Source: a virus
Reading direction: 5' to 3' (one strand)
Virus record (IMG/VR): IMGVR_UViG_3300035703_000137
Span: 1 to 48,508 of that record
DNA length: 48,508 nucleotides
The notes under the pieces were generated by a model. That model made no database searches. It saw nothing but the letters and a program-made list of their open reading frames with translations, and was not told the origin of the DNA. The position numbers and the translations under genes were made by a program. Below are positions 1 to 48,508 of this stretch, piece by piece (the first letter of the stretch is position 1; every line of letters begins with the position of its first letter).

Positions 1-352
1 GCGGTGATGGTGATGGTCGTGCTGGCGGCGGTGCCTGCGGAGACGGATCCAGCCGTGACGTCGAAGTAGCCGCGCGCGCGGCCGTCGTACCAGTCGGAGA
101 CGCGCGTGCCGTTGTAGAAATGATGGATCGAGGCATCCGCGAACGAGGCGATCACATAGGGCAGGCCGTTGAAGATCTCGACCTGCAGGACCGCCGTCAT
201 CGCCGACGCGCTCGGGTGCTGCAGTCGCTGGTAGCTGACGCCCGAGGGCATCGACGGCGTCGCGATCGAACCGAAGACGTAGAGCGATCCGCCAATGTTC
301 GCCATGCCGAACGTGCTGGCGGGCAGCGCGTAGGTGCTGACGAAGGCCTTGC
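1..352. repeat. Left copy of an imperfect terminal overlap (pairs with 48157-48508)
   Basis: Positions 1-352 align without gaps to 48157-48508 with 17 mismatches (95.2% identity). The mismatches lie only between 43 and 225. In the minus-strand reading frame 16 of them are third-codon-position changes and one (position 43) is a second-position change, Val versus Ala. This shows the genome closes into a circle and that the two ends come from two natural variants; a true packaged terminal repeat would be identical. Confidence 0.9.
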
Positions 353-482
353 GCTTCTCGATCGCGCCGCCGCGATCGATATGCGCGTTGGTCAGTCGGC
401 GCAGCGTGCCGGTCGGCGCCGACGCCTTGCTCTTGCGGCTGTCCTGGCCCGCGCGGAAATCTTCGATTACCAGATAGGGCAT
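1..482 (-). CDS. Tail hub/tail tube-like protein, 5' part of a gene split by the window ends
   Basis: The ATG at 482 lies 3 bp after the stop of the upstream adaptor gene, and the frame runs open off position 1. It continues without a break at the right end of the window; joined across the 352-bp overlap the protein is 684 aa. The N-terminus (MPYLVIEDFRAGQDSRKSK) leads into a segment with repeated F-G, Y-V-F and HHFYNG motifs, as in beta-rich hub or nozzle proteins of short-tailed phages. The position directly after the head-tail adaptor supports a tail hub or DNA-stabilisation role. No enzymatic motif is visible. The structural class is fairly sure; the exact family is not. Confidence 0.7.
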   Translation of the reverse strand, partial: MPYLVIEDFRAGQDSRKSKASAPTGTLRRLTNAHIDRGGAIEKRKAFVSTYALPASTFGMANIGGSLYVFGSIATPSMPSGVSYQRLQHPSASAMTAVLQVEIFNGLPYVIASFADASIHHFYNGTRVSDWYDGRARGYFDVTAGSVSAGTAASTTITIT

Positions 483-485
483 CGG

Positions 486-1829
486 TCAGCGCACGTAGGC
501 GACGCGGATGCCATGCTGGCGTCCGCTGTCGGTCGCGCCGGGCACCATGCTCAGGCGCCGGCGGGCGCCGCCTGCACGCCCCCGCAGCTTGTTGTAGAGG
601 TTGAGCGCCAGCTTCTCGACCTTGGCGGCGCGGTCGTTCTTCTCGGCCGACAGGATCTCGTGCGCGGCGAACAGGACGATCAGCGTGTCGTCGAGCGTGC
701 AAGTGTCGGCGTTCGCGATGAACGGATTGAGCGGCAGCTTGTGGAAGATGCGCAGTACCTGGTCGCGCGAGGCAGGCACCGGCCACACCTCGATCTGAAC
801 GGCGCCGTCGCTCTGGCGCAGGTCGATGTTGGTGGCAGGGTCCGAGCGCACCGATAGGATGCCACCCGACAGATCGACCGGTGTGCCGACGGTCACGGAG
901 CCTGCGACAGTGACCTCGATCTCGCGATCGTTGCCGGCGTCGTCGCTCTGCGGATCGGCGGTGATCGTCACCTCGTTCGCGCGGGCGGTCGCCGTGTAGT
1001 TCGGGACGGTGTTGGTGGCGTTGATCGCGGCGGCGACAGCCGTGGCCGTAGCCGTGTTCGAGGTGCGCCAGCCGATCGGCGAGCCGTCGAGGATGTCGAC
1101 CCCGTCGACCTCGATCTTGGTGATCCGGTTGCTGGCGCCGCCCGAGAAATTGCTGACCGACGTCACCGTGACGTCGCCGCCGACGGTGACCGAGACGGTG
1201 TAGCCGTTCGTGCCGGTGCCTGCATCCGGGTCGGCCGTCAGCGTGACGGCGGCGCCGATGTTGCTGGCGCTGTAGCCGTGCGTGCCGGTGCCGAGGTTGA
1301 TTGCCACGACGACGGCTGCGGCGGTCGCGGTGTGGCTGGTGCCCCACGGGACGGAGGCGGATAGGAGGGTCGTGGTCGCATTGATCGTGATCTGCGAGAT
1401 CACGTTGCTGCCGCCGAGCGTGCCGGCGTTGATCGTGAAGCCGCCGGTGGCGGCGGCAGCGGCGCCCGCGGTGATGGTGAACGAGCCCGACGCACCGGTC
1501 TGCTCGCTCTCCATGGAGCTGTATTGCAGGGCGCCGATGCCGTTGACCATCGGCAGGTACTGGCCGCCCCAGCGGACGGCGTAGCTCTTGACGTTCTCGA
1601 TCGAGATGCCGGAGGGGAAGTCGTAGAAGCGCTGGCCGGGGTTGAGCTGGATGTCCTCCTGAAGGTTCAGGAAGGGCCAGTCGAAATCGTCATAGAGCCA
1701 GGACTGCGTGCGCCGCAGGATCCGCTGAAGCTGGGCGAGCTTGTTCTTGCCGAGCGCGGCATCGGGACTGTGACCGACCTCCGCACGGAGATCGGTCACC
1801 ATCTGTCCGAGGCTGACGCCGCGGGCCAT
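486..1829 (-). CDS. Head-tail adaptor/tail tubular protein A-like with inserted beta modules
   Basis: This 447-aa protein follows the preceding gene with a 3-bp gap. The N-terminus (MARGVSLGQMVTDLR..., then a LQRILRRTQSWLYDDFDWPFL-type segment at about 30-55) and the helical C-terminus (about 345-430, with a basic RGRAGGARRR stretch) resemble gp4/gpA-type adaptors that sit under the portal in podoviruses. Between them, about residues 105-325, lie two Ala/Thr/Val-rich beta modules carrying W-x-TS-xTATA and a ...VTITAD... strand. The same module occurs twice in the next structural gene (the tail hub). Adaptors of this family are usually about 200 aa, so the insertion doubles the length. Role by position and N/C-terminal pattern; inserted modules by direct comparison. 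Confidence 0.7.
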   Translation of the reverse strand: MARGVSLGQMVTDLRAEVGHSPDAALGKNKLAQLQRILRRTQSWLYDDFDWPFLNLQEDIQLNPGQRFYDFPSGISIENVKSYAVRWGGQYLPMVNGIGALQYSSMESEQTGASGSFTITAGAAAAATGGFTINAGTLGGSNVISQITINATTTLLSASVPWGTSHTATAAAVVVAINLGTGTHGYSASNIGAAVTLTADPDAGTGTNGYTVSVTVGGDVTVTSVSNFSGGASNRITKIEVDGVDILDGSPIGWRTSNTATATAVAAAINATNTVPNYTATARANEVTITADPQSDDAGNDREIEVTVAGSVTVGTPVDLSGGILSVRSDPATNIDLRQSDGAVQIEVWPVPASRDQVLRIFHKLPLNPFIANADTCTLDDTLIVLFAAHEILSAEKNDRAAKVEKLALNLYNKLRGRAGGARRRLSMVPGATDSGRQHGIRVAYVR

Positions 1830-1832
1830 GGA

Positions 1833-2237
1833 TTAGGCCGCCACCTTCTCGCCTTCGCCGTCGCCGAGGCCGTCGCCGCCGTCCAGGCCAAGCGCCTTCA
1901 GCTCGTCCTCGGTCGGCTCCGGTACATCCTCGAGCACAACCGGCGCCACCTGCGGCGTCGGACTCGGGCCGAGGCCGATGTCCTTGAGCATGACCGGCAG
2001 CTTCGCCATCGTGCCCGGGAACATCTCGGCGACCACCTGGTCACCGTAAAGCTGCTCGAGGCGCGCGCGCTCGACCGCGTGGCCGCGCTTGTCCATGCGG
2101 ACGGGCGCGATGTTGATCACCGCATCCTGGCCGTGGATGCGGCGCAGGACGGCGATCTCCGGCGGGGTCAGGTCGACCTTCTCGACGGTGTGGCCGACGG
2201 AGCCGCCGAGGCGGACCGTCGCGTTGCAGAGCTCCAT
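1833..2237 (-). CDS. Conserved virion-associated hypothetical protein
   Basis: This 134-aa protein starts at the ATG at 2237, preceded by AGGAGA at good spacing; longer upstream extensions run through low-complexity sequence and are not needed. It is rich in Leu, Val and Glu, has a conserved-looking segment around residues 15-60 (DLTPPEIAVLRRIHG, RMDKRGHAVERAR), and ends in an acidic Gly/Asp/Glu tail (GLDGGDGLGDGEGEK). It lies between the capsid-associated protein and the tail adaptor and is probably cotranscribed with them. No catalytic motif is visible. I do not recognise its function; a small virion or assembly factor is likely from context. Confidence 0.65.
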   Translation of the reverse strand: MELCNATVRLGGSVGHTVEKVDLTPPEIAVLRRIHGQDAVINIAPVRMDKRGHAVERARLEQLYGDQVVAEMFPGTMAKLPVMLKDIGLGPSPTPQVAPVVLEDVPEPTEDELKALGLDGGDGLGDGEGEKVAA

Positions 2238-2285
2238 GGGGGTCTCCTGGGGGTGTGTGGGTGGCGTGTGTCTCTGGGCGCCTGT

Positions 2286-2313
2286 GGGCGCGGCTCCCGA
2301 AGGAACCGCGCCC
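2286..2313 (-). other. Very stable UUCG-tetraloop hairpin downstream of the 412-aa capsid-associated gene
   Basis: On the minus strand GGGCGCGGTTCC and GGAGCCGCGCCC pair over 12 bp with a single G-U wobble around a TTCG loop closed by C-G. There is no T-run after it, so it is not a classic intrinsic terminator. It sits right after the stop of the gene at 2329 and before the next SD, which fits a 3'-end mRNA stabiliser, processing site or partial terminator. Confidence 0.6.
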
Positions 2314-2328
2314 TTGAGGCTGCTGGCC

Positions 2329-3567
2329 TTAGCCCGCGTACTGCGGGGCGCCGAGGTAGGACGGATTGTCCACCGCGACGAGGAAGGCGAACGAGACCAC
2401 GCCGTCCATGGTGGTCGCCGGGGTGAAGGTGCCGCGCACGTCACCGGAGGTGCCGGTGGCCGCCGCCTGCGAACCCACGACCCAGGTATTGCCGTCGTTG
2501 ACGCCGTCCTGGGTGATCTCGATGATGCCGTTGAGCTGACCGGCGGTGTCGATCGCCGCGGCCGGAACCACGGTGATGCTGTCCGCGACAGCGACGGTGT
2601 TGGCCGCCGACGGCGTCGCGGCGTACTTCACGCCAGCCGCATCCGCGTCCGCGATGGTGAAGGTGCCGCCAGTGACATCCACGCCGCCGATCTGGAGCTT
2701 GACGGCTCCGCCGGTGGTGACGGCCCCCTGGACGATGCCGCGATACTTGGTGATGCGGCCCGCAACCGGGCACACGATCTGTTCGGCGGTGCCGGCCAGA
2801 AGCTCGGTCTGCTCGATCTCGAACGGGATGTAGTGCTTGCGCCCGCCCGCATCGACCTTCACCGCGTTCTCGTACGAGGCGACGATCTGGTCGGTGTCAC
2901 GCAGGAATACCGGCAGGCCGAGCTTGGAGCCCGTGCCGAACGTGGCGCTGGTGATGCTGGCCGAGGACGAGACCTCGGTCAGGCGCTTGAACGCCTTGCT
3001 GCCGGTGTGCGACGTGCCGCTGGCCGACTTCTCGACCATGTAGTTGCCGTACTCGTCATACCCCTTGAAGGTGATGACCGAGGCGGTGGTCCAGGCGCCG
3101 ACGACGTTGCGCGGCACATCGAACACGATCTGACCCGGGTACTCCGAGCTCAGGAGCGCGCCGTCGAAGACCGCCGCGGCGCCGGCCGCGACCGACTGCG
3201 AGGCGCACGCGCCATCGGCATCGGCCAGGATCGGCGATCCGAGCTCGATCATCATCAGGCTCGCATCGCGCGAACGCAGGATGACGGGCTGGTCGAGAAC
3301 GCCGGCGCCGGTGGTGTCGAAGCCGAAGATGACCGTCGATCCGGCCGGAAGCGTGGTCGTGCCGATGTAGGTCACGGTCGCGCTCGTGTTGCCGAGCGAA
3401 AGGGTGAAGTCGCGACCGACCTTCATGTTGGTCTGCATCGCCCACATGGTGTGGTTGGCGCCGTTGATGAAATTGCCCTTGGTGGTGCCGCTCGGGTACG
3501 ACACGGTGAACGTGCCGTTGGTGGCGACCGCCGAAGCGAGCTGAAGGGTAACCGTCTTCTGGGACAT
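2329..3567 (-). CDS. Putative capsid decoration/auxiliary head protein
   Basis: The 412-aa protein starts at the ATG at 3567 behind CAGGAGAA. It is almost wholly beta-rich, with many Thr, Val, Gly and Ala residues and few charged residues, such as GTFTVSYPSGTTKGNF at about 17-32. It contains two repeated strand patterns of the type IGGVDVTGGTFTIADADAAG near residues 290-310. It lies immediately downstream of the major capsid gene and is flanked by two strong hairpins, as expected for an abundant head protein. I do not recognise a named family; decoration protein or head fibre is inferred from position and composition. Confidence 0.5.
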   Translation of the reverse strand: MSQKTVTLQLASAVATNGTFTVSYPSGTTKGNFINGANHTMWAMQTNMKVGRDFTLSLGNTSATVTYIGTTTLPAGSTVIFGFDTTGAGVLDQPVILRSRDASLMMIELGSPILADADGACASQSVAAGAAAVFDGALLSSEYPGQIVFDVPRNVVGAWTTASVITFKGYDEYGNYMVEKSASGTSHTGSKAFKRLTEVSSSASITSATFGTGSKLGLPVFLRDTDQIVASYENAVKVDAGGRKHYIPFEIEQTELLAGTAEQIVCPVAGRITKYRGIVQGAVTTGGAVKLQIGGVDVTGGTFTIADADAAGVKYAATPSAANTVAVADSITVVPAAAIDTAGQLNGIIEITQDGVNDGNTWVVGSQAAATGTSGDVRGTFTPATTMDGVVSFAFLVAVDNPSYLGAPQYAG

Positions 3568-3603
3568 CTGAGTTCTCCTGGGTGTCGAACGAGTGCGTCG
3601 AGA

Positions 3604-3623
3604 GGGGCGGCTTTCGCCGCCCC
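3604..3623 (-). other. GNRA-type hairpin downstream of the major capsid gene
   Basis: On the minus strand GGGGCGGC-GAAA-GCCGCCCC forms a perfect 8-bp GC stem with a GAAA tetraloop, 7 bp past the capsid stop codon. No T-run follows. It is probably an mRNA-stability or partial-termination element that allows different dosage of capsid and downstream protein. Confidence 0.6.
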
Positions 3624-3629
3624 GTCCCG

Positions 3630-4721
3630 TTACGCGACCTCGTAGACCCCGTGGCAGTTGAGCTTCTTGGCGATCAGGCCACCGGTCCAGGTGACGGCCC
3701 GATAGAGCACGTACTTCTCCGGCGGACGCGCCGGCGCGTGCGTCTTCATGTCCTCACCGTCCATCACCATCGGGTGAAGGAAGCGGGTGTCGAGCATGTA
3801 GCAGAACTTCGAGTAGCCCAGATCGTCGAGCGTCGGGTCGTACTCGAAATCACCGACGCCGCGCATCGAGATCTGCGCCATGCCGATGTCGTTCTTGCCG
3901 CCGTTGATGAAGCCGGTCTGAGTGTAGGTGCCCTTCTCGTGGACCTCGAGTTCGAGGGCGTCGAGGAAGGCGCTGCCGCACAGGACCAGGTTCGGGCGAC
4001 CGCCGAAGCGGCGAAGCTGGCGGGCCTCGCTGCGCAGCGTCTTGGTGAGCGTCTGGCTCGACGCCGAGGCGGTGATCTTCGGCCCGGTGATGCTGGCGGT
4101 GGTCGACTGGCCGCTCTCGGCCGAGAGCGAGCCGACACGGGCGCGGTTGCGCCACCAGCGGTTCGCCGCGCGGTCGATCGTGCCGGTGATGCCGACAGCC
4201 GGGTTCAGCGTGACGAGCGACTGGACGCCGGCGAAGACCTTAGAGGCCTGGGTGCCGTCGCGCCACAGCATGTCGTTGAAGCTGCGGTCGGCGCCCTCGG
4301 ACATATCGTCGAGCTTGTCCTCGAGCAGGTTGGTGATCTCCACCAGCTCGCGCTCGGAGTGCTCGGCCGTCTTCTCGCCGTTCAGGCTGTCGACGACGGA
4401 GATGCCCGCCTTCTTCAGCTCGGTCAGCGTGAGGTTGATGCCGGCGTGCAGCTCCTTCCAGTTGAAGGCCCACTGCTTGATGTTCGCCGGGTTGGCGTAG
4501 GTGACGGTGTCGTCGTGCTCGAAGCCCATGAAGGCGGTCGTGTAGTCGCCCTTCACGTTGCCGCGAATGAACTCCTTGCCGCCGGGGAAGGTCTTCTGAC
4601 GGGCCTTCATGGCCTTCATCAGCGGCTTGTCCTGCAGGTTCTGCGCGACAGCCTTGCCCTTCATGTAGTGGTCGAGGAGAGCGTTGGAGATGTTGCCGAG
4701 TTCGGCAGCGGTGAACGGCAT
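3630..4721 (-). CDS. Major capsid protein
   Basis: This 363-aa protein starts at the ATG at 4721 with AAGGAG upstream. It lies directly after the scaffold gene in the standard portal-scaffold-capsid order. The N-terminal arm is helical (MPFTAAELGNISNALLDHYMK), followed by a basic/aromatic region with FPGGKEFIRG and YTTAFMGFEHDDTV at about 45-75, and by helical and beta stretches typical of HK97-fold coat proteins. The C-terminus contains FLHPMVMDGEDMKTHAP and ends WTGGLIAKKLNCHGVYEVA. Length is in the normal range for coat proteins. There is no obvious cleavage site. Identification rests mainly on gene order and overall character. Confidence 0.8.
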   Translation of the reverse strand: MPFTAAELGNISNALLDHYMKGKAVAQNLQDKPLMKAMKARQKTFPGGKEFIRGNVKGDYTTAFMGFEHDDTVTYANPANIKQWAFNWKELHAGINLTLTELKKAGISVVDSLNGEKTAEHSERELVEITNLLEDKLDDMSEGADRSFNDMLWRDGTQASKVFAGVQSLVTLNPAVGITGTIDRAANRWWRNRARVGSLSAESGQSTTASITGPKITASASSQTLTKTLRSEARQLRRFGGRPNLVLCGSAFLDALELEVHEKGTYTQTGFINGGKNDIGMAQISMRGVGDFEYDPTLDDLGYSKFCYMLDTRFLHPMVMDGEDMKTHAPARPPEKYVLYRAVTWTGGLIAKKLNCHGVYEVA

Positions 4722-4733
4722 AGCGGAAACTCC

Positions 4734-5783
4734 TTAAGCGGCGACAGCCATGCGCGCTGCTTCGAGCAGCGTCTTGGGCTGCGCCTTGGCGCCGGTTGCG
4801 GACGTGCCGGATGCGGGTGCGTCGGACGTGCGACGGGGCGCCGGGCGGAGGCGGGCGAACGTCTTGTTCACCTCCTCGTAAGCGACCCGCGCGAGAGCCA
4901 GCGCGTCCTCGGGAGTGCGCGGCGCCTTGCCGGTCTCCTGGACGATCGCGAGCACCTTGTCGCGCACGAGATCCTGCTTCTCGGACCAGTCGGGATCCGA
5001 CGTCTTGAGGCCCGCCTCCCACTTCGACACCTCGGAGCGGATGGCCTCCTTGGTGCCGGCGACTTCGCGCTCCGTTTCACGGGTGCGCGACTGATCGACC
5101 GTATCGGTGAGGCGCTTGTTGACGGCACGCAGACGTGCCGTTTCCTTCGCCGCCGTCTCGTCGATCGCGCCCTTGTCGACCTGCTCCTGCAGGTCCGCGG
5201 GCAGCCGCTCGCCGATCGCCAGCTCGAGAGTGCTGACGATCTTGCGGAGCTCGGGCAGCGCCTTGGCCGGATCGGTCTTGATCAGGGCCATCGTCTTGAA
5301 ACCCGCGACCACCTCGTCGACACTGATGCCGTTGGTGGTACGGAAATTCTCGATGACCTGAAGCTGATCGGCCGAGCGCTTGAGCTCCGTTACCTGGCCG
5401 GTCAGGGTCTCGAGTTCGCCCTTGAGCTTTCGCTCGCTTGCGACCTTCTCCTGCCAGCGCGGGTGCTTGTGGAATGGAACCGAGGCGTCGTCGTCCTTGG
5501 ACTCAGCCACTGCCGCTTTGCCGGCGGCGGGCTTGCCTTCAGACGAACCTTCCTGGGGTTTGAGGGCGGGCGATGCCTCACCTTCCTCGGGCTTCTTGAC
5601 GACATCCTTGACGATGTCGAGAAGGGCCTTCGGCTCGGTATTAGCGCCCTGGTCCGCGCCGGACGACTTCGCGGGGTCTGCGTCCGAAGATGTGGCTGCG
5701 GTCGACGCGCCGGTATCGGCGGCGGCCGCAGCGGGGGTCTCAAGTTCCGACGGTGACGAGCCGTCGAGGGCCGTTTCCGGCAT
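4734..5783 (-). CDS. Capsid assembly scaffolding protein
   Basis: The ATG at 5783 is chosen over one 24 bp upstream because GAGGAG sits 7 bp before it, inside the longer version. The 349-aa product is low-complexity, acidic and Ala/Pro/Lys-rich for the first 120 residues. It then becomes highly helical and charged (about 125-260: ERKLKGELETLTGQVTELKR and following), which predicts coiled coil. It ends in a basic segment (RLRPAPRRTSDAPASG). This architecture, and the place between portal and major capsid protein, is typical of internal scaffolds; the basic C-terminus would be the coat-binding end. No protease motif is visible. Confidence 0.75.
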   Translation of the reverse strand: MPETALDGSSPSELETPAAAAADTGASTAATSSDADPAKSSGADQGANTEPKALLDIVKDVVKKPEEGEASPALKPQEGSSEGKPAAGKAAVAESKDDDASVPFHKHPRWQEKVASERKLKGELETLTGQVTELKRSADQLQVIENFRTTNGISVDEVVAGFKTMALIKTDPAKALPELRKIVSTLELAIGERLPADLQEQVDKGAIDETAAKETARLRAVNKRLTDTVDQSRTRETEREVAGTKEAIRSEVSKWEAGLKTSDPDWSEKQDLVRDKVLAIVQETGKAPRTPEDALALARVAYEEVNKTFARLRPAPRRTSDAPASGTSATGAKAQPKTLLEAARMAVAA

Positions 5784-5869
5784 TAGCGTCTCCTCTTTGA
5801 GGGACACCCGCCCAGATGCGCCGGGCAGGCGGCGGCCCAGTTGACCCGGACCTACGACTTCAGACAGAC

Positions 5870-5898
5870 ATACTACATTCTGTCGCGATTATCAACAC
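5870..5898 (-). promoter_or_regulatory. Putative promoter and operator upstream of scaffold/capsid genes
   Basis: The 92-bp gap between portal and scaffold genes contains ACTACATTCTGTCGC (5872-5886), a member of the phage-wide 15-bp dyad family. On the minus strand this reads as a -10-like TAGTAT (5870-5875) preceded by TTGATA or TGTTGA at 14-16 bp, so the -35 spacing is poorer than at the other sites. It would drive scaffold, capsid and tail genes. Confidence 0.45.
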
Positions 5899-5899
5899 C

Positions 5900-8107
5900 C
5901 TAGGCAGCGCTAGGGGCGCCTCCGTCCGGACCGCCTGGGCTCCCGGGGTATGCCGGCTGCGCTCCTGGCGGGGTGCCGTCGGGCCGCGCGCCCTGGTCGC
6001 CGCCTTCGTCGCCCTGCGCGTTCGGATCGGCTGCGGCATCCGCCGGCGCCGCGGTCGCCATGCGGTTCTGCGCGACGATCGAGGCCATGCCGTCCTTGAG
6101 CGCTTCGGCCACGTCGCCGGTCGCCGGGTCGTCGATCAGCGAGATCAGCAGCTTGGCGATCCACATGGCTTGGAAGCCCGGCACCTGGACGATGAACGGC
6201 ATCAGCCGCTCGATATTGGCAATGTCGCGCTCCTTGTTCGGGCGGCCGCTCGATCCGCCGCGCACGATCAGGCCGATCTCCTTGGCCGCCTCGGCGCGCG
6301 TCATGGTCGGCCAGGCGGCGCCCGGCCCCGCGATCTCCTGCACCTTGGGCAGCGACATTTCGGTCACGAGCACCTGGCCGCCGTCGCGTGCGAGCTGCGA
6401 CAGCAGCTCGTCCAGATCGTCGGTGTTGGACGACAGCGAGGAGATGCGGCCGCTCTCGGCGATCGAGGCCTCGGTGGCGCCGCCGTCGCCGGTCATCGAC
6501 CCCATCTCGGAGGCGCCGCTGCCGACCGCGCGCTGCGCGTCCTGGAAGACCGTCTCGGTCTCGTAGAAATTCGGATCGATCGGGTGCTTCTGCACCGGCT
6601 GCAGCATGTCGGCGACCGACTGGCCGGGCGTCAGGCCCTTGAGCAGGATGATCTCGTGCGCCTGATGCTCGAGCATGCTGTTCTGGTCTTCCTCCTCGAA
6701 GGCGGAAGCCGGCGCGGCATAGAGCGGGCGCGAGGCGATGCGATGCTGGCGCCGCGCCTCCATGGTCCGGTTGTATTCCTGCTGCGGCGAGCGGAGCAGG
6801 CGCACGTCGGACGGCGGGAAAATCTCCTTCTCGTGCTCGACGTCGTTGAACGTCAGCGCGTAGACGGTAAAGAAACGTTCGAGCTGCACGTTCGGCTCGG
6901 CCGGTGCGCGCAGGTAATCCTTGTAGCCGACGCAGAGCGTGAACTCGAGACCGGTCGACTTCTGCTCGACGCGGTACACCTTGCAATGCTGCTCACCGGT
7001 GTCCTGGCCGTCGACATCCGCATCGACCTTCCAGCCGCCGACGAGCTCGCCCTTCGGCGAGTAGGCGGTGAACGAGCCGGTCACGTCGACCTTGTAGACC
7101 TCCTTGATCTCGTTGACCGTCAGCAGGTAGCGCTCGGCGATCCAGTCGGCGCCGGCCCAGGTCTTGAGGTTCGTGCAGGCCGTGTCGGGGATGATCGCGG
7201 TGGCGCGCGGCCAATGCCAGCGGAGCCCCTCGCGGATGACCACCTCCTCCTCGGCCTCCAGCGCCTTCTTCGTCTGCTGCATCTCCTCGACCTCGGCCGT
7301 GTCGGGCTGGATCTTGCCCTCGGCGATGTCGGCCTGCAGACGCTCCACGCGGCCGAGCCGCTGCGCCAGGTCGGCGATCTTGCTCTCGGTGTCCGGGTTG
7401 CGCTGCATCAGCCGCTGGAAGTCCAGCCGCACATAGCCGACGCCGCAGGTCACGACCCGGCGGACCATCTGCTTCATGCCTTCCTTGAAGCCGGGGATCT
7501 GTTCGTCGATGAAATACTTGAACAGGATCTCAAGCGTGCGCCCGAGCTTACCCATCATCTTGCGGTGCGCGAAGCCGTCGACCACGTCTTGCAGCAGGGC
7601 GACGGTCATCGGGCTCGGCGGCATCGCGGGGCCGCCCATCTGCATCGACTGCATCGCCATCGCCGCTTCCTGCATGGCCGCCTGCAGGGACGCCGGCTCC
7701 TCGTCCCAGATCAGGAAGTCCTGGCGGGCGCGGCGCTTGGCGATGAAGGTAGGCTGCCGCGCATAGAGCGCGGGCACGCGCGTCTGGATGTGGCGATGGA
7801 CGATGTTGAGCTTGTAGCGGTCGTCCTTGTCGGTGGCATCCGGGTACTGCTTGCCGAACGCGAAGTCCATATCCTCGGCCATGCGCTTGAACGCCGGCTC
7901 GTGGTGGCGCTCGGCGAGCTCGATCTTCTTCAGCCACTTCTTCACGTTGGCCGCGCGCGCCTCGGGCGGCTCGACGTCCTTGTCGGCACGCACGATCGCC
8001 GCCGGCTTCGGCGTGAAGGGCGACGGCGCCGCGCCCGGGGCGAACATCGCCATGATCGTGTCGGTGAGCGAGCCGCCTGCCTCAGCGGTCGGGTCTAGTC
8101 CGGTCAT
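5900..8107 (-). CDS. Portal protein (podovirus type)
   Basis: The 735-aa protein starts at the ATG at 8107, abutting the TerL stop codon. It follows TerL and precedes the scaffold, which is the usual place for a portal. The N-terminal half includes a helical AERHHEPAFKRMAEDMDFAFG stretch and KLNIVHRHIQTRVPALYARQP at about 90-125, as in large (about 700-aa) podoviral portals. A long helical stretch at about 245-290 (RLGRVERLQADIAEGKIQPD) and a Pro/Gly-rich acidic tail (after about 690) are visible. It forms the dodecameric DNA channel at one capsid vertex. Confidence comes from order, size and N-terminal pattern. Confidence 0.85.
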   Translation of the reverse strand: MTGLDPTAEAGGSLTDTIMAMFAPGAAPSPFTPKPAAIVRADKDVEPPEARAANVKKWLKKIELAERHHEPAFKRMAEDMDFAFGKQYPDATDKDDRYKLNIVHRHIQTRVPALYARQPTFIAKRRARQDFLIWDEEPASLQAAMQEAAMAMQSMQMGGPAMPPSPMTVALLQDVVDGFAHRKMMGKLGRTLEILFKYFIDEQIPGFKEGMKQMVRRVVTCGVGYVRLDFQRLMQRNPDTESKIADLAQRLGRVERLQADIAEGKIQPDTAEVEEMQQTKKALEAEEEVVIREGLRWHWPRATAIIPDTACTNLKTWAGADWIAERYLLTVNEIKEVYKVDVTGSFTAYSPKGELVGGWKVDADVDGQDTGEQHCKVYRVEQKSTGLEFTLCVGYKDYLRAPAEPNVQLERFFTVYALTFNDVEHEKEIFPPSDVRLLRSPQQEYNRTMEARRQHRIASRPLYAAPASAFEEEDQNSMLEHQAHEIILLKGLTPGQSVADMLQPVQKHPIDPNFYETETVFQDAQRAVGSGASEMGSMTGDGGATEASIAESGRISSLSSNTDDLDELLSQLARDGGQVLVTEMSLPKVQEIAGPGAAWPTMTRAEAAKEIGLIVRGGSSGRPNKERDIANIERLMPFIVQVPGFQAMWIAKLLISLIDDPATGDVAEALKDGMASIVAQNRMATAAPADAAADPNAQGDEGGDQGARPDGTPPGAQPAYPGSPGGPDGGAPSAA

Positions 8108-9856
8108 CTACATGCTCCGCAGTTGCGCCTGGCGCTTCTCGATGCCGCGGCGATAGTTGTGATCGGCCTTCACCCACGAGAGCGTGCCCACGCGCGGCGG
8201 CCCCTTGATGTTCTTGGTCTGGCCGGCGGCGCCGTGCAGGTAGGGCAGGCCGCGGCCGATGTTCGAGAGCGCGTCCACGAAGTCGTCGAGCGATCCGTTC
8301 GGGAACTTCAGGAGCTGGTCGCGCGCCTTCTCGTACCACCAAGCGGTTTTCGGGAAGCGCACCATGCCCATCGCCATGCGGCCCTGGATCGCCTGCGCCT
8401 TCTGCTCCTTGTCCTTGCTGTCGGAGAGCTCGACGATCGAGATGTAGACCTTCTCCTTGCGCATGCGCGCGGTCAGGAACGGGCCGATCGACTTGGTGAT
8501 GTGATCCTTGCCCGACCACCAGGTGATCGGCCGCCAGCGCTTCATCGTCGCCAGCATCTCCTCGACCGTCTCGTCGGTCTTGGCGCGCTTCCACCAGCAG
8601 TCGAGCACCCACATCACGTCGTGCTCGTCGATGCCGACGGTCAGGATCACGTTCTCGTCGTTGCGCTGCTTCTTGTCGACCGCGTGGTCGGAGCCGACAT
8701 AGACACGAAGCCGACCGGGCAGCTCGTGCGGCAGGTAGGTGCGGATCATCGCGGCCTTGAAGTAGTCGCCGTCGTCCGGGCTCGGGCGCTGCTGGTAGAG
8801 CGCGCTGAAGCCGACCGGGTTGCGGTTGCGGATGCTCTCCAGGTGCGCCTTGCCGAAACGCTGCGGCCATAGCGGCTCGCCCGGCTTGCGACCCAGGACG
8901 TCGTTCTGCTCGGCCAGCGCCGGGATGTTGATGATCTTCCAGTTCTTCGCTTCGGCCGGGTTGTAGTAGGGGTTCGCCGGATCGGTCAGGCGGCCGACCA
9001 GGTCGTCCTCGTGCCAGCGGGTCATGATGATGATCACGGCCCCGACGTCGGACATGAGCCGCGTCATCGCCGTGTCGTTGAACCAGGACCACAGCTCGTT
9101 GCGGATGGTGGCGCTCTGCGCTTCGGCGCGATCCTTGAGCGGATCGTCGATGATCAGGAAATCGGCACCGCGGCCGGTGATGCTGCCGCCGCGGCCGACG
9201 AACGCGAGCAGCCCGCCCTCCTCGGTGCGCAGCCGATCGGCCGCGGTCTCGCCCTTGCGGAGCGTGACGCCGGGGAAGGTCGCGGCGAAGCGGTCACTGA
9301 TGATGCAGGACCGGACGTCACGGCCGAAGTCCTCGGCGAAGTCCTGGTTGTATGTCGCGAAGATCACATGGCGGTAGGGATCGCGGCCGGCGAGCCAGGC
9401 CGGGAACTTCCGCGACGTGAGCTCGGACTTGCCGTGGCGCGGGGGGAAGGTGACGATCAGGCGTAGCAGCTTGCCGGCCTCCACCTCCTCGAGCGCGGCC
9501 GCGAGCGCGCGATGGAAGTATTGCGCGTCGTAGCGCGACCGCGTCGCGTCGTCCGGGTCGTTCGGGTCCGGCATCGCGAACTCGGTGAAGGCGACCAGCC
9601 CCTTGCGCGCCTCCTGGATCTTGAGGCGCCGCTCGATCTCGCGGAGCGCACGCTGCCGCTCGGCCTCGCGCTGGGAGGCCTGCAGCTTTCGGTTCTCGAT
9701 CTCGCGGTTGACGGCGTCCAGCTCGGAGAGCGGCACCGCCGTCTGCTCGATCGTGAGGCCGATCTCGGTCTCGGGCTCCGGCTTCGCGGGCTTGACCCTC
9801 CGGCGGCGAAGCAGGGGCCGCGCCGGCGGACGCTTCGGGGCACCGCGGACGGCCAT
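8108..9856 (-). CDS. terL: Terminase large subunit
   Basis: This 582-aa packaging motor has an N-terminal basic, helical extension, then the ATPase domain: Walker A FPPRHGKS at about 137-144, an adenine-binding-like VIFATYNQDFAEDFGRDV, Walker B ADFLIIDDP at about 231-239, and the motif III region TRWHEDDLVGRL at about 279-290. The C-terminal RNase H-like nuclease begins near VYVGSDHAVD (about 385-394), where D390 is the likely first metal-binding Asp. It cuts and pumps DNA into proheads through the portal encoded next. The ATG at 9856 lies two bases after the stop of the preceding gene. Confidence 0.95.
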   Translation of the reverse strand: MAVRGAPKRPPARPLLRRRRVKPAKPEPETEIGLTIEQTAVPLSELDAVNREIENRKLQASQREAERQRALREIERRLKIQEARKGLVAFTEFAMPDPNDPDDATRSRYDAQYFHRALAAALEEVEAGKLLRLIVTFPPRHGKSELTSRKFPAWLAGRDPYRHVIFATYNQDFAEDFGRDVRSCIISDRFAATFPGVTLRKGETAADRLRTEEGGLLAFVGRGGSITGRGADFLIIDDPLKDRAEAQSATIRNELWSWFNDTAMTRLMSDVGAVIIIMTRWHEDDLVGRLTDPANPYYNPAEAKNWKIINIPALAEQNDVLGRKPGEPLWPQRFGKAHLESIRNRNPVGFSALYQQRPSPDDGDYFKAAMIRTYLPHELPGRLRVYVGSDHAVDKKQRNDENVILTVGIDEHDVMWVLDCWWKRAKTDETVEEMLATMKRWRPITWWSGKDHITKSIGPFLTARMRKEKVYISIVELSDSKDKEQKAQAIQGRMAMGMVRFPKTAWWYEKARDQLLKFPNGSLDDFVDALSNIGRGLPYLHGAAGQTKNIKGPPRVGTLSWVKADHNYRRGIEKRQAQLRSM

Positions 9857-9858
9857 GA

Positions 9859-10131
9859 TCAGTTCATCCCGAGCTTCAGCTTGATCGCCGTGCCGGCCAG
9901 GAGGATGGCAAGGATGCCGGTGGTGATGACCTTGACGGTGGTGCGCCAGGCGACGCGGCGCGCATCTCGCCAGGCGCCGAGCAAGTCGCGAAGATCCCGA
10001 AGGTCGCTGGACGCGGTCTCGTCGTCGAGTCCGAGATGCGACAGCACCTGCCGCGCGCCCTCTCGGGCTCCCGCGGCGGCGAGGGCCTGAAGCTGCTCCT
10101 CGCGGACCTCGTAGACCTTCCGATCGGTCAT
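9859..10131 (-). CDS. DUF6127-type small membrane protein
   Basis: The 90-aa protein starts at the ATG at 10131, overlapping the previous stop as TAATG. It has a soluble helical N-terminus containing GAREGARQVLSHLGLDD and a DLRDLRDLLGAWRDARRVAWRT segment, followed by one membrane helix (VITTGILAILLAGTAIKL) near the C-terminus. The pattern 'alpha-rich, LxxLLxAWRDARRxAWRT, single TM' matches the DUF6127 family that I recall from alphaproteobacterial phages, always near terminase genes. Function is unknown; a membrane-anchored late protein is all that can be said. Confidence 0.7.
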   Translation of the reverse strand: MTDRKVYEVREEQLQALAAAGAREGARQVLSHLGLDDETASSDLRDLRDLLGAWRDARRVAWRTTVKVITTGILAILLAGTAIKLKLGMN

Positions 10132-10454
10132 TACACGGTCGGCCAGTCGGCGAGGATGGCGGCCGCGCGCTGGGGCGTCAGGCACTCCTCGTAGACCAGG
10201 ACGTCGAGGCCTTCGGCGGTCGAGGGGTGGTCGCGCAGGAACTCGCTGGCCGCCTCGTAGTCGCGCCACCAGACGGCCATGAGCGGCGAAGCCGCGACGG
10301 CCGCGAGGACCAGCACCTTCTCGTCGAAGGTCAGGAGGTTCCAGAACTCGAAGCGGGTGAGCTTCTTGTAGATGATTGGAACCTGCCGGGTGCCGGAGGC
10401 GATGACCGAGCCGGCGGCGTTGCGCACCTCCCAGGCGATATCCTGTGTCGTCAT
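10131..10454 (-). CDS. Hypothetical protein in the fibre-terminase interval
   Basis: This 107-aa protein starts at the ATG at 10454 behind AAGGGAG. It begins with a strand-rich segment (DIAWEVRNAAGSVIASGTRQVP), then LTRFEFWNLLTFDEKVLVLAAVAASP, and is rich in Trp, Glu and Leu. I do not recognise the family. Its position between fibre and TerL genes suggests a small tail-fibre accessory or chaperone. Confidence 0.6.
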   Translation of the reverse strand: MTTQDIAWEVRNAAGSVIASGTRQVPIIYKKLTRFEFWNLLTFDEKVLVLAAVAASPLMAVWWRDYEAASEFLRDHPSTAEGLDVLVYEECLTPQRAAAILADWPTV

Positions 10455-10466
10455 GGCGCCGCTCCC

Positions 10467-11081
10467 TTAGTTCGAGAACCAGACGGCGGGGCAGTGCGCG
10501 TCCTCGCCGGTCGGCGCCATGGGGCTCGGCGTGGTCGATCCGTCGTAGGTGTGCGTCTGGATCTCGGCGCGGGCGCCCCAGACATTGCTGTCGGTCGGGT
10601 TGCCGACGAAGCTCGGCAGGCCGAGCTCGGTGACGAAGCGCTCGTTGAGAACGATGTCCTCGTTGCCGCCCTGCATCTGCACGCGCGCCACGGTCGGAGT
10701 GTGGCTGTAGTTGACGCCGAGCACGATGCTATCGCCCTTGGCGAAGGCGAGCGAGAGAGAGCCGAGAGATCGCCAGCCTGTCGACGAGAGATCGATGTTG
10801 CCGATCTGCGCGATGCGCGCCTTCGTGCGGGCGTTGTAGTACGCGAGCCGCGCGTTGCCGGCGGCGGTAGCCGTCACGTACATCCAGGCGGTCGTGAAGG
10901 TGACGGCCTCCACCGCCCGCCAGGGCGGGACGTAGAAGATGCGATCTGCCGTCGCCTGGTGGGCGTTGATAACGTGCGCCAGCGAGGCGCAGATCAGGTA
11001 CGGACGGCCGGTGCGATAGCCGAGCGGCGGAAGGCTCGGGGTGAGCAGCGATCCGCCGGGCGTGCCTACAAGCTCGCTCAA
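10467..11081 (-). CDS. Putative tail fibre/receptor-binding protein, TTG start
   Basis: The frame overlaps the upstream fibre stop as TTGA, so a TTG start at 11081 fits translational coupling; no ATG is available near the N-terminus. The 204-aa product is beta-rich with many Thr, Ser and Tyr. It contains RIFYVPPWRAVEAVTFTTAW, VTATAAGNARLAYYNAR and a C-terminal DSNVWGARAEIQTHTYDGS, a composition typical of phage head-binding or receptor-binding tips. Directly downstream of the Ala-rich fibre, it is likely the distal fibre tip. No enzymatic motif is visible. Confidence 0.55.
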   Translation of the reverse strand: MSELVGTPGGSLLTPSLPPLGYRTGRPYLICASLAHVINAHQATADRIFYVPPWRAVEAVTFTTAWMYVTATAAGNARLAYYNARTKARIAQIGNIDLSSTGWRSLGSLSLAFAKGDSIVLGVNYSHTPTVARVQMQGGNEDIVLNERFVTELGLPSFVGNPTDSNVWGARAEIQTHTYDGSTTPSPMAPTGEDAHCPAVWFSN

Positions 11082-12013
11082 TAGCTGACACTCCAGACGA
11101 GGGTGGTGCTGTCGGCGATCGTGCCGACATAGTTAAGGCGCAGCGTGCCGCTCCAGGCGCCGGTGATGGTGTGTGTGCCGCTGGCGAAGGTGCCGTCGGG
11201 GAGCTGGGCTTTGTTGCTGCCGAAGTCGATCGTCAGCGTGTAGGTGCCGAGCTTCTTGATCAGGATCCCGACATGCGACGTGCTCGGGCTCGCCGGCATC
11301 GTGTAGGTCTTATCCGCGAGCGAGCAGTCCATGATGATCTGGTCGCCGGCTACGCCCGTGTAGGGCGTGGTCGTGGTGCGCGTGAAGATGCCGGACGGGA
11401 TGGACGCGGCGCTGGCTGCAGCGGCTGCGGCGGAGGCCGCGGCGTTCGTTGCCTGGGTCGATGCGGTGGTGGCGGAGCCGGAGGCGGCCGTTGCGGAGGC
11501 CGCTGCGGCGGCCGCCGAAGTCGAGGCAGCGCTGGCGGAGGTGGCGGCGTTGGTGGCGGACGTCGCGGCGTTGGTGGCGCTGGTGGCTGCCGCGGCAGCG
11601 GCAGCGGTGACGGCCGCGGCGAGCGGCGTCGCGAGATCGAGAACGACCGTCCACTTGCCGGCGGCGAGATCGGTGGCGAAGGTGCCGGAGGTGTGGGCGA
11701 CGATGCAGCGGTAGAGGACGTTGGTCTGCCACACGCCGTCGCGCAGCGCGTAGTCGGTGGCAGTCACCCAGTCGCCGATGGAGGCGAAGCCGATCTCAAT
11801 CTCGGCCTTGAGCTGGTCGATGCCGACGGAAAGGTTGGCGAGCTCTAGGTCGTCGCGCTGGATCTCCGCGAGGTTCGAGAGGACCGCGGTGAGCGTGGTC
11901 TTGATCGCGTTGAATTCGGCGTCGAGCAGCGAGCCGGTCGGCTGCTCGCCGGGGTAATCGGTCGAGAAGTTCGTCCAGTTCGATTGACGTGCGTATGCAG
12001 GAGGTTGGGCCAT
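11078..12013 (-). CDS. Tail fibre protein with Ala-rich trimeric shaft
   Basis: This 311-aa protein has a virion-anchor-like N-terminus (about 1-110, with QSNWTNFSTDYPGEQP and a QTNVLYRCIVAHTSGTF carbohydrate-module-like motif). Then come about 75 residues of Ala/Ser/Thr-rich heptad-like repeats (ATSATNAATSATNAATSAS and similar, about 135-210), a typical trimeric coiled shaft. The C-terminal beta domain (GIFTRTTTTPYTGVAGDQII to the end) resembles fibre-tip domains with TYTMPASPSTSHVGILIKK. The Ala stretch comes from GCG-type codon repeats, prone to slippage. It probably binds the host surface together with the next gene. Confidence 0.8.
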   Translation of the reverse strand: MAQPPAYARQSNWTNFSTDYPGEQPTGSLLDAEFNAIKTTLTAVLSNLAEIQRDDLELANLSVGIDQLKAEIEIGFASIGDWVTATDYALRDGVWQTNVLYRCIVAHTSGTFATDLAAGKWTVVLDLATPLAAAVTAAAAAAATSATNAATSATNAATSASAASTSAAAAAASATAASGSATTASTQATNAAASAAAAAASAASIPSGIFTRTTTTPYTGVAGDQIIMDCSLADKTYTMPASPSTSHVGILIKKLGTYTLTIDFGSNKAQLPDGTFASGTHTITGAWSGTLRLNYVGTIADSTTLVWSVSY

Positions 12014-12252
12014 CGTCGTCCGTTAACCGGATCTTGTTCTCGACCTGGACACACCATACACGATCAAGGGTTTGTCTGGAATGCCGACAATTTTTCGGCT
12101 TCGGTTTTTCGCTGCCCAAAATTTCTGCTGACGTCGGGATCGGTTTTTGCGCGAAAGGGGGAACGGGTGGGGGCAGGGGGTAAGGTCGCCCGGTCACACA
12201 CCGCGGGCTCGAGCCAGCCGATCGCCAGGCTGCAGCCTAGGCGCACCCTCCT
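12014..12252 (-). promoter_or_regulatory. 239-bp intergenic region with operator and putative fibre-operon promoter
   Basis: No gene was found here. CCGACAATTTTTCGG at 12084-12098 is a member of the phage-wide dyad; read on the minus strand it is CCGAAAAATTGTCGG, identical to the 15-mer upstream of the repressor gene at 30543. Closer to the fibre gene the minus strand has TATGGT (12053-12058), the same -10-like hexamer as the TerS promoter, 39 bp before the ATG, but with a poor -35. Next to the TerS stop is a small 6-bp hairpin (CACCCT/AGGGTG) without a T-run. Confidence 0.45.
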
Positions 12253-12786
12253 CTAGGGTGTGACTGGCTCGGCTATCGCATTGATTACGTTCACGTCTTC
12301 TGCTGGCGCGTCCGTCTCCCGTGCATCTTCCCGGGCATCTTGGCGCAATTGGGCAGCCATAGCGCGGAGCTCGTCCTCCGTCATCTCCGCTAGCGGTTTG
12401 CCCTTTAACTCCTTGATCTTATTGGCATCTTTGTTGAATTGTCCAAGATCCAGAACAATCTTGGCTGCCTTGAGGCGAGCGTCGCGCGGAGCCCCCGTAT
12501 CGGCCATCGTGTCGCGCAGGGTCTTGAGCGCCAAGCCGGTCAGCTCGCCGTCTACAAGTTCCGATCGGCGCTGACGCAAGGCCTTGATGACATGGGGCAA
12601 TCTAAGTAGGCGCCAAGCATCCGTCTTAGGGCTGGCGTAACCCGCCTCGCGCGCAGCCTCAGTCTGGCTCATGCCGCTGGCGACCATGTTCTCGACGAAC
12701 TGCAATTGCAGTTGCGTTAGTGCCTGGTCCTCTGAGAGAGCCGGGCGACCGCCAGGATGCTTCGGAACGGGAAGGGTTTCTGCCAT
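12253..12786 (-). CDS. terS: Terminase small subunit
   Basis: The 177-aa protein uses the ATG at 12786; a GTG 18 bp upstream is in frame but lies within the predicted promoter. The N-terminal half holds a clear DNA-binding helix-turn-helix of the TerS type (LTQLQLQFVENMVASGMSQTEAAREAGY, about 24-51, followed by a KTDAWRLLRLPHVIKALRQRR segment). The second half is helical (NKDANKIKELKGKPLAEMTED...) and would oligomerise. It recognises the packaging site and feeds DNA to TerL. It is separated from terL by fibre genes, an unusual split. The gene is transcribed away from the acidic-protein cassette, with operators between. Confidence 0.85.
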   Translation of the reverse strand: MAETLPVPKHPGGRPALSEDQALTQLQLQFVENMVASGMSQTEAAREAGYASPKTDAWRLLRLPHVIKALRQRRSELVDGELTGLALKTLRDTMADTGAPRDARLKAAKIVLDLGQFNKDANKIKELKGKPLAEMTEDELRAMAAQLRQDAREDARETDAPAEDVNVINAIAEPVTP

Positions 12787-12792
12787 CCCGCG

Positions 12793-12821
12793 ACCATACC
12801 TCACGCGATCGTGATCGACAA
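12793..12821 (-). promoter_or_regulatory. Putative TerS promoter, possibly leaderless, with operator in spacer
   Basis: On the minus strand TTGTCG (12816-12821), a 17-bp spacer and TATGGT (12793-12798) precede the TerS ATG by only 6 bp, so transcription would start at or next to the A of the start codon. The operator TCGACAATCTGTCGG (12815-12829) covers the -35. A GAGG 12 bp from the ATG is too far to be a good SD. Confidence 0.45.
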
Positions 12822-12859
12822 TCTGTCGGCTTTTCCTACCACGCCGACATTTTGTCGGC
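12815..12859. promoter_or_regulatory. Double operator between divergent TerS and accessory cassette
   Basis: Two dyads lie with centres 29 bp apart: TCGACAATCTGTCGG (12815-12829) and the best copy in the genome, the perfect 17-bp palindrome GCCGACA-TTT-TGTCGGC (12843-12859). Together they sit between the TerS start and the plus-strand gene at 12896. About three helical turns of spacing would permit cooperative binding of a repressor. Confidence 0.65.
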
Positions 12860-12895
12860 TATCGTGACAGTAACGACCAACAACGTGAGGCGAAC

Positions 12896-13375
12896 ATGAC
12901 ATACGGATCGATCGGCTCAATCTCGAGCGGCACGCTACTGCCCGCGGACCTGATCCCGGTTTTCGCGGACGAGCTCAAAGATCTGGCGAAGGCTTCCAAA
13001 TCGGATGCCTACAGGGACCTTCTAGCCAGGGCAGATGCCTGGATCGAAGTGGACGACAACATGGAACCGGGCGAGATCCCGGACAGTGACGAGCACGATG
13101 ACATCGGTCCCGAGCTGGTGATCGAACTTATGGATGCGCTGGGCGAGTTTGCGCCGCCCTACTTCTACTTCGGCACCCATCCCGGCGATGGAGCGGATTT
13201 TGGTTTCTGGCTGTACGAAGATTTTCAGCAGGACTTCGACGGCTTGACGGTCAGCGACACTTCCGAAGTGCCGGACGACTACGAGGGTGAAGTCCTACAC
13301 GTCAACGACCACGGCAACTGCACTCTCTTCGCCGCGCGCAATGGCGAGCTCAAAGAGATTTGGGCCGTCGTTTAG
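12896..13375 (+). CDS. Very acidic small protein, first gene of the plus-strand cassette
   Basis: The ATG at 12896 follows GTGAGG at 5-bp spacing. The 159-aa protein has about 36 Asp/Glu against 7 Lys/Arg, a strong net negative charge. It contains FYFGTHPGDGADFGFWLYED near 89-108 and SEVPDDYEGEVLHVNDHGN further on; I recall this pattern from uncharacterised proteins on plasmids and phages. The charge and the place as first gene of an early cassette behind two operators make a DNA-mimic or anti-defence role conceivable, but nothing in the sequence proves it. Confidence 0.65.
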   Translation: MTYGSIGSISSGTLLPADLIPVFADELKDLAKASKSDAYRDLLARADAWIEVDDNMEPGEIPDSDEHDDIGPELVIELMDALGEFAPPYFYFGTHPGDGADFGFWLYEDFQQDFDGLTVSDTSEVPDDYEGEVLHVNDHGNCTLFAARNGELKEIWAVV

Positions 13376-13426
13376 CGTGTCCCGAGCGTCCGAAATGACG
13401 ACCAACAACCCGGAGACTTAACTCCA

Positions 13427-13792
13427 ATGACCAGCATCTATGACCAACATCAGCGAGCGTTCGCGCGCGTCTCGGCATACGTGATCATGCGAGACGGCCA
13501 GCGCGTTGCCACGATCGCATTCAAGTTCCCGGCCGATGGCGCGGGGCGCCTCTACTGCTACCTGCACTCTCTCGGAGTGCCGATGGTCCGCAGTTGGGCG
13601 AACGGCTACGGCTACGACAAGCGCACGGCCGCGGCTGTCTCCGCTGCGCACATGATCAAGTCGCACGGCCAGGAGTGCATCCAGACCCGCGACACGGTCG
13701 ACACCATCAAGGCCGCACTCTCGCGTGACGACGGCCGCGACTGGGAGCGCATGCTCCGCGATGCCGGACTCGAAGTCTGGCGGGCCGTGTAA
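13427..13792 (+). CDS. Conserved hypothetical accessory protein
   Basis: This 121-aa protein starts at the ATG at 13427, 51 bp after the acidic gene. It opens with IYDQHQRAFARVSAYVIMRD and contains RVATIAFKFPADGAGRLYCY and SWANGYGYDKRTAAAVSAA, a mixed alpha/beta protein without a recognised catalytic motif. The 'YDQH-RAF-VSAYVI' opening recalls small proteins seen on plasmids and prophages in similar accessory cassettes. It is followed by the next gene with a TAATG overlap, so the two are probably translationally coupled. Function unknown. Confidence 0.65.
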   Translation: MTSIYDQHQRAFARVSAYVIMRDGQRVATIAFKFPADGAGRLYCYLHSLGVPMVRSWANGYGYDKRTAAAVSAAHMIKSHGQECIQTRDTVDTIKAALSRDDGRDWERMLRDAGLEVWRAV

Positions 13793-14049
13793 TGAACATC
13801 CTTCCCAACCCCCTCGAGCGCGCACGCGCCAACGGTCGCGCCATGGCCGGCATGCTGCACCACATCGTGTCGCCCGTCCGCACCGCAACGCGCCTCTACA
13901 CGGTCGCGCGCGGAGCTGGCGCCTGGGCCGACATCCTGTCGCGCCACGGGCTCCACGACCTCGCGGCTCGCGTCCGCGCCTGGCGCCAGGAAGCAATCGC
14001 CATCAGCGCGGCGATCACCGAATGGAACATGCGGAGGAAGCGGTCATGA
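13792..14049 (+). CDS. Small basic helical hypothetical protein
   Basis: The 85-aa protein begins at the ATG that overlaps the previous stop (TAATG) and ends overlapping the next start (ATGA). It is Arg/Ala-rich and helical (NPLERARANGRAMAGMLHHI, ARVRAWRQEAIAISAAITEW), with a basic tail MRRKRS. The sequence shows no signal peptide or long membrane segment. Not recognised; only its tight coupling in the cassette supports expression. Confidence 0.55.
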   Translation: MNILPNPLERARANGRAMAGMLHHIVSPVRTATRLYTVARGAGAWADILSRHGLHDLAARVRAWRQEAIAISAAITEWNMRRKRS

Positions 14050-14618
14050 GCTATCAGCCTAAGCACCTGAAACCCTACAAGCGCCCGGATCATTACATGG
14101 GCGCGACATGGGAAGATTATTTCGTCACGCCGTTCGGCGTGCATCGCGATAGCGATATCCTGACCGAAAGCAATCACGACTATGCGGTCGCCGCCTTGCG
14201 CAAGGCGTGCGAGGCGGCCGGAGTTGACCCGGATGCACCGATGCCGGGATCACGCCCGGCAAGGCCTGATGCGTTGTGGGATTGGGCCGAACATAGCGCC
14301 ATCGTCACGCCCGAGAGCTCGCATTGGGCGGTCGGGTGGGTGCGCGGCCTGTACGTCCACAAGGCCGCGCCAGAAGCCGTACTGCGCAAGGCGGACGAGC
14401 TGTGCGAGCGGCATGAAAACTACCCTGTCCTAAACGAGGATGATTTCTCCAATCGCGAATATGAAGCGGCAATGGACGCTTGGGAGCAATCCAGCGTCCG
14501 CGATCGGCTTGAAGCAATCCAACGGTTCGGATCCGGCATAAGCATCTTTGCCGCGCGCCGATCGGAGTGGCCCGGTGACGAAACGGGCGCGCTTCAAGAA
14601 TACATGCTGGGCCACTGA
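14046..14618 (+). CDS. Conserved phage/plasmid-type hypothetical protein
   Basis: The ATG at 14046 has GGAGG 9 bp upstream, and overlaps the previous gene as ATGA. The 190-aa protein contains a segment at about 95-130 (SHWAVGWVRGLYVH and ENYPVLNEDDFSNREYEAAMDAW), a pattern I recall as widespread in uncharacterised phage and plasmid proteins (acidic 'YPVLxEDD' followed by xREYE and a helix with RDRLEAIQRF). No enzymatic motif is visible. Soluble; function unknown. Confidence 0.7.
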   Translation: MSYQPKHLKPYKRPDHYMGATWEDYFVTPFGVHRDSDILTESNHDYAVAALRKACEAAGVDPDAPMPGSRPARPDALWDWAEHSAIVTPESSHWAVGWVRGLYVHKAAPEAVLRKADELCERHENYPVLNEDDFSNREYEAAMDAWEQSSVRDRLEAIQRFGSGISIFAARRSEWPGDETGALQEYMLGH

Positions 14619-14620
14619 AC

Positions 14621-14731
14621 ATGACCCGCGCCATCCTCACCTACGCCGTCGACCTAATCACCCTCATCGCCGGCTTCGCCGGCCTAATCGCGCTGGTGAT
14701 CCTCGCCGGCGCCTTCATGGGAGCGCTGTAA
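14621..14731 (+). CDS. 36-aa single-pass membrane peptide
   Basis: ATG at 14621, two bases after the previous stop codon; stop TAA at 14729-14731, one base before the next ATG. The peptide MTRAILTYAVDLITLIAGF and following hydrophobic residues form one long transmembrane helix. The tight fit between two genes and the lack of any other content in the 114-bp gap support a real gene. It may be an inner-membrane accessory peptide; function unknown. Confidence 0.5.
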   Translation: MTRAILTYAVDLITLIAGFAGLIALVILAGAFMGAL

Positions 14732-14732
14732 A

Positions 14733-15416
14733 ATGGCTTACGTAATCTCCGCCGACATCCTGCACCGCATGATGGTTTTTGCGTCCACAGATCCGACGCG
14801 CTATTACCTGAACGGACTGCAGATTGAACCGATAGCCGATGGTGGCGCCATCATCGTCGCGACCGACGGCAGTCGCCTCGGGGTTTGGCGAGACTCGGAC
14901 GCGATCGTGCCTAGGAACGCGAAACCCGTGATCCTGTCGAATGCCAAACCGATCATCAACGCGCTCAAGGGTAAGAGCTCGCGGCACCTGTATGCGTCAA
15001 TCGATCCGATCGGCAAGGGCCGCCTCACTATCTTCGAGGCGCGCACCATCCTGGACGTCGTCAGCGACAACCCCAAGGAACGCCTCGAAGTGGCATCAGT
15101 GCCGAACGTGCTGGTCGACGGCACTTTCCCCGACTGGCGCCGAGTGTTCCCCGTCAACGTCCTGGCGGCGGGTCCGGCTACGCCTTTCTGTGCGCGTCTT
15201 CTGGCGGACTTCGGCAAGGCCGCGGACGATCCGAAGCATGCAACGATCATCGCTCATCCGAACGCCGTCGCGGGCGGACCTGCCGTCGTCACTGTGAACG
15301 GTCGGCCAGAGTTCCGCGGCGTGATCATGCCCAAGCCCGGCGGCAAGGATATTGAGCCGGTTCCCGCGTGGCTGAGCCTGCCGGCGCCGGCCGCTACGGA
15401 CCAAGAGGCCGCATGA
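14733..15416 (+). CDS. Sliding-clamp (DNA polymerase III beta)-like protein, two domains
   Basis: This 227-aa protein starts at the ATG at 14733 behind GGGAG. Residues about 8-130 match the second domain of bacterial DnaN: TRYYLNGLQIE, then IIVATDGSRLGVW, and VDGTFPDWRRVFPVN, the counterparts of RYYLNG, VATDGHRLAV and VDGRFPDYRRVLP in E. coli. The remainder (about 130-210: FCARLLADFGKAA ... PEFRGVIMPKP) fits a shortened third domain, including the terminal VxMP-type strand. The first DnaN domain is absent. A two-domain protomer would have to form a trimer to close a ring, or modulate the host clamp. No phage DNA polymerase is encoded nearby. Confidence 0.7.
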   Translation: MAYVISADILHRMMVFASTDPTRYYLNGLQIEPIADGGAIIVATDGSRLGVWRDSDAIVPRNAKPVILSNAKPIINALKGKSSRHLYASIDPIGKGRLTIFEARTILDVVSDNPKERLEVASVPNVLVDGTFPDWRRVFPVNVLAAGPATPFCARLLADFGKAADDPKHATIIAHPNAVAGGPAVVTVNGRPEFRGVIMPKPGGKDIEPVPAWLSLPAPAATDQEAA

Positions 15417-15508
15417 CCCGCCCCACAACCCGCCTCGCCCTCGCATGCCAGGCAGCCGTGCTGCTGGTGCTGGTGCTGCTGGTGGTGATGGCGCGCAACG
15501 CGCGCTAG
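15413..15508 (+). CDS. 31-aa membrane peptide at the end of the cassette
   Basis: The ATG at 15413 overlaps the clamp-like stop (ATGA). The peptide is a short basic start (MTRPTTRLALAC) followed by a Leu/Val run (VLLVLVLLVVMA) and a basic end (RNAR), one membrane helix. A strong terminator follows 27 bp after its stop, so it closes the operon. Similar in layout to the 36-aa peptide two genes earlier. Function unknown. Confidence 0.45.
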   Translation: MTRPTTRLALACQAAVLLVLVLLVVMARNAR

Positions 15509-15534
15509 CCCGCGCCCGGAGCTCCGCCTTTCAG

Positions 15535-15560
15535 ACCCCGCCCTCGAGGCGGGGTTTTTC
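15535..15560 (+). terminator. Intrinsic terminator of the plus-strand accessory cassette
   Basis: ACCCCGCC and GGCGGGGT form an 8-bp stem with a CTCGA loop, followed by TTTTTCTTT. It ends plus-strand transcription 16 bp before the stop codon of the convergent endonuclease gene. Confidence 0.9.
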
Positions 15561-15575
15561 TTTGGCCGCGGCGTG

Positions 15576-16595
15576 TCAATGCAGCCAGGCGGGCCTCGGC
15601 ATGCTGCAAGGGGGTGGGGCCACGCTACGGGCTCCTAATGAGGCGCGCGAGCCGCTTTCCCAGCCCGGGATCTTGTCGCCATAGCGAGCCTCGATCAGTC
15701 GATATCGCTTCTGGTCAACAACCTCCAGCTCGACGTCTGGATAGTATTTGCGCATGCGGCTGATCTTGGTCGCGCTCTTGGGATCCATCCAGCCTTTCAC
15801 CTCAACGAAATAGCTAGACCGGCCTCCGGTGCGGGCGATCTTAAAGTCCGGCAGGTAGGAGCGAACGCCTCGTTTAATTTCGAGGAACCAGAATGTCTCT
15901 GGCTCGAATTGCCATCCCCCGATCTTGCCGTCCTGACGCAGCATCTCGAGATAGCGGGCATAGTTGGCTTCCCACGACGACCGAAAGAAGATGCCCCCCA
16001 AATCGGGGCGGCGCCCTTGCTTGCCCCGAGAGTATCCCGCCCGAAGGCGCGGATTGGTTCGCTGCTGATGGGCCATTGAATCGCTCCGTTTCTGTCGGAC
16101 TTCCGGTGCCATCAATCCGGTATCCGTTGCCTTTGCGATCTCCCAGCGCTCGCGTGACACCATTGCCATGCGCGCGCAGACCTCCGGTGTGTGCTTCTTA
16201 CCAGCCATGCCGCGAGGATGAGGCTGGCTCTTCCATTGCTCTCGCATTCGAGAGCGCATTTTGTCGACCGTGGCTGAGCTCTGCCCGCGATGCGGGTTTC
16301 CAAGACCGAGGCGCCCAGCGCGGATGGCAACGCCGTAGTACGGGCGCCCGAGTGATGCAGCGAAGGTCTTGAGATCGAAATCGAGGGCTGGCGTGTCGGC
16401 GTAGTAAGCGCGAAGCGCGGCGGTCTCTTCAACGCTCCAATTGGATTTCTGAAGCTTGTAGCCAGCCTTGCGCAGCCTCGCCCAGACTGTGTCGCCGGTG
16501 GCGCCGAGCATAGAGCCCACGCGATGCACCGAACCCTCTTGCTGGTACATCCGCCAGAGCACATCGACATCAGGCATGGCGGCGACATCGGACAT
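15576..16595 (-). CDS. Putative homing endonuclease (NUMOD3-like repeats plus PD-(D/E)XK/Vsr-like nuclease)
   Basis: The 339-aa protein has an HTH-like N-terminus (VHRVGSMLGATGDTVWARLRK, about 22-42), then a SANT/HTH-like middle, then DNA-binding NUMOD3-like motifs (GMAGKKHTPEVCARMAMVS and a second MAPEVRQKRSDSM). The C-terminal third has a nuclease pattern: FFRSSWEANYARYLEML, SYLPDFKI and YFVEVKGW (E..PD..ExK). This layout is known from free-standing phage homing enzymes. It is isolated between two modules in opposite orientation to the plus cassette, with its own leaderless-type promoter, which fits a mobile gene. The catalytic class is inferred from motifs only. Confidence 0.65.
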   Translation of the reverse strand: MSDVAAMPDVDVLWRMYQQEGSVHRVGSMLGATGDTVWARLRKAGYKLQKSNWSVEETAALRAYYADTPALDFDLKTFAASLGRPYYGVAIRAGRLGLGNPHRGQSSATVDKMRSRMREQWKSQPHPRGMAGKKHTPEVCARMAMVSRERWEIAKATDTGLMAPEVRQKRSDSMAHQQRTNPRLRAGYSRGKQGRRPDLGGIFFRSSWEANYARYLEMLRQDGKIGGWQFEPETFWFLEIKRGVRSYLPDFKIARTGGRSSYFVEVKGWMDPKSATKISRMRKYYPDVELEVVDQKRYRLIEARYGDKIPGWESGSRASLGARSVAPPPCSMPRPAWLH

Positions 16596-16601
16596 TCAGT
16601 C

Positions 16602-16630
16602 GTCATATCAGACAGCGACAATCTAGTCAA
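16602..16630 (-). promoter_or_regulatory. Promoter of the endonuclease gene, leaderless type, with operator
   Basis: On the minus strand TTGACT (16625-16630), a 17-bp spacer and TATGAC (16602-16607) lie 6 bp before the ATG at 16595; no SD is present. GCGACAATCTAGTCA (16615-16629) in the spacer is a degenerate member of the phage-wide dyad. Confidence 0.55.
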
Positions 16631-16722
16631 ACTATGTGTTACATTTTCGCCACACTCTCGTTTCTGACCCGTTTCTGGCCGTTGCTGGAATATGCCGCCT
16701 CACCCTCTCGATCGGGGGTAGA

Positions 16723-16793
16723 CCCTCCGGAGGGCGGGTGGAGTACCACCTCCACCCCTAGCCCTACGGGGAAGGGTTTACCCTCCCGTAGGG
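16723..16793. other. Cluster of three strong hairpins in the non-coding region
   Basis: Three perfect inverted repeats follow each other: palindrome CCCTCCGGAGGG (16723-16734), GGGTGGAG/CTCCACCC with a 6-base loop (16736-16757), and CCCTACGGG/CCCGTAGGG (16762-16793) with an inner AGGGT-TT-ACCCT stem. Neither strand has a T-run after them, so they are not ordinary terminators. They lie beside the iterons and could be part of an origin, a cruciform site or an RNA structure. Confidence 0.7.
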
Positions 16794-16862
16794 AGGAGAT
16801 TTCTAGCAACGCCGTAAACGCTTGATCCATAAGCGAAATTCGGCGTTTTTGACCCCGAACTG

Positions 16863-16992
16863 CCCGTGAACGTTACTGGATTGATTTCATTGAGCAATTT
16901 GACTTCATCCACAGGCCGTTCACGGCCGTTCACGGGTCCGTTCACGGGCGTTGACGGGCGTTCACGGCCATTCACGGCCGTTGCTAGCAACG
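16863..16992. other. Candidate replication origin: iterons, DnaA-box-like site, palindrome
   Basis: Six tandem copies of a 10-bp unit, consensus TTCACGGSCG, run from 16919 to 16980 (one copy is 12 bp), with a further inverted copy CCCGTGAACG at 16863-16872. The AT-richer stretch 16873-16913 between them contains TCATCCACA (16905-16913), one mismatch from a DnaA box. The array ends at the perfect palindrome CGTTGCTAGCAACG (16979-16992), whose TAGCAACG half recurs at 16804-16811. The whole gap 16596-17004 has no credible gene. Iterons of one helical turn suggest cooperative protein binding; origin versus operator cannot be decided from sequence alone. Confidence 0.6.
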
Positions 16993-17004
16993 ATCCGTAG
17001 CATT

Positions 17005-17277
17005 TTAGGTTCTTGATAACCCCGACATTCCAGCGTCGACAACCCGCCAATGTGCCACGCCCTTACGGTCGATATCGCCTACGTGGATCGGCCAGCGCTC
17101 GTCATACAGGGCGGAGATCCCGAAGCGATCCCAGAGCTCGTAGAGACGACCCAGATCGGCCTCCGGTGCAGCCTTCACTGCCATCAGGCTCGCGGCCCGC
17201 ACGATCGCAGGCGCGGCCACCAGGCCGGCGGCGGCGCCTCCCAGGAAGAAGCGGCGGGTGATCAAGCTGCCGACCAT
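17005..17277 (-). CDS. Small exported protein with Tat signal
   Basis: The 90-aa protein starts at the ATG at 17277 behind AAGGAG. Its N-terminus LITRRFFLGGAAAGLVAAP is a textbook twin-arginine signal (TRRFFLG, hydrophobic core, AxA-type cleavage near AIVRA). The mature part, about 60 residues, contains DLGRLYELWDRFGISALYDERWP and DRKGVAHWRVV. Tat export means a folded protein would be moved to the periplasm of a Gram-negative host. I recall similar short Tat-signal proteins in alphaproteobacterial phages, without known function. It is the last gene of the minus-strand early operon. Confidence 0.65.
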   Translation of the reverse strand: MVGSLITRRFFLGGAAAGLVAAPAIVRAASLMAVKAAPEADLGRLYELWDRFGISALYDERWPIHVGDIDRKGVAHWRVVDAGMSGLSRT

Positions 17278-17477
17278 CCTGGATCTCCTTGCTCACCAGC
17301 TCGCCGGTTCTCTGCGATCTGTTTCCTCACCATCTCGCACGTCACCCGACCGTCGCCTGGATGCAGCGCATGCTGAACGCGCCATTTGCCGCGGTGAAAC
17401 TCGAAGTGACCGGTCCTCGGCATCACCCAGACTTGGCACTTGTAGCAATTACCTCCATAAGCATTGCGCGCCATCAT
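17262..17477 (-). CDS. Small Cys-containing hypothetical protein
   Basis: The 71-aa protein starts MMARNAYGGNCYKCQVWVMP at 17477, overlapping the previous gene by 4 bp (ATGA). A CxxC pair at 11-14 and a later Cys (RVTCEMVRKQI) suggest a small metal-binding fold; the middle is His/Arg-rich (GHFEFHRGKWRVQHALHPG). The overlap of 16 bp with the Tat-protein gene fits a tightly packed operon. Function unknown. Confidence 0.6.
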   Translation of the reverse strand: MMARNAYGGNCYKCQVWVMPRTGHFEFHRGKWRVQHALHPGDGRVTCEMVRKQIAENRRAGEQGDPGWSAA

Positions 17478-17845
17478 CCCTCTCCACCGTCAGCGGCCAC
17501 AGCAAGCGACGCAGGGGGCAGGAGGGCGCGGATGGCGGCGGCCGAGTTCTCGTGGAAGCGCCGCGTAATGCTCCAGGACACTTGATCGATTTTCTCGGCC
17601 ATCTGGAACGGGTGTTCCACGGGAGCGTTTGCCCGCTCGACTTGGCGTGACGCATAGGCGCCTCGTTCATCATGCCACTTCGCCGCCGCCTCCACCCCCA
17701 TCCGCCACACGCTCGAGGCATCGAGCGCAGGAGGCTGGGGAGCGGCTGAGAGCATGGCGCGATAAGCCTCGGTTGCGCCGATGTGGTAGTACTGACCGTC
17801 ACTCCAACTCTTGATGGCGTTGTTCGCCCAGCCGGCATCGCGCAT
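17474..17845 (-). CDS. Hypothetical protein of the early small-gene run
   Basis: The 123-aa protein begins at the ATG at 17845 immediately after the upstream stop codon (TAGATG). It contains a KSWSDGQYYHIGATEAYRAML segment and a helical MGVEAAAKWHDERGAY...EKIDQVSWSITRRFHENSAAAIR part. This resembles small phage proteins that repeat a 'W-x-x-A...H...A.AIR.L' layout. Soluble, no catalytic motif seen. Not recognised. Confidence 0.6.
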   Translation of the reverse strand: MRDAGWANNAIKSWSDGQYYHIGATEAYRAMLSAAPQPPALDASSVWRMGVEAAAKWHDERGAYASRQVERANAPVEHPFQMAEKIDQVSWSITRRFHENSAAAIRALLPPASLAVAADGGEG

Positions 17846-18052
17846 CTAGCGCGTCGGCTCCCTCGGCACCAGCACATACCCTTCCGGTATCGCAGGAGCG
17901 CGCTCTGCGAGGGCGGCGAGGGCGGCCGCGATATCCGCGCATGGACAGCCTTTCCCCGGCGCAACCACGCGGCACCGATCTGTGCAGAAGCCGGCGCCGA
18001 ACATCGCGACCAGCGCCCGTATCTGCTCGATCCGGTCGGTGGAGAGGGTCAT
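17846..18052 (-). CDS. Small hypothetical protein with Cys pair
   Basis: The ATG at 18052 overlaps the preceding stop as ATGA, which selects this start. The 68-aa product MTLSTDRIEQIRALVAMFG... has three Cys in GFCTDRC and GCPCADI and ends with IPEGYVLVPREPTR, a tail often seen on small phage proteins that end in 'GYVLVPxEPT'. It may bind a metal. Function unknown. Confidence 0.55.
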   Translation of the reverse strand: MTLSTDRIEQIRALVAMFGAGFCTDRCRVVAPGKGCPCADIAAALAALAERAPAIPEGYVLVPREPTR

Positions 18053-18237
18053 GGCTGCATCCACGCTTCCCGGATCAGGCCGGCTAACTCGCCCCCGATC
18101 CAAATGAACATGCTGCTGAAAAAGCCGAGGACGAACAGCGGCAGGGTCAGCGGGAATGCCACGATGGCGAGGCGACGTTGCCAGCGCGGACGATTGCAGC
18201 ACCACCACAGAAATTTGTCGGGGAGCGGCTCAGCCAT
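18049..18237 (-). CDS. 62-aa single-pass membrane protein
   Basis: Starts at the ATG at 18237. The N-terminus is basic and Trp/Cys-rich (FLWWCCNRPRWQRRL) and is followed by a hydrophobic segment AIVAFPLTLPLFVLGFFSSM and then IWIGGELAGLIREAW. The positive residues before the helix predict an N-in topology. It overlaps both neighbours by a few bases. Function unknown. Confidence 0.6.
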   Translation of the reverse strand: MAEPLPDKFLWWCCNRPRWQRRLAIVAFPLTLPLFVLGFFSSMFIWIGGELAGLIREAWMQP

Positions 18238-18703
18238 TGGCGGCGGTCTCCTGCTTCAGGGCTGCGTTGATTTCGTCGAGAAGCACCCACGTCACGCTCG
18301 GCAGCAGACCGGTCCTGTTCTCCCTATCGCGTTCGTCTACCCAGCCGCTCAGAGCGTCGCGAGCGCGGGTCAGGAGCGCGTCCTTGGCGGCGAGGGCGGA
18401 CTCTGCGGCCCGAAGGTGATCGGCGCTCACTGCCGGAACTGGCAAATGGTGCGTGTACGGGATCAGCGCATTCAGCGTCGCTCGCGCTCGCTCCAGTCCG
18501 TTGCACACGATGCCGACAGCCTCCAGGGCGTTCCCTACCTCAACGAGGTCGTCGATCACGCCAACAATCTCGTCTCCAATGTGCTCAGGTCCGCATCGGA
18601 CGTTGTCCTGCGGCACGGCTGGCGCGACAGCTTGCGTTGATACCTCGTCGCTCATGGCTTCGCTTCCCGTGCTGCGAGGGTTGTCTTCCACTATGCCCTT
18701 CAT
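18230..18703 (-). CDS. Hypothetical protein of the early small-gene run
   Basis: The ATG at 18703 overlaps the preceding stop (ATGA) and has AGGAGAG upstream, so it is preferred over the internal ATG 16 codons on. The 157-aa protein is acidic at first (KGIVEDNPRSTGSEAMSDE), then helical with HIGDEIVGVIDDLVEVGNAL and DHLRAAESALAAKDALLTRARDAL, a coiled-coil-like region. No enzymatic motif is visible. Not recognised. Confidence 0.6.
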   Translation of the reverse strand: MKGIVEDNPRSTGSEAMSDEVSTQAVAPAVPQDNVRCGPEHIGDEIVGVIDDLVEVGNALEAVGIVCNGLERARATLNALIPYTHHLPVPAVSADHLRAAESALAAKDALLTRARDALSGWVDERDRENRTGLLPSVTWVLLDEINAALKQETAANG

Positions 18704-18867
18704 TTCGTGCTCTCCTGAGACACAGGACGTACTTCGAAGCCTTCGTCGAAGTTGTAGTAGTCGCCGATCCGCTTCACGACCTTGAGTTCGATCGCCTCGA
18801 TGATCGCCGCGTGCTTCGTGGAGTGCGGCTTGCTGACTTGGCGGTTGAATTGGAACAGCGCGTACAT
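18700..18867 (-). CDS. 55-aa hypothetical protein
   Basis: The ATG at 18867 lies two bases after the upstream stop and has AGAGGTG as SD; the longer upstream reading is rejected for that reason. The product MYALFQFNRQVSKPHSTKH is small, basic and mixed alpha/beta (AAIIEAIELKVVKRIGDYYNF). The compact layout with 4-bp overlaps supports a real gene. Function unknown. Confidence 0.55.
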   Translation of the reverse strand: MYALFQFNRQVSKPHSTKHAAIIEAIELKVVKRIGDYYNFDEGFEVRPVSQESTK

Positions 18868-18869
18868 GA

Positions 18870-19217
18870 TCACCTCTGCTCTCCCTGCTGGCGCGCGAGA
18901 CGGGAACGGGCGGCTTCGACAATCTCTGCGCTCTTTGGCCCGATGCTCATAGCGCATCCAAGCTTTGCCACCGCAGGGCGGTTGAAATATTCAGTGACCT
19001 TGTCGACTATATCGACCAATGCGCCGTCCACCTCTTCCAGCCTCTTGGTGGCTGCGAGATATGCGCGTGCGAGGATGGGGGCGGCCTCCTCCAAGCGCTC
19101 CGCCGCAGCCGCTCGTACCGTCGTCGCGGGTGCGAAAGCGGCATCTGCCTCGTCTGCCAGCACCTCCTCGCACAGCTTCTTGAATTCGTCTTCTGAGGGG
19201 GACTTAAGAGAGGTCAT
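18870..19217 (-). CDS. Helical hypothetical protein coupled to the SMC-like gene
   Basis: The 115-aa protein begins at the ATG at 19217, overlapping the SMC-like stop (ATGA). It is almost entirely alpha-helical and charged: SEDEFKKLCEEVLADEADAAF, AERLEEAAPILARAYLAATK, then VDIVDKVTEYFNRPAVAKL. Translational coupling to the ATPase gene hints at a partner subunit, but no motif confirms this. Confidence 0.6.
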   Translation of the reverse strand: MTSLKSPSEDEFKKLCEEVLADEADAAFAPATTVRAAAAERLEEAAPILARAYLAATKRLEEVDGALVDIVDKVTEYFNRPAVAKLGCAMSIGPKSAEIVEAARSRLARQQGEQR

Positions 19218-20608
19218 GACGCCACCGCCGCGTGCGCCAACCCGTCCTCCATCACGATCCCGACCTTGCCGGTCGTGTCGACCTGTTCGATCCAGACCTG
19301 GTAGTCTCCATCGACCGCCATGTTGCGGATCATCTCCAGGCTGTGCTCGTCGAGCAGGGAGCCTTCCTTGATCCGCAGCACGCGGAGTTTCGGATTGCCG
19401 GCCATGGCGATGGCAACGCTGACGCGCAACTGCTCCGCGCTCGATGCTTGCGCGAACGGCACACGGTTGTAGAGCACGACCCCGTCGCCGAACGACAGCC
19501 CGGCGATCGGCATGACCGCGCGCTCGATGGCCGCAGCTTTCTGCGCCTTCCGCTCGTCCATGCGCGCGGTGAGCCCGGCCGCCTCTGCCTCCTTCTCCGC
19601 CACGCGCTTCTGCGTGAGCTCCTGTCCTTCGCGCGCCACGATGCCAGCGTTGATCAGGTTGGCGTTCGCGATCTCCTGGCGGATCGCCTCAACGTCCTCC
19701 AGCACGGGCGCCGCAGCGTCTTCGCCCAGGGCCATGGCCGCCTGATCTGCCTGCGCCCGCAGGTCCAGGATCTTGGCGGCGCGCTCGGATGTCAGCTTCT
19801 CTATGCGAGAAACATGATCGGCCTTCAGCGTCTCGATGCGCTTCTCGAGAACTTCGATTTGCTGCCGGCAGTACATGATGTCCGTGGCGACCTGGGCGTT
19901 AAGCCGTTCGATCTCCTTGCCGGTCTCGGCTTCCAGGCCGGCGGCGCGCTCGCGGTCGGCAGCGATGCGCTGCTCGGTCTGCGTCCGCCCGGCCCGCTGC
20001 GTCTGGATCTGCGCGTTCCGCGCCGCCGCATCCGACATGCGCTTCATCAGCGCATCCACGTCGATCCGCGCATCCGGCAGGCCGGGCGGGATCAGCGCCG
20101 GGTCGATCTGCGCCTGCAGGTTCTTGATCTCGCGCCCCACCTCGGTCCGCGCCTCGAAGTCCACGCGGTTGGCCTCGTCCAGCGCATCGACGTCCGTGTC
20201 GAGCGGCACCAGCTTCCGCAGCATGTCGTACTGGCTCCGCGCATCCAGGCGCGTGAACTCCAGCGGGTCGAAGCTGATGCTGCCGGCCATTTCGTCCAGC
20301 AGCTTCTGCGGGCTCGAGAACTTGGCGCCGTTGACGCCCTCGACGGTGAGCGTGGAGCCTGACGGCGTGAAGCGCCGGGTCACCACGATCTCGCCCATGT
20401 CGAGCCGGATGCGCGCGCTCTGCTCGCCCTGCCGGATCGGCTCCGCCGGCAGCGAGCGCCCGCCGGCCAGCGCGTAGTAGATGCTGTCCAGCACGCTCGA
20501 CTTGCCGCTGCCGTTGGCGCCGGTGATCTGCACGAGAGCGCCGTTCGGCGCGATCGAGACCGCGCGGATCTTCTTCACGTTCTCCGCGGCGAGGCTGATG
20601 ATCTTCAT
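19214..20608 (-). CDS. SMC/SbcC/RecN-like ATPase
   Basis: The 464-aa protein begins MKIISLAAENVKKIRAVSI with the classic SMC/RecF opening, followed by Walker A GANGSGKSS (30-38). A long charged coiled coil fills about 190-370 (heptads such as TEQRIAADRERAAGLEAE and EKRIETLKADHVSRIEKL). At the C-terminus an ABC-signature-like SSAEQLRVSVAIAMAG is followed by a degenerate Walker B (KLRVLRIKEGSLLDEHSLEMI). There is no nuclease domain of its own. It would act as a DNA-tethering or end-processing ATPase in phage replication, perhaps with the nuclease at 24449. It overlaps the primase-helicase gene by 4 bp (ATGA). Confidence 0.8.
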   Translation of the reverse strand: MKIISLAAENVKKIRAVSIAPNGALVQITGANGSGKSSVLDSIYYALAGGRSLPAEPIRQGEQSARIRLDMGEIVVTRRFTPSGSTLTVEGVNGAKFSSPQKLLDEMAGSISFDPLEFTRLDARSQYDMLRKLVPLDTDVDALDEANRVDFEARTEVGREIKNLQAQIDPALIPPGLPDARIDVDALMKRMSDAAARNAQIQTQRAGRTQTEQRIAADRERAAGLEAETGKEIERLNAQVATDIMYCRQQIEVLEKRIETLKADHVSRIEKLTSERAAKILDLRAQADQAAMALGEDAAAPVLEDVEAIRQEIANANLINAGIVAREGQELTQKRVAEKEAEAAGLTARMDERKAQKAAAIERAVMPIAGLSFGDGVVLYNRVPFAQASSAEQLRVSVAIAMAGNPKLRVLRIKEGSLLDEHSLEMIRNMAVDGDYQVWIEQVDTTGKVGIVMEDGLAHAAVAS

Positions 20609-22899
20609 GGGGTTGCTCCTTTAGGGACAATTTCACAAAGCGCGTCGTCGAACTCGTAATCGTTCCACTTCGGGCGCTGCTCCCACGCACCGTCCTTCGG
20701 TTGCGCCTCACCCTTCACGAACCGCCCACCCGGCACGTCCAGGTGCGCCTTGCGGTTTGCGAGCACCAGGCCGGCGGTGATCAGCTCGTCGGCCAGCGAG
20801 ATCACCTTGTTCTGCCCGGGGAAGACGTCGGGGAGCTCGCCGCGCCGCGCGGCCAGGCCGTTCCGACCGGTCTTCGTGAACGGGAACCCGGCCTTGGCCG
20901 CCTCGCGGATCGCGAACAGCAGCCACGCCTTCTCGGCCGTGAGCGCGATCCGCCCCTTCATCTCGCTCGCCTGCTCGTGCCAGCGCAGCTCGCCCGACGG
21001 CTCGCGCAGCAGGATGAACTCGCCGCGCTTGAGCTCCGGGTTGTTGCCCTTGATGATCCCCGCCTTGAACAGCACGCCCTCGCGCGGCTCCATGCCGCAC
21101 AGCTTCATGTGCTGCTTCCAGTCGGGATCCGGCCACATGCCGAAGACGCTGCGCGTGGCGTTCGGCAGGGCGGTCGCGCCGCGGATGCTGTCGCGCATCT
21201 GCCGGCCGGTGCGGATGACCGTCGCCTCGCTCGCCTTCCGCACATGGTGCGTCACGATCATGGTGGCGCCGATGTCGCCGCAGATCGGTTCGATCGCGAC
21301 GCGGCACCATTCCATCGCGATATGCGTGGCGTTCTCCTCGCCGTGCAGAAGCGCCGAATAGGTGTCGACGCAGACTAGCCGGAGATCCGGGATCTGCTTC
21401 AACTGCTCGACCAGCTCTCGCCACTTGCGGCTCGCCGTCGCGTTCCGCGCCGGGTCCATCTCGACCAGCGAGAAGGCGCCGCCCATGTTCGGCAGCGGCA
21501 GGACGATCAGGTTGTCGCCGCACTGCGCGCGGAACCCCCCGGTCGGATCGAGCGCGGCAAGCCGCGCGTGCATCTCCTCGTGATCGTCCTCGGCCAGCAG
21601 CAGCACGCATTTGCCGCCCGGCTCCATCCAGGAGCTCACGCGCGAGCAGAGCCACGGCACGTTCGGCCCGCTGGCGACCGCCATGCCGAGCTGCAGCAGC
21701 ATCCAGGTCTTGCCGACGCCGCCTTCGGCGACCCAGAGCTGAGGCTTGCCGTAGGGGATCAGGCCGTCGATCAGGAACTTTCGGGGCGGCGCCTGGCCCT
21801 TCATGGTGCGCCCGACCGCCCAGGCCGCGAGCGGGAACGGCAAATTCTCCGCCGGCGCCGAGCCCGGCCCCTCGAGACGCAGCGGCTCCCGGGCTGCCGG
21901 CGGGTTGGGGAATGGTCCGTGGCGGCCGATGTCGTGGTTGACCAGCCCCATGAACTCGCTGCGGAAGCGCTCCTCGGGCCACGGCGGCTGCATGTGCTTG
22001 TGCATCCAGGCGCGCGTGTTGTCGGCGGCCTCAGACAGGCTGACGACGCCCGTGCGCGCCAGATGGATCTCCCAGCCGGCGGTGCGGGTGAACTCGCTCC
22101 AGCGGTTGCGGTCGGCCTGGCCGCCTTCGGCGATGTCGGACGTCAGCACGCTCTCGATCGCGTGCCGATCGGCGCCGGCGGTCTTCGAGAAGTCCAGCAC
22201 GCCCTGCGTCGTCGGGGCTGCGGCGCCCTCCGGCAGCGGCAGAGAGCGGATGATGTCGGTGACGTCGCCGACTTCGATCTCAGCGTCTGCGTTCAAGCAC
22301 TCGATGGTGACGGGTCGGCGCTCGCCGTTCTTGGCGTGAACGGAACCAGGGATGCGGATGATCTGGGTGCAGCGGCCGAAGGCCGGGTCGCCGCCGATGG
22401 CGAGGGCCAGATGTTTGCGCAGACCAGCGACAAGATCCACCTCTGAACAGGGTTCAGAAAATCGCCAGTAGACGTGGCGCTTAGGGTGGCCTGTTGCTGT
22501 AGTGCCGCCAGAGCGCACGACAATAGATGGCCGTCCGACAATGCTCTCAGCTTGTCGAAGCCCTGCATCGGTGTCTCCCTTGTCGAGATCGACGATCAGC
22601 CCGAGCATGAGCGCGATGTCCTGCTCGCGCGCTCCGCCGCGGTGACCGCCGACGGTGTCCAGCAGCGGGCTCGGCACGATGAAGCTGCCGATGTCGTGCT
22701 CGGACCAGCGCTCTACGTGCCGCAGGACCGCGCTGACCGCCGCCTCGGCGTCCGGCTGGATCAGGTGGCTCTCGCGGAAGACGCCCTCTTTGGGCGTGCC
22801 CTTCTCGCCGAGCCCGCGCACTTCGAGATAGAGACCGGGCCAGTCGACGTAGCGGAACCAGGCGTCGAGATAGGCAGAAAGGGCGGCGGGGTCGGTCAT
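20605..22899 (-). CDS. Primase-helicase fusion (AEP primase plus RepA-type helicase)
   Basis: The 764-aa protein joins two enzymes. The N-terminal archaeo-eukaryotic-type primase domain has the hhhDhD motif LIVDLD at about 101-106, the RHVYWRF strand at 141-147 and IIRIPGSVHAKNG at about 180-192, the usual catalytic triad of motifs. The C-terminal RecA-like helicase has Walker A AEGGVGKT (391-398), Walker B LRLVCVDTYSA (about 507-517) and a TMIVTHHVRK sensor (about 546-555), as in RepA/AAA_25 helicases. It would prime and unwind phage DNA at the origin. No polymerase domain is present. It is coupled by 4-bp overlaps to both neighbours. Confidence 0.85.
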   Translation of the reverse strand: MTDPAALSAYLDAWFRYVDWPGLYLEVRGLGEKGTPKEGVFRESHLIQPDAEAAVSAVLRHVERWSEHDIGSFIVPSPLLDTVGGHRGGAREQDIALMLGLIVDLDKGDTDAGLRQAESIVGRPSIVVRSGGTTATGHPKRHVYWRFSEPCSEVDLVAGLRKHLALAIGGDPAFGRCTQIIRIPGSVHAKNGERRPVTIECLNADAEIEVGDVTDIIRSLPLPEGAAAPTTQGVLDFSKTAGADRHAIESVLTSDIAEGGQADRNRWSEFTRTAGWEIHLARTGVVSLSEAADNTRAWMHKHMQPPWPEERFRSEFMGLVNHDIGRHGPFPNPPAAREPLRLEGPGSAPAENLPFPLAAWAVGRTMKGQAPPRKFLIDGLIPYGKPQLWVAEGGVGKTWMLLQLGMAVASGPNVPWLCSRVSSWMEPGGKCVLLLAEDDHEEMHARLAALDPTGGFRAQCGDNLIVLPLPNMGGAFSLVEMDPARNATASRKWRELVEQLKQIPDLRLVCVDTYSALLHGEENATHIAMEWCRVAIEPICGDIGATMIVTHHVRKASEATVIRTGRQMRDSIRGATALPNATRSVFGMWPDPDWKQHMKLCGMEPREGVLFKAGIIKGNNPELKRGEFILLREPSGELRWHEQASEMKGRIALTAEKAWLLFAIREAAKAGFPFTKTGRNGLAARRGELPDVFPGQNKVISLADELITAGLVLANRKAHLDVPGGRFVKGEAQPKDGAWEQRPKWNDYEFDDALCEIVPKGATP

Positions 22900-23633
22900 G
22901 CGGCGGCCTGAATGCCGAGGAGGCGCTGCCGCGCCACTTCGGAGAAGTGACGGCTCTTCTCGATCAGAATTGCATTGCGACCCAAAGCATGTGTCGCCTC
23001 GCCTGTCGAACCAGACCCGGCGAATGGATCAAGGATCGTGTGCCCCGGCAGGCTCGATGCGCTGATGAACTGTTTCAGCAGGTCTATGGGCTTCTCGGTC
23101 GGATGCATGGCGTTGTGATGCATGGATCGCACCGGCATCACTGACCGTGCCCGTCGCGGGCCGCCGTCTACTGTCTCGTAGCCAACCGGCGCGTAAGTCC
23201 CGCGCTGGGCTGGCCCAGCGCGGGACTTCACCTTGCGTGCCGTCGCGTCGAAGGTGATCGGGTTGGATTTCGTGATCTCGGCCCACCGCGCGCCGGGCGG
23301 GCGAAGCTGCACAACGAGCTCGTGGACGCGATTGAAACGCCCGGCCCCGACCGGGCCGCTGCCGTTGTGCTTTTCCCACACCACCTCTTGACAGATCGGC
23401 CACGATGCGAGCTCGCCAGCGCGTTCCATGAAGAAGCGCAAGGAGCCGAAGCACCAGACTGACGCATGGGGCGCCAGCAGCGGGCGCAGCGCCTCCAGCC
23501 ACCCGGCCGCGTCTCGATCCCAGGCCAGCGTCGTTTCGACATATGGGGGATCGGTCACGACGAGATCTACACTGCCTGGCGGCAGGGCGCGCATGACTTC
23601 GCGGCAATCGCCTGTGAGGATCGTGACTGTCAA
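22896..23633 (-). CDS. DNA methyltransferase, beta class (N6-adenine or N4-cytosine)
   Basis: The start is placed at the TTG at 23633: it overlaps the previous stop as TTGA and the mature sequence TVTILTGDCREVM begins there; longer in-frame versions only translate the neighbour in a wrong frame. The 245-aa enzyme has the catalytic motif TDPPY (27-31) near the N-terminus and the SAM-binding motif DPFAGSGSTGE at about 203 near the C-terminus, the permuted order of beta-class enzymes (CcrM/HinfI type). No partner restriction enzyme is seen, so it is an orphan modifier, most likely for protection or regulation. Specificity cannot be read. Confidence 0.85.
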   Translation of the reverse strand: MTVTILTGDCREVMRALPPGSVDLVVTDPPYVETTLAWDRDAAGWLEALRPLLAPHASVWCFGSLRFFMERAGELASWPICQEVVWEKHNGSGPVGAGRFNRVHELVVQLRPPGARWAEITKSNPITFDATARKVKSRAGPAQRGTYAPVGYETVDGGPRRARSVMPVRSMHHNAMHPTEKPIDLLKQFISASSLPGHTILDPFAGSGSTGEATHALGRNAILIEKSRHFSEVARQRLLGIQAAA

Positions 23634-23944
23634 TTCCGCCTCGATCCACCGGCGGCGAACTCCTCCACCGGCGGCAGGAAGGTGATGATGACCTTGTCGA
23701 TCACGCTGTAGATGACGTGGAAGAAATCGGCGTCGATCTGCACGCGCCAGCGCTGGCGGTTGCGCGGCCGGTCGTTGTGCAGCAGCCACGCGCGGCGGTC
23801 ATCGGCACCGCGTCCAGGCCGGCGCCGAGACGTGCGCTTGATCTCGCGGACGATGCCGTGCTTCAGGTCGTCCGTCAGCGGCACGCCATAGCGCTCGGCG
23901 ACGCGCTGCGCTGCGTGATACTCGCGGTAGGAGACATGAAGCAT
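23630..23944 (-). CDS. Hypothetical protein coupled to the methyltransferase
   Basis: The 104-aa protein starts at the ATG at 23944 behind GGAGCG. It is basic (KRTSRRRPGRGADDRR) with a C-terminal strand-rich part WRVQIDADFFHVIYSVIDK leading into VIITFLPP. That end faintly resembles the beta-hairpin of RelE/ParE-like toxins ('V-Y-x-V-x-D-x-I-V-I-T-V-L-P'), but no antitoxin is adjacent and the resemblance is weak. It may be a small regulator. Overlap TTGA with the next gene. Confidence 0.55.
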   Translation of the reverse strand: MLHVSYREYHAAQRVAERYGVPLTDDLKHGIVREIKRTSRRRPGRGADDRRAWLLHNDRPRNRQRWRVQIDADFFHVIYSVIDKVIITFLPPVEEFAAGGSRRN

Positions 23945-24043
23945 TAGGCGATGCGCTCCGCGTGATGGTAGAGCGCGGGCGTCAGATCAGTCGGCTTGGT
24001 TACCGCTTTCCCCGACGCCCGCGTGTCCGGTCGCCCGGATCGA

Positions 24044-24346
24044 CTAGGCGGCCTGCGCCTGCGCACCCTCGGCGGTCTTCGGCCCGCCCGGATCGCCGCC
24101 GGCAGCCGCGATCGCGGCCGCGAGATTGGTCTGCGCCGGGTTGGCCTGCTCGATCTTGGGCGCCTTCGGCCCGCGCACATGGACGTAGTCGGCCGACACG
24201 TCGACCTTGATGGCGGGGCTCATCGCCTCGAACTGCGGCAGGCCGGCACGCAGCAGCTTCTCGACGCTGCCAGCGAGCTCATGCTTGTTGTCGACGGCGT
24301 CGGCGGGGAACTCGACGGTGACGGATCCGCGGAAAACCTTGGTCAT
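24044..24346 (-). CDS. Hypothetical protein, first gene behind an internal promoter
   Basis: The ATG at 24346 gives a 100-aa product. Residues 1-55 look globular and alpha/beta (MTKVFRGSVTVEFPADAVDN, HELAGSVEKLLRAGLPQFE, IKVDVSADYVHVRGP). The rest is an Ala/Gly/Pro-rich tail ending AQAQAA. It lies 56 bp after the promoter at 24402 and before the methyltransferase pair. No family recognised; the fold resembles small accessory proteins of phage replication operons only in composition. Confidence 0.6.
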   Translation of the reverse strand: MTKVFRGSVTVEFPADAVDNKHELAGSVEKLLRAGLPQFEAMSPAIKVDVSADYVHVRGPKAPKIEQANPAQTNLAAAIAAAGGDPGGPKTAEGAQAQAA

Positions 24347-24401
24347 CTTATGCCTTTCGGTAGGGTGGGGTTCGGGGGTGTCCGAAACTGAGGCTGGGCG
24401 C

Positions 24402-24430
24402 ATACTACAATCTGTCGGCTTTTCGGACAA
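24402..24430 (-). promoter_or_regulatory. Internal promoter of the replication operon with operator
   Basis: On the minus strand TTGTCC (24425-24430), a 17-bp spacer and TAGTAT (24402-24407) precede the gene starting at 24346 by 55 bp. The dyad ACTACAATCTGTCGG (24404-24418) fills the spacer. It would drive the methyltransferase, primase-helicase and SMC-like genes. Confidence 0.6.
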
Positions 24431-24448
24431 GCGGGACGTGAAGAAAAA

Positions 24449-25393
24449 CTAGGTCGGCGGTGCCATCCAGTTCGGAGCGGCCACCGCGGCTGCGCCGCTC
24501 GGCGGCGCGCTCCAGCACCGTTCCTGGTAATTGCACCACTTGCAGGCGAAGGCCTCGCGGCTGGCGCCGGCGCGCGGAAGCTCCTCGGGCGACTGTGCGG
24601 TGATCACCTTCACGCCCTTGTCGATCGCTTCCTGGACAGCCGCCGGATCGAACGGCACAAGCTCCGCGTAGAGTTCGCCGGTGTCGCGGTTGGTGGCGGT
24701 GAACAGGCCGGGGTTCGCGCTCAGATCCAGGTGATGCATGTAGACCTGCATCTGCGTGTAGTAGATCGGCTTCGCGCGCTTGATGCCCTGCTTCAGGGTC
24801 TTGGCCCAGCCCTTCGCGTTGAGCCCCTTGTTCTCCCAGAGCGCGGGATACGCAAGCATCGCCACGCCATGCGGAACCTGGATGTCCGCCGGCCCCGCCG
24901 TCAGGATCCCGTCGACATGGCCCGCGATGCGCGGCTCTCCGGTCTCCGGGTGCTTGGCGATGTAGAAGCCGAACTGCCGGCCGTCGGCGCGCTCGGTCAG
25001 AAGCGTGAACCCGGCCTTGCGGAGATAGCTGGCGTTCCGCGCCTCGCCGTCATGGCCCATGTCGAAGATGCGCAGGGTCGAGCCGCTGAAGTGGCGGCCG
25101 GGATCAACCGGCGTGTGCGTGTATTCGTAGCCAAGCGCACGCACGCACTCGTGACCGAGCCGCGAGCCGCCGAGGTAGGTACGCGGCTCCTGTTCCTGCT
25201 GCGCGATCTCGAGCGCCTGGTCGATGTGCGCCTGGAAGGCGCGCGAAAACGGCTCGAACTTCGACGGCGACATATCGACCATGTCCGGCTCCTTGTGGCG
25301 CACCGCTGTCACGATCGCGCCGGGGAAATGCTTACTGACTTCGCGAACGAAGGGGTGGTTGTAGATGTCGGCCGGGATGTCAGCCGCAGCCAC
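24449..25393 (-). CDS. PD-(D/E)XK nuclease, Cas4/RecB-like
   Basis: The GTG at 25393 is chosen because GGGGAG stands 8 bp before it and the overlap with the cupin gene is only 14 bp, whereas the ATG at 25450 would overlap by 71 bp. The 314-aa protein carries the exonuclease core: IAGHVDGIL (catalytic Asp) and ALWENKGLN (ExK) with a following helix KRAKPIYYTQMQVYMHHLDL (QxxxY motif). A C-terminal Cys cluster (FACKWCNYQERCW) supports an Fe-S-type fold as in Cas4/AddB nucleases. It probably resects DNA ends for the Sak4/SSB pair upstream. Confidence 0.75.
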   Translation of the reverse strand: MAAADIPADIYNHPFVREVSKHFPGAIVTAVRHKEPDMVDMSPSKFEPFSRAFQAHIDQALEIAQQEQEPRTYLGGSRLGHECVRALGYEYTHTPVDPGRHFSGSTLRIFDMGHDGEARNASYLRKAGFTLLTERADGRQFGFYIAKHPETGEPRIAGHVDGILTAGPADIQVPHGVAMLAYPALWENKGLNAKGWAKTLKQGIKRAKPIYYTQMQVYMHHLDLSANPGLFTATNRDTGELYAELVPFDPAAVQEAIDKGVKVITAQSPEELPRAGASREAFACKWCNYQERCWSAPPSGAAAVAAPNWMAPPT

Positions 25394-25928
25394 GGCCGAT
25401 CTCCCCGGGCTTGCCGGGCTTGGTGAAGTCCTTCCAGTGGACCCAGCCATGGCTGCATAAAAATCCCCATGCCCGGATGCGCGGCCCGGTGATGAACAAC
25501 GACCAGCAGGGCGAGCTCACGACTAGGCGGTGCGCCGACGTCGGCCAGCGGAAGGTCAGGCTGCCGGTGCGGCGCTCGCGCGCCCTGTCGGGCAACTGGC
25601 CAGGGACGCCCTGCTCGAACACCTCGAAGTAGCGGCCGCGCAGGACCAGCGAGACGTTCGCCCACGGATGGTCGTGCAGCGCGCGGTCGTCGTCAGATCG
25701 GACGATCTGGTGCAGGTAGATGTTGAAGATCGGGTTGCGCGGGATCACGAACCAGCGCTTCAGATACGGATCGCCCTCCGGGCCGATGATCTGGTCGGGC
25801 TTGGAGATGCAGCGGACCGCGCCCAGGATCGCCGGATGGCGGACAGCGTAGCCGCACGGCCATTTCTGCAGCCACACCAGCAGCGTTGCACAGAAGTCGA
25901 GCCACAGGTCATGCATCTTGGAGCGCAT
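25380..25928 (-). CDS. Cupin-fold protein
   Basis: The 182-aa protein starts at the ATG at 25928, overlapping the zinc-protein gene by 20 bp, with AAAGG upstream. The central RALHDHPWANVSLVLRGRYF is a cupin metal-binding motif (HxH ... G), and a later HRLVV plus FLCSHGWVHW provide the second motif. Cupins bind small molecules or catalyse sugar/amino-acid modifications, but the substrate cannot be told. Similar cupins appear in GC-rich Proteobacterial phages. In the replication operon its role is unknown. Confidence 0.65.
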   Translation of the reverse strand: MRSKMHDLWLDFCATLLVWLQKWPCGYAVRHPAILGAVRCISKPDQIIGPEGDPYLKRWFVIPRNPIFNIYLHQIVRSDDDRALHDHPWANVSLVLRGRYFEVFEQGVPGQLPDRARERRTGSLTFRWPTSAHRLVVSSPCWSLFITGPRIRAWGFLCSHGWVHWKDFTKPGKPGEIGRGCG

Positions 25929-26142
25929 CGAGAAGCCTTTCCCAGGTTCGGGCCTGCCCGTAGGGCGACCAGGCGTAGCAGTCGTTGCAGAGCCGGAAGA
26001 CGGTTTCGCTGGCGGGCGGCCCGATCCCGCAAGTGGCGTGCCGGGCGCCGCAGCGAGCGCAGTCGGGCATCGGTGGAGGGTCGCGCCTGACATGTTCGAT
26101 CCGCCGCTGGTTGCCGATTTTCTTGCGCTGAACGCGAGCCAC
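25909..26142 (-). CDS. Small zinc-ribbon-like protein
   Basis: The 77-aa protein starts at the ATG at 26142 directly after the helicase stop codon. It has a basic N-terminus (MARVQRKKIGNQRRIEHVRR), a CARCGARHATCG pair and a later LCNDC, that is two CxxC-like sites that could bind one zinc ion. The rest is aromatic (WSPYGQARTWERLLDAL). A small nucleic-acid-binding or regulator role is possible; function unknown. Confidence 0.6.
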   Translation of the reverse strand: MARVQRKKIGNQRRIEHVRRDPPPMPDCARCGARHATCGIGPPASETVFRLCNDCYAWSPYGQARTWERLLDALQDA

Positions 26143-26143
26143 A

Positions 26144-27877
26144 TCAGGCCGCCCTCGGCATGCGTTGCGTCAGCTCGAGACGCGCACGGATCGCGCGCTC
26201 GTTGAACATCCAGGTCAGGTGGCAGGCGGCGACGTATTTGGTGAGGCCGGGGTTCGACGCGGCCTGCAGGCGCAGCAGGTCGAGCTGCTTCGGCGTCGCC
26301 GGCTGATACAGCCAGCGCTTCGCCTTGCCCGCGTCCTCGCCGTCGCCGTGCTCGCGCATGAAGTCGTCGGCCGATGCGAGCGACAGCAGCTTCTCGCTGT
26401 TGTCCGCCAGGTGCTTGCAGCCCTGCCCCTTCATCCCGCCGATCGCGTGCCAGCGGCCGGCGTAGGAGACCACGACCGCCCAGCTATCGAAGGCCGAGCA
26501 GATCCAGACCAGCCCGTCGAACATCGGCTCCCATTTGAAGGGGCTGCTGTCGAACAGCGAGATCTCGGTCAGGACGAAGGAACTGTCGTCCAGCATCTCC
26601 GGACCGGGGAACGGCTCGCCGCAATCGACGCAGACCTTGGCGGCCGTCGGGTTCTCGGCGCCGCACGGATCGCATATCTTGAACGGCGCCTCGCCCGAAG
26701 CCGGCCACTCGTAGCCGCAGATCGGGCATTCGCGCGTCTGCGCCGGCACGTTGGCCTTGCACTCCGGGCACTCCTTTGTGCCTTTCTGGTCGAGATCGGT
26801 GTCCTGCTCGATCCCGCCATGCATGATCAGGGAGGTGCCGAAGTCGATGACGATGCAGTCGTCCTTGTGGACGCCGGGATAGCGCTCGGGATCGACCTTG
26901 CGGAGCCCGCGGCCGATCATCTGGATCATCGTCGACTTGTAGGAACTCGGCCGCAGCAGGATCACGCAGCTCGTCGGCTGGTGGTCCCACCCCTCCGTGA
27001 GGACGGCGACGTTCGCGAGCACCTGGATCTCGCCTTTGTCGTAGGCCTCCAGCGTCTTCCGCCGATCGGCCTCGCCCATCTGCCCGTCGACCACCGCGAC
27101 CTTGACCCCGGCGCCGGCGAAGGCTTCGGCCATGGCGCGCGCATGCGCGACCGTCGAGCAGAACACGACCGTCTGCCGGTTGCCGGCGACGCGCTGCCAT
27201 TCCGAAACGACGCGCTCGTTCAGCACCGCCTTGTTCATGATGGCCTCGACCGCCACCATGTCGAAATCGCTCGGCGTCTTCCGCACCTGGTTCAGCGCGT
27301 CGCGGACGCCGATGTCGATGACGAAGGTGCGCGGCGGCACGAGGTGCCGCGCCTCGATCAGCTCCTTGAGGGTGATCTGGTCGGCGCAGTTGGAGACGAC
27401 CGAGCGTAGCGCCTTCTTGTCGCCGCGGTTCGGCGTCGCCGAGAGCAGCAGCAGCTTCAGGTCGGGATTGAGCTTGTAGGCCTGGTCGACGACGCGGCGG
27501 TAGCTGTCGGCCGTCGCGTGGTGCCCCTCGTCGATGAACATGCAGTCGATCGGCGGCATGGTCGCGAGGTTGTCAGCCAACGCCAGCGTCTGGATCATGG
27601 CGAAGGTGACGCCATACCCCCATTCCTTGCGCCTGGCCGTGTATTCACCGGTCGAGATCTTCGGGTTGATCAGCTCGAAGGTCGTCCGGTTCTGCGTCAC
27701 CAGCTCCTCGCGGTGCTGGATCACCAGCCCCGCCTGCGGCTTCCGCCGGCCGATGATGTGCGAACCCATGACGGTCTTGCCGGCACCGGTCGGCGCCACG
27801 CCGAGCGTGTTGCCGTTGGCGTTCAGCGCCGCGTCGCACCGATCGGAGAACAGGATCTGGCGGTCGCGAAGCTTCAT
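26144..27877 (-). CDS. SF2 DEAD/DEAH-type helicase with two zinc ribbons
   Basis: The 577-aa helicase has motif I APTGAGKT (28-35), motif II FIDEGHH (114-120), motif III LLLSATPNRGD (about 143-153), and motif VI QMIGRGLRK (319-327), preceded by an ANVAVLTEGWD strand. After the helicase core come two CxxC-type zinc ribbons: C370/C373 with C384/C387 and C402/C405 with C416/C419. The C-terminus (about 430-577) is a beta-rich domain. Such helicases remodel recombination or fork structures in phage DNA. It is coupled by ATGA to the previous gene. Confidence 0.85.
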   Translation of the reverse strand: MKLRDRQILFSDRCDAALNANGNTLGVAPTGAGKTVMGSHIIGRRKPQAGLVIQHREELVTQNRTTFELINPKISTGEYTARRKEWGYGVTFAMIQTLALADNLATMPPIDCMFIDEGHHATADSYRRVVDQAYKLNPDLKLLLLSATPNRGDKKALRSVVSNCADQITLKELIEARHLVPPRTFVIDIGVRDALNQVRKTPSDFDMVAVEAIMNKAVLNERVVSEWQRVAGNRQTVVFCSTVAHARAMAEAFAGAGVKVAVVDGQMGEADRRKTLEAYDKGEIQVLANVAVLTEGWDHQPTSCVILLRPSSYKSTMIQMIGRGLRKVDPERYPGVHKDDCIVIDFGTSLIMHGGIEQDTDLDQKGTKECPECKANVPAQTRECPICGYEWPASGEAPFKICDPCGAENPTAAKVCVDCGEPFPGPEMLDDSSFVLTEISLFDSSPFKWEPMFDGLVWICSAFDSWAVVVSYAGRWHAIGGMKGQGCKHLADNSEKLLSLASADDFMREHGDGEDAGKAKRWLYQPATPKQLDLLRLQAASNPGLTKYVAACHLTWMFNERAIRARLELTQRMPRAA

Positions 27878-28122
27878 CGGGCGTTGCTCCTGATCGCGCT
27901 CTCTGCCGGCGGTCCGAGATCGGCCAGCACCCGCTCCTCGCTCAGGAGGAAGTCGGTGACGCGATCCTTGACCAGCGGGTTCGTCGTGTGGACCCCGAGC
28001 GCGATCATCAGGGCGAGCGCCTTGGTGCGGTCGGCCGGTAGCGGCGCCGACTTGCGCATCTTTCGCAGGCGCAGGAACTCCTCCCCGTCCGAGGTCGTTC
28101 GTTGATCGGTGGAATGCGGCAT
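27874..28122 (-). CDS. Small hypothetical protein between SSB-like gene and helicase
   Basis: The 82-aa product starts MPHSTDQRTTSDGEEFLRLR and contains KALALMIALGVHTTNPLVKD and FLLSEERVLADLG, a helical, slightly basic protein. Its stop overlaps the helicase start (ATGA), so the pair is likely coupled. No recognised family. Confidence 0.55.
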   Translation of the reverse strand: MPHSTDQRTTSDGEEFLRLRKMRKSAPLPADRTKALALMIALGVHTTNPLVKDRVTDFLLSEERVLADLGPPAESAIRSNAR

Positions 28123-28137
28123 GCGCTTTGGCCTTTC

Positions 28138-28164
28138 GCCTCGCCGAGACGAGCCCGGCGAGGC
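28138..28164 (-). other. 9-bp hairpin after the SSB-like gene
   Basis: GCCTCGCCG and CGGCGAGGC form a perfect 9-bp stem with a 9-base loop in the 58-bp gap. No T-run follows, so it is likely an mRNA-stability or partial-termination element that favours the abundant SSB-like protein. Confidence 0.5.
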
Positions 28165-28180
28165 CTAGAGGGCGGACGAC

Positions 28181-28909
28181 TTAGGCGGCGGCTGGCGTCT
28201 TCTGGGCCTGGGCGAGCCAGCTATTCGGGCTGGGCGCAGCAGCTGCCGGCGGAGTTGCGGCGGTCGCGGGCGGCGTGGGAGCGGCCTGGGCGGGCGCGGT
28301 GGCTGACGGCGGCGGAGTGGTCGGAGGCGGCGAGCCCCAGGACGTCGGGACGGCCGCAGGCGCAGTGGTGCCGCCTCCGAACATCGCCTGCTGCACCGAC
28401 GGCTGCACGGCCGCCGGGTTCGTGTTGTAGACGCCGGCCTTTAGCTTCTCGAACGCCTTGAAGGCCTTGGACTGCGGGTTCGGTGTCAGCCACTCGGCGA
28501 CTTTGTTTTTGTCGTCATAGCCATCCTTGCCCTCCTCGATCTTGATCTTGATCGGCACGCGGAGCCCGTGCAGCGCCTGGTAGGCGGCCGGCGCGTCGCC
28601 GGGAAGCTGGTAGCCGGCGGGGTTGTGCGGCCCTGCGTTCCGCCCGGCCTCGAGGATGTGCGTGATGGCGCGCGCACCCATGTCGCGGTAGCCCTCGGAA
28701 TTGCCGGGGTGGTGCGGGTCGCCGACCATTTCCCAGATCTTGCGGCGGGCGAACGGCTGGTCGTCGTCGATGACCAGTTCCATGTCAAGATAGGCGCCGC
28801 CGGACTGGCTGGCCTTGTGGCCGCGGTAGTTGATGATCGCCCAGGCGAGCTGACCGTTCGGGATCAGATTGCTCGCCTGATTGGCGCCAGCGTGCTTGCT
28901 GAAATCCAT
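28181..28909 (-). CDS. Single-stranded DNA-binding-like protein (DUF669-like)
   Basis: The 242-aa protein has an N-terminal beta-rich domain (about 1-150: LIPNGQLAWAIINYRGHK, YLDMELVIDDDQPFARRKIW, LRVPIKIKIEEGKDGYDDKN) resembling DUF669-type OB-fold SSBs. A long Pro/Ala/Thr-rich linker follows (about 175-230) and a conserved-looking tip NSWLAQAQKT. A disordered tail with a short end motif is how SSBs dock partners. It lies directly downstream of the Sak4-like gene, a known pair in phage recombination modules. Confidence is moderate because the match is from pattern, not alignment. Confidence 0.65.
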   Translation of the reverse strand: MDFSKHAGANQASNLIPNGQLAWAIINYRGHKASQSGGAYLDMELVIDDDQPFARRKIWEMVGDPHHPGNSEGYRDMGARAITHILEAGRNAGPHNPAGYQLPGDAPAAYQALHGLRVPIKIKIEEGKDGYDDKNKVAEWLTPNPQSKAFKAFEKLKAGVYNTNPAAVQPSVQQAMFGGGTTAPAAVPTSWGSPPPTTPPPSATAPAQAAPTPPATAATPPAAAAPSPNSWLAQAQKTPAAA

Positions 28910-28940
28910 GTCGTCCTCGTGCTGTAGGGGTCGGGAGAGT

Positions 28941-29852
28941 TTAGGCGGCGGCCTGAGCCGCCGGCGGACCGGTGAGCACCGGCGCGTCGTTGCGAGGCGC
29001 GGTCGCGATCTTGCGCATGAGCGCGCCGAGATCCGGCGGCTCGAGCGGATCGAGGCAGCCGGCGCGCGACTTGCCGGGCACGCCGTAGCCGTTGTTCTGG
29101 TGACAGACGAACGCGCGGACCGTGCCCTTCTTCATGTCGAGCGTGGCGGCGTTCGTGTTGGGATCGACCGTGAACAGGCCGAGCGTAACGACCTGATCGA
29201 AGATGCCGGGCAGCTCGCGGCCCGCCTTGGAGCCGTCGATCTGCGGCTCGTAGGAGACGCGGCCGGGGATGTCCTTGTCCTCGATCACATCCAGGATGCC
29301 GACGACGACCACCGACTTGCTCGGGATGTGCTGGATCTGCGTCAGCCAGTTCACCATCTCGCGGCCGTGCAGCCCGTAGGCACCGCGGGTGTCAGGCTTG
29401 CCGGTCTTCTCGCTGAACGCCTCCGGCTGGCGTTGCGACCACGAGAAGCAGTGGCGCGCGCCGACCGTGATGCTGTCCCAGAAGATCGTGTCGTACTTGT
29501 CGAAGATCGACGGGTCGCCGATGCTCTGCTTGTAGGCGTTGAACATATCGAGGCTGTAGGCGGTGCCGGGCTGGGCGGCTGGGTCGGGGCCGCAGAGCAG
29601 GCAGGCGAGCGCGCGGGCGAACTCCCACGGATGCACGCCGAGCTTCGCCGCCTCCTCGCGCACCGAGAGCACGTCGCCGCGCCAGCTCTGCAGCGTCAGC
29701 GTGCCGGCCTCGAGGTCGACGAACAGGGTCTTCGCGGGGTCGAGCGTGCCGGCCTGGAAGGTCTTGCCGACACCGGACGGACCGAACAGGGCGATGTTGA
29801 TCTTGGGCTTGCGCGCCAGGCGTTCGTCGGCGCCGATGATGCTGATAGGCAT
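28941..29852 (-). CDS. Sak4-like/RecA-fold ATPase
   Basis: The 303-aa protein starts MPISIIGADERLARKPKIN and then has Walker A LFGPSGVGKT (22-31), a TLFVDLEAG strand (about 42-50) and Walker B-like YDTIFWDSIT (120-129). This single-domain RecA-like layout is that of Sak4 annealing proteins and phage AAA_24 ATPases. A C-terminal Cys/His-containing part (VCHQNNGYGVPGKSRAGC) follows. Together with the SSB-like and nuclease genes it would promote strand annealing or recombination-dependent replication. Start supported by GAGGAA upstream. Confidence 0.75.
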   Translation of the reverse strand: MPISIIGADERLARKPKINIALFGPSGVGKTFQAGTLDPAKTLFVDLEAGTLTLQSWRGDVLSVREEAAKLGVHPWEFARALACLLCGPDPAAQPGTAYSLDMFNAYKQSIGDPSIFDKYDTIFWDSITVGARHCFSWSQRQPEAFSEKTGKPDTRGAYGLHGREMVNWLTQIQHIPSKSVVVVGILDVIEDKDIPGRVSYEPQIDGSKAGRELPGIFDQVVTLGLFTVDPNTNAATLDMKKGTVRAFVCHQNNGYGVPGKSRAGCLDPLEPPDLGALMRKIATAPRNDAPVLTGPPAAQAAA

Positions 29853-29882
29853 GCGGTGGGGTTCCTCGTGGGGGTGAGGGAT

Positions 29883-30173
29883 TTAGTGAACGTCTTCCTT
29901 CGTCAGAAACTCGAAGATCTCCTGCGCGTTCTTGACGGCGACCTGGCCGTCGCCTTCGTTCGCGCGCGCCGCGAGCTGGATGCCCCAGACCATGGCCTGC
30001 AAGCGCGTCTGGCGGAGCCATTCGGTGCGCAGCGCAAGCTTGTGGGCCTGCGCGTCCTCGCACCGACGCCGCTGCTGGTCCTCTGCGAACTCTGAGGCGC
30101 TGACGGTCTGGATCGTTTCTTCACACGCCGCCGTCGGCGGGCGATGCACGTCGGTTGCGTCAGCGTCACGCAC
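29883..30173 (-). CDS. Hypothetical early protein, GTG start
   Basis: The start is the GTG at 30173, behind CAGGGAGG, overlapping the Cro-like stop by 8 bp. The 96-aa product is helical and charged (ASEFAEDQQRRRCEDAQAHK, LRQTRLQAMVWGIQLAARAN, EGDGQVAVKNAQEIFEFL). No motif seen. It is the second gene of the leftward operon. Confidence 0.55.
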   Translation of the reverse strand: MRDADATDVHRPPTAACEETIQTVSASEFAEDQQRRRCEDAQAHKLALRTEWLRQTRLQAMVWGIQLAARANEGDGQVAVKNAQEIFEFLTKEDVH

Positions 30174-30432
30174 GGGCGCCTCCCTGGCGGATCAGGATGT
30201 AGTCGTGGATGTCGAGCTTCTTGCCGAGCTCGCGCTCGGCGTAGACCAGGACGCGCATGAGCCAGTCGGCGCGGATGATGCTGCGCGCGCGCCACTTCTC
30301 GACGGCCTTGTGGCTGATGCGGCGATCGAAGAAAGCGGAGAGGGCCGCAGCGACCTTGCGCGAGCTGCCGGGGCAGGCATCGCCCAGCAACTTGCGTACA
30401 TCAAGGATAATTGCGACTGATATTCGCTGCAT
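30166..30432 (-). CDS. Cro-like DNA-binding protein
   Basis: The 88-aa protein starts at the ATG at 30432 with no SD; the promoter -10 is only 7 bp upstream. Residues about 24-55 (SRKVAAALSAFFDRRISHKA then VEKWRARSIIRADW) look like the 'A-V-A-x-A-L ... I-S-x-x-A-V-x-K-W ... I-P-A-x-W' pattern of small Cro/YdaS-type HTH proteins. It is transcribed divergently from the XRE repressor, the classical Cro position. Role inferred from pattern and synteny. Confidence 0.6.
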   Translation of the reverse strand: MQRISVAIILDVRKLLGDACPGSSRKVAAALSAFFDRRISHKAVEKWRARSIIRADWLMRVLVYAERELGKKLDIHDYILIRQGGARA

Positions 30433-30439
30433 GTCGGGG

Positions 30440-30468
30440 ACATTACCCCGATTTGTCGGCCGACACAA
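30440..30468 (-). promoter_or_regulatory. Leftward early promoter with palindromic operator
   Basis: On the minus strand TTGTGT (30463-30468), a 17-bp spacer and TAATGT (30440-30445) precede the ATG at 30432 by 7 bp. The spacer holds the perfect 12-bp palindrome TGTCGGCCGACA (30454-30465). A second inverted repeat CGGGG/CCCCG flanks the -10 (30435-30450). Confidence 0.5.
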
Positions 30469-30536
30469 CGGAAAAAAGCAGACATATTTTCGGCGCGGGG
30501 TCTTGCGCAGTCACTCGGACGTGATTAGTTTGTAGA

Positions 30537-30565
30537 TCGACACCGAAAAATTGTCGGCTTACAAC
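30537..30565 (+). promoter_or_regulatory. Repressor promoter with operator in spacer
   Basis: TCGACA (30537-30542), a 17-bp spacer and TACAAC (30560-30565) lie 18 bp before the repressor ATG. The dyad CCGAAAAATTGTCGG (30543-30557) fills the spacer, suggesting autoregulation. Confidence 0.6.
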
Positions 30566-30583
30566 CACAGGGAGATCGCTACT

Positions 30584-30997
30584 ATGAAGTCCGTGGTTCC
30601 GCGATCGAGATCACCGCTTGTGGTCGATCAGAAGGAAGGAATGAAGGTTGCCTTCGGCCGCCGGCTGTTCCAACTCATGCTGGCGAAGAACTGGAACCAG
30701 TCCGATCTGGCGCGCTCGAGCGGCCTCGGCCGTGACGCGATCTCCACCTACATCCGCGGCCGCAGCTATCCCGAGCCCGTCTCGAAGAAGAAGCTGGCCG
30801 ACGCGCTCGGCGTGCGGCCCGAGGATCTTGATCCGCCCGCCGACGGCATCAACGAGACCGCCGAAAGCGGCTCCCCGCTGTTCGAGCTCCGGCAGTCGTC
30901 GACTGATCCCTCGAAGGTGCATGTCTATGTGAACCGTGTGGTCACGATCGGGACGGCGGCGAAGATCATCGACCTATTGAAGGAAGAAACTCCGTAG
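30584..30997 (+). CDS. XRE-family repressor, candidate lysogeny regulator
   Basis: The ATG at 30584 follows CAGGGAG; the upstream in-frame ATG at 30551 lies inside the promoter spacer and is rejected. The 137-aa protein has a basic N-terminal arm and an HTH at about 35-80 (LMLAKNWNQSDLARSSGLGR then AISTYIRGRSYPEPVSKKKL). The remainder is a short beta-rich domain (TDPSKVHVYVNRVVTIGTAA) that could dimerise. It lacks a LexA-type protease domain, so induction would not be by RecA-stimulated self-cleavage. Divergent from the Cro-like gene and upstream of the integrase, it is the best candidate to bind the TGTCGG dyads. Confidence 0.8.
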   Translation: MKSVVPRSRSPLVVDQKEGMKVAFGRRLFQLMLAKNWNQSDLARSSGLGRDAISTYIRGRSYPEPVSKKKLADALGVRPEDLDPPADGINETAESGSPLFELRQSSTDPSKVHVYVNRVVTIGTAAKIIDLLKEETP

Positions 30998-31002
30998 TTG
31001 TC

Positions 31003-31305
31003 ATGAACTATTTTACCCAAGCACAGGTCGCGGACCACCTTGGCCGGTCGCCTCGGACGATTGCTCGGTACCGCAAATGCGGCAAATTGCCCTATATTCA
31101 TGGTAAACCTGTATTAATTCCAATTAACGCCGTTCACGCACTCGTGATCACGGAGCCGGCCCCATGCCCCGCCGTAACCGCGGCCCGTATCTCTCGGACA
31201 AGCCCAACCAGGACGGCCACTACGAGATCAGATGGTCCGAGCACGGGCGCAGCCGACGCCGCTCTACGCGCTCGGGAGATCCTGTATTCGCTGGGCAAAT
31301 CCTAG
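31003..31305 (+). CDS. Small helix-turn-helix protein upstream of integrase (excisionase-like)
   Basis: The first 48 residues (MNYFTQAQVADHLGRSPRTI then ARYRKCGKLPYIHGKP) form an AlpA/MerR-type winged HTH as in excisionases. The tail of about 50 residues overlaps the first 142 bp of the integrase gene in another frame. The tail is low-complexity (Ser/Thr/Arg), so it may be an accidental extension or a true overlap. Role in excision is inferred. Confidence 0.55.
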   Translation: MNYFTQAQVADHLGRSPRTIARYRKCGKLPYIHGKPVLIPINAVHALVITEPAPCPAVTAARISRTSPTRTATTRSDGPSTGAADAALRAREILYSLGKS

Positions 31306-32342
31306 CGAACTTCATCCTCGGGTTTGACCGTCAGGCGTCGCGTCCGGTCGCCCGCCTCACCGTCGCCAAGGCCCTCGCCGACTATTGGGACGAGCATGTG
31401 CGACATAACGTCCTGAGTATCCAGACGGCGGCCTACGCGCTACGCGAGCTGGCCCGCGGCTTCGCCGGATACGACACCGAGTTTAACGTCAAGAAGGCCG
31501 ACACCTATTTCGAGGGTCTGGCGGTCCATGCAGACCGGAAGTTGCTATCAGACATCACGGTCGCGGACGTGCGGAAATATACCGCCGACCGCGGGGTTGC
31601 CGCCGGGTCCATCCGCCGCGAACTCGTGATGCTGGTGGCCGCCGGCAACCACGCCGCCCGACAAAAGCGGATCGAGGGCTCCGACCTGCCGCACATTCCG
31701 CTCCCGCCGCCTCCGGCGCCCGTGGATCGTTGGCTGACCGACGGTGAGACCGGTCGGCTGCTCCATGCCGCGGCGCATGCCGAGGGCTACCAGGACGGCC
31801 GGCTGACGCGCGCCTATCGGTTCATCGCCCTTGCGCGGTACACGGCCGCCCGCCGCCGTGCGATCGAGACGCTGACCTGGGCGCAGGTCGACCTGCAGCG
31901 CCGGACCATCCGCTACAACCCCGAAGGGCGCCGCCAGAGCCGCAAGAAGCGCCCGGCCGTGCCGATCGCCGACGTGCTCTACCCGGTGCTGGTGCGGGCG
32001 TTCGAGGAGAAGACCGGCGATTTCGTGCTCGACCACCAGGGCTCGATCCGCGCGACCTTCGAGACGACCGTCTGGAATGCCGGCCTCGAGGGCGTCACGC
32101 CGCATGTCCTGCGCCACACCTGGGCGACGCGCGCAGCTCAGGAAGGCGTGCCCTTGGTCGACGTCGCCGGCATGCTGGGCGACGAAGTCGCGACCGTGGT
32201 GAAGAACTATTTACACCACTGTCCCGAGCATTTGAGAGGCGCCGCCAATGCCGGGCACGACCGGGGCATAACGCCCGCCTGGGCGCCTCCCGTGTCCGGT
32301 ATTGACCGATTTTGTCATACACCCGACACAGAAAATCAATAG
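31164..32342 (+). CDS. int: Tyrosine recombinase (integrase)
   Basis: The 392-aa integrase starts at the ATG at 31164 behind CGGAG. It has an N-terminal Arg-rich arm, a core-binding domain (about 62-170) and the catalytic domain with R230 (ARYTAARRRAIETLTW), K261/262 (RKKRPAVPI), H314 and R317 (TPHVLRHTW), and the nucleophile Y349 (KNYLHH). The usual third His/Trp position is Asp here (MLGDEVATV), as in many phage integrases. It would recombine the attP candidate 20 bp downstream with a host tRNA-Thr gene. Gene order repressor-HTH-int-att fits a lysogeny module. Confidence 0.9.
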   Translation: MPRRNRGPYLSDKPNQDGHYEIRWSEHGRSRRRSTRSGDPVFAGQILANFILGFDRQASRPVARLTVAKALADYWDEHVRHNVLSIQTAAYALRELARGFAGYDTEFNVKKADTYFEGLAVHADRKLLSDITVADVRKYTADRGVAAGSIRRELVMLVAAGNHAARQKRIEGSDLPHIPLPPPPAPVDRWLTDGETGRLLHAAAHAEGYQDGRLTRAYRFIALARYTAARRRAIETLTWAQVDLQRRTIRYNPEGRRQSRKKRPAVPIADVLYPVLVRAFEEKTGDFVLDHQGSIRATFETTVWNAGLEGVTPHVLRHTWATRAAQEGVPLVDVAGMLGDEVATVVKNYLHHCPEHLRGAANAGHDRGITPAWAPPVSGIDRFCHTPDTENQ

Positions 32343-32362
32343 TTTGAGCACGTTGTAGGTCG

Positions 32363-32397
32363 AGAGCGCACCCTTGGTAAGGAAGGGTCCACTGGTC
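32363..32397 (+). other. Candidate attP: tRNA-Thr-like fragment
   Basis: This 35-bp segment aligns with the D-arm to T-arm part of the nearby tRNA-Thr (32491-32525) with most positions equal, including AGAGCGC and the 12-bp core CCTTGGTAAGGA over the anticodon loop (32372-32383 and 32500-32511). The second stem half is not complementary, so it is not a tRNA gene. Its position just behind int suggests the attachment-site core. Confidence 0.5.
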
Positions 32398-32421
32398 TAA
32401 AACCCGCGGAACGCTTGGGGT

Positions 32422-32450
32422 CTAAAAAGAAGCCCGGGCATAACCCGGGC
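32422..32450 (-). terminator. Intrinsic terminator of the lysis/late transcript
   Basis: On the minus strand GCCCGGG-TTATG-CCCGGGC (32432-32450) is a perfect 7-bp stem followed by TTCTTTTTAG. It ends leftward transcription after the last lysis-region gene and before the integrase. Confidence 0.7.
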
Positions 32451-32471
32451 ACTACAACCGCCCAACAGTGG

Positions 32472-32546
32472 GCCGCCTTAGCTCAGTGGCAGAGCGCGTC
32501 CTTGGTAAGGACGAGGTCGACAGTTCAATCCTGTCAGGCGGCACCA
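32472..32546 (+). tRNA. tRNA-Thr(GGT) with encoded CCA
   Basis: GCCGCCT at 32472 pairs with AGGCGGC to form the acceptor stem. The D arm is GCTC-AGTGGCA-GAGC, and the anticodon arm CGTCC-TTGGTAA-GGACG gives anticodon GGT. The T arm is GACAG-TTCAATC-CTGTC. CCA follows at 32544-32546. All stems pair, so it should be functional. It is transcribed with the integrase side, convergent with the late operon. Confidence 0.95.
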
Positions 32547-32552
32547 TCGCCC

Positions 32553-32891
32553 TCACTGCAGGGCCGAGAGGAACATCCCCTCCCAGGTGTAGCCGTCCGA
32601 CGAGTAGACCCAGACGACCCGTTGGCTGGCGCAGGCCAGCATCATGGCGTTGTGGACCGTCGAGTTGCGGGACTGGATGTAGGCGGCGTCGTTGTTTGCC
32701 GAGAGCTTCACGATGATGTCGGCGCCGTGGGCGAATCCGTAGCAGTAGCTCGGCGCAAGGCTGTTCCAGCCCTGTTTGAGGCCGCCCGACGGCGCCAGGG
32801 TCGACGGCAGGAAGATAGAGTTGGACGGCTCCTGGGCCTGCGCCGCGAGCGGCGCGAGGGCGATCAGGGCGGCTGTCAGCAGGCGACGCAT
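32553..32891 (-). CDS. Exported hypothetical protein at the end of the lysis region
   Basis: The 112-aa protein has a Sec signal peptide MRRLLTAALIALAPLAAQA followed by a short mature domain with Cys residues (SYCYGFAHGADIIVKL, MMLACASQRVVWVYSSDGYT). Two conserved-looking Cys could form a disulfide in the periplasm. It resembles Rap1a/Tai-type small periplasmic domains only in size and Cys layout, which is weak. Being last in the lysis operon, a role in envelope disruption or superinfection is possible. Confidence 0.6.
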   Translation of the reverse strand: MRRLLTAALIALAPLAAQAQEPSNSIFLPSTLAPSGGLKQGWNSLAPSYCYGFAHGADIIVKLSANNDAAYIQSRNSTVHNAMMLACASQRVVWVYSSDGYTWEGMFLSALQ

Positions 32892-32950
32892 GCGGTGCTC
32901 CTGGGTGGTGGAATACCTACCCTAGGAATCAACCGGCGGTCGCGCAAGCG

Positions 32951-33121
32951 CTACCGATACTCCCAGCCCCAATGAATGCCGAGCGCACTTTCCCAGACGA
33001 CCCACCGACGCTCGACGCGGCGAAGCCAGGTCCAGCCCCAGAAGCGAGACCATACCGGGCGCCAAGCATACCAGGAATGCCACGTAGGCGGGGCGCCGGT
33101 CATCGGGCAGCGAGACGTCAC
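32951..33121 (-). CDS. 56-aa Trp-rich protein downstream of the holin
   Basis: The GTG at 33121 overlaps the holin stop (GTGA) and has AAGGGAG 7 bp upstream, so it is preferred over the ATG six codons later. The product holds about ten Trp in 56 residues (PTWHSWYAWRPVWSRFWGW then TWLRRVERRW, WGWEYR). I recall similar short 'W-Y-A-W-R-P-V' proteins near lysis genes or tails of phages; function unknown. Confidence 0.6.
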   Translation of the reverse strand: MTSRCPMTGAPPTWHSWYAWRPVWSRFWGWTWLRRVERRWVVWESALGIHWGWEYR

Positions 33122-33519
33122 CGCGCCGCTCCCTTGATCTTCTCGAACGAGCGCAGCGCACCCATGCCGAGCAGGCCGAACATGAGCTCCCACAGGTGCT
33201 CGTCGAGCCCCGGCAGATACGGCAGCGGCCAGTGCATCGCGTCGAAGACCGCGGTGGCGATCGCGCGGCCGAGGTACTGGTAGGCGAGCGAGAGCGCGCA
33301 CACCCAGCCGATCATCGGCCGCCAGCCGGCGACGAAGACGCTGTCGCTGCCGGCCTCGACCTTGTTGACTTCCATCTGCCCGGCGTCCGCCGCCGAGAGC
33401 TGTGTCAGCAGATCCTTCATGAAGTCGGCCTGCGCCTTCGCGCGCGCGTTCGGATCGGGGATCAGCCCGATCACGCGGTCGAGTAGCGGTCCGAGGACCG
33501 GGATCAGGGCGGCGATCAT
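33118..33519 (-). CDS. Holin, 3-TM phage holin family-like
   Basis: The 133-aa protein starts at the ATG at 33519 behind AGGAGG. It has an N-terminal hydrophobic segment (MIAALIPVLGPLLDRVIGLI), a charged helical linker (about 22-55) containing ARAKAQADFMKDLLTQLSAADAGQMEVNK, and two further membrane segments (MIGWVCALSLAYQYLGRAI, LWELMFGLLGMGALRSF). The 'A-Q-x-x-x-x-K-x-x-x-x-G-W-R-P' arrangement is that of 3TM holins. It would time lysis by permeabilising the inner membrane for the hydrolase encoded just before it. Confidence 0.8.
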   Translation of the reverse strand: MIAALIPVLGPLLDRVIGLIPDPNARAKAQADFMKDLLTQLSAADAGQMEVNKVEAGSDSVFVAGWRPMIGWVCALSLAYQYLGRAIATAVFDAMHWPLPYLPGLDEHLWELMFGLLGMGALRSFEKIKGAAR

Positions 33520-33527
33520 GCAGCCTC

Positions 33528-33971
33528 CTAGTGCAGCTTGAAGAAAACGTGGCGGCCGATCTGGGCCGTCGGGATGCGCGGCATGCCGTTCTCGAGCCGC
33601 GCCCATGACGTCCGGGGCAGCACGGCCTCGGTTACGTAGTGCGTCGCGCCGCCCGTCGGATCGGCGAGCTCGCCGGCGACCGCACGTTTCGCGATGTCGA
33701 GCGCCTGCGCGAACTGCACATCGCTCGCGGTCACGCGATCGATCTTGTGAAGGTTGGCGTCGCCGATGCTCCAGCAGGTGAACTGCCAGGGCTTGCGGCA
33801 CACGCCCTCGACCCCTTCGCCCCACCAGTCCGGCTTGCCGTCCTTGCCGATGTCGAGGTTGACGCGGTTCATGATGACCGCCGCCACCGCCTCCATGCCG
33901 GCCTTTCCCTCGCCGCGCGCCTCGCCCCAGAGGGTGCGCGCGAGCGTATCGATGTCGGTGTTGCGGGTCAT
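33528..33971 (-). CDS. Endolysin, SleB-type cell wall hydrolase
   Basis: The ATG at 33971 overlaps the preceding gene's stop (ATGA). The 147-aa enzyme opens with the Hydrolase_2 signature: LARTLWGEARGEGKAGM with E17 the likely catalytic Glu, then EAVAAVIMNRVN. Later PWQFTCWSIGDAN and GGATHYVTEAVLP complete the pattern of SleB-type muramidases/transglycosylases. No signal peptide is seen, so release depends on the holin. Identification is firm from motifs and operon position. Confidence 0.85.
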   Translation of the reverse strand: MTRNTDIDTLARTLWGEARGEGKAGMEAVAAVIMNRVNLDIGKDGKPDWWGEGVEGVCRKPWQFTCWSIGDANLHKIDRVTASDVQFAQALDIAKRAVAGELADPTGGATHYVTEAVLPRTSWARLENGMPRIPTAQIGRHVFFKLH

Positions 33972-34492
33972 GCTCCGAGCACTCCTTCCCGACCGTCGAG
34001 GCTGTACCAGTAGATTGGCGCGCGGCAATGAGCCGATCGGCGGATCCCGGCTCGCACCGCTTCAATCGCCCCCACCGGGGCGGTTACCACAGGCGGTTGC
34101 AGGTCCATCACGGCGAGGGCGTACTTGCTACCGCTGCCGATCGCGTGATGTCCGCCAGGCACGGGTTCAATGCTCCCCTCCTGGTCAACTTCAAAAACTT
34201 CACCTTTGGGACTGACCATCAGGAGCGTGAAGGCATAAGGCGGCTCGTCACGCTGGCGATCATCCCAGATGCGGAAGGGCTTGATGTACCCCTTCAGAAG
34301 CTCCAGGCGCTTGGCCTTCCTGGTGAACAACCAGTCCATGCACTCCGCCATGGACGGGCAGCTCTCCCCTCGGATGCCAACGAGATAGCCGTGACGCCGC
34401 TCGATCTTGCGCGTGTGGGTGAGGTTCACCTCATCGAGCGTCGTGAGGCTGTCAGCGGCCATGATGCCGCCGCGATAGGCGATGACGGTCAT
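33968..34492 (-). CDS. Proteasome/HslV-like Ntn hydrolase
   Basis: This 174-aa protein begins MTVIAYRGGIMAADSLTTLD. Removal of Met would expose Thr2, the N-terminal nucleophile; D14 and K29 stand where HslV has D17 and K33. Later GSGSKYALAVMDL resembles the GSGG-x-YA-x-AA segment of HslV. The size matches HslV (about 175 aa). No HslU-like unfoldase is encoded here. It lies directly before the endolysin gene and overlaps both neighbours by 4 bp. It may be a prohead or host-directed peptidase; which one is open. Confidence 0.65.
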   Translation of the reverse strand: MTVIAYRGGIMAADSLTTLDEVNLTHTRKIERRHGYLVGIRGESCPSMAECMDWLFTRKAKRLELLKGYIKPFRIWDDRQRDEPPYAFTLLMVSPKGEVFEVDQEGSIEPVPGGHHAIGSGSKYALAVMDLQPPVVTAPVGAIEAVRAGIRRSAHCRAPIYWYSLDGREGVLGA

Positions 34493-35745
34493 ACCGGCGC
34501 TCCGCGCTCCGGCAGCGCGACCTTACCGGCGTGAGACCAGCGGCCGTTGTAGTAGCCGCGGACGAAGTAGTTGAAGAACTCCGGCCGACACGCGACGATC
34601 GCGCCGGTCTCGGGATCCTGGCGGAGCTGGCAGATGCCGCCGCCGACATGCGCCGAGATCTTCTTCTTCCGCATGAACGGCGTCTGGTCTTCGGTCGTCC
34701 CGGTTTGGATCGCGTGGACGTTCCGCACCAGGTTGTACGAGAGCTTGTGATAGTGGCCGGCGAGCAAGACCGCCGGCTTCTCGCCGCCGTCGTAGCCCTC
34801 GACGATCTTCTGCACCGTGTAGCTGACCGCGTAGGCGCTGCCGCCGCCGGGGTGCATCAGGTGCAGCATCGACGACTTGCCGGTCTTCGCGTGCCGGAGG
34901 CGAATGAAGCACTCCATGTAGCCCATGTCGTGCCAGTCGGTGCGCCCGCACTCGCGCATGATGCGCTCGGCCGCCTTGCCGGGGTCCAGGCCCTCGCGCT
35001 GCGCGGCCCAGCCCTCGTGATCGTCGCCGGCGACGGCGTAGGTGTGCAGGCCCTTCCGCTGCGGATAGTGCTCGGCCAGATATCGGAGCTGCGGCTCGAA
35101 GCCGTGAACCAGCAGGTCGTGCTTGTTGAAGCGCGCCTCGCCGTCGATCCAGTTGCCGGCGTTGAACACGCGGTCGACCCTGGCGGCGGCGAACTTGTCG
35201 TAGAGATCGTTGAGCACGTCGAGACGCGCGTACTTGCTGCAGAGATGGTTGTCGGAGGTGAAGCCGAACAGGTAGGTGCCGTCCTTGCGCGAGATGTACT
35301 CTGGGATCTCGCGGGCATGCGCCGGCGCCGGGGTCTTGTCGAGCGACCAGCGCCCGCCGAACTCGTGGATCGTGTAGCCGTGGGTCTTCATGCCCTCGAG
35401 CAGGTTCAGCGTGTCGCCGCGCGACAGGCCCATGGTCGAGGCGATCATCTCCAGCGGCATCTCGGCGCGCTTCAGGATCGACAGCGCGCGCTCCTGCCGC
35501 TCGTTCACCGAGGCCGGCTTGTAGAGCGACCAGTCGACCTTGCGGCCAAGCGAGCGTTCGCACGCCTTGAGGTGCGTGAAGCCGCTGTTGGGGTTAACTT
35601 CCAGCGCCTCGCATGCGGCGCTCATGGCGGTGCGCTTGCCGCGGGCGGAGCCGTGATTGGGCGGCAGCGCGCCGGTCGCCAGGAAGCGCTCGACGGTGTC
35701 GATGAACTTCTTGGCGATCTTCGGAGAGACGGGAGGCGTCGGCAT
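34489..35745 (-). CDS. Calcineurin-like metallophosphoesterase with N-terminal HTH region
   Basis: The 418-aa protein has a helical N-terminus with winged-HTH character (about 85-135: ALSILKRAEMPLEMIASTMG then GLSRGDTLNLLEGMKTHGY). The catalytic core carries FTSDNHL (D165/H167), VFNAGNWIDG (about 193-202, where the usual GD is GN), VAGDDHEG (about 238-245), MHPGG (298-301) and AGHYHKL (329-335), the motifs of calcineurin-type phosphoesterases. Two metals would sit on D165, H167, N198 and the GHxH histidines. Substrate unknown; DNA or nucleotide hydrolysis is plausible. It lies in the late region between lysis and acetyltransferase genes. Confidence 0.75.
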   Translation of the reverse strand: MPTPPVSPKIAKKFIDTVERFLATGALPPNHGSARGKRTAMSAACEALEVNPNSGFTHLKACERSLGRKVDWSLYKPASVNERQERALSILKRAEMPLEMIASTMGLSRGDTLNLLEGMKTHGYTIHEFGGRWSLDKTPAPAHAREIPEYISRKDGTYLFGFTSDNHLCSKYARLDVLNDLYDKFAAARVDRVFNAGNWIDGEARFNKHDLLVHGFEPQLRYLAEHYPQRKGLHTYAVAGDDHEGWAAQREGLDPGKAAERIMRECGRTDWHDMGYMECFIRLRHAKTGKSSMLHLMHPGGGSAYAVSYTVQKIVEGYDGGEKPAVLLAGHYHKLSYNLVRNVHAIQTGTTEDQTPFMRKKKISAHVGGGICQLRQDPETGAIVACRPEFFNYFVRGYYNGRWSHAGKVALPERGAPV

Positions 35746-35757
35746 GGGCGCTGTTCC

Positions 35758-36213
35758 TTACAGGTTCTTGACGAAGACGGTGCCGCGCGGCTCGAAGCCG
35801 GAGCGGCTGTAGAGAGCACTGGCGACGTGGTTGTTGATACCGGCGGTGACGCCGACGCGGGCCTGGATGGCGCCGCGCTCGTCGCCCCAGGCGAGCATCG
35901 ATCGGATCAGCCGCATGGCGGTGGAGCCGCGGCGGGCGGCGGGCTGCAGGTAGAGCGCGAGCTCGGTGACGTAGCGCGCGGCCGAGAAGTAGTAGGGCAC
36001 GATCATGCAGAGCACGCCGCCCTGGATGAACCCGCTCTCGCTCTCGGCGACGAAGCAGGCGCGCGTCTCGTTGAGGCCGAGGAAGGAGGCGATCGTGTGT
36101 GCCGCCTCCTTCTCGTCGAACGGAATGCCGGCGAAGGCGCTCTCGGCGTGCATGCCCTTCCCGATCGCGAGGATCGGAAACAGGTCGTTCGGCATTCCGA
36201 GGCGGATCTTCAT
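35758..36213 (-). CDS. GNAT-family acetyltransferase
   Basis: The ATG at 36213 follows two bases after the preceding stop. The 151-aa protein has the GNAT plan: MKIRLGMPNDLFPILAIGKG at the start, a CFVAES strand, YVTELALYLQP, and the acetyl-CoA loop PAARRGSTAMRLIRSML (RRGxTA), then GVTAGINNHVASALYSRSGF (the N-terminal-acetyltransferase-like 'N-x-x-A-x-x-L-Y-x-x-x-G-F'). Acceptor unknown; perhaps a virion or host protein. The family call is firm. Confidence 0.85.
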   Translation of the reverse strand: MKIRLGMPNDLFPILAIGKGMHAESAFAGIPFDEKEAAHTIASFLGLNETRACFVAESESGFIQGGVLCMIVPYYFSAARYVTELALYLQPAARRGSTAMRLIRSMLAWGDERGAIQARVGVTAGINNHVASALYSRSGFEPRGTVFVKNL

Positions 36214-36215
36214 GA

Positions 36216-36605
36216 TCAGGCGCCCGCGCGCTTCATCAGGCGGTCGAGCTCGGCCTGATTGCGGATCGCCATTCCGAGCAGCAGGCACTGGCCCGACGTC
36301 AGTGTCAGCATCAGGTGCGTGTGCACGGGGTGGCGCCAGATTATCACTCGGTCGGGCTTGTGGTCGGTGGGCGGCTCGATCGCATTCACCGCAGCCACGA
36401 GATGCACGGCTTCCGCGCCCTTGATCTCCTGCTCGACCCAGCCGGCGGCGATGCCCTGCTGCTGGATCACCGGCCAGTTCATGCGCGGGTCGTCGCAGGT
36501 CTGCGCGCGGCCAGCGCTGGCGAACATGACGAGGGCGGCGACTGCGATGATCGCGGCGATGATGATCGCGATGACGGGGCGGTGTGCGTCCTGATGGGGC
36601 GTCAT
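36216..36605 (-). CDS. Membrane-anchored or exported hypothetical protein
   Basis: The 129-aa protein starts MTPHQDAHRPVIAIIIAAII with a long N-terminal hydrophobic segment ending in GRAQTCDD, which could be a signal peptide or anchor. The outer part (about 36-129) has two Cys (TCDDPRMNWPVIQQQGIAAG and SGQCLLLG) and a VHLVAAVNAIEP strand. No family recognised; envelope location in a late operon suggests a host-range, spanin-like or immunity role, none proven. Confidence 0.55.
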   Translation of the reverse strand: MTPHQDAHRPVIAIIIAAIIAVAALVMFASAGRAQTCDDPRMNWPVIQQQGIAAGWVEQEIKGAEAVHLVAAVNAIEPPTDHKPDRVIIWRHPVHTHLMLTLTSGQCLLLGMAIRNQAELDRLMKRAGA

Positions 36606-36620
36606 GGGCGTGCTCCTTGG

Positions 36621-37019
36621 TTAGGGATCGGTTGCCATGATCCCGGTGCGGGCATAGCCGGCGATATCGACCCAGCTATCGGTGTGATCGGGGGTGTGGA
36701 TCAGCCGCGCCATCTTGGTCGCGATCATCTCGAGCGCATGCCGCGCGAGCGGATCCTTGCACTCGGCCACCACCGCCTTGATCCTGGCGGCGCGGTCGAA
36801 GTCGTCCTTGGGGTGGCCGTAGGCGGCGCCCCGTTCTGCAGTCACCTTCCCCTTGTTCATGGCGGCGTCGAAGGTCTGCAGGCGGGGGGTCTGGTCGCTA
36901 CGCAGCAGCGGCGGAGACAGGGCGCCGGCGGCCGGAGCTTCGATCATCTCGTGCGGCTTCGTCTTCGCCACCTTGGCGCGAAGATCGTCCTCGTCCATAA
37001 AGCCGCCCTTCGCGTCCAT
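36621..37019 (-). CDS. DUF6378-like protein
   Basis: The 132-aa protein starts at the ATG at 37019. The C-terminal 75 residues have the DUF6378 pattern: AERGAAYGHPKDDFDRAARI, then LEMIATKMARLIHTPDHTDS and WVDIAGYARTGIM, i.e. 'Y-G-H-P-x-D-(N/D)-F ... K-x-A-R ... D-S-x-x-D-I-x-G-Y-A'. That family is found in many phages and is thought to be MazG-like, but I have no direct proof of nucleotide hydrolysis. It is the first gene behind the promoter at 37051. Confidence 0.65.
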   Translation of the reverse strand: MDAKGGFMDEDDLRAKVAKTKPHEMIEAPAAGALSPPLLRSDQTPRLQTFDAAMNKGKVTAERGAAYGHPKDDFDRAARIKAVVAECKDPLARHALEMIATKMARLIHTPDHTDSWVDIAGYARTGIMATDP

Positions 37020-37050
37020 GCCGACCGATCTCCGATCTGTCTGTCGGCAT

Positions 37051-37079
37051 AACCTACAAAATGTCGGCGGGTCTGTCTA
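37051..37079 (-). promoter_or_regulatory. Promoter of the lysis/DUF6378 operon with two operator-like sites
   Basis: On the minus strand TAGACA (37074-37079), a 17-bp spacer and TAGGTT (37051-37056) precede the ATG at 37019. CCTACAAAATGTCGG (37053-37067) lies in the spacer, and a second half-site, CGATCTGTCTGTCGG, occurs at 37033-37047, with centres about 20 bp apart. Confidence 0.6.
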
Positions 37080-40000
37080 CTACCGCGTGGATTGTCGGGT
37101 AGACCGACTGCTCTCGCGCCCGGTTCGGCCGCCTGGTGTGGCAGATCCGCCACTCTGCGGCTTCGGGGTCGCCGGACCGCCCCACATGGTCTGCCAGGCG
37201 TTCTTGATCGCCGGGTTGCCGGAGCCGCCCGCCATCAATGCGAAGGACAGCCACGGGCTCGGCGACGTCAGCGAGATCCCGGCGTTGACCGCCGGCTCGA
37301 CGAACAGGCTGTAGGCGGCGCCCGCCAGGTTCCGCTCCTTGGTGAAGGTGCGGTCGCTATCCTTGGCGAGCACGGTCTTCATGGTCGACGACAGGGTGCC
37401 GGCCGTCGGGCCGAGCAGCGCCACCAGCGGATCCTTGCCGTAGCGGGTGTTGGAGATCGCGTTGATGACCGGATCGAGCGCGCCGAAGATGCCGGCGCGC
37501 GACCCCGCCTCCATCACCTTCTCGAGCGCCGTCTTCTCCTTGCGCGTCTCGGCCTTGTGCCCCGTCAGCAGCTCGCCGATCGCGTCGCCGGCCTCGTCGC
37601 GGCCCGCCTGAACGCCATAGCCGACCGCGTACATGACCGGGAGCGCGAGCGCGACCTTGGCGACCGCCAGCCGCTCCAGCGGGTCGAGCCCGGCCTTCTC
37701 ACCGGTGCGCCAGTTCTTGTTGGTGGCCGCCGTGTAGACCTCGCCACCGATGCGATAGAGCATCTTCGTGAAGGCGTAATTGAACGACTGCAGGTGAAAG
37801 ACGAGGCCCCCGACCGGATGGCTGGCGAGCCACGGCTTCAGCGCCGCGTTCGGGTCGATGATGAACGAGCTGCCGCGGATCATGGCCGTGCGGTACATGC
37901 CGGCGAAGCCCTCGTCGGCGCGCACGGTCTTCGCATCCGGCAGGTCTTCGCTCGACAGCAGCCACTGCGAGAAGCCCTTCTGTTCGCTGCGCGGGATGCC
38001 AAGCTCCTCCAGCCGGCGGGCGGCGACGCCCTTGCCGCGGCGGTTCTCCATGATGTCGCGCGCGTAGGTCCGCGTCTCGGCTTCGAGCAGGCCGAGGTTC
38101 GCGACGCGCACCGAATGCGTGTGCTGTTCCAGCAGGTTCGCGAGAAAAAACTTGCGCATCAGCAGTTCCTGCATGCGCGTCGTCGGCTCGACGCCGGAGC
38201 GCGCCATCATCGCGCCCTCGTAGCCCTTGCCGATGATGCCCAGGATCTCCGCGCGCTCGCGCGCCTCGATGCCGTGGCCGGACATCTGCTTGACGTATCC
38301 GGCCAGCACCTTCGGCAGGTCGGAGACCTTGCCGGAGCGGATCATCGGCCCGATCAGGTCGTTGACGCTCGAGATCGCCGCCTTCTCCAGAAGGCCCAGC
38401 GTCTGCTCGACCCGCACCCAGGAGAGGAAGTTCTGCACGCGGCCGTTTACTCGGTCGGCGCGAAGCTGGCCGGTGGCGGCCTGCCATGCCGAAATCGCCT
38501 CGCCGGCGAACTCGCGCCCGCCCTTCTCGATGATGCCCTTGATCAGGCCGTCGATCTTCTCGTTCTCAGCGCCGAAGCGCTTGGCGAGCTCGACGCGCTT
38601 CGTGGTCGATGCGATGTAGCGCATGAGCGCGTCCACCGGGTCCTTGACCAGCCAGGGCGCCAGCGACGTGTCGGCGCTCGGGCCGAACGACCGCGCCTTC
38701 TCCGAGCGCGCGGTCTTGCCGAACGCCTGGAAGTCGAGCGCGTCGGCGCCGGCCTGGCTGCTCAGGATTTTCTCGACCATCTCCTTCGCAGCCGCCTCGG
38801 CGTCGGCGCGGGCGAGCCCGGTCTTCCGGTACTCGCCGATCAGCTCCTTCTCGAATTGATTGGCGGTCTTCACTACTTCCAGCGTGTCGAGCATGCGGGG
38901 GAAGTAGTTCTTGGTCTGCCCCGTCTCGACGCCGCCGGCGCGGCGGTAGTCCAGCTCTTCCTTGAGCATCTTCGTCACAGCAGCCGCGGCCTTGCCGATC
39001 GGCGTGTCGTTCGACTGCCCGGCCAGGACCATCTTGCGGACCTGCTGCATGGCGCCGCGGTCCTCGGCCAGCTTGCCGAGGATGTTCGAGACCTCGTTGT
39101 GCCGCTCGCGGACGCGCGCGTGAAAGGCCTCCTGATAGCCGCGTCCAACGGCCTCGCGGCCGGCGGTGCCCGTCGGCTGCACGAGATCCGCGATCTCCTC
39201 GAACTCCTTGATCTTCGTGCGGCGGGCGAGCGAGCGGAGCCGGCCGTCGTTCGACATGAGAAGCGCACGCGCGATGTAGCGCGGCGTCTCGATGACGTTG
39301 CGCGTGACGCCCTTGGAGGGATCGGAGGCGGCCTTGATCTCGGCGATGCTGGTGAGGCTGTCCTTGACGTTCGCCGTCAGCCACTCGCTGCTCCGGCCGA
39401 TCAGCCGGCCGACTGACTTCCACACCTGGGGGTCGCCGATCGGGTTGGAGTAGAAGGTCGCGCTGCGCTGCGTGAGGTGACCGATCACGTCGCCGGCCTC
39501 GGCAACGTGTGGCTTCTCGTTGGCTTCAGCGTCTCGACGCACGCGGGCGGCACCCTCAGGGCCGCCAAGATAGTCGTTACCCTCTAGGCCGTATTTCTCG
39601 TACTTGACCTTGGAGCGCTCAGGCTCGTTCTTGCGCGTGAAATCCAGCGCCTCGCGCCGCGACATGAAGGGGCCGCCCGGTTCGGCAAATCCCATCTGGT
39701 CGGCGACCTTGTTGTTTCCAACAAACTGTTCGCCATCTCGCACTAGAGCGGCGTGCATCTCTCCGGGCTTGCCATAAACAACACTGCCGTCGTCCATGCG
39801 ACGCGCGACCACGAGCTTTGGTGCCTTCTCTCCTGACGGCTTCGGTGCATCATCGGACGGAGCACGGGGGCCATCACTGGCCGCGTCGGTGGCGCGCTCC
39901 GCGCCCCCACGATCCCCCGCGCTGGTGCGCACCGGCTCCGCTGCCGTGCTCCGTCCGGTCTGCCCGCCTTGCGGCGGGTCAGACGGTCCCTTGGTGTCGC

Positions 40001-42323
40001 TCTTGGCGCCCTTCGGCGGCTCGCCACCGGGGCCGGGATTGCGGCCGCGCTCGCGCACGGTGAAGCCGCCCGACGGGTGGTTCTCGATCTCGAAATGCTG
40101 GTCGACCGACTTCTTCTGTCCCTCGCCGACGATCCAACGCGCCGCCTGTTTCTGGTCGGAGAACTTGATGGGGCCGCCCTTGTCGGAGCGGACGAAGCCA
40201 AACTCGTCGATCGGATAGCGCTGGTCGGCGTCCAGATCCTGCGGCCGGTTCGACGTGCGGGTCTTCTGGTACTTCTGCTCGGCCTGCTCTCGCGCCCGCT
40301 GGCCGGCATCCTTCTCGCGTGCCTTGGCCCCCGCCTCCTGGCGGTACTGCTCGCGCGCGCGGAACTCGGCCTCGGCGGCGCTCCAGTCCTTGAAGCGCGC
40401 ACCCTCGCCCGGGGCCGCCTGCTCCGGGATCGGCGACCGGCCTTGAGCCGGGCCGGGGCCGCCATCGGGCGGCGCGTCGGGGGTCGCGCGGGCACCGGCG
40501 GCGCCCGGACCTTCCGAGCTCGCGCCAGGAAATTGCGTATTCGGGTCGGCATCCGTCGCGCGATAGGTCTGCGCGGGCTCGCGCCGGACCGGCTGGGCCT
40601 CGGTGCGCGGCAGCTCGGGCGCCGCCGGCGCCTTGGCGCGCTCGACGAAGTCCTGCGCCTGGCGCGGCTGGGCCGCATACTGCGACGACTTCAGGTCGCG
40701 CACCGGCACCTTGTAGTCGACGGCATCGGCCTCGGGCTGACCCGTGCGCGGATCGTAGCGCCGAACGGTCGCAACCTCGACCACGCGGCCGCGGGCATCG
40801 GGCTCCATGGTGCGGCTGACGACCTGGACGGGGAAGCCGTCGTCAATCATCACGGACTGCGCGTTGGCGCCTTCCGGCCGCGCCGCGGGCTGGGTGTCGC
40901 GGACCTCGGCGCCGGCACGATCGCGCTGCACTTCGGCCGCGCGGAAGGCTTCGCCGGCTTCGCGCTGGCCCTGAACCTGCTCGGGCGTCTGCGGCGCCCG
41001 CTCCGTCGGCACGACGAGCCGTTCCGGCGGAGACGACACGCCCTCGGCCACACGCGGCGGAGCGGCTTCTGCAGCGCCTCGGGCCTGCGCCTGGGCGATC
41101 TGCTCGGGCGTCATCTCGGTCGGACGGCCCGCCGGCATGTCGGGGCTCGGGAGCGACTTCTGCTCGACAGCGGCACGGCCGCCATTGGCCTCGAAGCCGG
41201 CCTGAGTGCCGGGATCGATCGCCTCGCCGGGCACGCGATAGGGCGGCGCCTGCGTCGGCGCATCGACCGGTGGTGCGACCTGCTCACCCTGGCGGATGAC
41301 CTCGGGCAGCGGCGCGCGCGGTTGCGGCAGGCTGGCGGCGGCCGGGTCCATCTCGCCGGCGGCGACCGCCTCCTGCTGGGCGCGGACCTGGTCGATGTCG
41401 ACAGCCTGCGGATCGGCGGGACGCACGGCCTCGGCTTCACGGCGGGCAGCCAGTCGCTCGCGCAGCACGCCGAGGCGGGGGTCGTCGGCGCTCTCGATGC
41501 CCGCACCGCGGGCGACGTGCAGGAGATCGTTCTCGTCCGCCAGAACGACCGCCAGATCGGCGGGCGCGATGTCTTCGGGGATGGCCTCGGGCGCAACGCC
41601 TTGACGCCGCGCAACCGCCTCGCGGATGGCGCGTGCGGCGCCGGCGAAGCCGACACCGCCGACTACACCGCCGAGAACGGGGGCGAGCAGGCGAGCCATT
41701 GGGCTATCGGGTGCCAGCTCGTCTGCCGCTTGCCCCGCGACACCGGCGCCGACGCCGACCGCGAGATCCGTGGCCGGGCTGTCGGCGATCAGGCGCGAGA
41801 CGTTTTGAGTAACGGTCGGCGCTGCGCCGGGCATGCCGCGCGCAAGAACGCGCGCCGGGGCGAGCGGCAGCGCGTTCGCGACCACCTCCTCGCCGATGCG
41901 GCCGACCCAGCGCTCGGTCGCGTTCTCCGGCTTCGGGAAGACCTGGCTGCGGTCGATCTCGTCCGTCAGCATCGGCAGCGGCTTGATCAACGGTTGCCGT
42001 CCGACGATCAGTTCGCTCAGGGTCGGCGACGTTACCGCCTCATGGACCTTGTTGATGCCGGCGATGCCGAGATTGGTGATCGTGTTGGCGATGTCGCCGA
42101 AGGTGCCGACGCCGCGCGCGACAGCGCGCCCGGTCAGGCCCGCTTGACGCGCAAGGCTGTCTGCGATCGACGGTTCCTCGACCTTGACGATGCCGGCCTT
42201 CAGGTCGAACTCGTCGCGCGGCATGTCGGCGTAGAACTTCTGATGCAGCCGATCGGCGAGATCTTCATCCGACATATCCGCGTATTGCGGATACTGCTGG
42301 CGGATTTCGGCGATGCTGGGCAT
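37080..42323 (-). CDS. Giant ejection/internal virion protein with polyvalent-protein-like regions
   Basis: The 1747-aa protein opens MPSIAEIRQQYPQYADMSDE and continues EDLADRLHQKFYADMPRDEF, the opening I recall from large podoviral ejection proteins. It has a Gly/Ala-rich amphipathic region (about 60-260), then a long Pro/Glu-rich disordered part (about 300-700). Two compact domains in the middle (IKFSDQKQAARWIVGEGQK and SVVYGKPGEMHAALVRDGEQ) have the look of polyvalent-protein-associated (LPD) domains. The C-terminal 850 residues are helical, with membrane-active Ala/Gly helices (LALPVMYAVGYGVQAG). It would be carried in the capsid and injected with the DNA. A transglycosylase motif was not found. 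Confidence 0.7.
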   Translation of the reverse strand: MPSIAEIRQQYPQYADMSDEDLADRLHQKFYADMPRDEFDLKAGIVKVEEPSIADSLARQAGLTGRAVARGVGTFGDIANTITNLGIAGINKVHEAVTSPTLSELIVGRQPLIKPLPMLTDEIDRSQVFPKPENATERWVGRIGEEVVANALPLAPARVLARGMPGAAPTVTQNVSRLIADSPATDLAVGVGAGVAGQAADELAPDSPMARLLAPVLGGVVGGVGFAGAARAIREAVARRQGVAPEAIPEDIAPADLAVVLADENDLLHVARGAGIESADDPRLGVLRERLAARREAEAVRPADPQAVDIDQVRAQQEAVAAGEMDPAAASLPQPRAPLPEVIRQGEQVAPPVDAPTQAPPYRVPGEAIDPGTQAGFEANGGRAAVEQKSLPSPDMPAGRPTEMTPEQIAQAQARGAAEAAPPRVAEGVSSPPERLVVPTERAPQTPEQVQGQREAGEAFRAAEVQRDRAGAEVRDTQPAARPEGANAQSVMIDDGFPVQVVSRTMEPDARGRVVEVATVRRYDPRTGQPEADAVDYKVPVRDLKSSQYAAQPRQAQDFVERAKAPAAPELPRTEAQPVRREPAQTYRATDADPNTQFPGASSEGPGAAGARATPDAPPDGGPGPAQGRSPIPEQAAPGEGARFKDWSAAEAEFRAREQYRQEAGAKAREKDAGQRAREQAEQKYQKTRTSNRPQDLDADQRYPIDEFGFVRSDKGGPIKFSDQKQAARWIVGEGQKKSVDQHFEIENHPSGGFTVRERGRNPGPGGEPPKGAKSDTKGPSDPPQGGQTGRSTAAEPVRTSAGDRGGAERATDAASDGPRAPSDDAPKPSGEKAPKLVVARRMDDGSVVYGKPGEMHAALVRDGEQFVGNNKVADQMGFAEPGGPFMSRREALDFTRKNEPERSKVKYEKYGLEGNDYLGGPEGAARVRRDAEANEKPHVAEAGDVIGHLTQRSATFYSNPIGDPQVWKSVGRLIGRSSEWLTANVKDSLTSIAEIKAASDPSKGVTRNVIETPRYIARALLMSNDGRLRSLARRTKIKEFEEIADLVQPTGTAGREAVGRGYQEAFHARVRERHNEVSNILGKLAEDRGAMQQVRKMVLAGQSNDTPIGKAAAAVTKMLKEELDYRRAGGVETGQTKNYFPRMLDTLEVVKTANQFEKELIGEYRKTGLARADAEAAAKEMVEKILSSQAGADALDFQAFGKTARSEKARSFGPSADTSLAPWLVKDPVDALMRYIASTTKRVELAKRFGAENEKIDGLIKGIIEKGGREFAGEAISAWQAATGQLRADRVNGRVQNFLSWVRVEQTLGLLEKAAISSVNDLIGPMIRSGKVSDLPKVLAGYVKQMSGHGIEARERAEILGIIGKGYEGAMMARSGVEPTTRMQELLMRKFFLANLLEQHTHSVRVANLGLLEAETRTYARDIMENRRGKGVAARRLEELGIPRSEQKGFSQWLLSSEDLPDAKTVRADEGFAGMYRTAMIRGSSFIIDPNAALKPWLASHPVGGLVFHLQSFNYAFTKMLYRIGGEVYTAATNKNWRTGEKAGLDPLERLAVAKVALALPVMYAVGYGVQAGRDEAGDAIGELLTGHKAETRKEKTALEKVMEAGSRAGIFGALDPVINAISNTRYGKDPLVALLGPTAGTLSSTMKTVLAKDSDRTFTKERNLAGAAYSLFVEPAVNAGISLTSPSPWLSFALMAGGSGNPAIKNAWQTMWGGPATPKPQSGGSATPGGRTGRESSRSTRQSTR

Positions 42324-43513
42324 CAGCGGATCCCCAGTGGATCGCTATTACCTCCGGGAGCGGGCGGGGCGCCGAGAGGCGCGCGCCGCGGAATGCGCTC
42401 GGTCGGGTTGGACCCGGCGTAGCCGCCGAAGATCTCCGGCTTCTTGTATTCCTCGGTCAGCTCGTCGAGCGCCTTGCGCACGGCCATGACCGGGTTGTCG
42501 CCGGACTGCATCAGTACCGCAGCCCGCTCGCGCACGGCCGCCTGCAGCTTCGGCGACATGGGCACACCCGTCGCCTTGCCGGTCGTCTTGTCGACGCTGT
42601 AACCGATCTGTGCATTGATCTCGCCATCGAGCTCGTCGACCGTCTTGAGATCGACCGCGGGCTTGGGGGTCGTAGCCTTCGACGCCTCTGACGCCTTACG
42701 CGCGCCTTCGTAATCACCATTGCGGATCATCTCGGCGATGACCTGCGAGACGCTTTCCGCCTTCGGCGGCACGGTGAGAGTGCTGGGGCGCGGCGGGCTC
42801 GGATTGTCGGGCGTGGCCGCCGGCGCCATCGGACGTTTCGGATCCTCCGGGTGGAAGCTCGTGGTCGTGCCCTGCGGCGTGTTGGTCGTGCCGTCGAAAC
42901 GACGGGCCATGCGCCCGGTCTCCTGCAGTCGCTCGCGCTCCATCGCGCCGGCGATCGTGTCGCGGTTGCGGCTGTTAAGCCCGCCCTCCTGCGTCGCTCG
43001 ATCTTCATCGAGCCGGCGCTCCTCGTCGGCGCGCAGAGCGGCCTGCGCCGGCTCGGTGTAGCTGTCGTTGAGACCGACCGGCCGCGCACCGGCACCGGCC
43101 GCCGAGCGACGGATCATATCCTCCGTGCCGCCCATGTTCGGCACGAGCGTCTGGATCAGGCTGGCGATGTTCTTGGGGTCGCCGCCGCCGCGCGCATAGG
43201 CCGTCAGTGCCTCGCGCGTCACGCGCGACTGCTCCTCGGGCGTCATGGTCGAGAGGCTGGCGAGCACGTTGGAAACCTGCTCGTTCGCGAAGATCTCGCG
43301 GTTCTTGCCCTCGGTCTGCGCCTTGTAATACTCGCCCTGCTGCACGCGCGGATCACGCTCCGGGTCGTAGGTCGCGGCGCCGACGAGGCCGGCGATGGCC
43401 TGGGCGATGCCGCCCATGGCGCCGTTCTGCGGGTCGGGGGGTGCGACGCTGAAGCCGCTGCTCGCGACGGGGCCGCCGGACGACTGCAGCAGGGGATTGC
43501 GGATGCGTGCCAT
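42323..43513 (-). CDS. Internal virion/ejection-associated protein
   Basis: The 396-aa protein starts at the ATG at 43513 behind AGAGGAA and ends overlapping the giant gene's start (TGATG). It is low-complexity with many Ala, Pro, Gln, Asp and Arg (AGGDPKNIASLIQTLVPNMG) and long charged helices (DEERRLDEDRATQEGGLNSR, REREMRNGDYEGARKASEAS-like). Such proteins form the internal core of short-tailed phages. No enzyme motif is visible. Confidence 0.6.
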   Translation of the reverse strand: MARIRNPLLQSSGGPVASSGFSVAPPDPQNGAMGGIAQAIAGLVGAATYDPERDPRVQQGEYYKAQTEGKNREIFANEQVSNVLASLSTMTPEEQSRVTREALTAYARGGGDPKNIASLIQTLVPNMGGTEDMIRRSAAGAGARPVGLNDSYTEPAQAALRADEERRLDEDRATQEGGLNSRNRDTIAGAMERERLQETGRMARRFDGTTNTPQGTTTSFHPEDPKRPMAPAATPDNPSPPRPSTLTVPPKAESVSQVIAEMIRNGDYEGARKASEASKATTPKPAVDLKTVDELDGEINAQIGYSVDKTTGKATGVPMSPKLQAAVRERAAVLMQSGDNPVMAVRKALDELTEEYKKPEIFGGYAGSNPTERIPRRAPLGAPPAPGGNSDPLGIR

Positions 43514-43522
43514 GTCTTCCTC

Positions 43523-44779
43523 TTACGGGCCGCTGCTGCCGGGGCGCGACTGGAACGGGCGCGTGATCGCGCTGCCGATCTTCGACCAGTTGGTCGTCGG
43601 GTTCTGAGCCATCGAGAAGCCGTAGCTGCCGAGTTGCTGCAGCAGGCCGCCGAGCATACTGGTCGACGGGGTCGAGCGGATGCGCATGTCGGTCAGGCCG
43701 CGCATCGTGTTCTCGTAGTTCGAGCTCGACCCGTTGACGGCGCCGATGTAGCGCCCGCTCGACGCATTCGATCCGTTCTCGTAGTCGATCGACGAGCCCA
43801 CAAGATTGTCGTTGAGCTGCGCGATGCTGTCGGCGAGCGACGCCTGCCGGTAAGCGGCGGGAACCTGCACCAGGCGCTTGCGCTGCGCGCTCTCGCGCAG
43901 CCCGCCTTCCATGGCGTCCGCGATGCTGCCGATCTTGTCCTCGGCGCGGTCGCCCGCCTGGCGATACTTGAGATCGGCCATGCCCAGCTCAGTCTCGAGC
44001 GGGGCCATGGAGATCCGAGCCTTGGTATCGAGGCCGGACAGGTCGCCCTTGAGCGTCGCGAGACGGCTCGCACCGCTGTCGAGCAGGTCGCCGTATGAGG
44101 CAACGGTTGCACCTGCATCGGCCACCGCACGCGCCCTGCCGGCGCCGCGGGCCTGCTCCGAGGCGATGGCGTTCTTGATCTCGTCACTGACGTTGATGTC
44201 GACGGTGCTGGGCGCAGTGACCGTGCCGCCGATGTCGGCCGATCGCTGCAAGCGCGATACATCACGGCCGGCTTCGGCCGAAGCGTGCCCCAGATCGGTG
44301 ATGCCGCGATCGACTGCGAGATCGGCGTCCTTCTGGAAACCGCGCTGGCGGCCGCTTTCGGCCGAGCGCAGCGCCTCGCCGAGCTGACGCGCGCTCTCGC
44401 GCTCGTCGTAGGCCTGATTGGTGACACCGCGACGGCCGGAAATCGCCTGAAGAATCACATCCGTCGAGCGGCCGATATCGTCCAGCTCGGCCTGCGTCTG
44501 AACCTGCTGGCCTTCGCGGTTGACGTCGCGAATGCGCGCGTCGCTTTCGTCGGTGGTGCGGACCCGCTTGTCGTACTCGCCGGACGAGCGCGTGAAGTCG
44601 CGCTCGTAGTTCTCATTCGAGAGCCGGCGGCGCTGGTCATACTCCTCGCGCGACATATCGGTCTGCCGGTTGACGGCAGCCTGGTTCGACGCAGCCGCGC
44701 GCGAAGCGGCGCGGCTGTTGAGATAGGTGCCGCCGGCAGTCGACGCCAGCGCGAGGCTCGTGGAAATCGGCTCGCACAT
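43523..44779 (-). CDS. Internal virion protein with MC-type N-terminus
   Basis: The 418-aa protein starts MCEPISTSLALASTAGGTYL, an N-terminal hydrophobic segment, followed by long charged helices (REEYDQRRRLSNENYERDFT, GEYDKRVRTTDESDARIRDV) and an Ala/Ser-rich C-terminus. Layout is that of internal core protein B of short-tailed phages: short hydrophobic start, coiled coil, unstructured end. It lies between two other genes of the same kind and separated from the next by 3 bp. Function in DNA ejection inferred. Confidence 0.65.
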   Translation of the reverse strand: MCEPISTSLALASTAGGTYLNSRAASRAAASNQAAVNRQTDMSREEYDQRRRLSNENYERDFTRSSGEYDKRVRTTDESDARIRDVNREGQQVQTQAELDDIGRSTDVILQAISGRRGVTNQAYDERESARQLGEALRSAESGRQRGFQKDADLAVDRGITDLGHASAEAGRDVSRLQRSADIGGTVTAPSTVDINVSDEIKNAIASEQARGAGRARAVADAGATVASYGDLLDSGASRLATLKGDLSGLDTKARISMAPLETELGMADLKYRQAGDRAEDKIGSIADAMEGGLRESAQRKRLVQVPAAYRQASLADSIAQLNDNLVGSSIDYENGSNASSGRYIGAVNGSSSNYENTMRGLTDMRIRSTPSTSMLGGLLQQLGSYGFSMAQNPTTNWSKIGSAITRPFQSRPGSSGP

Positions 44780-44782
44780 GGA

Positions 44783-45607
44783 TCAGCGCACCACGCGAAC
44801 GGGGCTGCCGGTGGAGAGGCCGTTGTAGAGACCGGCGGCCGGCTTCGGTTGGGGCTTGGGCGCCGGGCCGGGCCTCGCCGTCTTGGCGACGGTGGCGGCG
44901 ATCGGCGAAGCCAGCACGGGCGCGGGTGCCGGGCCAGGGATCGAGTGACGCGGGCCGATGGATCCGACCGGGGATGAAGGCCCAGGGTCGCCGCCGACGG
45001 GGCCGGGCACGACGCCGGTCGGCCCACCAAGGACTTCAGGCGACGCCACAGCCGCGCGCGCGACATCAACCATACTGACAGGCGCGGCGTTTGAGGCGGC
45101 AGCCTGCGCCGGGGACGGGGCACGGGCCGGGCGGGGGGTGTCCGTCGGCTGGGTGTCTATCCGCTCCTGGTGCTCGCGGCGCTCACGCGCCGCCGCCTCG
45201 TCCTGCTGGCGCTGCTGATCGGCGCGCACTCGAGCTTCAGCTTCGCCCTGAGCCGCTTCCCGCTGGCGCGCGGCGTCGGCCTCGCGACCCTCGCGCACGA
45301 CCATGTCGTAAGCGGTGTCGTCTTTAGGGCCAGTGGGCGACGTCATCTGCTGCTGCCACCGCTGCACGGCCGCATCGGTAAGTGCCGGGCCGAACGCCCG
45401 ACCGTCGGGGCCGTCGACACGACCGGACACAGCCGAATTGCCGCCGTAGCCGTTGCCGACGCTTGCGCCTGGCGCCTCGTTCGGCCCGCCATTCGCGATG
45501 GTCGCGGCGCCAAGAGCGTTCAGCCCGTTCACGACAGCGCCGAGCGACGTGTAGTCCATGAAGCCTAGCCCGGCTTGCGCTCCCGCGCCTTCGCCTTCGC
45601 CGCACAT
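44783..45607 (-). CDS. Internal virion protein, MCGxG N-terminus and GLYN-RVV C-terminus
   Basis: This 274-aa protein starts MCGEGEGAGAQAGLGFMDYT at the ATG at 45607 behind AAGGAG. A coiled-coil patch lies at about 100-145 (EADAARQREAAQGEAEARVR). The end is Pro/Ala-rich and finishes GLYNGLSTGSPVRVVR. The start and the end match the neighbouring 291-aa protein (MCGGG ... GLYNNTAPAARVVN), so the two form a pair. I recall MC-xx-G starts in other phage ejection proteins. Confidence 0.65.
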   Translation of the reverse strand: MCGEGEGAGAQAGLGFMDYTSLGAVVNGLNALGAATIANGGPNEAPGASVGNGYGGNSAVSGRVDGPDGRAFGPALTDAAVQRWQQQMTSPTGPKDDTAYDMVVREGREADAARQREAAQGEAEARVRADQQRQQDEAAARERREHQERIDTQPTDTPRPARAPSPAQAAASNAAPVSMVDVARAAVASPEVLGGPTGVVPGPVGGDPGPSSPVGSIGPRHSIPGPAPAPVLASPIAATVAKTARPGPAPKPQPKPAAGLYNGLSTGSPVRVVR

Positions 45608-45618
45608 GCGCGCGCTCC

Positions 45619-46494
45619 TTAGTTGACGACCCGCGCCGCGGGCGCGGTGTTGTTGTAGAGCCCCGGCGTCTGCGCGCCGGGCTGTGCCGCGCGCTTCGTG
45701 GCGCCCGGCACCATCGCCGCGAACGTGTCGCCGAGCGCGCCGTAGGTCGGGCGCTGGATGCCGCTCGCGACCAGCGACGGATCGCCGATCTGCGCGCCGC
45801 TCTGCGCCATGCTGCGCAGGTTGTTCTTGTTCTCGAGCACACCGGCGCGGAACGTATTGGCGGCATTGCGGCCCTCGGCCGCGATGCGCGCCTCGGCCTG
45901 GGCGCGCGTCTCCGCCAGCTTGCCGTAGGCCTTCGCCGCGGTCGTGCTGTCGAGCGTGCCCTTCTCGGCCAGGTCATAGGTCGTCTTCTTGACCGCGTCG
46001 TCGTACTGCGTCGCAACCTGCGGCGCGTAGAACGACGTGTAGTCGGTGACGAACCGATTGAAGTAATCGTCGTTGAAGCCTGCGAAGGCACTGTCGACGC
46101 TGCTTACCGCGCCGTCGATGCGCGCCTGGCGGGCGGTCGCTTCGTTACGGGCCTCCTGTGCGCGGCGCTCCTCGGCCTCGGCGGCGGTCCGGCGCTCGGT
46201 CTCGCGGCGGGTATTTTCTTCCTCGCGGACACGGCGGTTTTCTTCGGTGGTGCGCTGCTCGCTTTCGAGACGCCGGCGCTCGATCTCCTCGAGGCGGCGC
46301 TGGTACGCCTCCGCATCCTGGCGGCGCTGTTCCTCGGCCTGGCGCGCGCGCTCCTGCTCCTGCGCGTAACGGCGATCATACTCCGCCTGCTCGCGGGCGC
46401 GCTCCTCCTCTGCGCGGCGACGGTCTTCGTCGCGCTGGCGCCGGCTCTCCTCCTCTTGACGGGAGGTGTCGACGGGATCCCCGCCTCCGCACAT
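45619..46494 (-). CDS. Internal virion protein with long coiled coil
   Basis: This 291-aa protein starts MCGGGDPVDTSRQEEESRRQ behind CAGGGAGA. Residues about 15-120 are an almost pure charged coiled coil (RAEEERAREQAEYDRRYAQE and similar), unusually rich in Glu and Arg. The second half is globular and helical (DSAFAGFNDDYFNRFVTDYT) and ends PGLYNNTAPAARVVN. It is the first gene after the promoter at 46523. It probably forms part of the internal core or the ejection conduit. Confidence 0.65.
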   Translation of the reverse strand: MCGGGDPVDTSRQEEESRRQRDEDRRRAEEERAREQAEYDRRYAQEQERARQAEEQRRQDAEAYQRRLEEIERRRLESEQRTTEENRRVREEENTRRETERRTAAEAEERRAQEARNEATARQARIDGAVSSVDSAFAGFNDDYFNRFVTDYTSFYAPQVATQYDDAVKKTTYDLAEKGTLDSTTAAKAYGKLAETRAQAEARIAAEGRNAANTFRAGVLENKNNLRSMAQSGAQIGDPSLVASGIQRPTYGALGDTFAAMVPGATKRAAQPGAQTPGLYNNTAPAARVVN

Positions 46495-46522
46495 CTCTCA
46501 GGTTCTCCCTGATGTTGGGCAC

Positions 46523-46551
46523 AATATACAGTGATGACAGCGGCTTGTCCG
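46523..46551 (-). promoter_or_regulatory. Late promoter of the ejection-protein operon with operator on the -35
   Basis: On the minus strand CGGACA (46546-46551), a 17-bp spacer and TATATT (46523-46528) precede the ATG at 46494 by 28 bp. The dyad CCGACAAAATCCGAT (46549-46563) overlaps the -35 rather than the spacer. Confidence 0.6.
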
Positions 46552-46583
46552 ACAAAATCCGATGTACCGACAGGAGCCGAAAA

Positions 46584-48508
46584 TCAGGAGGCGTCTTCCT
46601 GCTGATAGTGCAGTATGAGGCTGGAAATGCGCGCATATTCTGCCGTGGCATGCACCAGCTTCGGCGCGATGTGCGAGCTCTCGCTGTCGAAGGCGGCCCG
46701 CAGCTCGCCATAGGTGATGCCGGAGACCGTGGCGATCTCCTCGTAGGTGTCTTCCTGGCCGGGGTCGGTCGCAACGCTCAGATCCCAGGTGCCTTGCAGG
46801 TCGGCGTCGTAGGCGACCCACTTCTTCCAGGTCGCGACCGTCTTGCCGTCCACGAAGGGTAGTTCGACCGTCACCTCGCTCGCGTCGTAGGTCTCGTTCG
46901 CGGCGCCGCCATAGAGATAGATCGTGTCGCCCGAGCGCGCGTAGAGCCGCGTGCCGACGACCGCCAGGTCCGAGATCGTGAAGCCCGGCAGGTACTCCGA
47001 CCAGGCCGAGATCTTGGCGCCCGAGAAATAGGTGAAGACGAACACGCGGTTGCCGATCGACACCCACAGCCGCTTGTCCACCGGCTCGACGATCGAGAGC
47101 GCGCGCTCGACCACCGAAGCGGAGAGGGATGCGACATGTGCGTTGACCTGCGGGTCGACCGCGGTGCCGACCTCGAAGACCGTCGCGGTAGAGGCGACGT
47201 CGCCGGCGGAGCGGAGCGAACGGATGCCGTCGCTGCCGAGGAAGATGACGTCGCCGTTCTTGTAGCCGATGATCGTGCGCGGCGAGCCGGTGCCGGCGTT
47301 CTTGATGACCTGCGCCTTCTCGTTCTCCTCCTCGTCCGCCTTCAGCGTCCACACCTGGATCGCCTCGGCGGAGAAGATGGCGCCATAGGACAGGAACGTC
47401 TCGACGCCGATCAGCGTCTCGGAGCCGGCCGCGTGCGTCGCCATGTTGATGAAGCCGGCGCCGACCTGGTCCGAGTTGTATTTGGTCGGGTCGGCGATCT
47501 TCGAGAAATGCAGGTTCGAGCCGCTGACCACGTACATCTTCGTGCCGAGCGTGCGGCACGAACGGCCGGGCGTGTAGGTGCCGGCGGCCGCGGTGCCGCC
47601 CTCGAGCGCGGTGACGTTCGCGGTCGTGACGTTGCCCAGCACCGAGACCGCAACCTCAAAACCGTTTGGCCCGGCACCGGCAGCGGCAGCCGCCAGGATG
47701 AACACGCGGTTCTCGATATTGGTGGCCGTGTATTCCGGCGAGGAGGTGTGGCTGTTGATCTGCGTGACGATCGCTGCGGCCGTTGCGGTGTTGGTCGTCG
47801 TCCAGAGGACGCGCGCGCCCAAAACCTCGACGCCGTTGACGAGGATGCCCTCGATCGAGTTGGGATCGACGCCGCCGGCGGTATTGGCCGCTCCGCTGTT
47901 AGTGACATCGCCACCATTGGTGACGACCACCGCGAGCCCGTTGCCGGCGGCGCCGGTGACCGACTTGGTGATCGTGACCACCGCGCCGTTCGCGGTCGCC
48001 GTCCACTCCGGGCTCGACGTATAGGAGGCGATCTGGGCCGCCACCGCGGTCGCCGTCGCGTCGTGGCTGGTCACCCAATTGACAGCAGCGCCCAGAACCT
48101 CGACGCCGCCAATCGTGATGGACGACACCTTGTTCACGCCAGGGCTGGAGGTGCCGGCGGTGATGGTGATGGTCGTGCTGGCGGCGGTGCCTGCGGAGGC
48201 GGATCCGGCGGTGACGTCGAAATATCCGCGTGCGCGACCGTCGTACCAATCGGACACGCGCGTGCCGTTGTAGAAATGATGGATCGACGCATCCGCAAAG
48301 GACGCGATCACGTAGGGCAGGCCGTTGAAGATCTCGACCTGCAGGACCGCCGTCATCGCCGACGCGCTCGGATGTTGCAGGCGCTGGTAGCTGACGCCCG
48401 AGGGCATCGACGGCGTCGCGATCGAACCGAAGACGTAGAGCGATCCGCCAATGTTCGCCATGCCGAACGTGCTGGCGGGCAGCGCGTAGGTGCTGACGAA
48501 GGCCTTGC
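46584..48508 (-). CDS. Tail hub/tail tube-like protein, 3' part of a gene split by the window ends
   Basis: This is the continuation of the gene starting at 482. Together they encode 684 aa; the internal ATG at 48461 is residue 60, not the start. The middle (about 165-350 of the full protein) carries two copies of a beta module also found twice in the adaptor, for example SITIGGVEVLGAAVNWVTS then ATATAVAAQIASYTSSPEW, and ILVNGVEVLGARVLWTTTN. The C-terminal half has a propeller-like alternation (IYLYGGAANETYDASEVTVE, VYVSG... type strands). A tail hub or nozzle role is inferred from order and beta content. Confidence 0.7.
   Translation of the reverse strand, partial: KAFVSTYALPASTFGMANIGGSLYVFGSIATPSMPSGVSYQRLQHPSASAMTAVLQVEIFNGLPYVIASFADASIHHFYNGTRVSDWYDGRARGYFDVTAGSASAGTAASTTITITAGTSSPGVNKVSSITIGGVEVLGAAVNWVTSHDATATAVAAQIASYTSSPEWTATANGAVVTITKSVTGAAGNGLAVVVTNGGDVTNSGAANTAGGVDPNSIEGILVNGVEVLGARVLWTTTNTATAAAIVTQINSHTSSPEYTATNIENRVFILAAAAAGAGPNGFEVAVSVLGNVTTANVTALEGGTAAAGTYTPGRSCRTLGTKMYVVSGSNLHFSKIADPTKYNSDQVGAGFINMATHAAGSETLIGVETFLSYGAIFSAEAIQVWTLKADEEENEKAQVIKNAGTGSPRTIIGYKNGDVIFLGSDGIRSLRSAGDVASTATVFEVGTAVDPQVNAHVASLSASVVERALSIVEPVDKRLWVSIGNRVFVFTYFSGAKISAWSEYLPGFTISDLAVVGTRLYARSGDTIYLYGGAANETYDASEVTVELPFVDGKTVATWKKWVAYDADLQGTWDLSVATDPGQEDTYEEIATVSGITYGELRAAFDSESSHIAPKLVHATAEYARISSLILHYQQEDAS
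48157..48508. repeat. Right copy of the imperfect terminal overlap (pairs with 1-352)
   Basis: This aligns without gaps to 1-352 at 95.2% identity. The last 127 bp are identical, as are the first 42 bp; the 17 differences lie between. It is a natural variant of the same part of the tail hub gene and shows that the right end joins to the left end. Confidence 0.9.

Follow-up and report, generated by a model that had tools for sequence, protein, structure and literature searches.

A phased 10-bp iteron array downstream of a phage primase-helicase gene marks a probable origin of replication

Genome organization around the gap

The window analysed here, a 48,508-base virus record, has ends (1–352 and 48157–48508) that overlap by 352 bp at 95% identity. 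The record thus represents a nearly complete and closed genome of about 48.16 kb, with strain variation in the overlap. An early block on the minus strand encodes a Sak4-like annealing protein, a possible SSB, a DNA helicase, a Cas4-type exonuclease, a DNA methylase, a primase-helicase and a RecF/SMC-like ATPase. Past this block lie several small genes, a non-coding gap, a gene for a resolvase-like nuclease and then the terminase, portal and capsid genes, the small terminase gene being located at 12253–12804, 3.8 kb from the gap (Table 1). Downstream of the primase-helicase gene, approximately 3.6–3.7 kb with several small genes separate it from the gap. The initial annotation had placed the repeats in the only gene-free gap longer than 300 bp, which our gene list confirms, as the next-longest gaps measure 244 and 239 bp.

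Other features of the genome merit description. The reading frame at 17005–17277 (minus strand) encodes a 90-residue protein starting with a twin-arginine (Tat-like) signal (MVGSLITRRFFLGGAAAGLVAAPA), an unusual product beside replication genes. A gene at 25380–26144 (minus strand), the product of which matches in its C-terminal half a phage family annotated as cysteine dioxygenase (E 5.9e-53), sits between the Cas4-type exonuclease and helicase genes. The DNA methylase gene contains a perfect 34-bp inverted repeat (AAGTCCCGCGCTGGGCTGGCCCAGCGCGGGACTT, 23195–23228), the best near-perfect hairpin of the window. A tyrosine-type integrase gene (31164–32342) is directly followed by a complete tRNA-Thr (GGT) at 32472–32546, a candidate attachment site, and the phage is therefore probably temperate.

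Table 1. Features of the gap and of the genes discussed in the text
Feature	Position	Strand	Remarks
Proposed origin region, non-coding gap	16596–17004		409 bp; sole gap longer than 300 bp on the gene list used
Holliday-junction-resolvase-like nuclease, 339 aa	15576–16595	-	Adjoins gap; phrog_190, E 3.6e-24
Promoter-like TTGACT-17-TATGAC, resolvase side of gap	16602–16630	-	Spotted by eye; absent from the list of the consensus scan
Second mini-array CGTTTCTGACC / CGTTTCTGGC / CGTTGCTGGA, degenerate, 10–11 bp	16659–16690	+	TRF period 10 at 16669–16688
Large imperfect stem-loop, 68 nt, 27 pairs	16716–16783		DNA fold; 16715–16800 folded alone
Hairpin in AT-richer segment	16808–16847		DNA fold; includes GTAAACGCTTGAT at 16814–16826
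Inverted iteron CCCGTGAACG	16863–16872	-	Inverted pair, 100% complementary
DnaA-box-like TCATCCACA, probably chance	16905–16913	+	One mismatch from TTATCCACA
Iteron array, six CGTTCACGG-type units of 10 bp (one of 12 bp)	16914–16982	+	TRF score 95; never matched in shuffles
Perfect palindrome CGTTGCTAGCAACG, 14 bp	16979–16992		Partial copy at 16800–16811
Primase-helicase, 764 aa: weak RepB_primase match, AAA_25/RepA-like helicase, C-terminal domain	20605–22899	-	Pfam, PDB profile match
Winged-helix-like C-terminal domain (residues ~650–724), candidate iteron reader	20728–20952	-	AF2 pLDDT ~90 here

The iteron array and neighbouring elements

The array units start at 16919, 16929, 16941, 16951, 16961 and 16971, the 12-bp second unit giving a spacing of 10, 12, 10, 10 and 10 bp. 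They had been described as six tandem TTCACGGSCG units: the count of six stands, but the exact consensus occurs in only three of them, five carrying TTCACGG and the sixth TTGACGG. The inverted copy reported at 16863 is present. Including it, one 7-mer occurs six times in 120 bp, which ranks this cluster first among the short repeats of the window. When the whole window was dinucleotide-shuffled (n=60), one 7-mer reached at most four copies per 120 bp, and shuffles of the gap never reached six (n=2000) or five (n=500). The TRF score of the array is likewise the highest in the window (next, 82), and the 22-bp period (3.5 copies) that TRF also reports only describes this array in another way.

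We found no direct homologues of the array among the phages or plasmids searched, and a scan of genome contigs returned a spurious match only. The sole 19-mer match in viral contigs (L004) looks coding and corresponds approximately to the number expected by chance. The closest relative of the window (L002, ~90% primase identity) could not serve as a comparison, as its contig ends within the primase gene, short of the gap. We also discarded the array as coding sequence: units recurring every 10 bp shift out of frame, and a 90-residue open reading frame with a TTG start that spans the array (16778–17050) overlaps a better gene.

The remainder of the gap is structured. The segment 16759–16908 has a GC content of 0.49, the second lowest of any 150-bp window of the whole stretch, and the single-strand DNA fold of 16690–16860 has a z-score of -5.2, with no shuffle equally stable; the large stem-loop comes with an alternative pair of hairpin arms (16762–16770/16785–16793). 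The perfect palindrome noted at the array end is present, although as a class such sequences are near chance level and not rare as such (13 palindromes of 14 bp in the window versus 7.5 expected). The same holds for the DnaA-box-like sequence, as boxes with one mismatch number one in the gap (0.2 expected) and five in the window (5.6 expected). Since a single near-match is about what chance gives, the suggested role of host DnaA is unsupported, and the boxes beyond chance that would characterize a DnaA-dependent iteron origin were not found. Cumulative GC skew, put forward in the initial annotation as a check, reaches its minimum at 21,890, at a distance of 5 kb from the array, and is small overall, with a net 439 bases over 48 kb. 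Of eight relatives examined, four have the minimum within ~2 kb of the primase-helicase 3' end and four do not. GC skew decides nothing on the position of the origin.

The primase-helicase

Pfam identifies an AAA_25 domain in the 764-residue protein (E 1.1e-30) and no D5 or TOPRIM domain; the RepB_primase match is weak (E 0.0013, 19 bits, below the 24.3-bit cut-off). A profile built from 14 homologues has RSF1010 RepA (1g8y) as its only PDB sequence match (E 9e-17), and RepB' structures are not among the matches. Homologues match at 29–43% over most of the length, those of Rhizobium and Wolbachia phages aligning over the helicase and C-terminal part only, and 15 relatives can be aligned at the C-terminus. 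The Rhizobium and Wolbachia phage homologues point to alphaproteobacteria as the likely hosts. The model of the whole protein has moderate quality (pTM 0.45). The best PDB matches of the C-terminal model (pLDDT 80) are LexA, DtxR and MotA, at a probability of 0.87 and non-significant E-values of ~0.1–0.4. As this gene defines the family in which repeat clusters recur (see below) and its predicted product ends in a winged-helix-like domain, we consider it plausible that the primase-helicase reads the iterons through this C-terminus.

Repeat clusters recur downstream of the primase-helicase gene

We searched 45 contigs, nearly all related by terminase, for the primase-helicase and found it in 18; 16 of these, fetched whole or in large part, together with the window constitute a set of 17 genomes. 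A genome-wide scan for clusters, defined as at least four copies of any 7-mer on either strand within 200 bp of non-coding DNA, detected 12, nine of which (in nine genomes) lie 0–4.2 kb downstream of the primase-helicase gene, where 1.4 are expected. Across nine settings, this zone holds 6–14 clusters versus 0.9–2.7 expected and the equal-sized upstream zone 0–2; the downstream zone is devoid of such a cluster in 5–11 of the 17 genomes, depending on the setting. Because the 4.2-kb limit was picked with the distance in the window (3.7 kb) already known, the cluster of the window itself is to be discounted, which leaves 8 of 11 clusters in the zone versus ~1.3 expected. Moreover, the genomes share ancestry, three clusters having GAGGAA in common, and the nine clusters are therefore not independent events.

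The repeated word varies between lineages and the position is constant: CCGTGAA in the window, CGTTGGA in G078, CGTCCTC in G071, CGAGGAA in G069 and G074, TGAGGAA in G067, AGGGACG in G079, AGACACC in G083 and AGGTATA in G080, some clusters being less than 300 bp from the gene. Several comprise 6–10 copies, direct and inverted, accompanied by hairpins and AT-rich DNA. In G078, a region starting 183 bp after the gene combines seven CGTTGGA iterons of both orientations with AT-rich DNA and a 15-bp hairpin. Hairpins did not qualify as an origin marker. The best perfect hairpin of the genome lies 1.8–3.5 kb downstream of the primase-helicase gene in G054, G056 and G074; since the hairpin of G067 resembles a terminator and the best perfect hairpin of the window lies outside the gap, we treat hairpins as supporting evidence only. 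One of the four lowest-GC windows falls within 4.2 kb downstream of the gene in 7 of 13 genomes, slightly above chance.

We also looked outside this set, at three named phages with a homologous helicase. In Rhizobium phage RHph_Y3_1, eight CGTTCCCA words (12936–13124) occupy a 306-bp gap and begin 3 bp past the stop codon of the annotated primase/helicase gene. Vibrio phage 1.123.O has seven CCGCGAG repeats 420–670 bp before the homologous helicase gene (L242:4320–4571) and a second CCGCGAG cluster in another gap at 32.7 kb (about 32681), far from the helicase; the two gaps could represent two origins or the sites of a regulator. No cluster was detected in phage WO at the main setting.

A dyad count over 16 such regions ranked TTAAnnnnTTGA, AAGTnnTTGA and TAAGnnnTTGA among the top, with six regions each and a shuffle maximum of five. 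The motif TAAGTNNTTGA has 16 sites in 20 genomes; the downstream zone holds seven, versus 1.7 expected, and the window has only a degenerate match to it, GTAAACGCTTGAT. We regard this second motif as a lead of modest strength.

Finally, GTTCAC at 10-bp phasing occurs at 65 viral loci, 51 of them intergenic and some in P4-like elements, versus one locus at 13-bp phasing. A control scan with the reversed hexamer at 10 bp returned 25 loci (19 intergenic), the GTTCAC core thus being 2.6-fold commoner. These 25 loci indicate that arrays phased at 10 bp abound in phage gaps irrespective of the word; the 10-bp format is not diagnostic, and we retain GTTCAC as a P4-type code only as a lead. Among non-P4 GTTCAC arrays with a recognised primase-helicase, 14 of 16 lie within 5 kb of that gene (6.8 expected, p 0.0002). 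Intergenic 10-bp-phased arrays of many words are widespread in viral contigs (for example, 13 copies of GTTCACAGCA at L107:7678–7803, and L155–L178), and CACTTG arrays turned up in the control scan. In another contig, a GTTCAC array (L103:5629–5654) lies 12 bp past the stop codon of an AAA_25 helicase-primase gene (5667–7595), the product of which has no blastp match to the window protein (E 1e-5).

A probable origin of replication and its alternatives

We propose that the gap is probably the replication origin of the phage, with iterons opened by its own helicase-primase. The proposal draws on the direct and inverted iterons, the AT-richer segment, the GC-rich stem-loop and the recurrent place downstream of the replication operon; because about half of the relatives carry different repeats past the same gene, the gap is the most likely start of genome copying. 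The initial annotation had called the region an origin with Rep-type iterons, a view that the comparative clusters strengthen and that its own DnaA and skew evidence does not.

The serious rival is an operator, at which the repeats would bind a phage transcription regulator, controlling the resolvase gene or an early-to-late switch, with replication starting elsewhere. A promoter-like sequence accompanies the gene that the gap directly precedes, the palindrome, with its partial copies, resembles an operator, the clusters are located between the early and late blocks, and Vibrio phage 1.123.O has its repeat in two separate gaps. The resolvase gene, however, was not found in the relatives, in which the link to the primase-helicase nonetheless persists; several clusters, with their 6–10 copies in both orientations, hairpins and AT-rich DNA, exceed a usual operator; and no regulator gene was recognised beside the gap of the window. 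We thus rate the operator as unlikely, while giving it more weight than the two readings that follow.

Short direct-repeat arrays are also typical of plasmid partition sites, and in other phages a few GTTCAC arrays have ParB-like genes beside them, which would fit a centromere-like or packaging (pac) site bound by a partition or terminase protein. We find this improbable, as the scanned window proteins included no recognisable ParA or ParB, the small terminase gene lies 3.8 kb away and the clusters track the primase-helicase gene, some of them to within 300 bp. A neutral expansion of repeats in an unconstrained gap agrees with the abundance of phased 10-bp arrays of other words in phage gaps and is the least credible of the alternatives, indeed very improbable: slippage does not make inverted copies, unequal spacing or diverged spacers, and the position recurs in 9–10 genomes.

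If the gap is an origin, the phage initiator, most likely the winged-helix-like C-terminal domain of the primase-helicase, would bind the CGTTCACGG iterons, and this binding would melt the AT-richer stretch beside them, after which the RepA-like ring helicase would load and the primase domain would begin DNA chains at the gap. Priming might take place on the exposed stem-loop, a guess by analogy with the ssi stem-loops of RSF1010, where RepB' primes (PMC4434180), and with pRN1-type stem-loops (PMC4234260).

A broader reading, which we judge somewhat short of probable, is that of a portable replicator shared across the lineage, in which a RepA-type helicase and primase are fused to a winged-helix domain and iterons lie just downstream of the gene (words CGTTCAC, CGTTCCC, CGTCCTC, CGTCCCT and CGTTGGA). 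As the word changes and the place stays, initiator and origin would co-diverge, leaving each phage with a private origin code. Most phages of this kind have no mapped origin. Confirmation would turn the position into a rule, by which the most prominent non-coding repeat cluster next to a RepA-like helicase-primase gene predicts the origin, both in a family of uncultured phages and in Rhizobium phage RHph_Y3_1 (host named in the record). The evolution of origin recognition could then also be studied in a natural set of initiator domains, each matched to its own iterons.

Comparison with known replication systems

A single intergenic region of IncQ plasmids, oriV, contains iterons, palindromes and both AT-rich and GC-rich stretches (PMC7557826), and the gap of the window similarly unites iterons, AT-richer and GC-rich parts and palindromes. 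The resemblance to RSF1010/IncQ extends to the RepA-type hexameric ring helicase, which the window encodes, and may extend to a RepB'-type primase, to which the RepB-primase match of the same protein, though weak, would point. In contrast, helicase and primase form one protein in the window, with an added C-terminal domain, and the three or more 20-bp iterons of RSF1010/IncQ have their counterpart in 10-bp phased units. No RepC-like family match was obtained among the open reading frames scanned near the gap, a search that a very divergent RepC would escape.

The alpha protein of P4 combines a TOPRIM primase with an SF3 helicase, P4-like loci having D5 matches. According to the P4 record, the type 1 repeats of ori (TGTTCACC) are 8-mers 10–11 bp apart with inverted copies, and crr is a cis region 46 bp after the alpha gene; a winged helix reads the repeats (PMC4234260). 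The earlier statement that iterons of one helical turn are typical of Rep-binding arrays is thus loose, fitting the P4 8-mers and not the 20-bp units of IncQ. The window resembles P4 in its single multifunctional primase-helicase, in having its gap downstream of the primase-helicase gene, as crr is downstream of alpha, and possibly in its type of repeat, which shares the GTTCAC core, the spacing and inverted copies and has different flanks. It departs from P4 in its RepA/AAA_25-like helicase, with no D5 or TOPRIM, and in its one region, whereas P4 has ori plus a crr with 120-bp repeats. Because phased 10-bp arrays are common whatever the word, the likeness to P4 is a functional analogy, with no evidence of descent.

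Replicons of the pRN1 ORF904 and Bordetella phage BIP-1 type join an archaeo-eukaryotic primase, an SF3 helicase and a winged helix, with a stem-loop 3' of the gene (PMC4234260). They share with the window the fused primase-helicase-winged helix architecture, as predicted for the window protein, and the stem-loop downstream of the replication gene, and differ in their SF3 helicase and in proposed origins without iterons. In summary, since a defining feature of each was looked for and not found, namely 20-bp iterons for IncQ and a D5 or TOPRIM domain for P4, the window is neither an IncQ nor a P4 replicon; its gap is probably a variant of the iteron origin, a member of neither group and functionally like both RSF1010 oriV and P4 ori.
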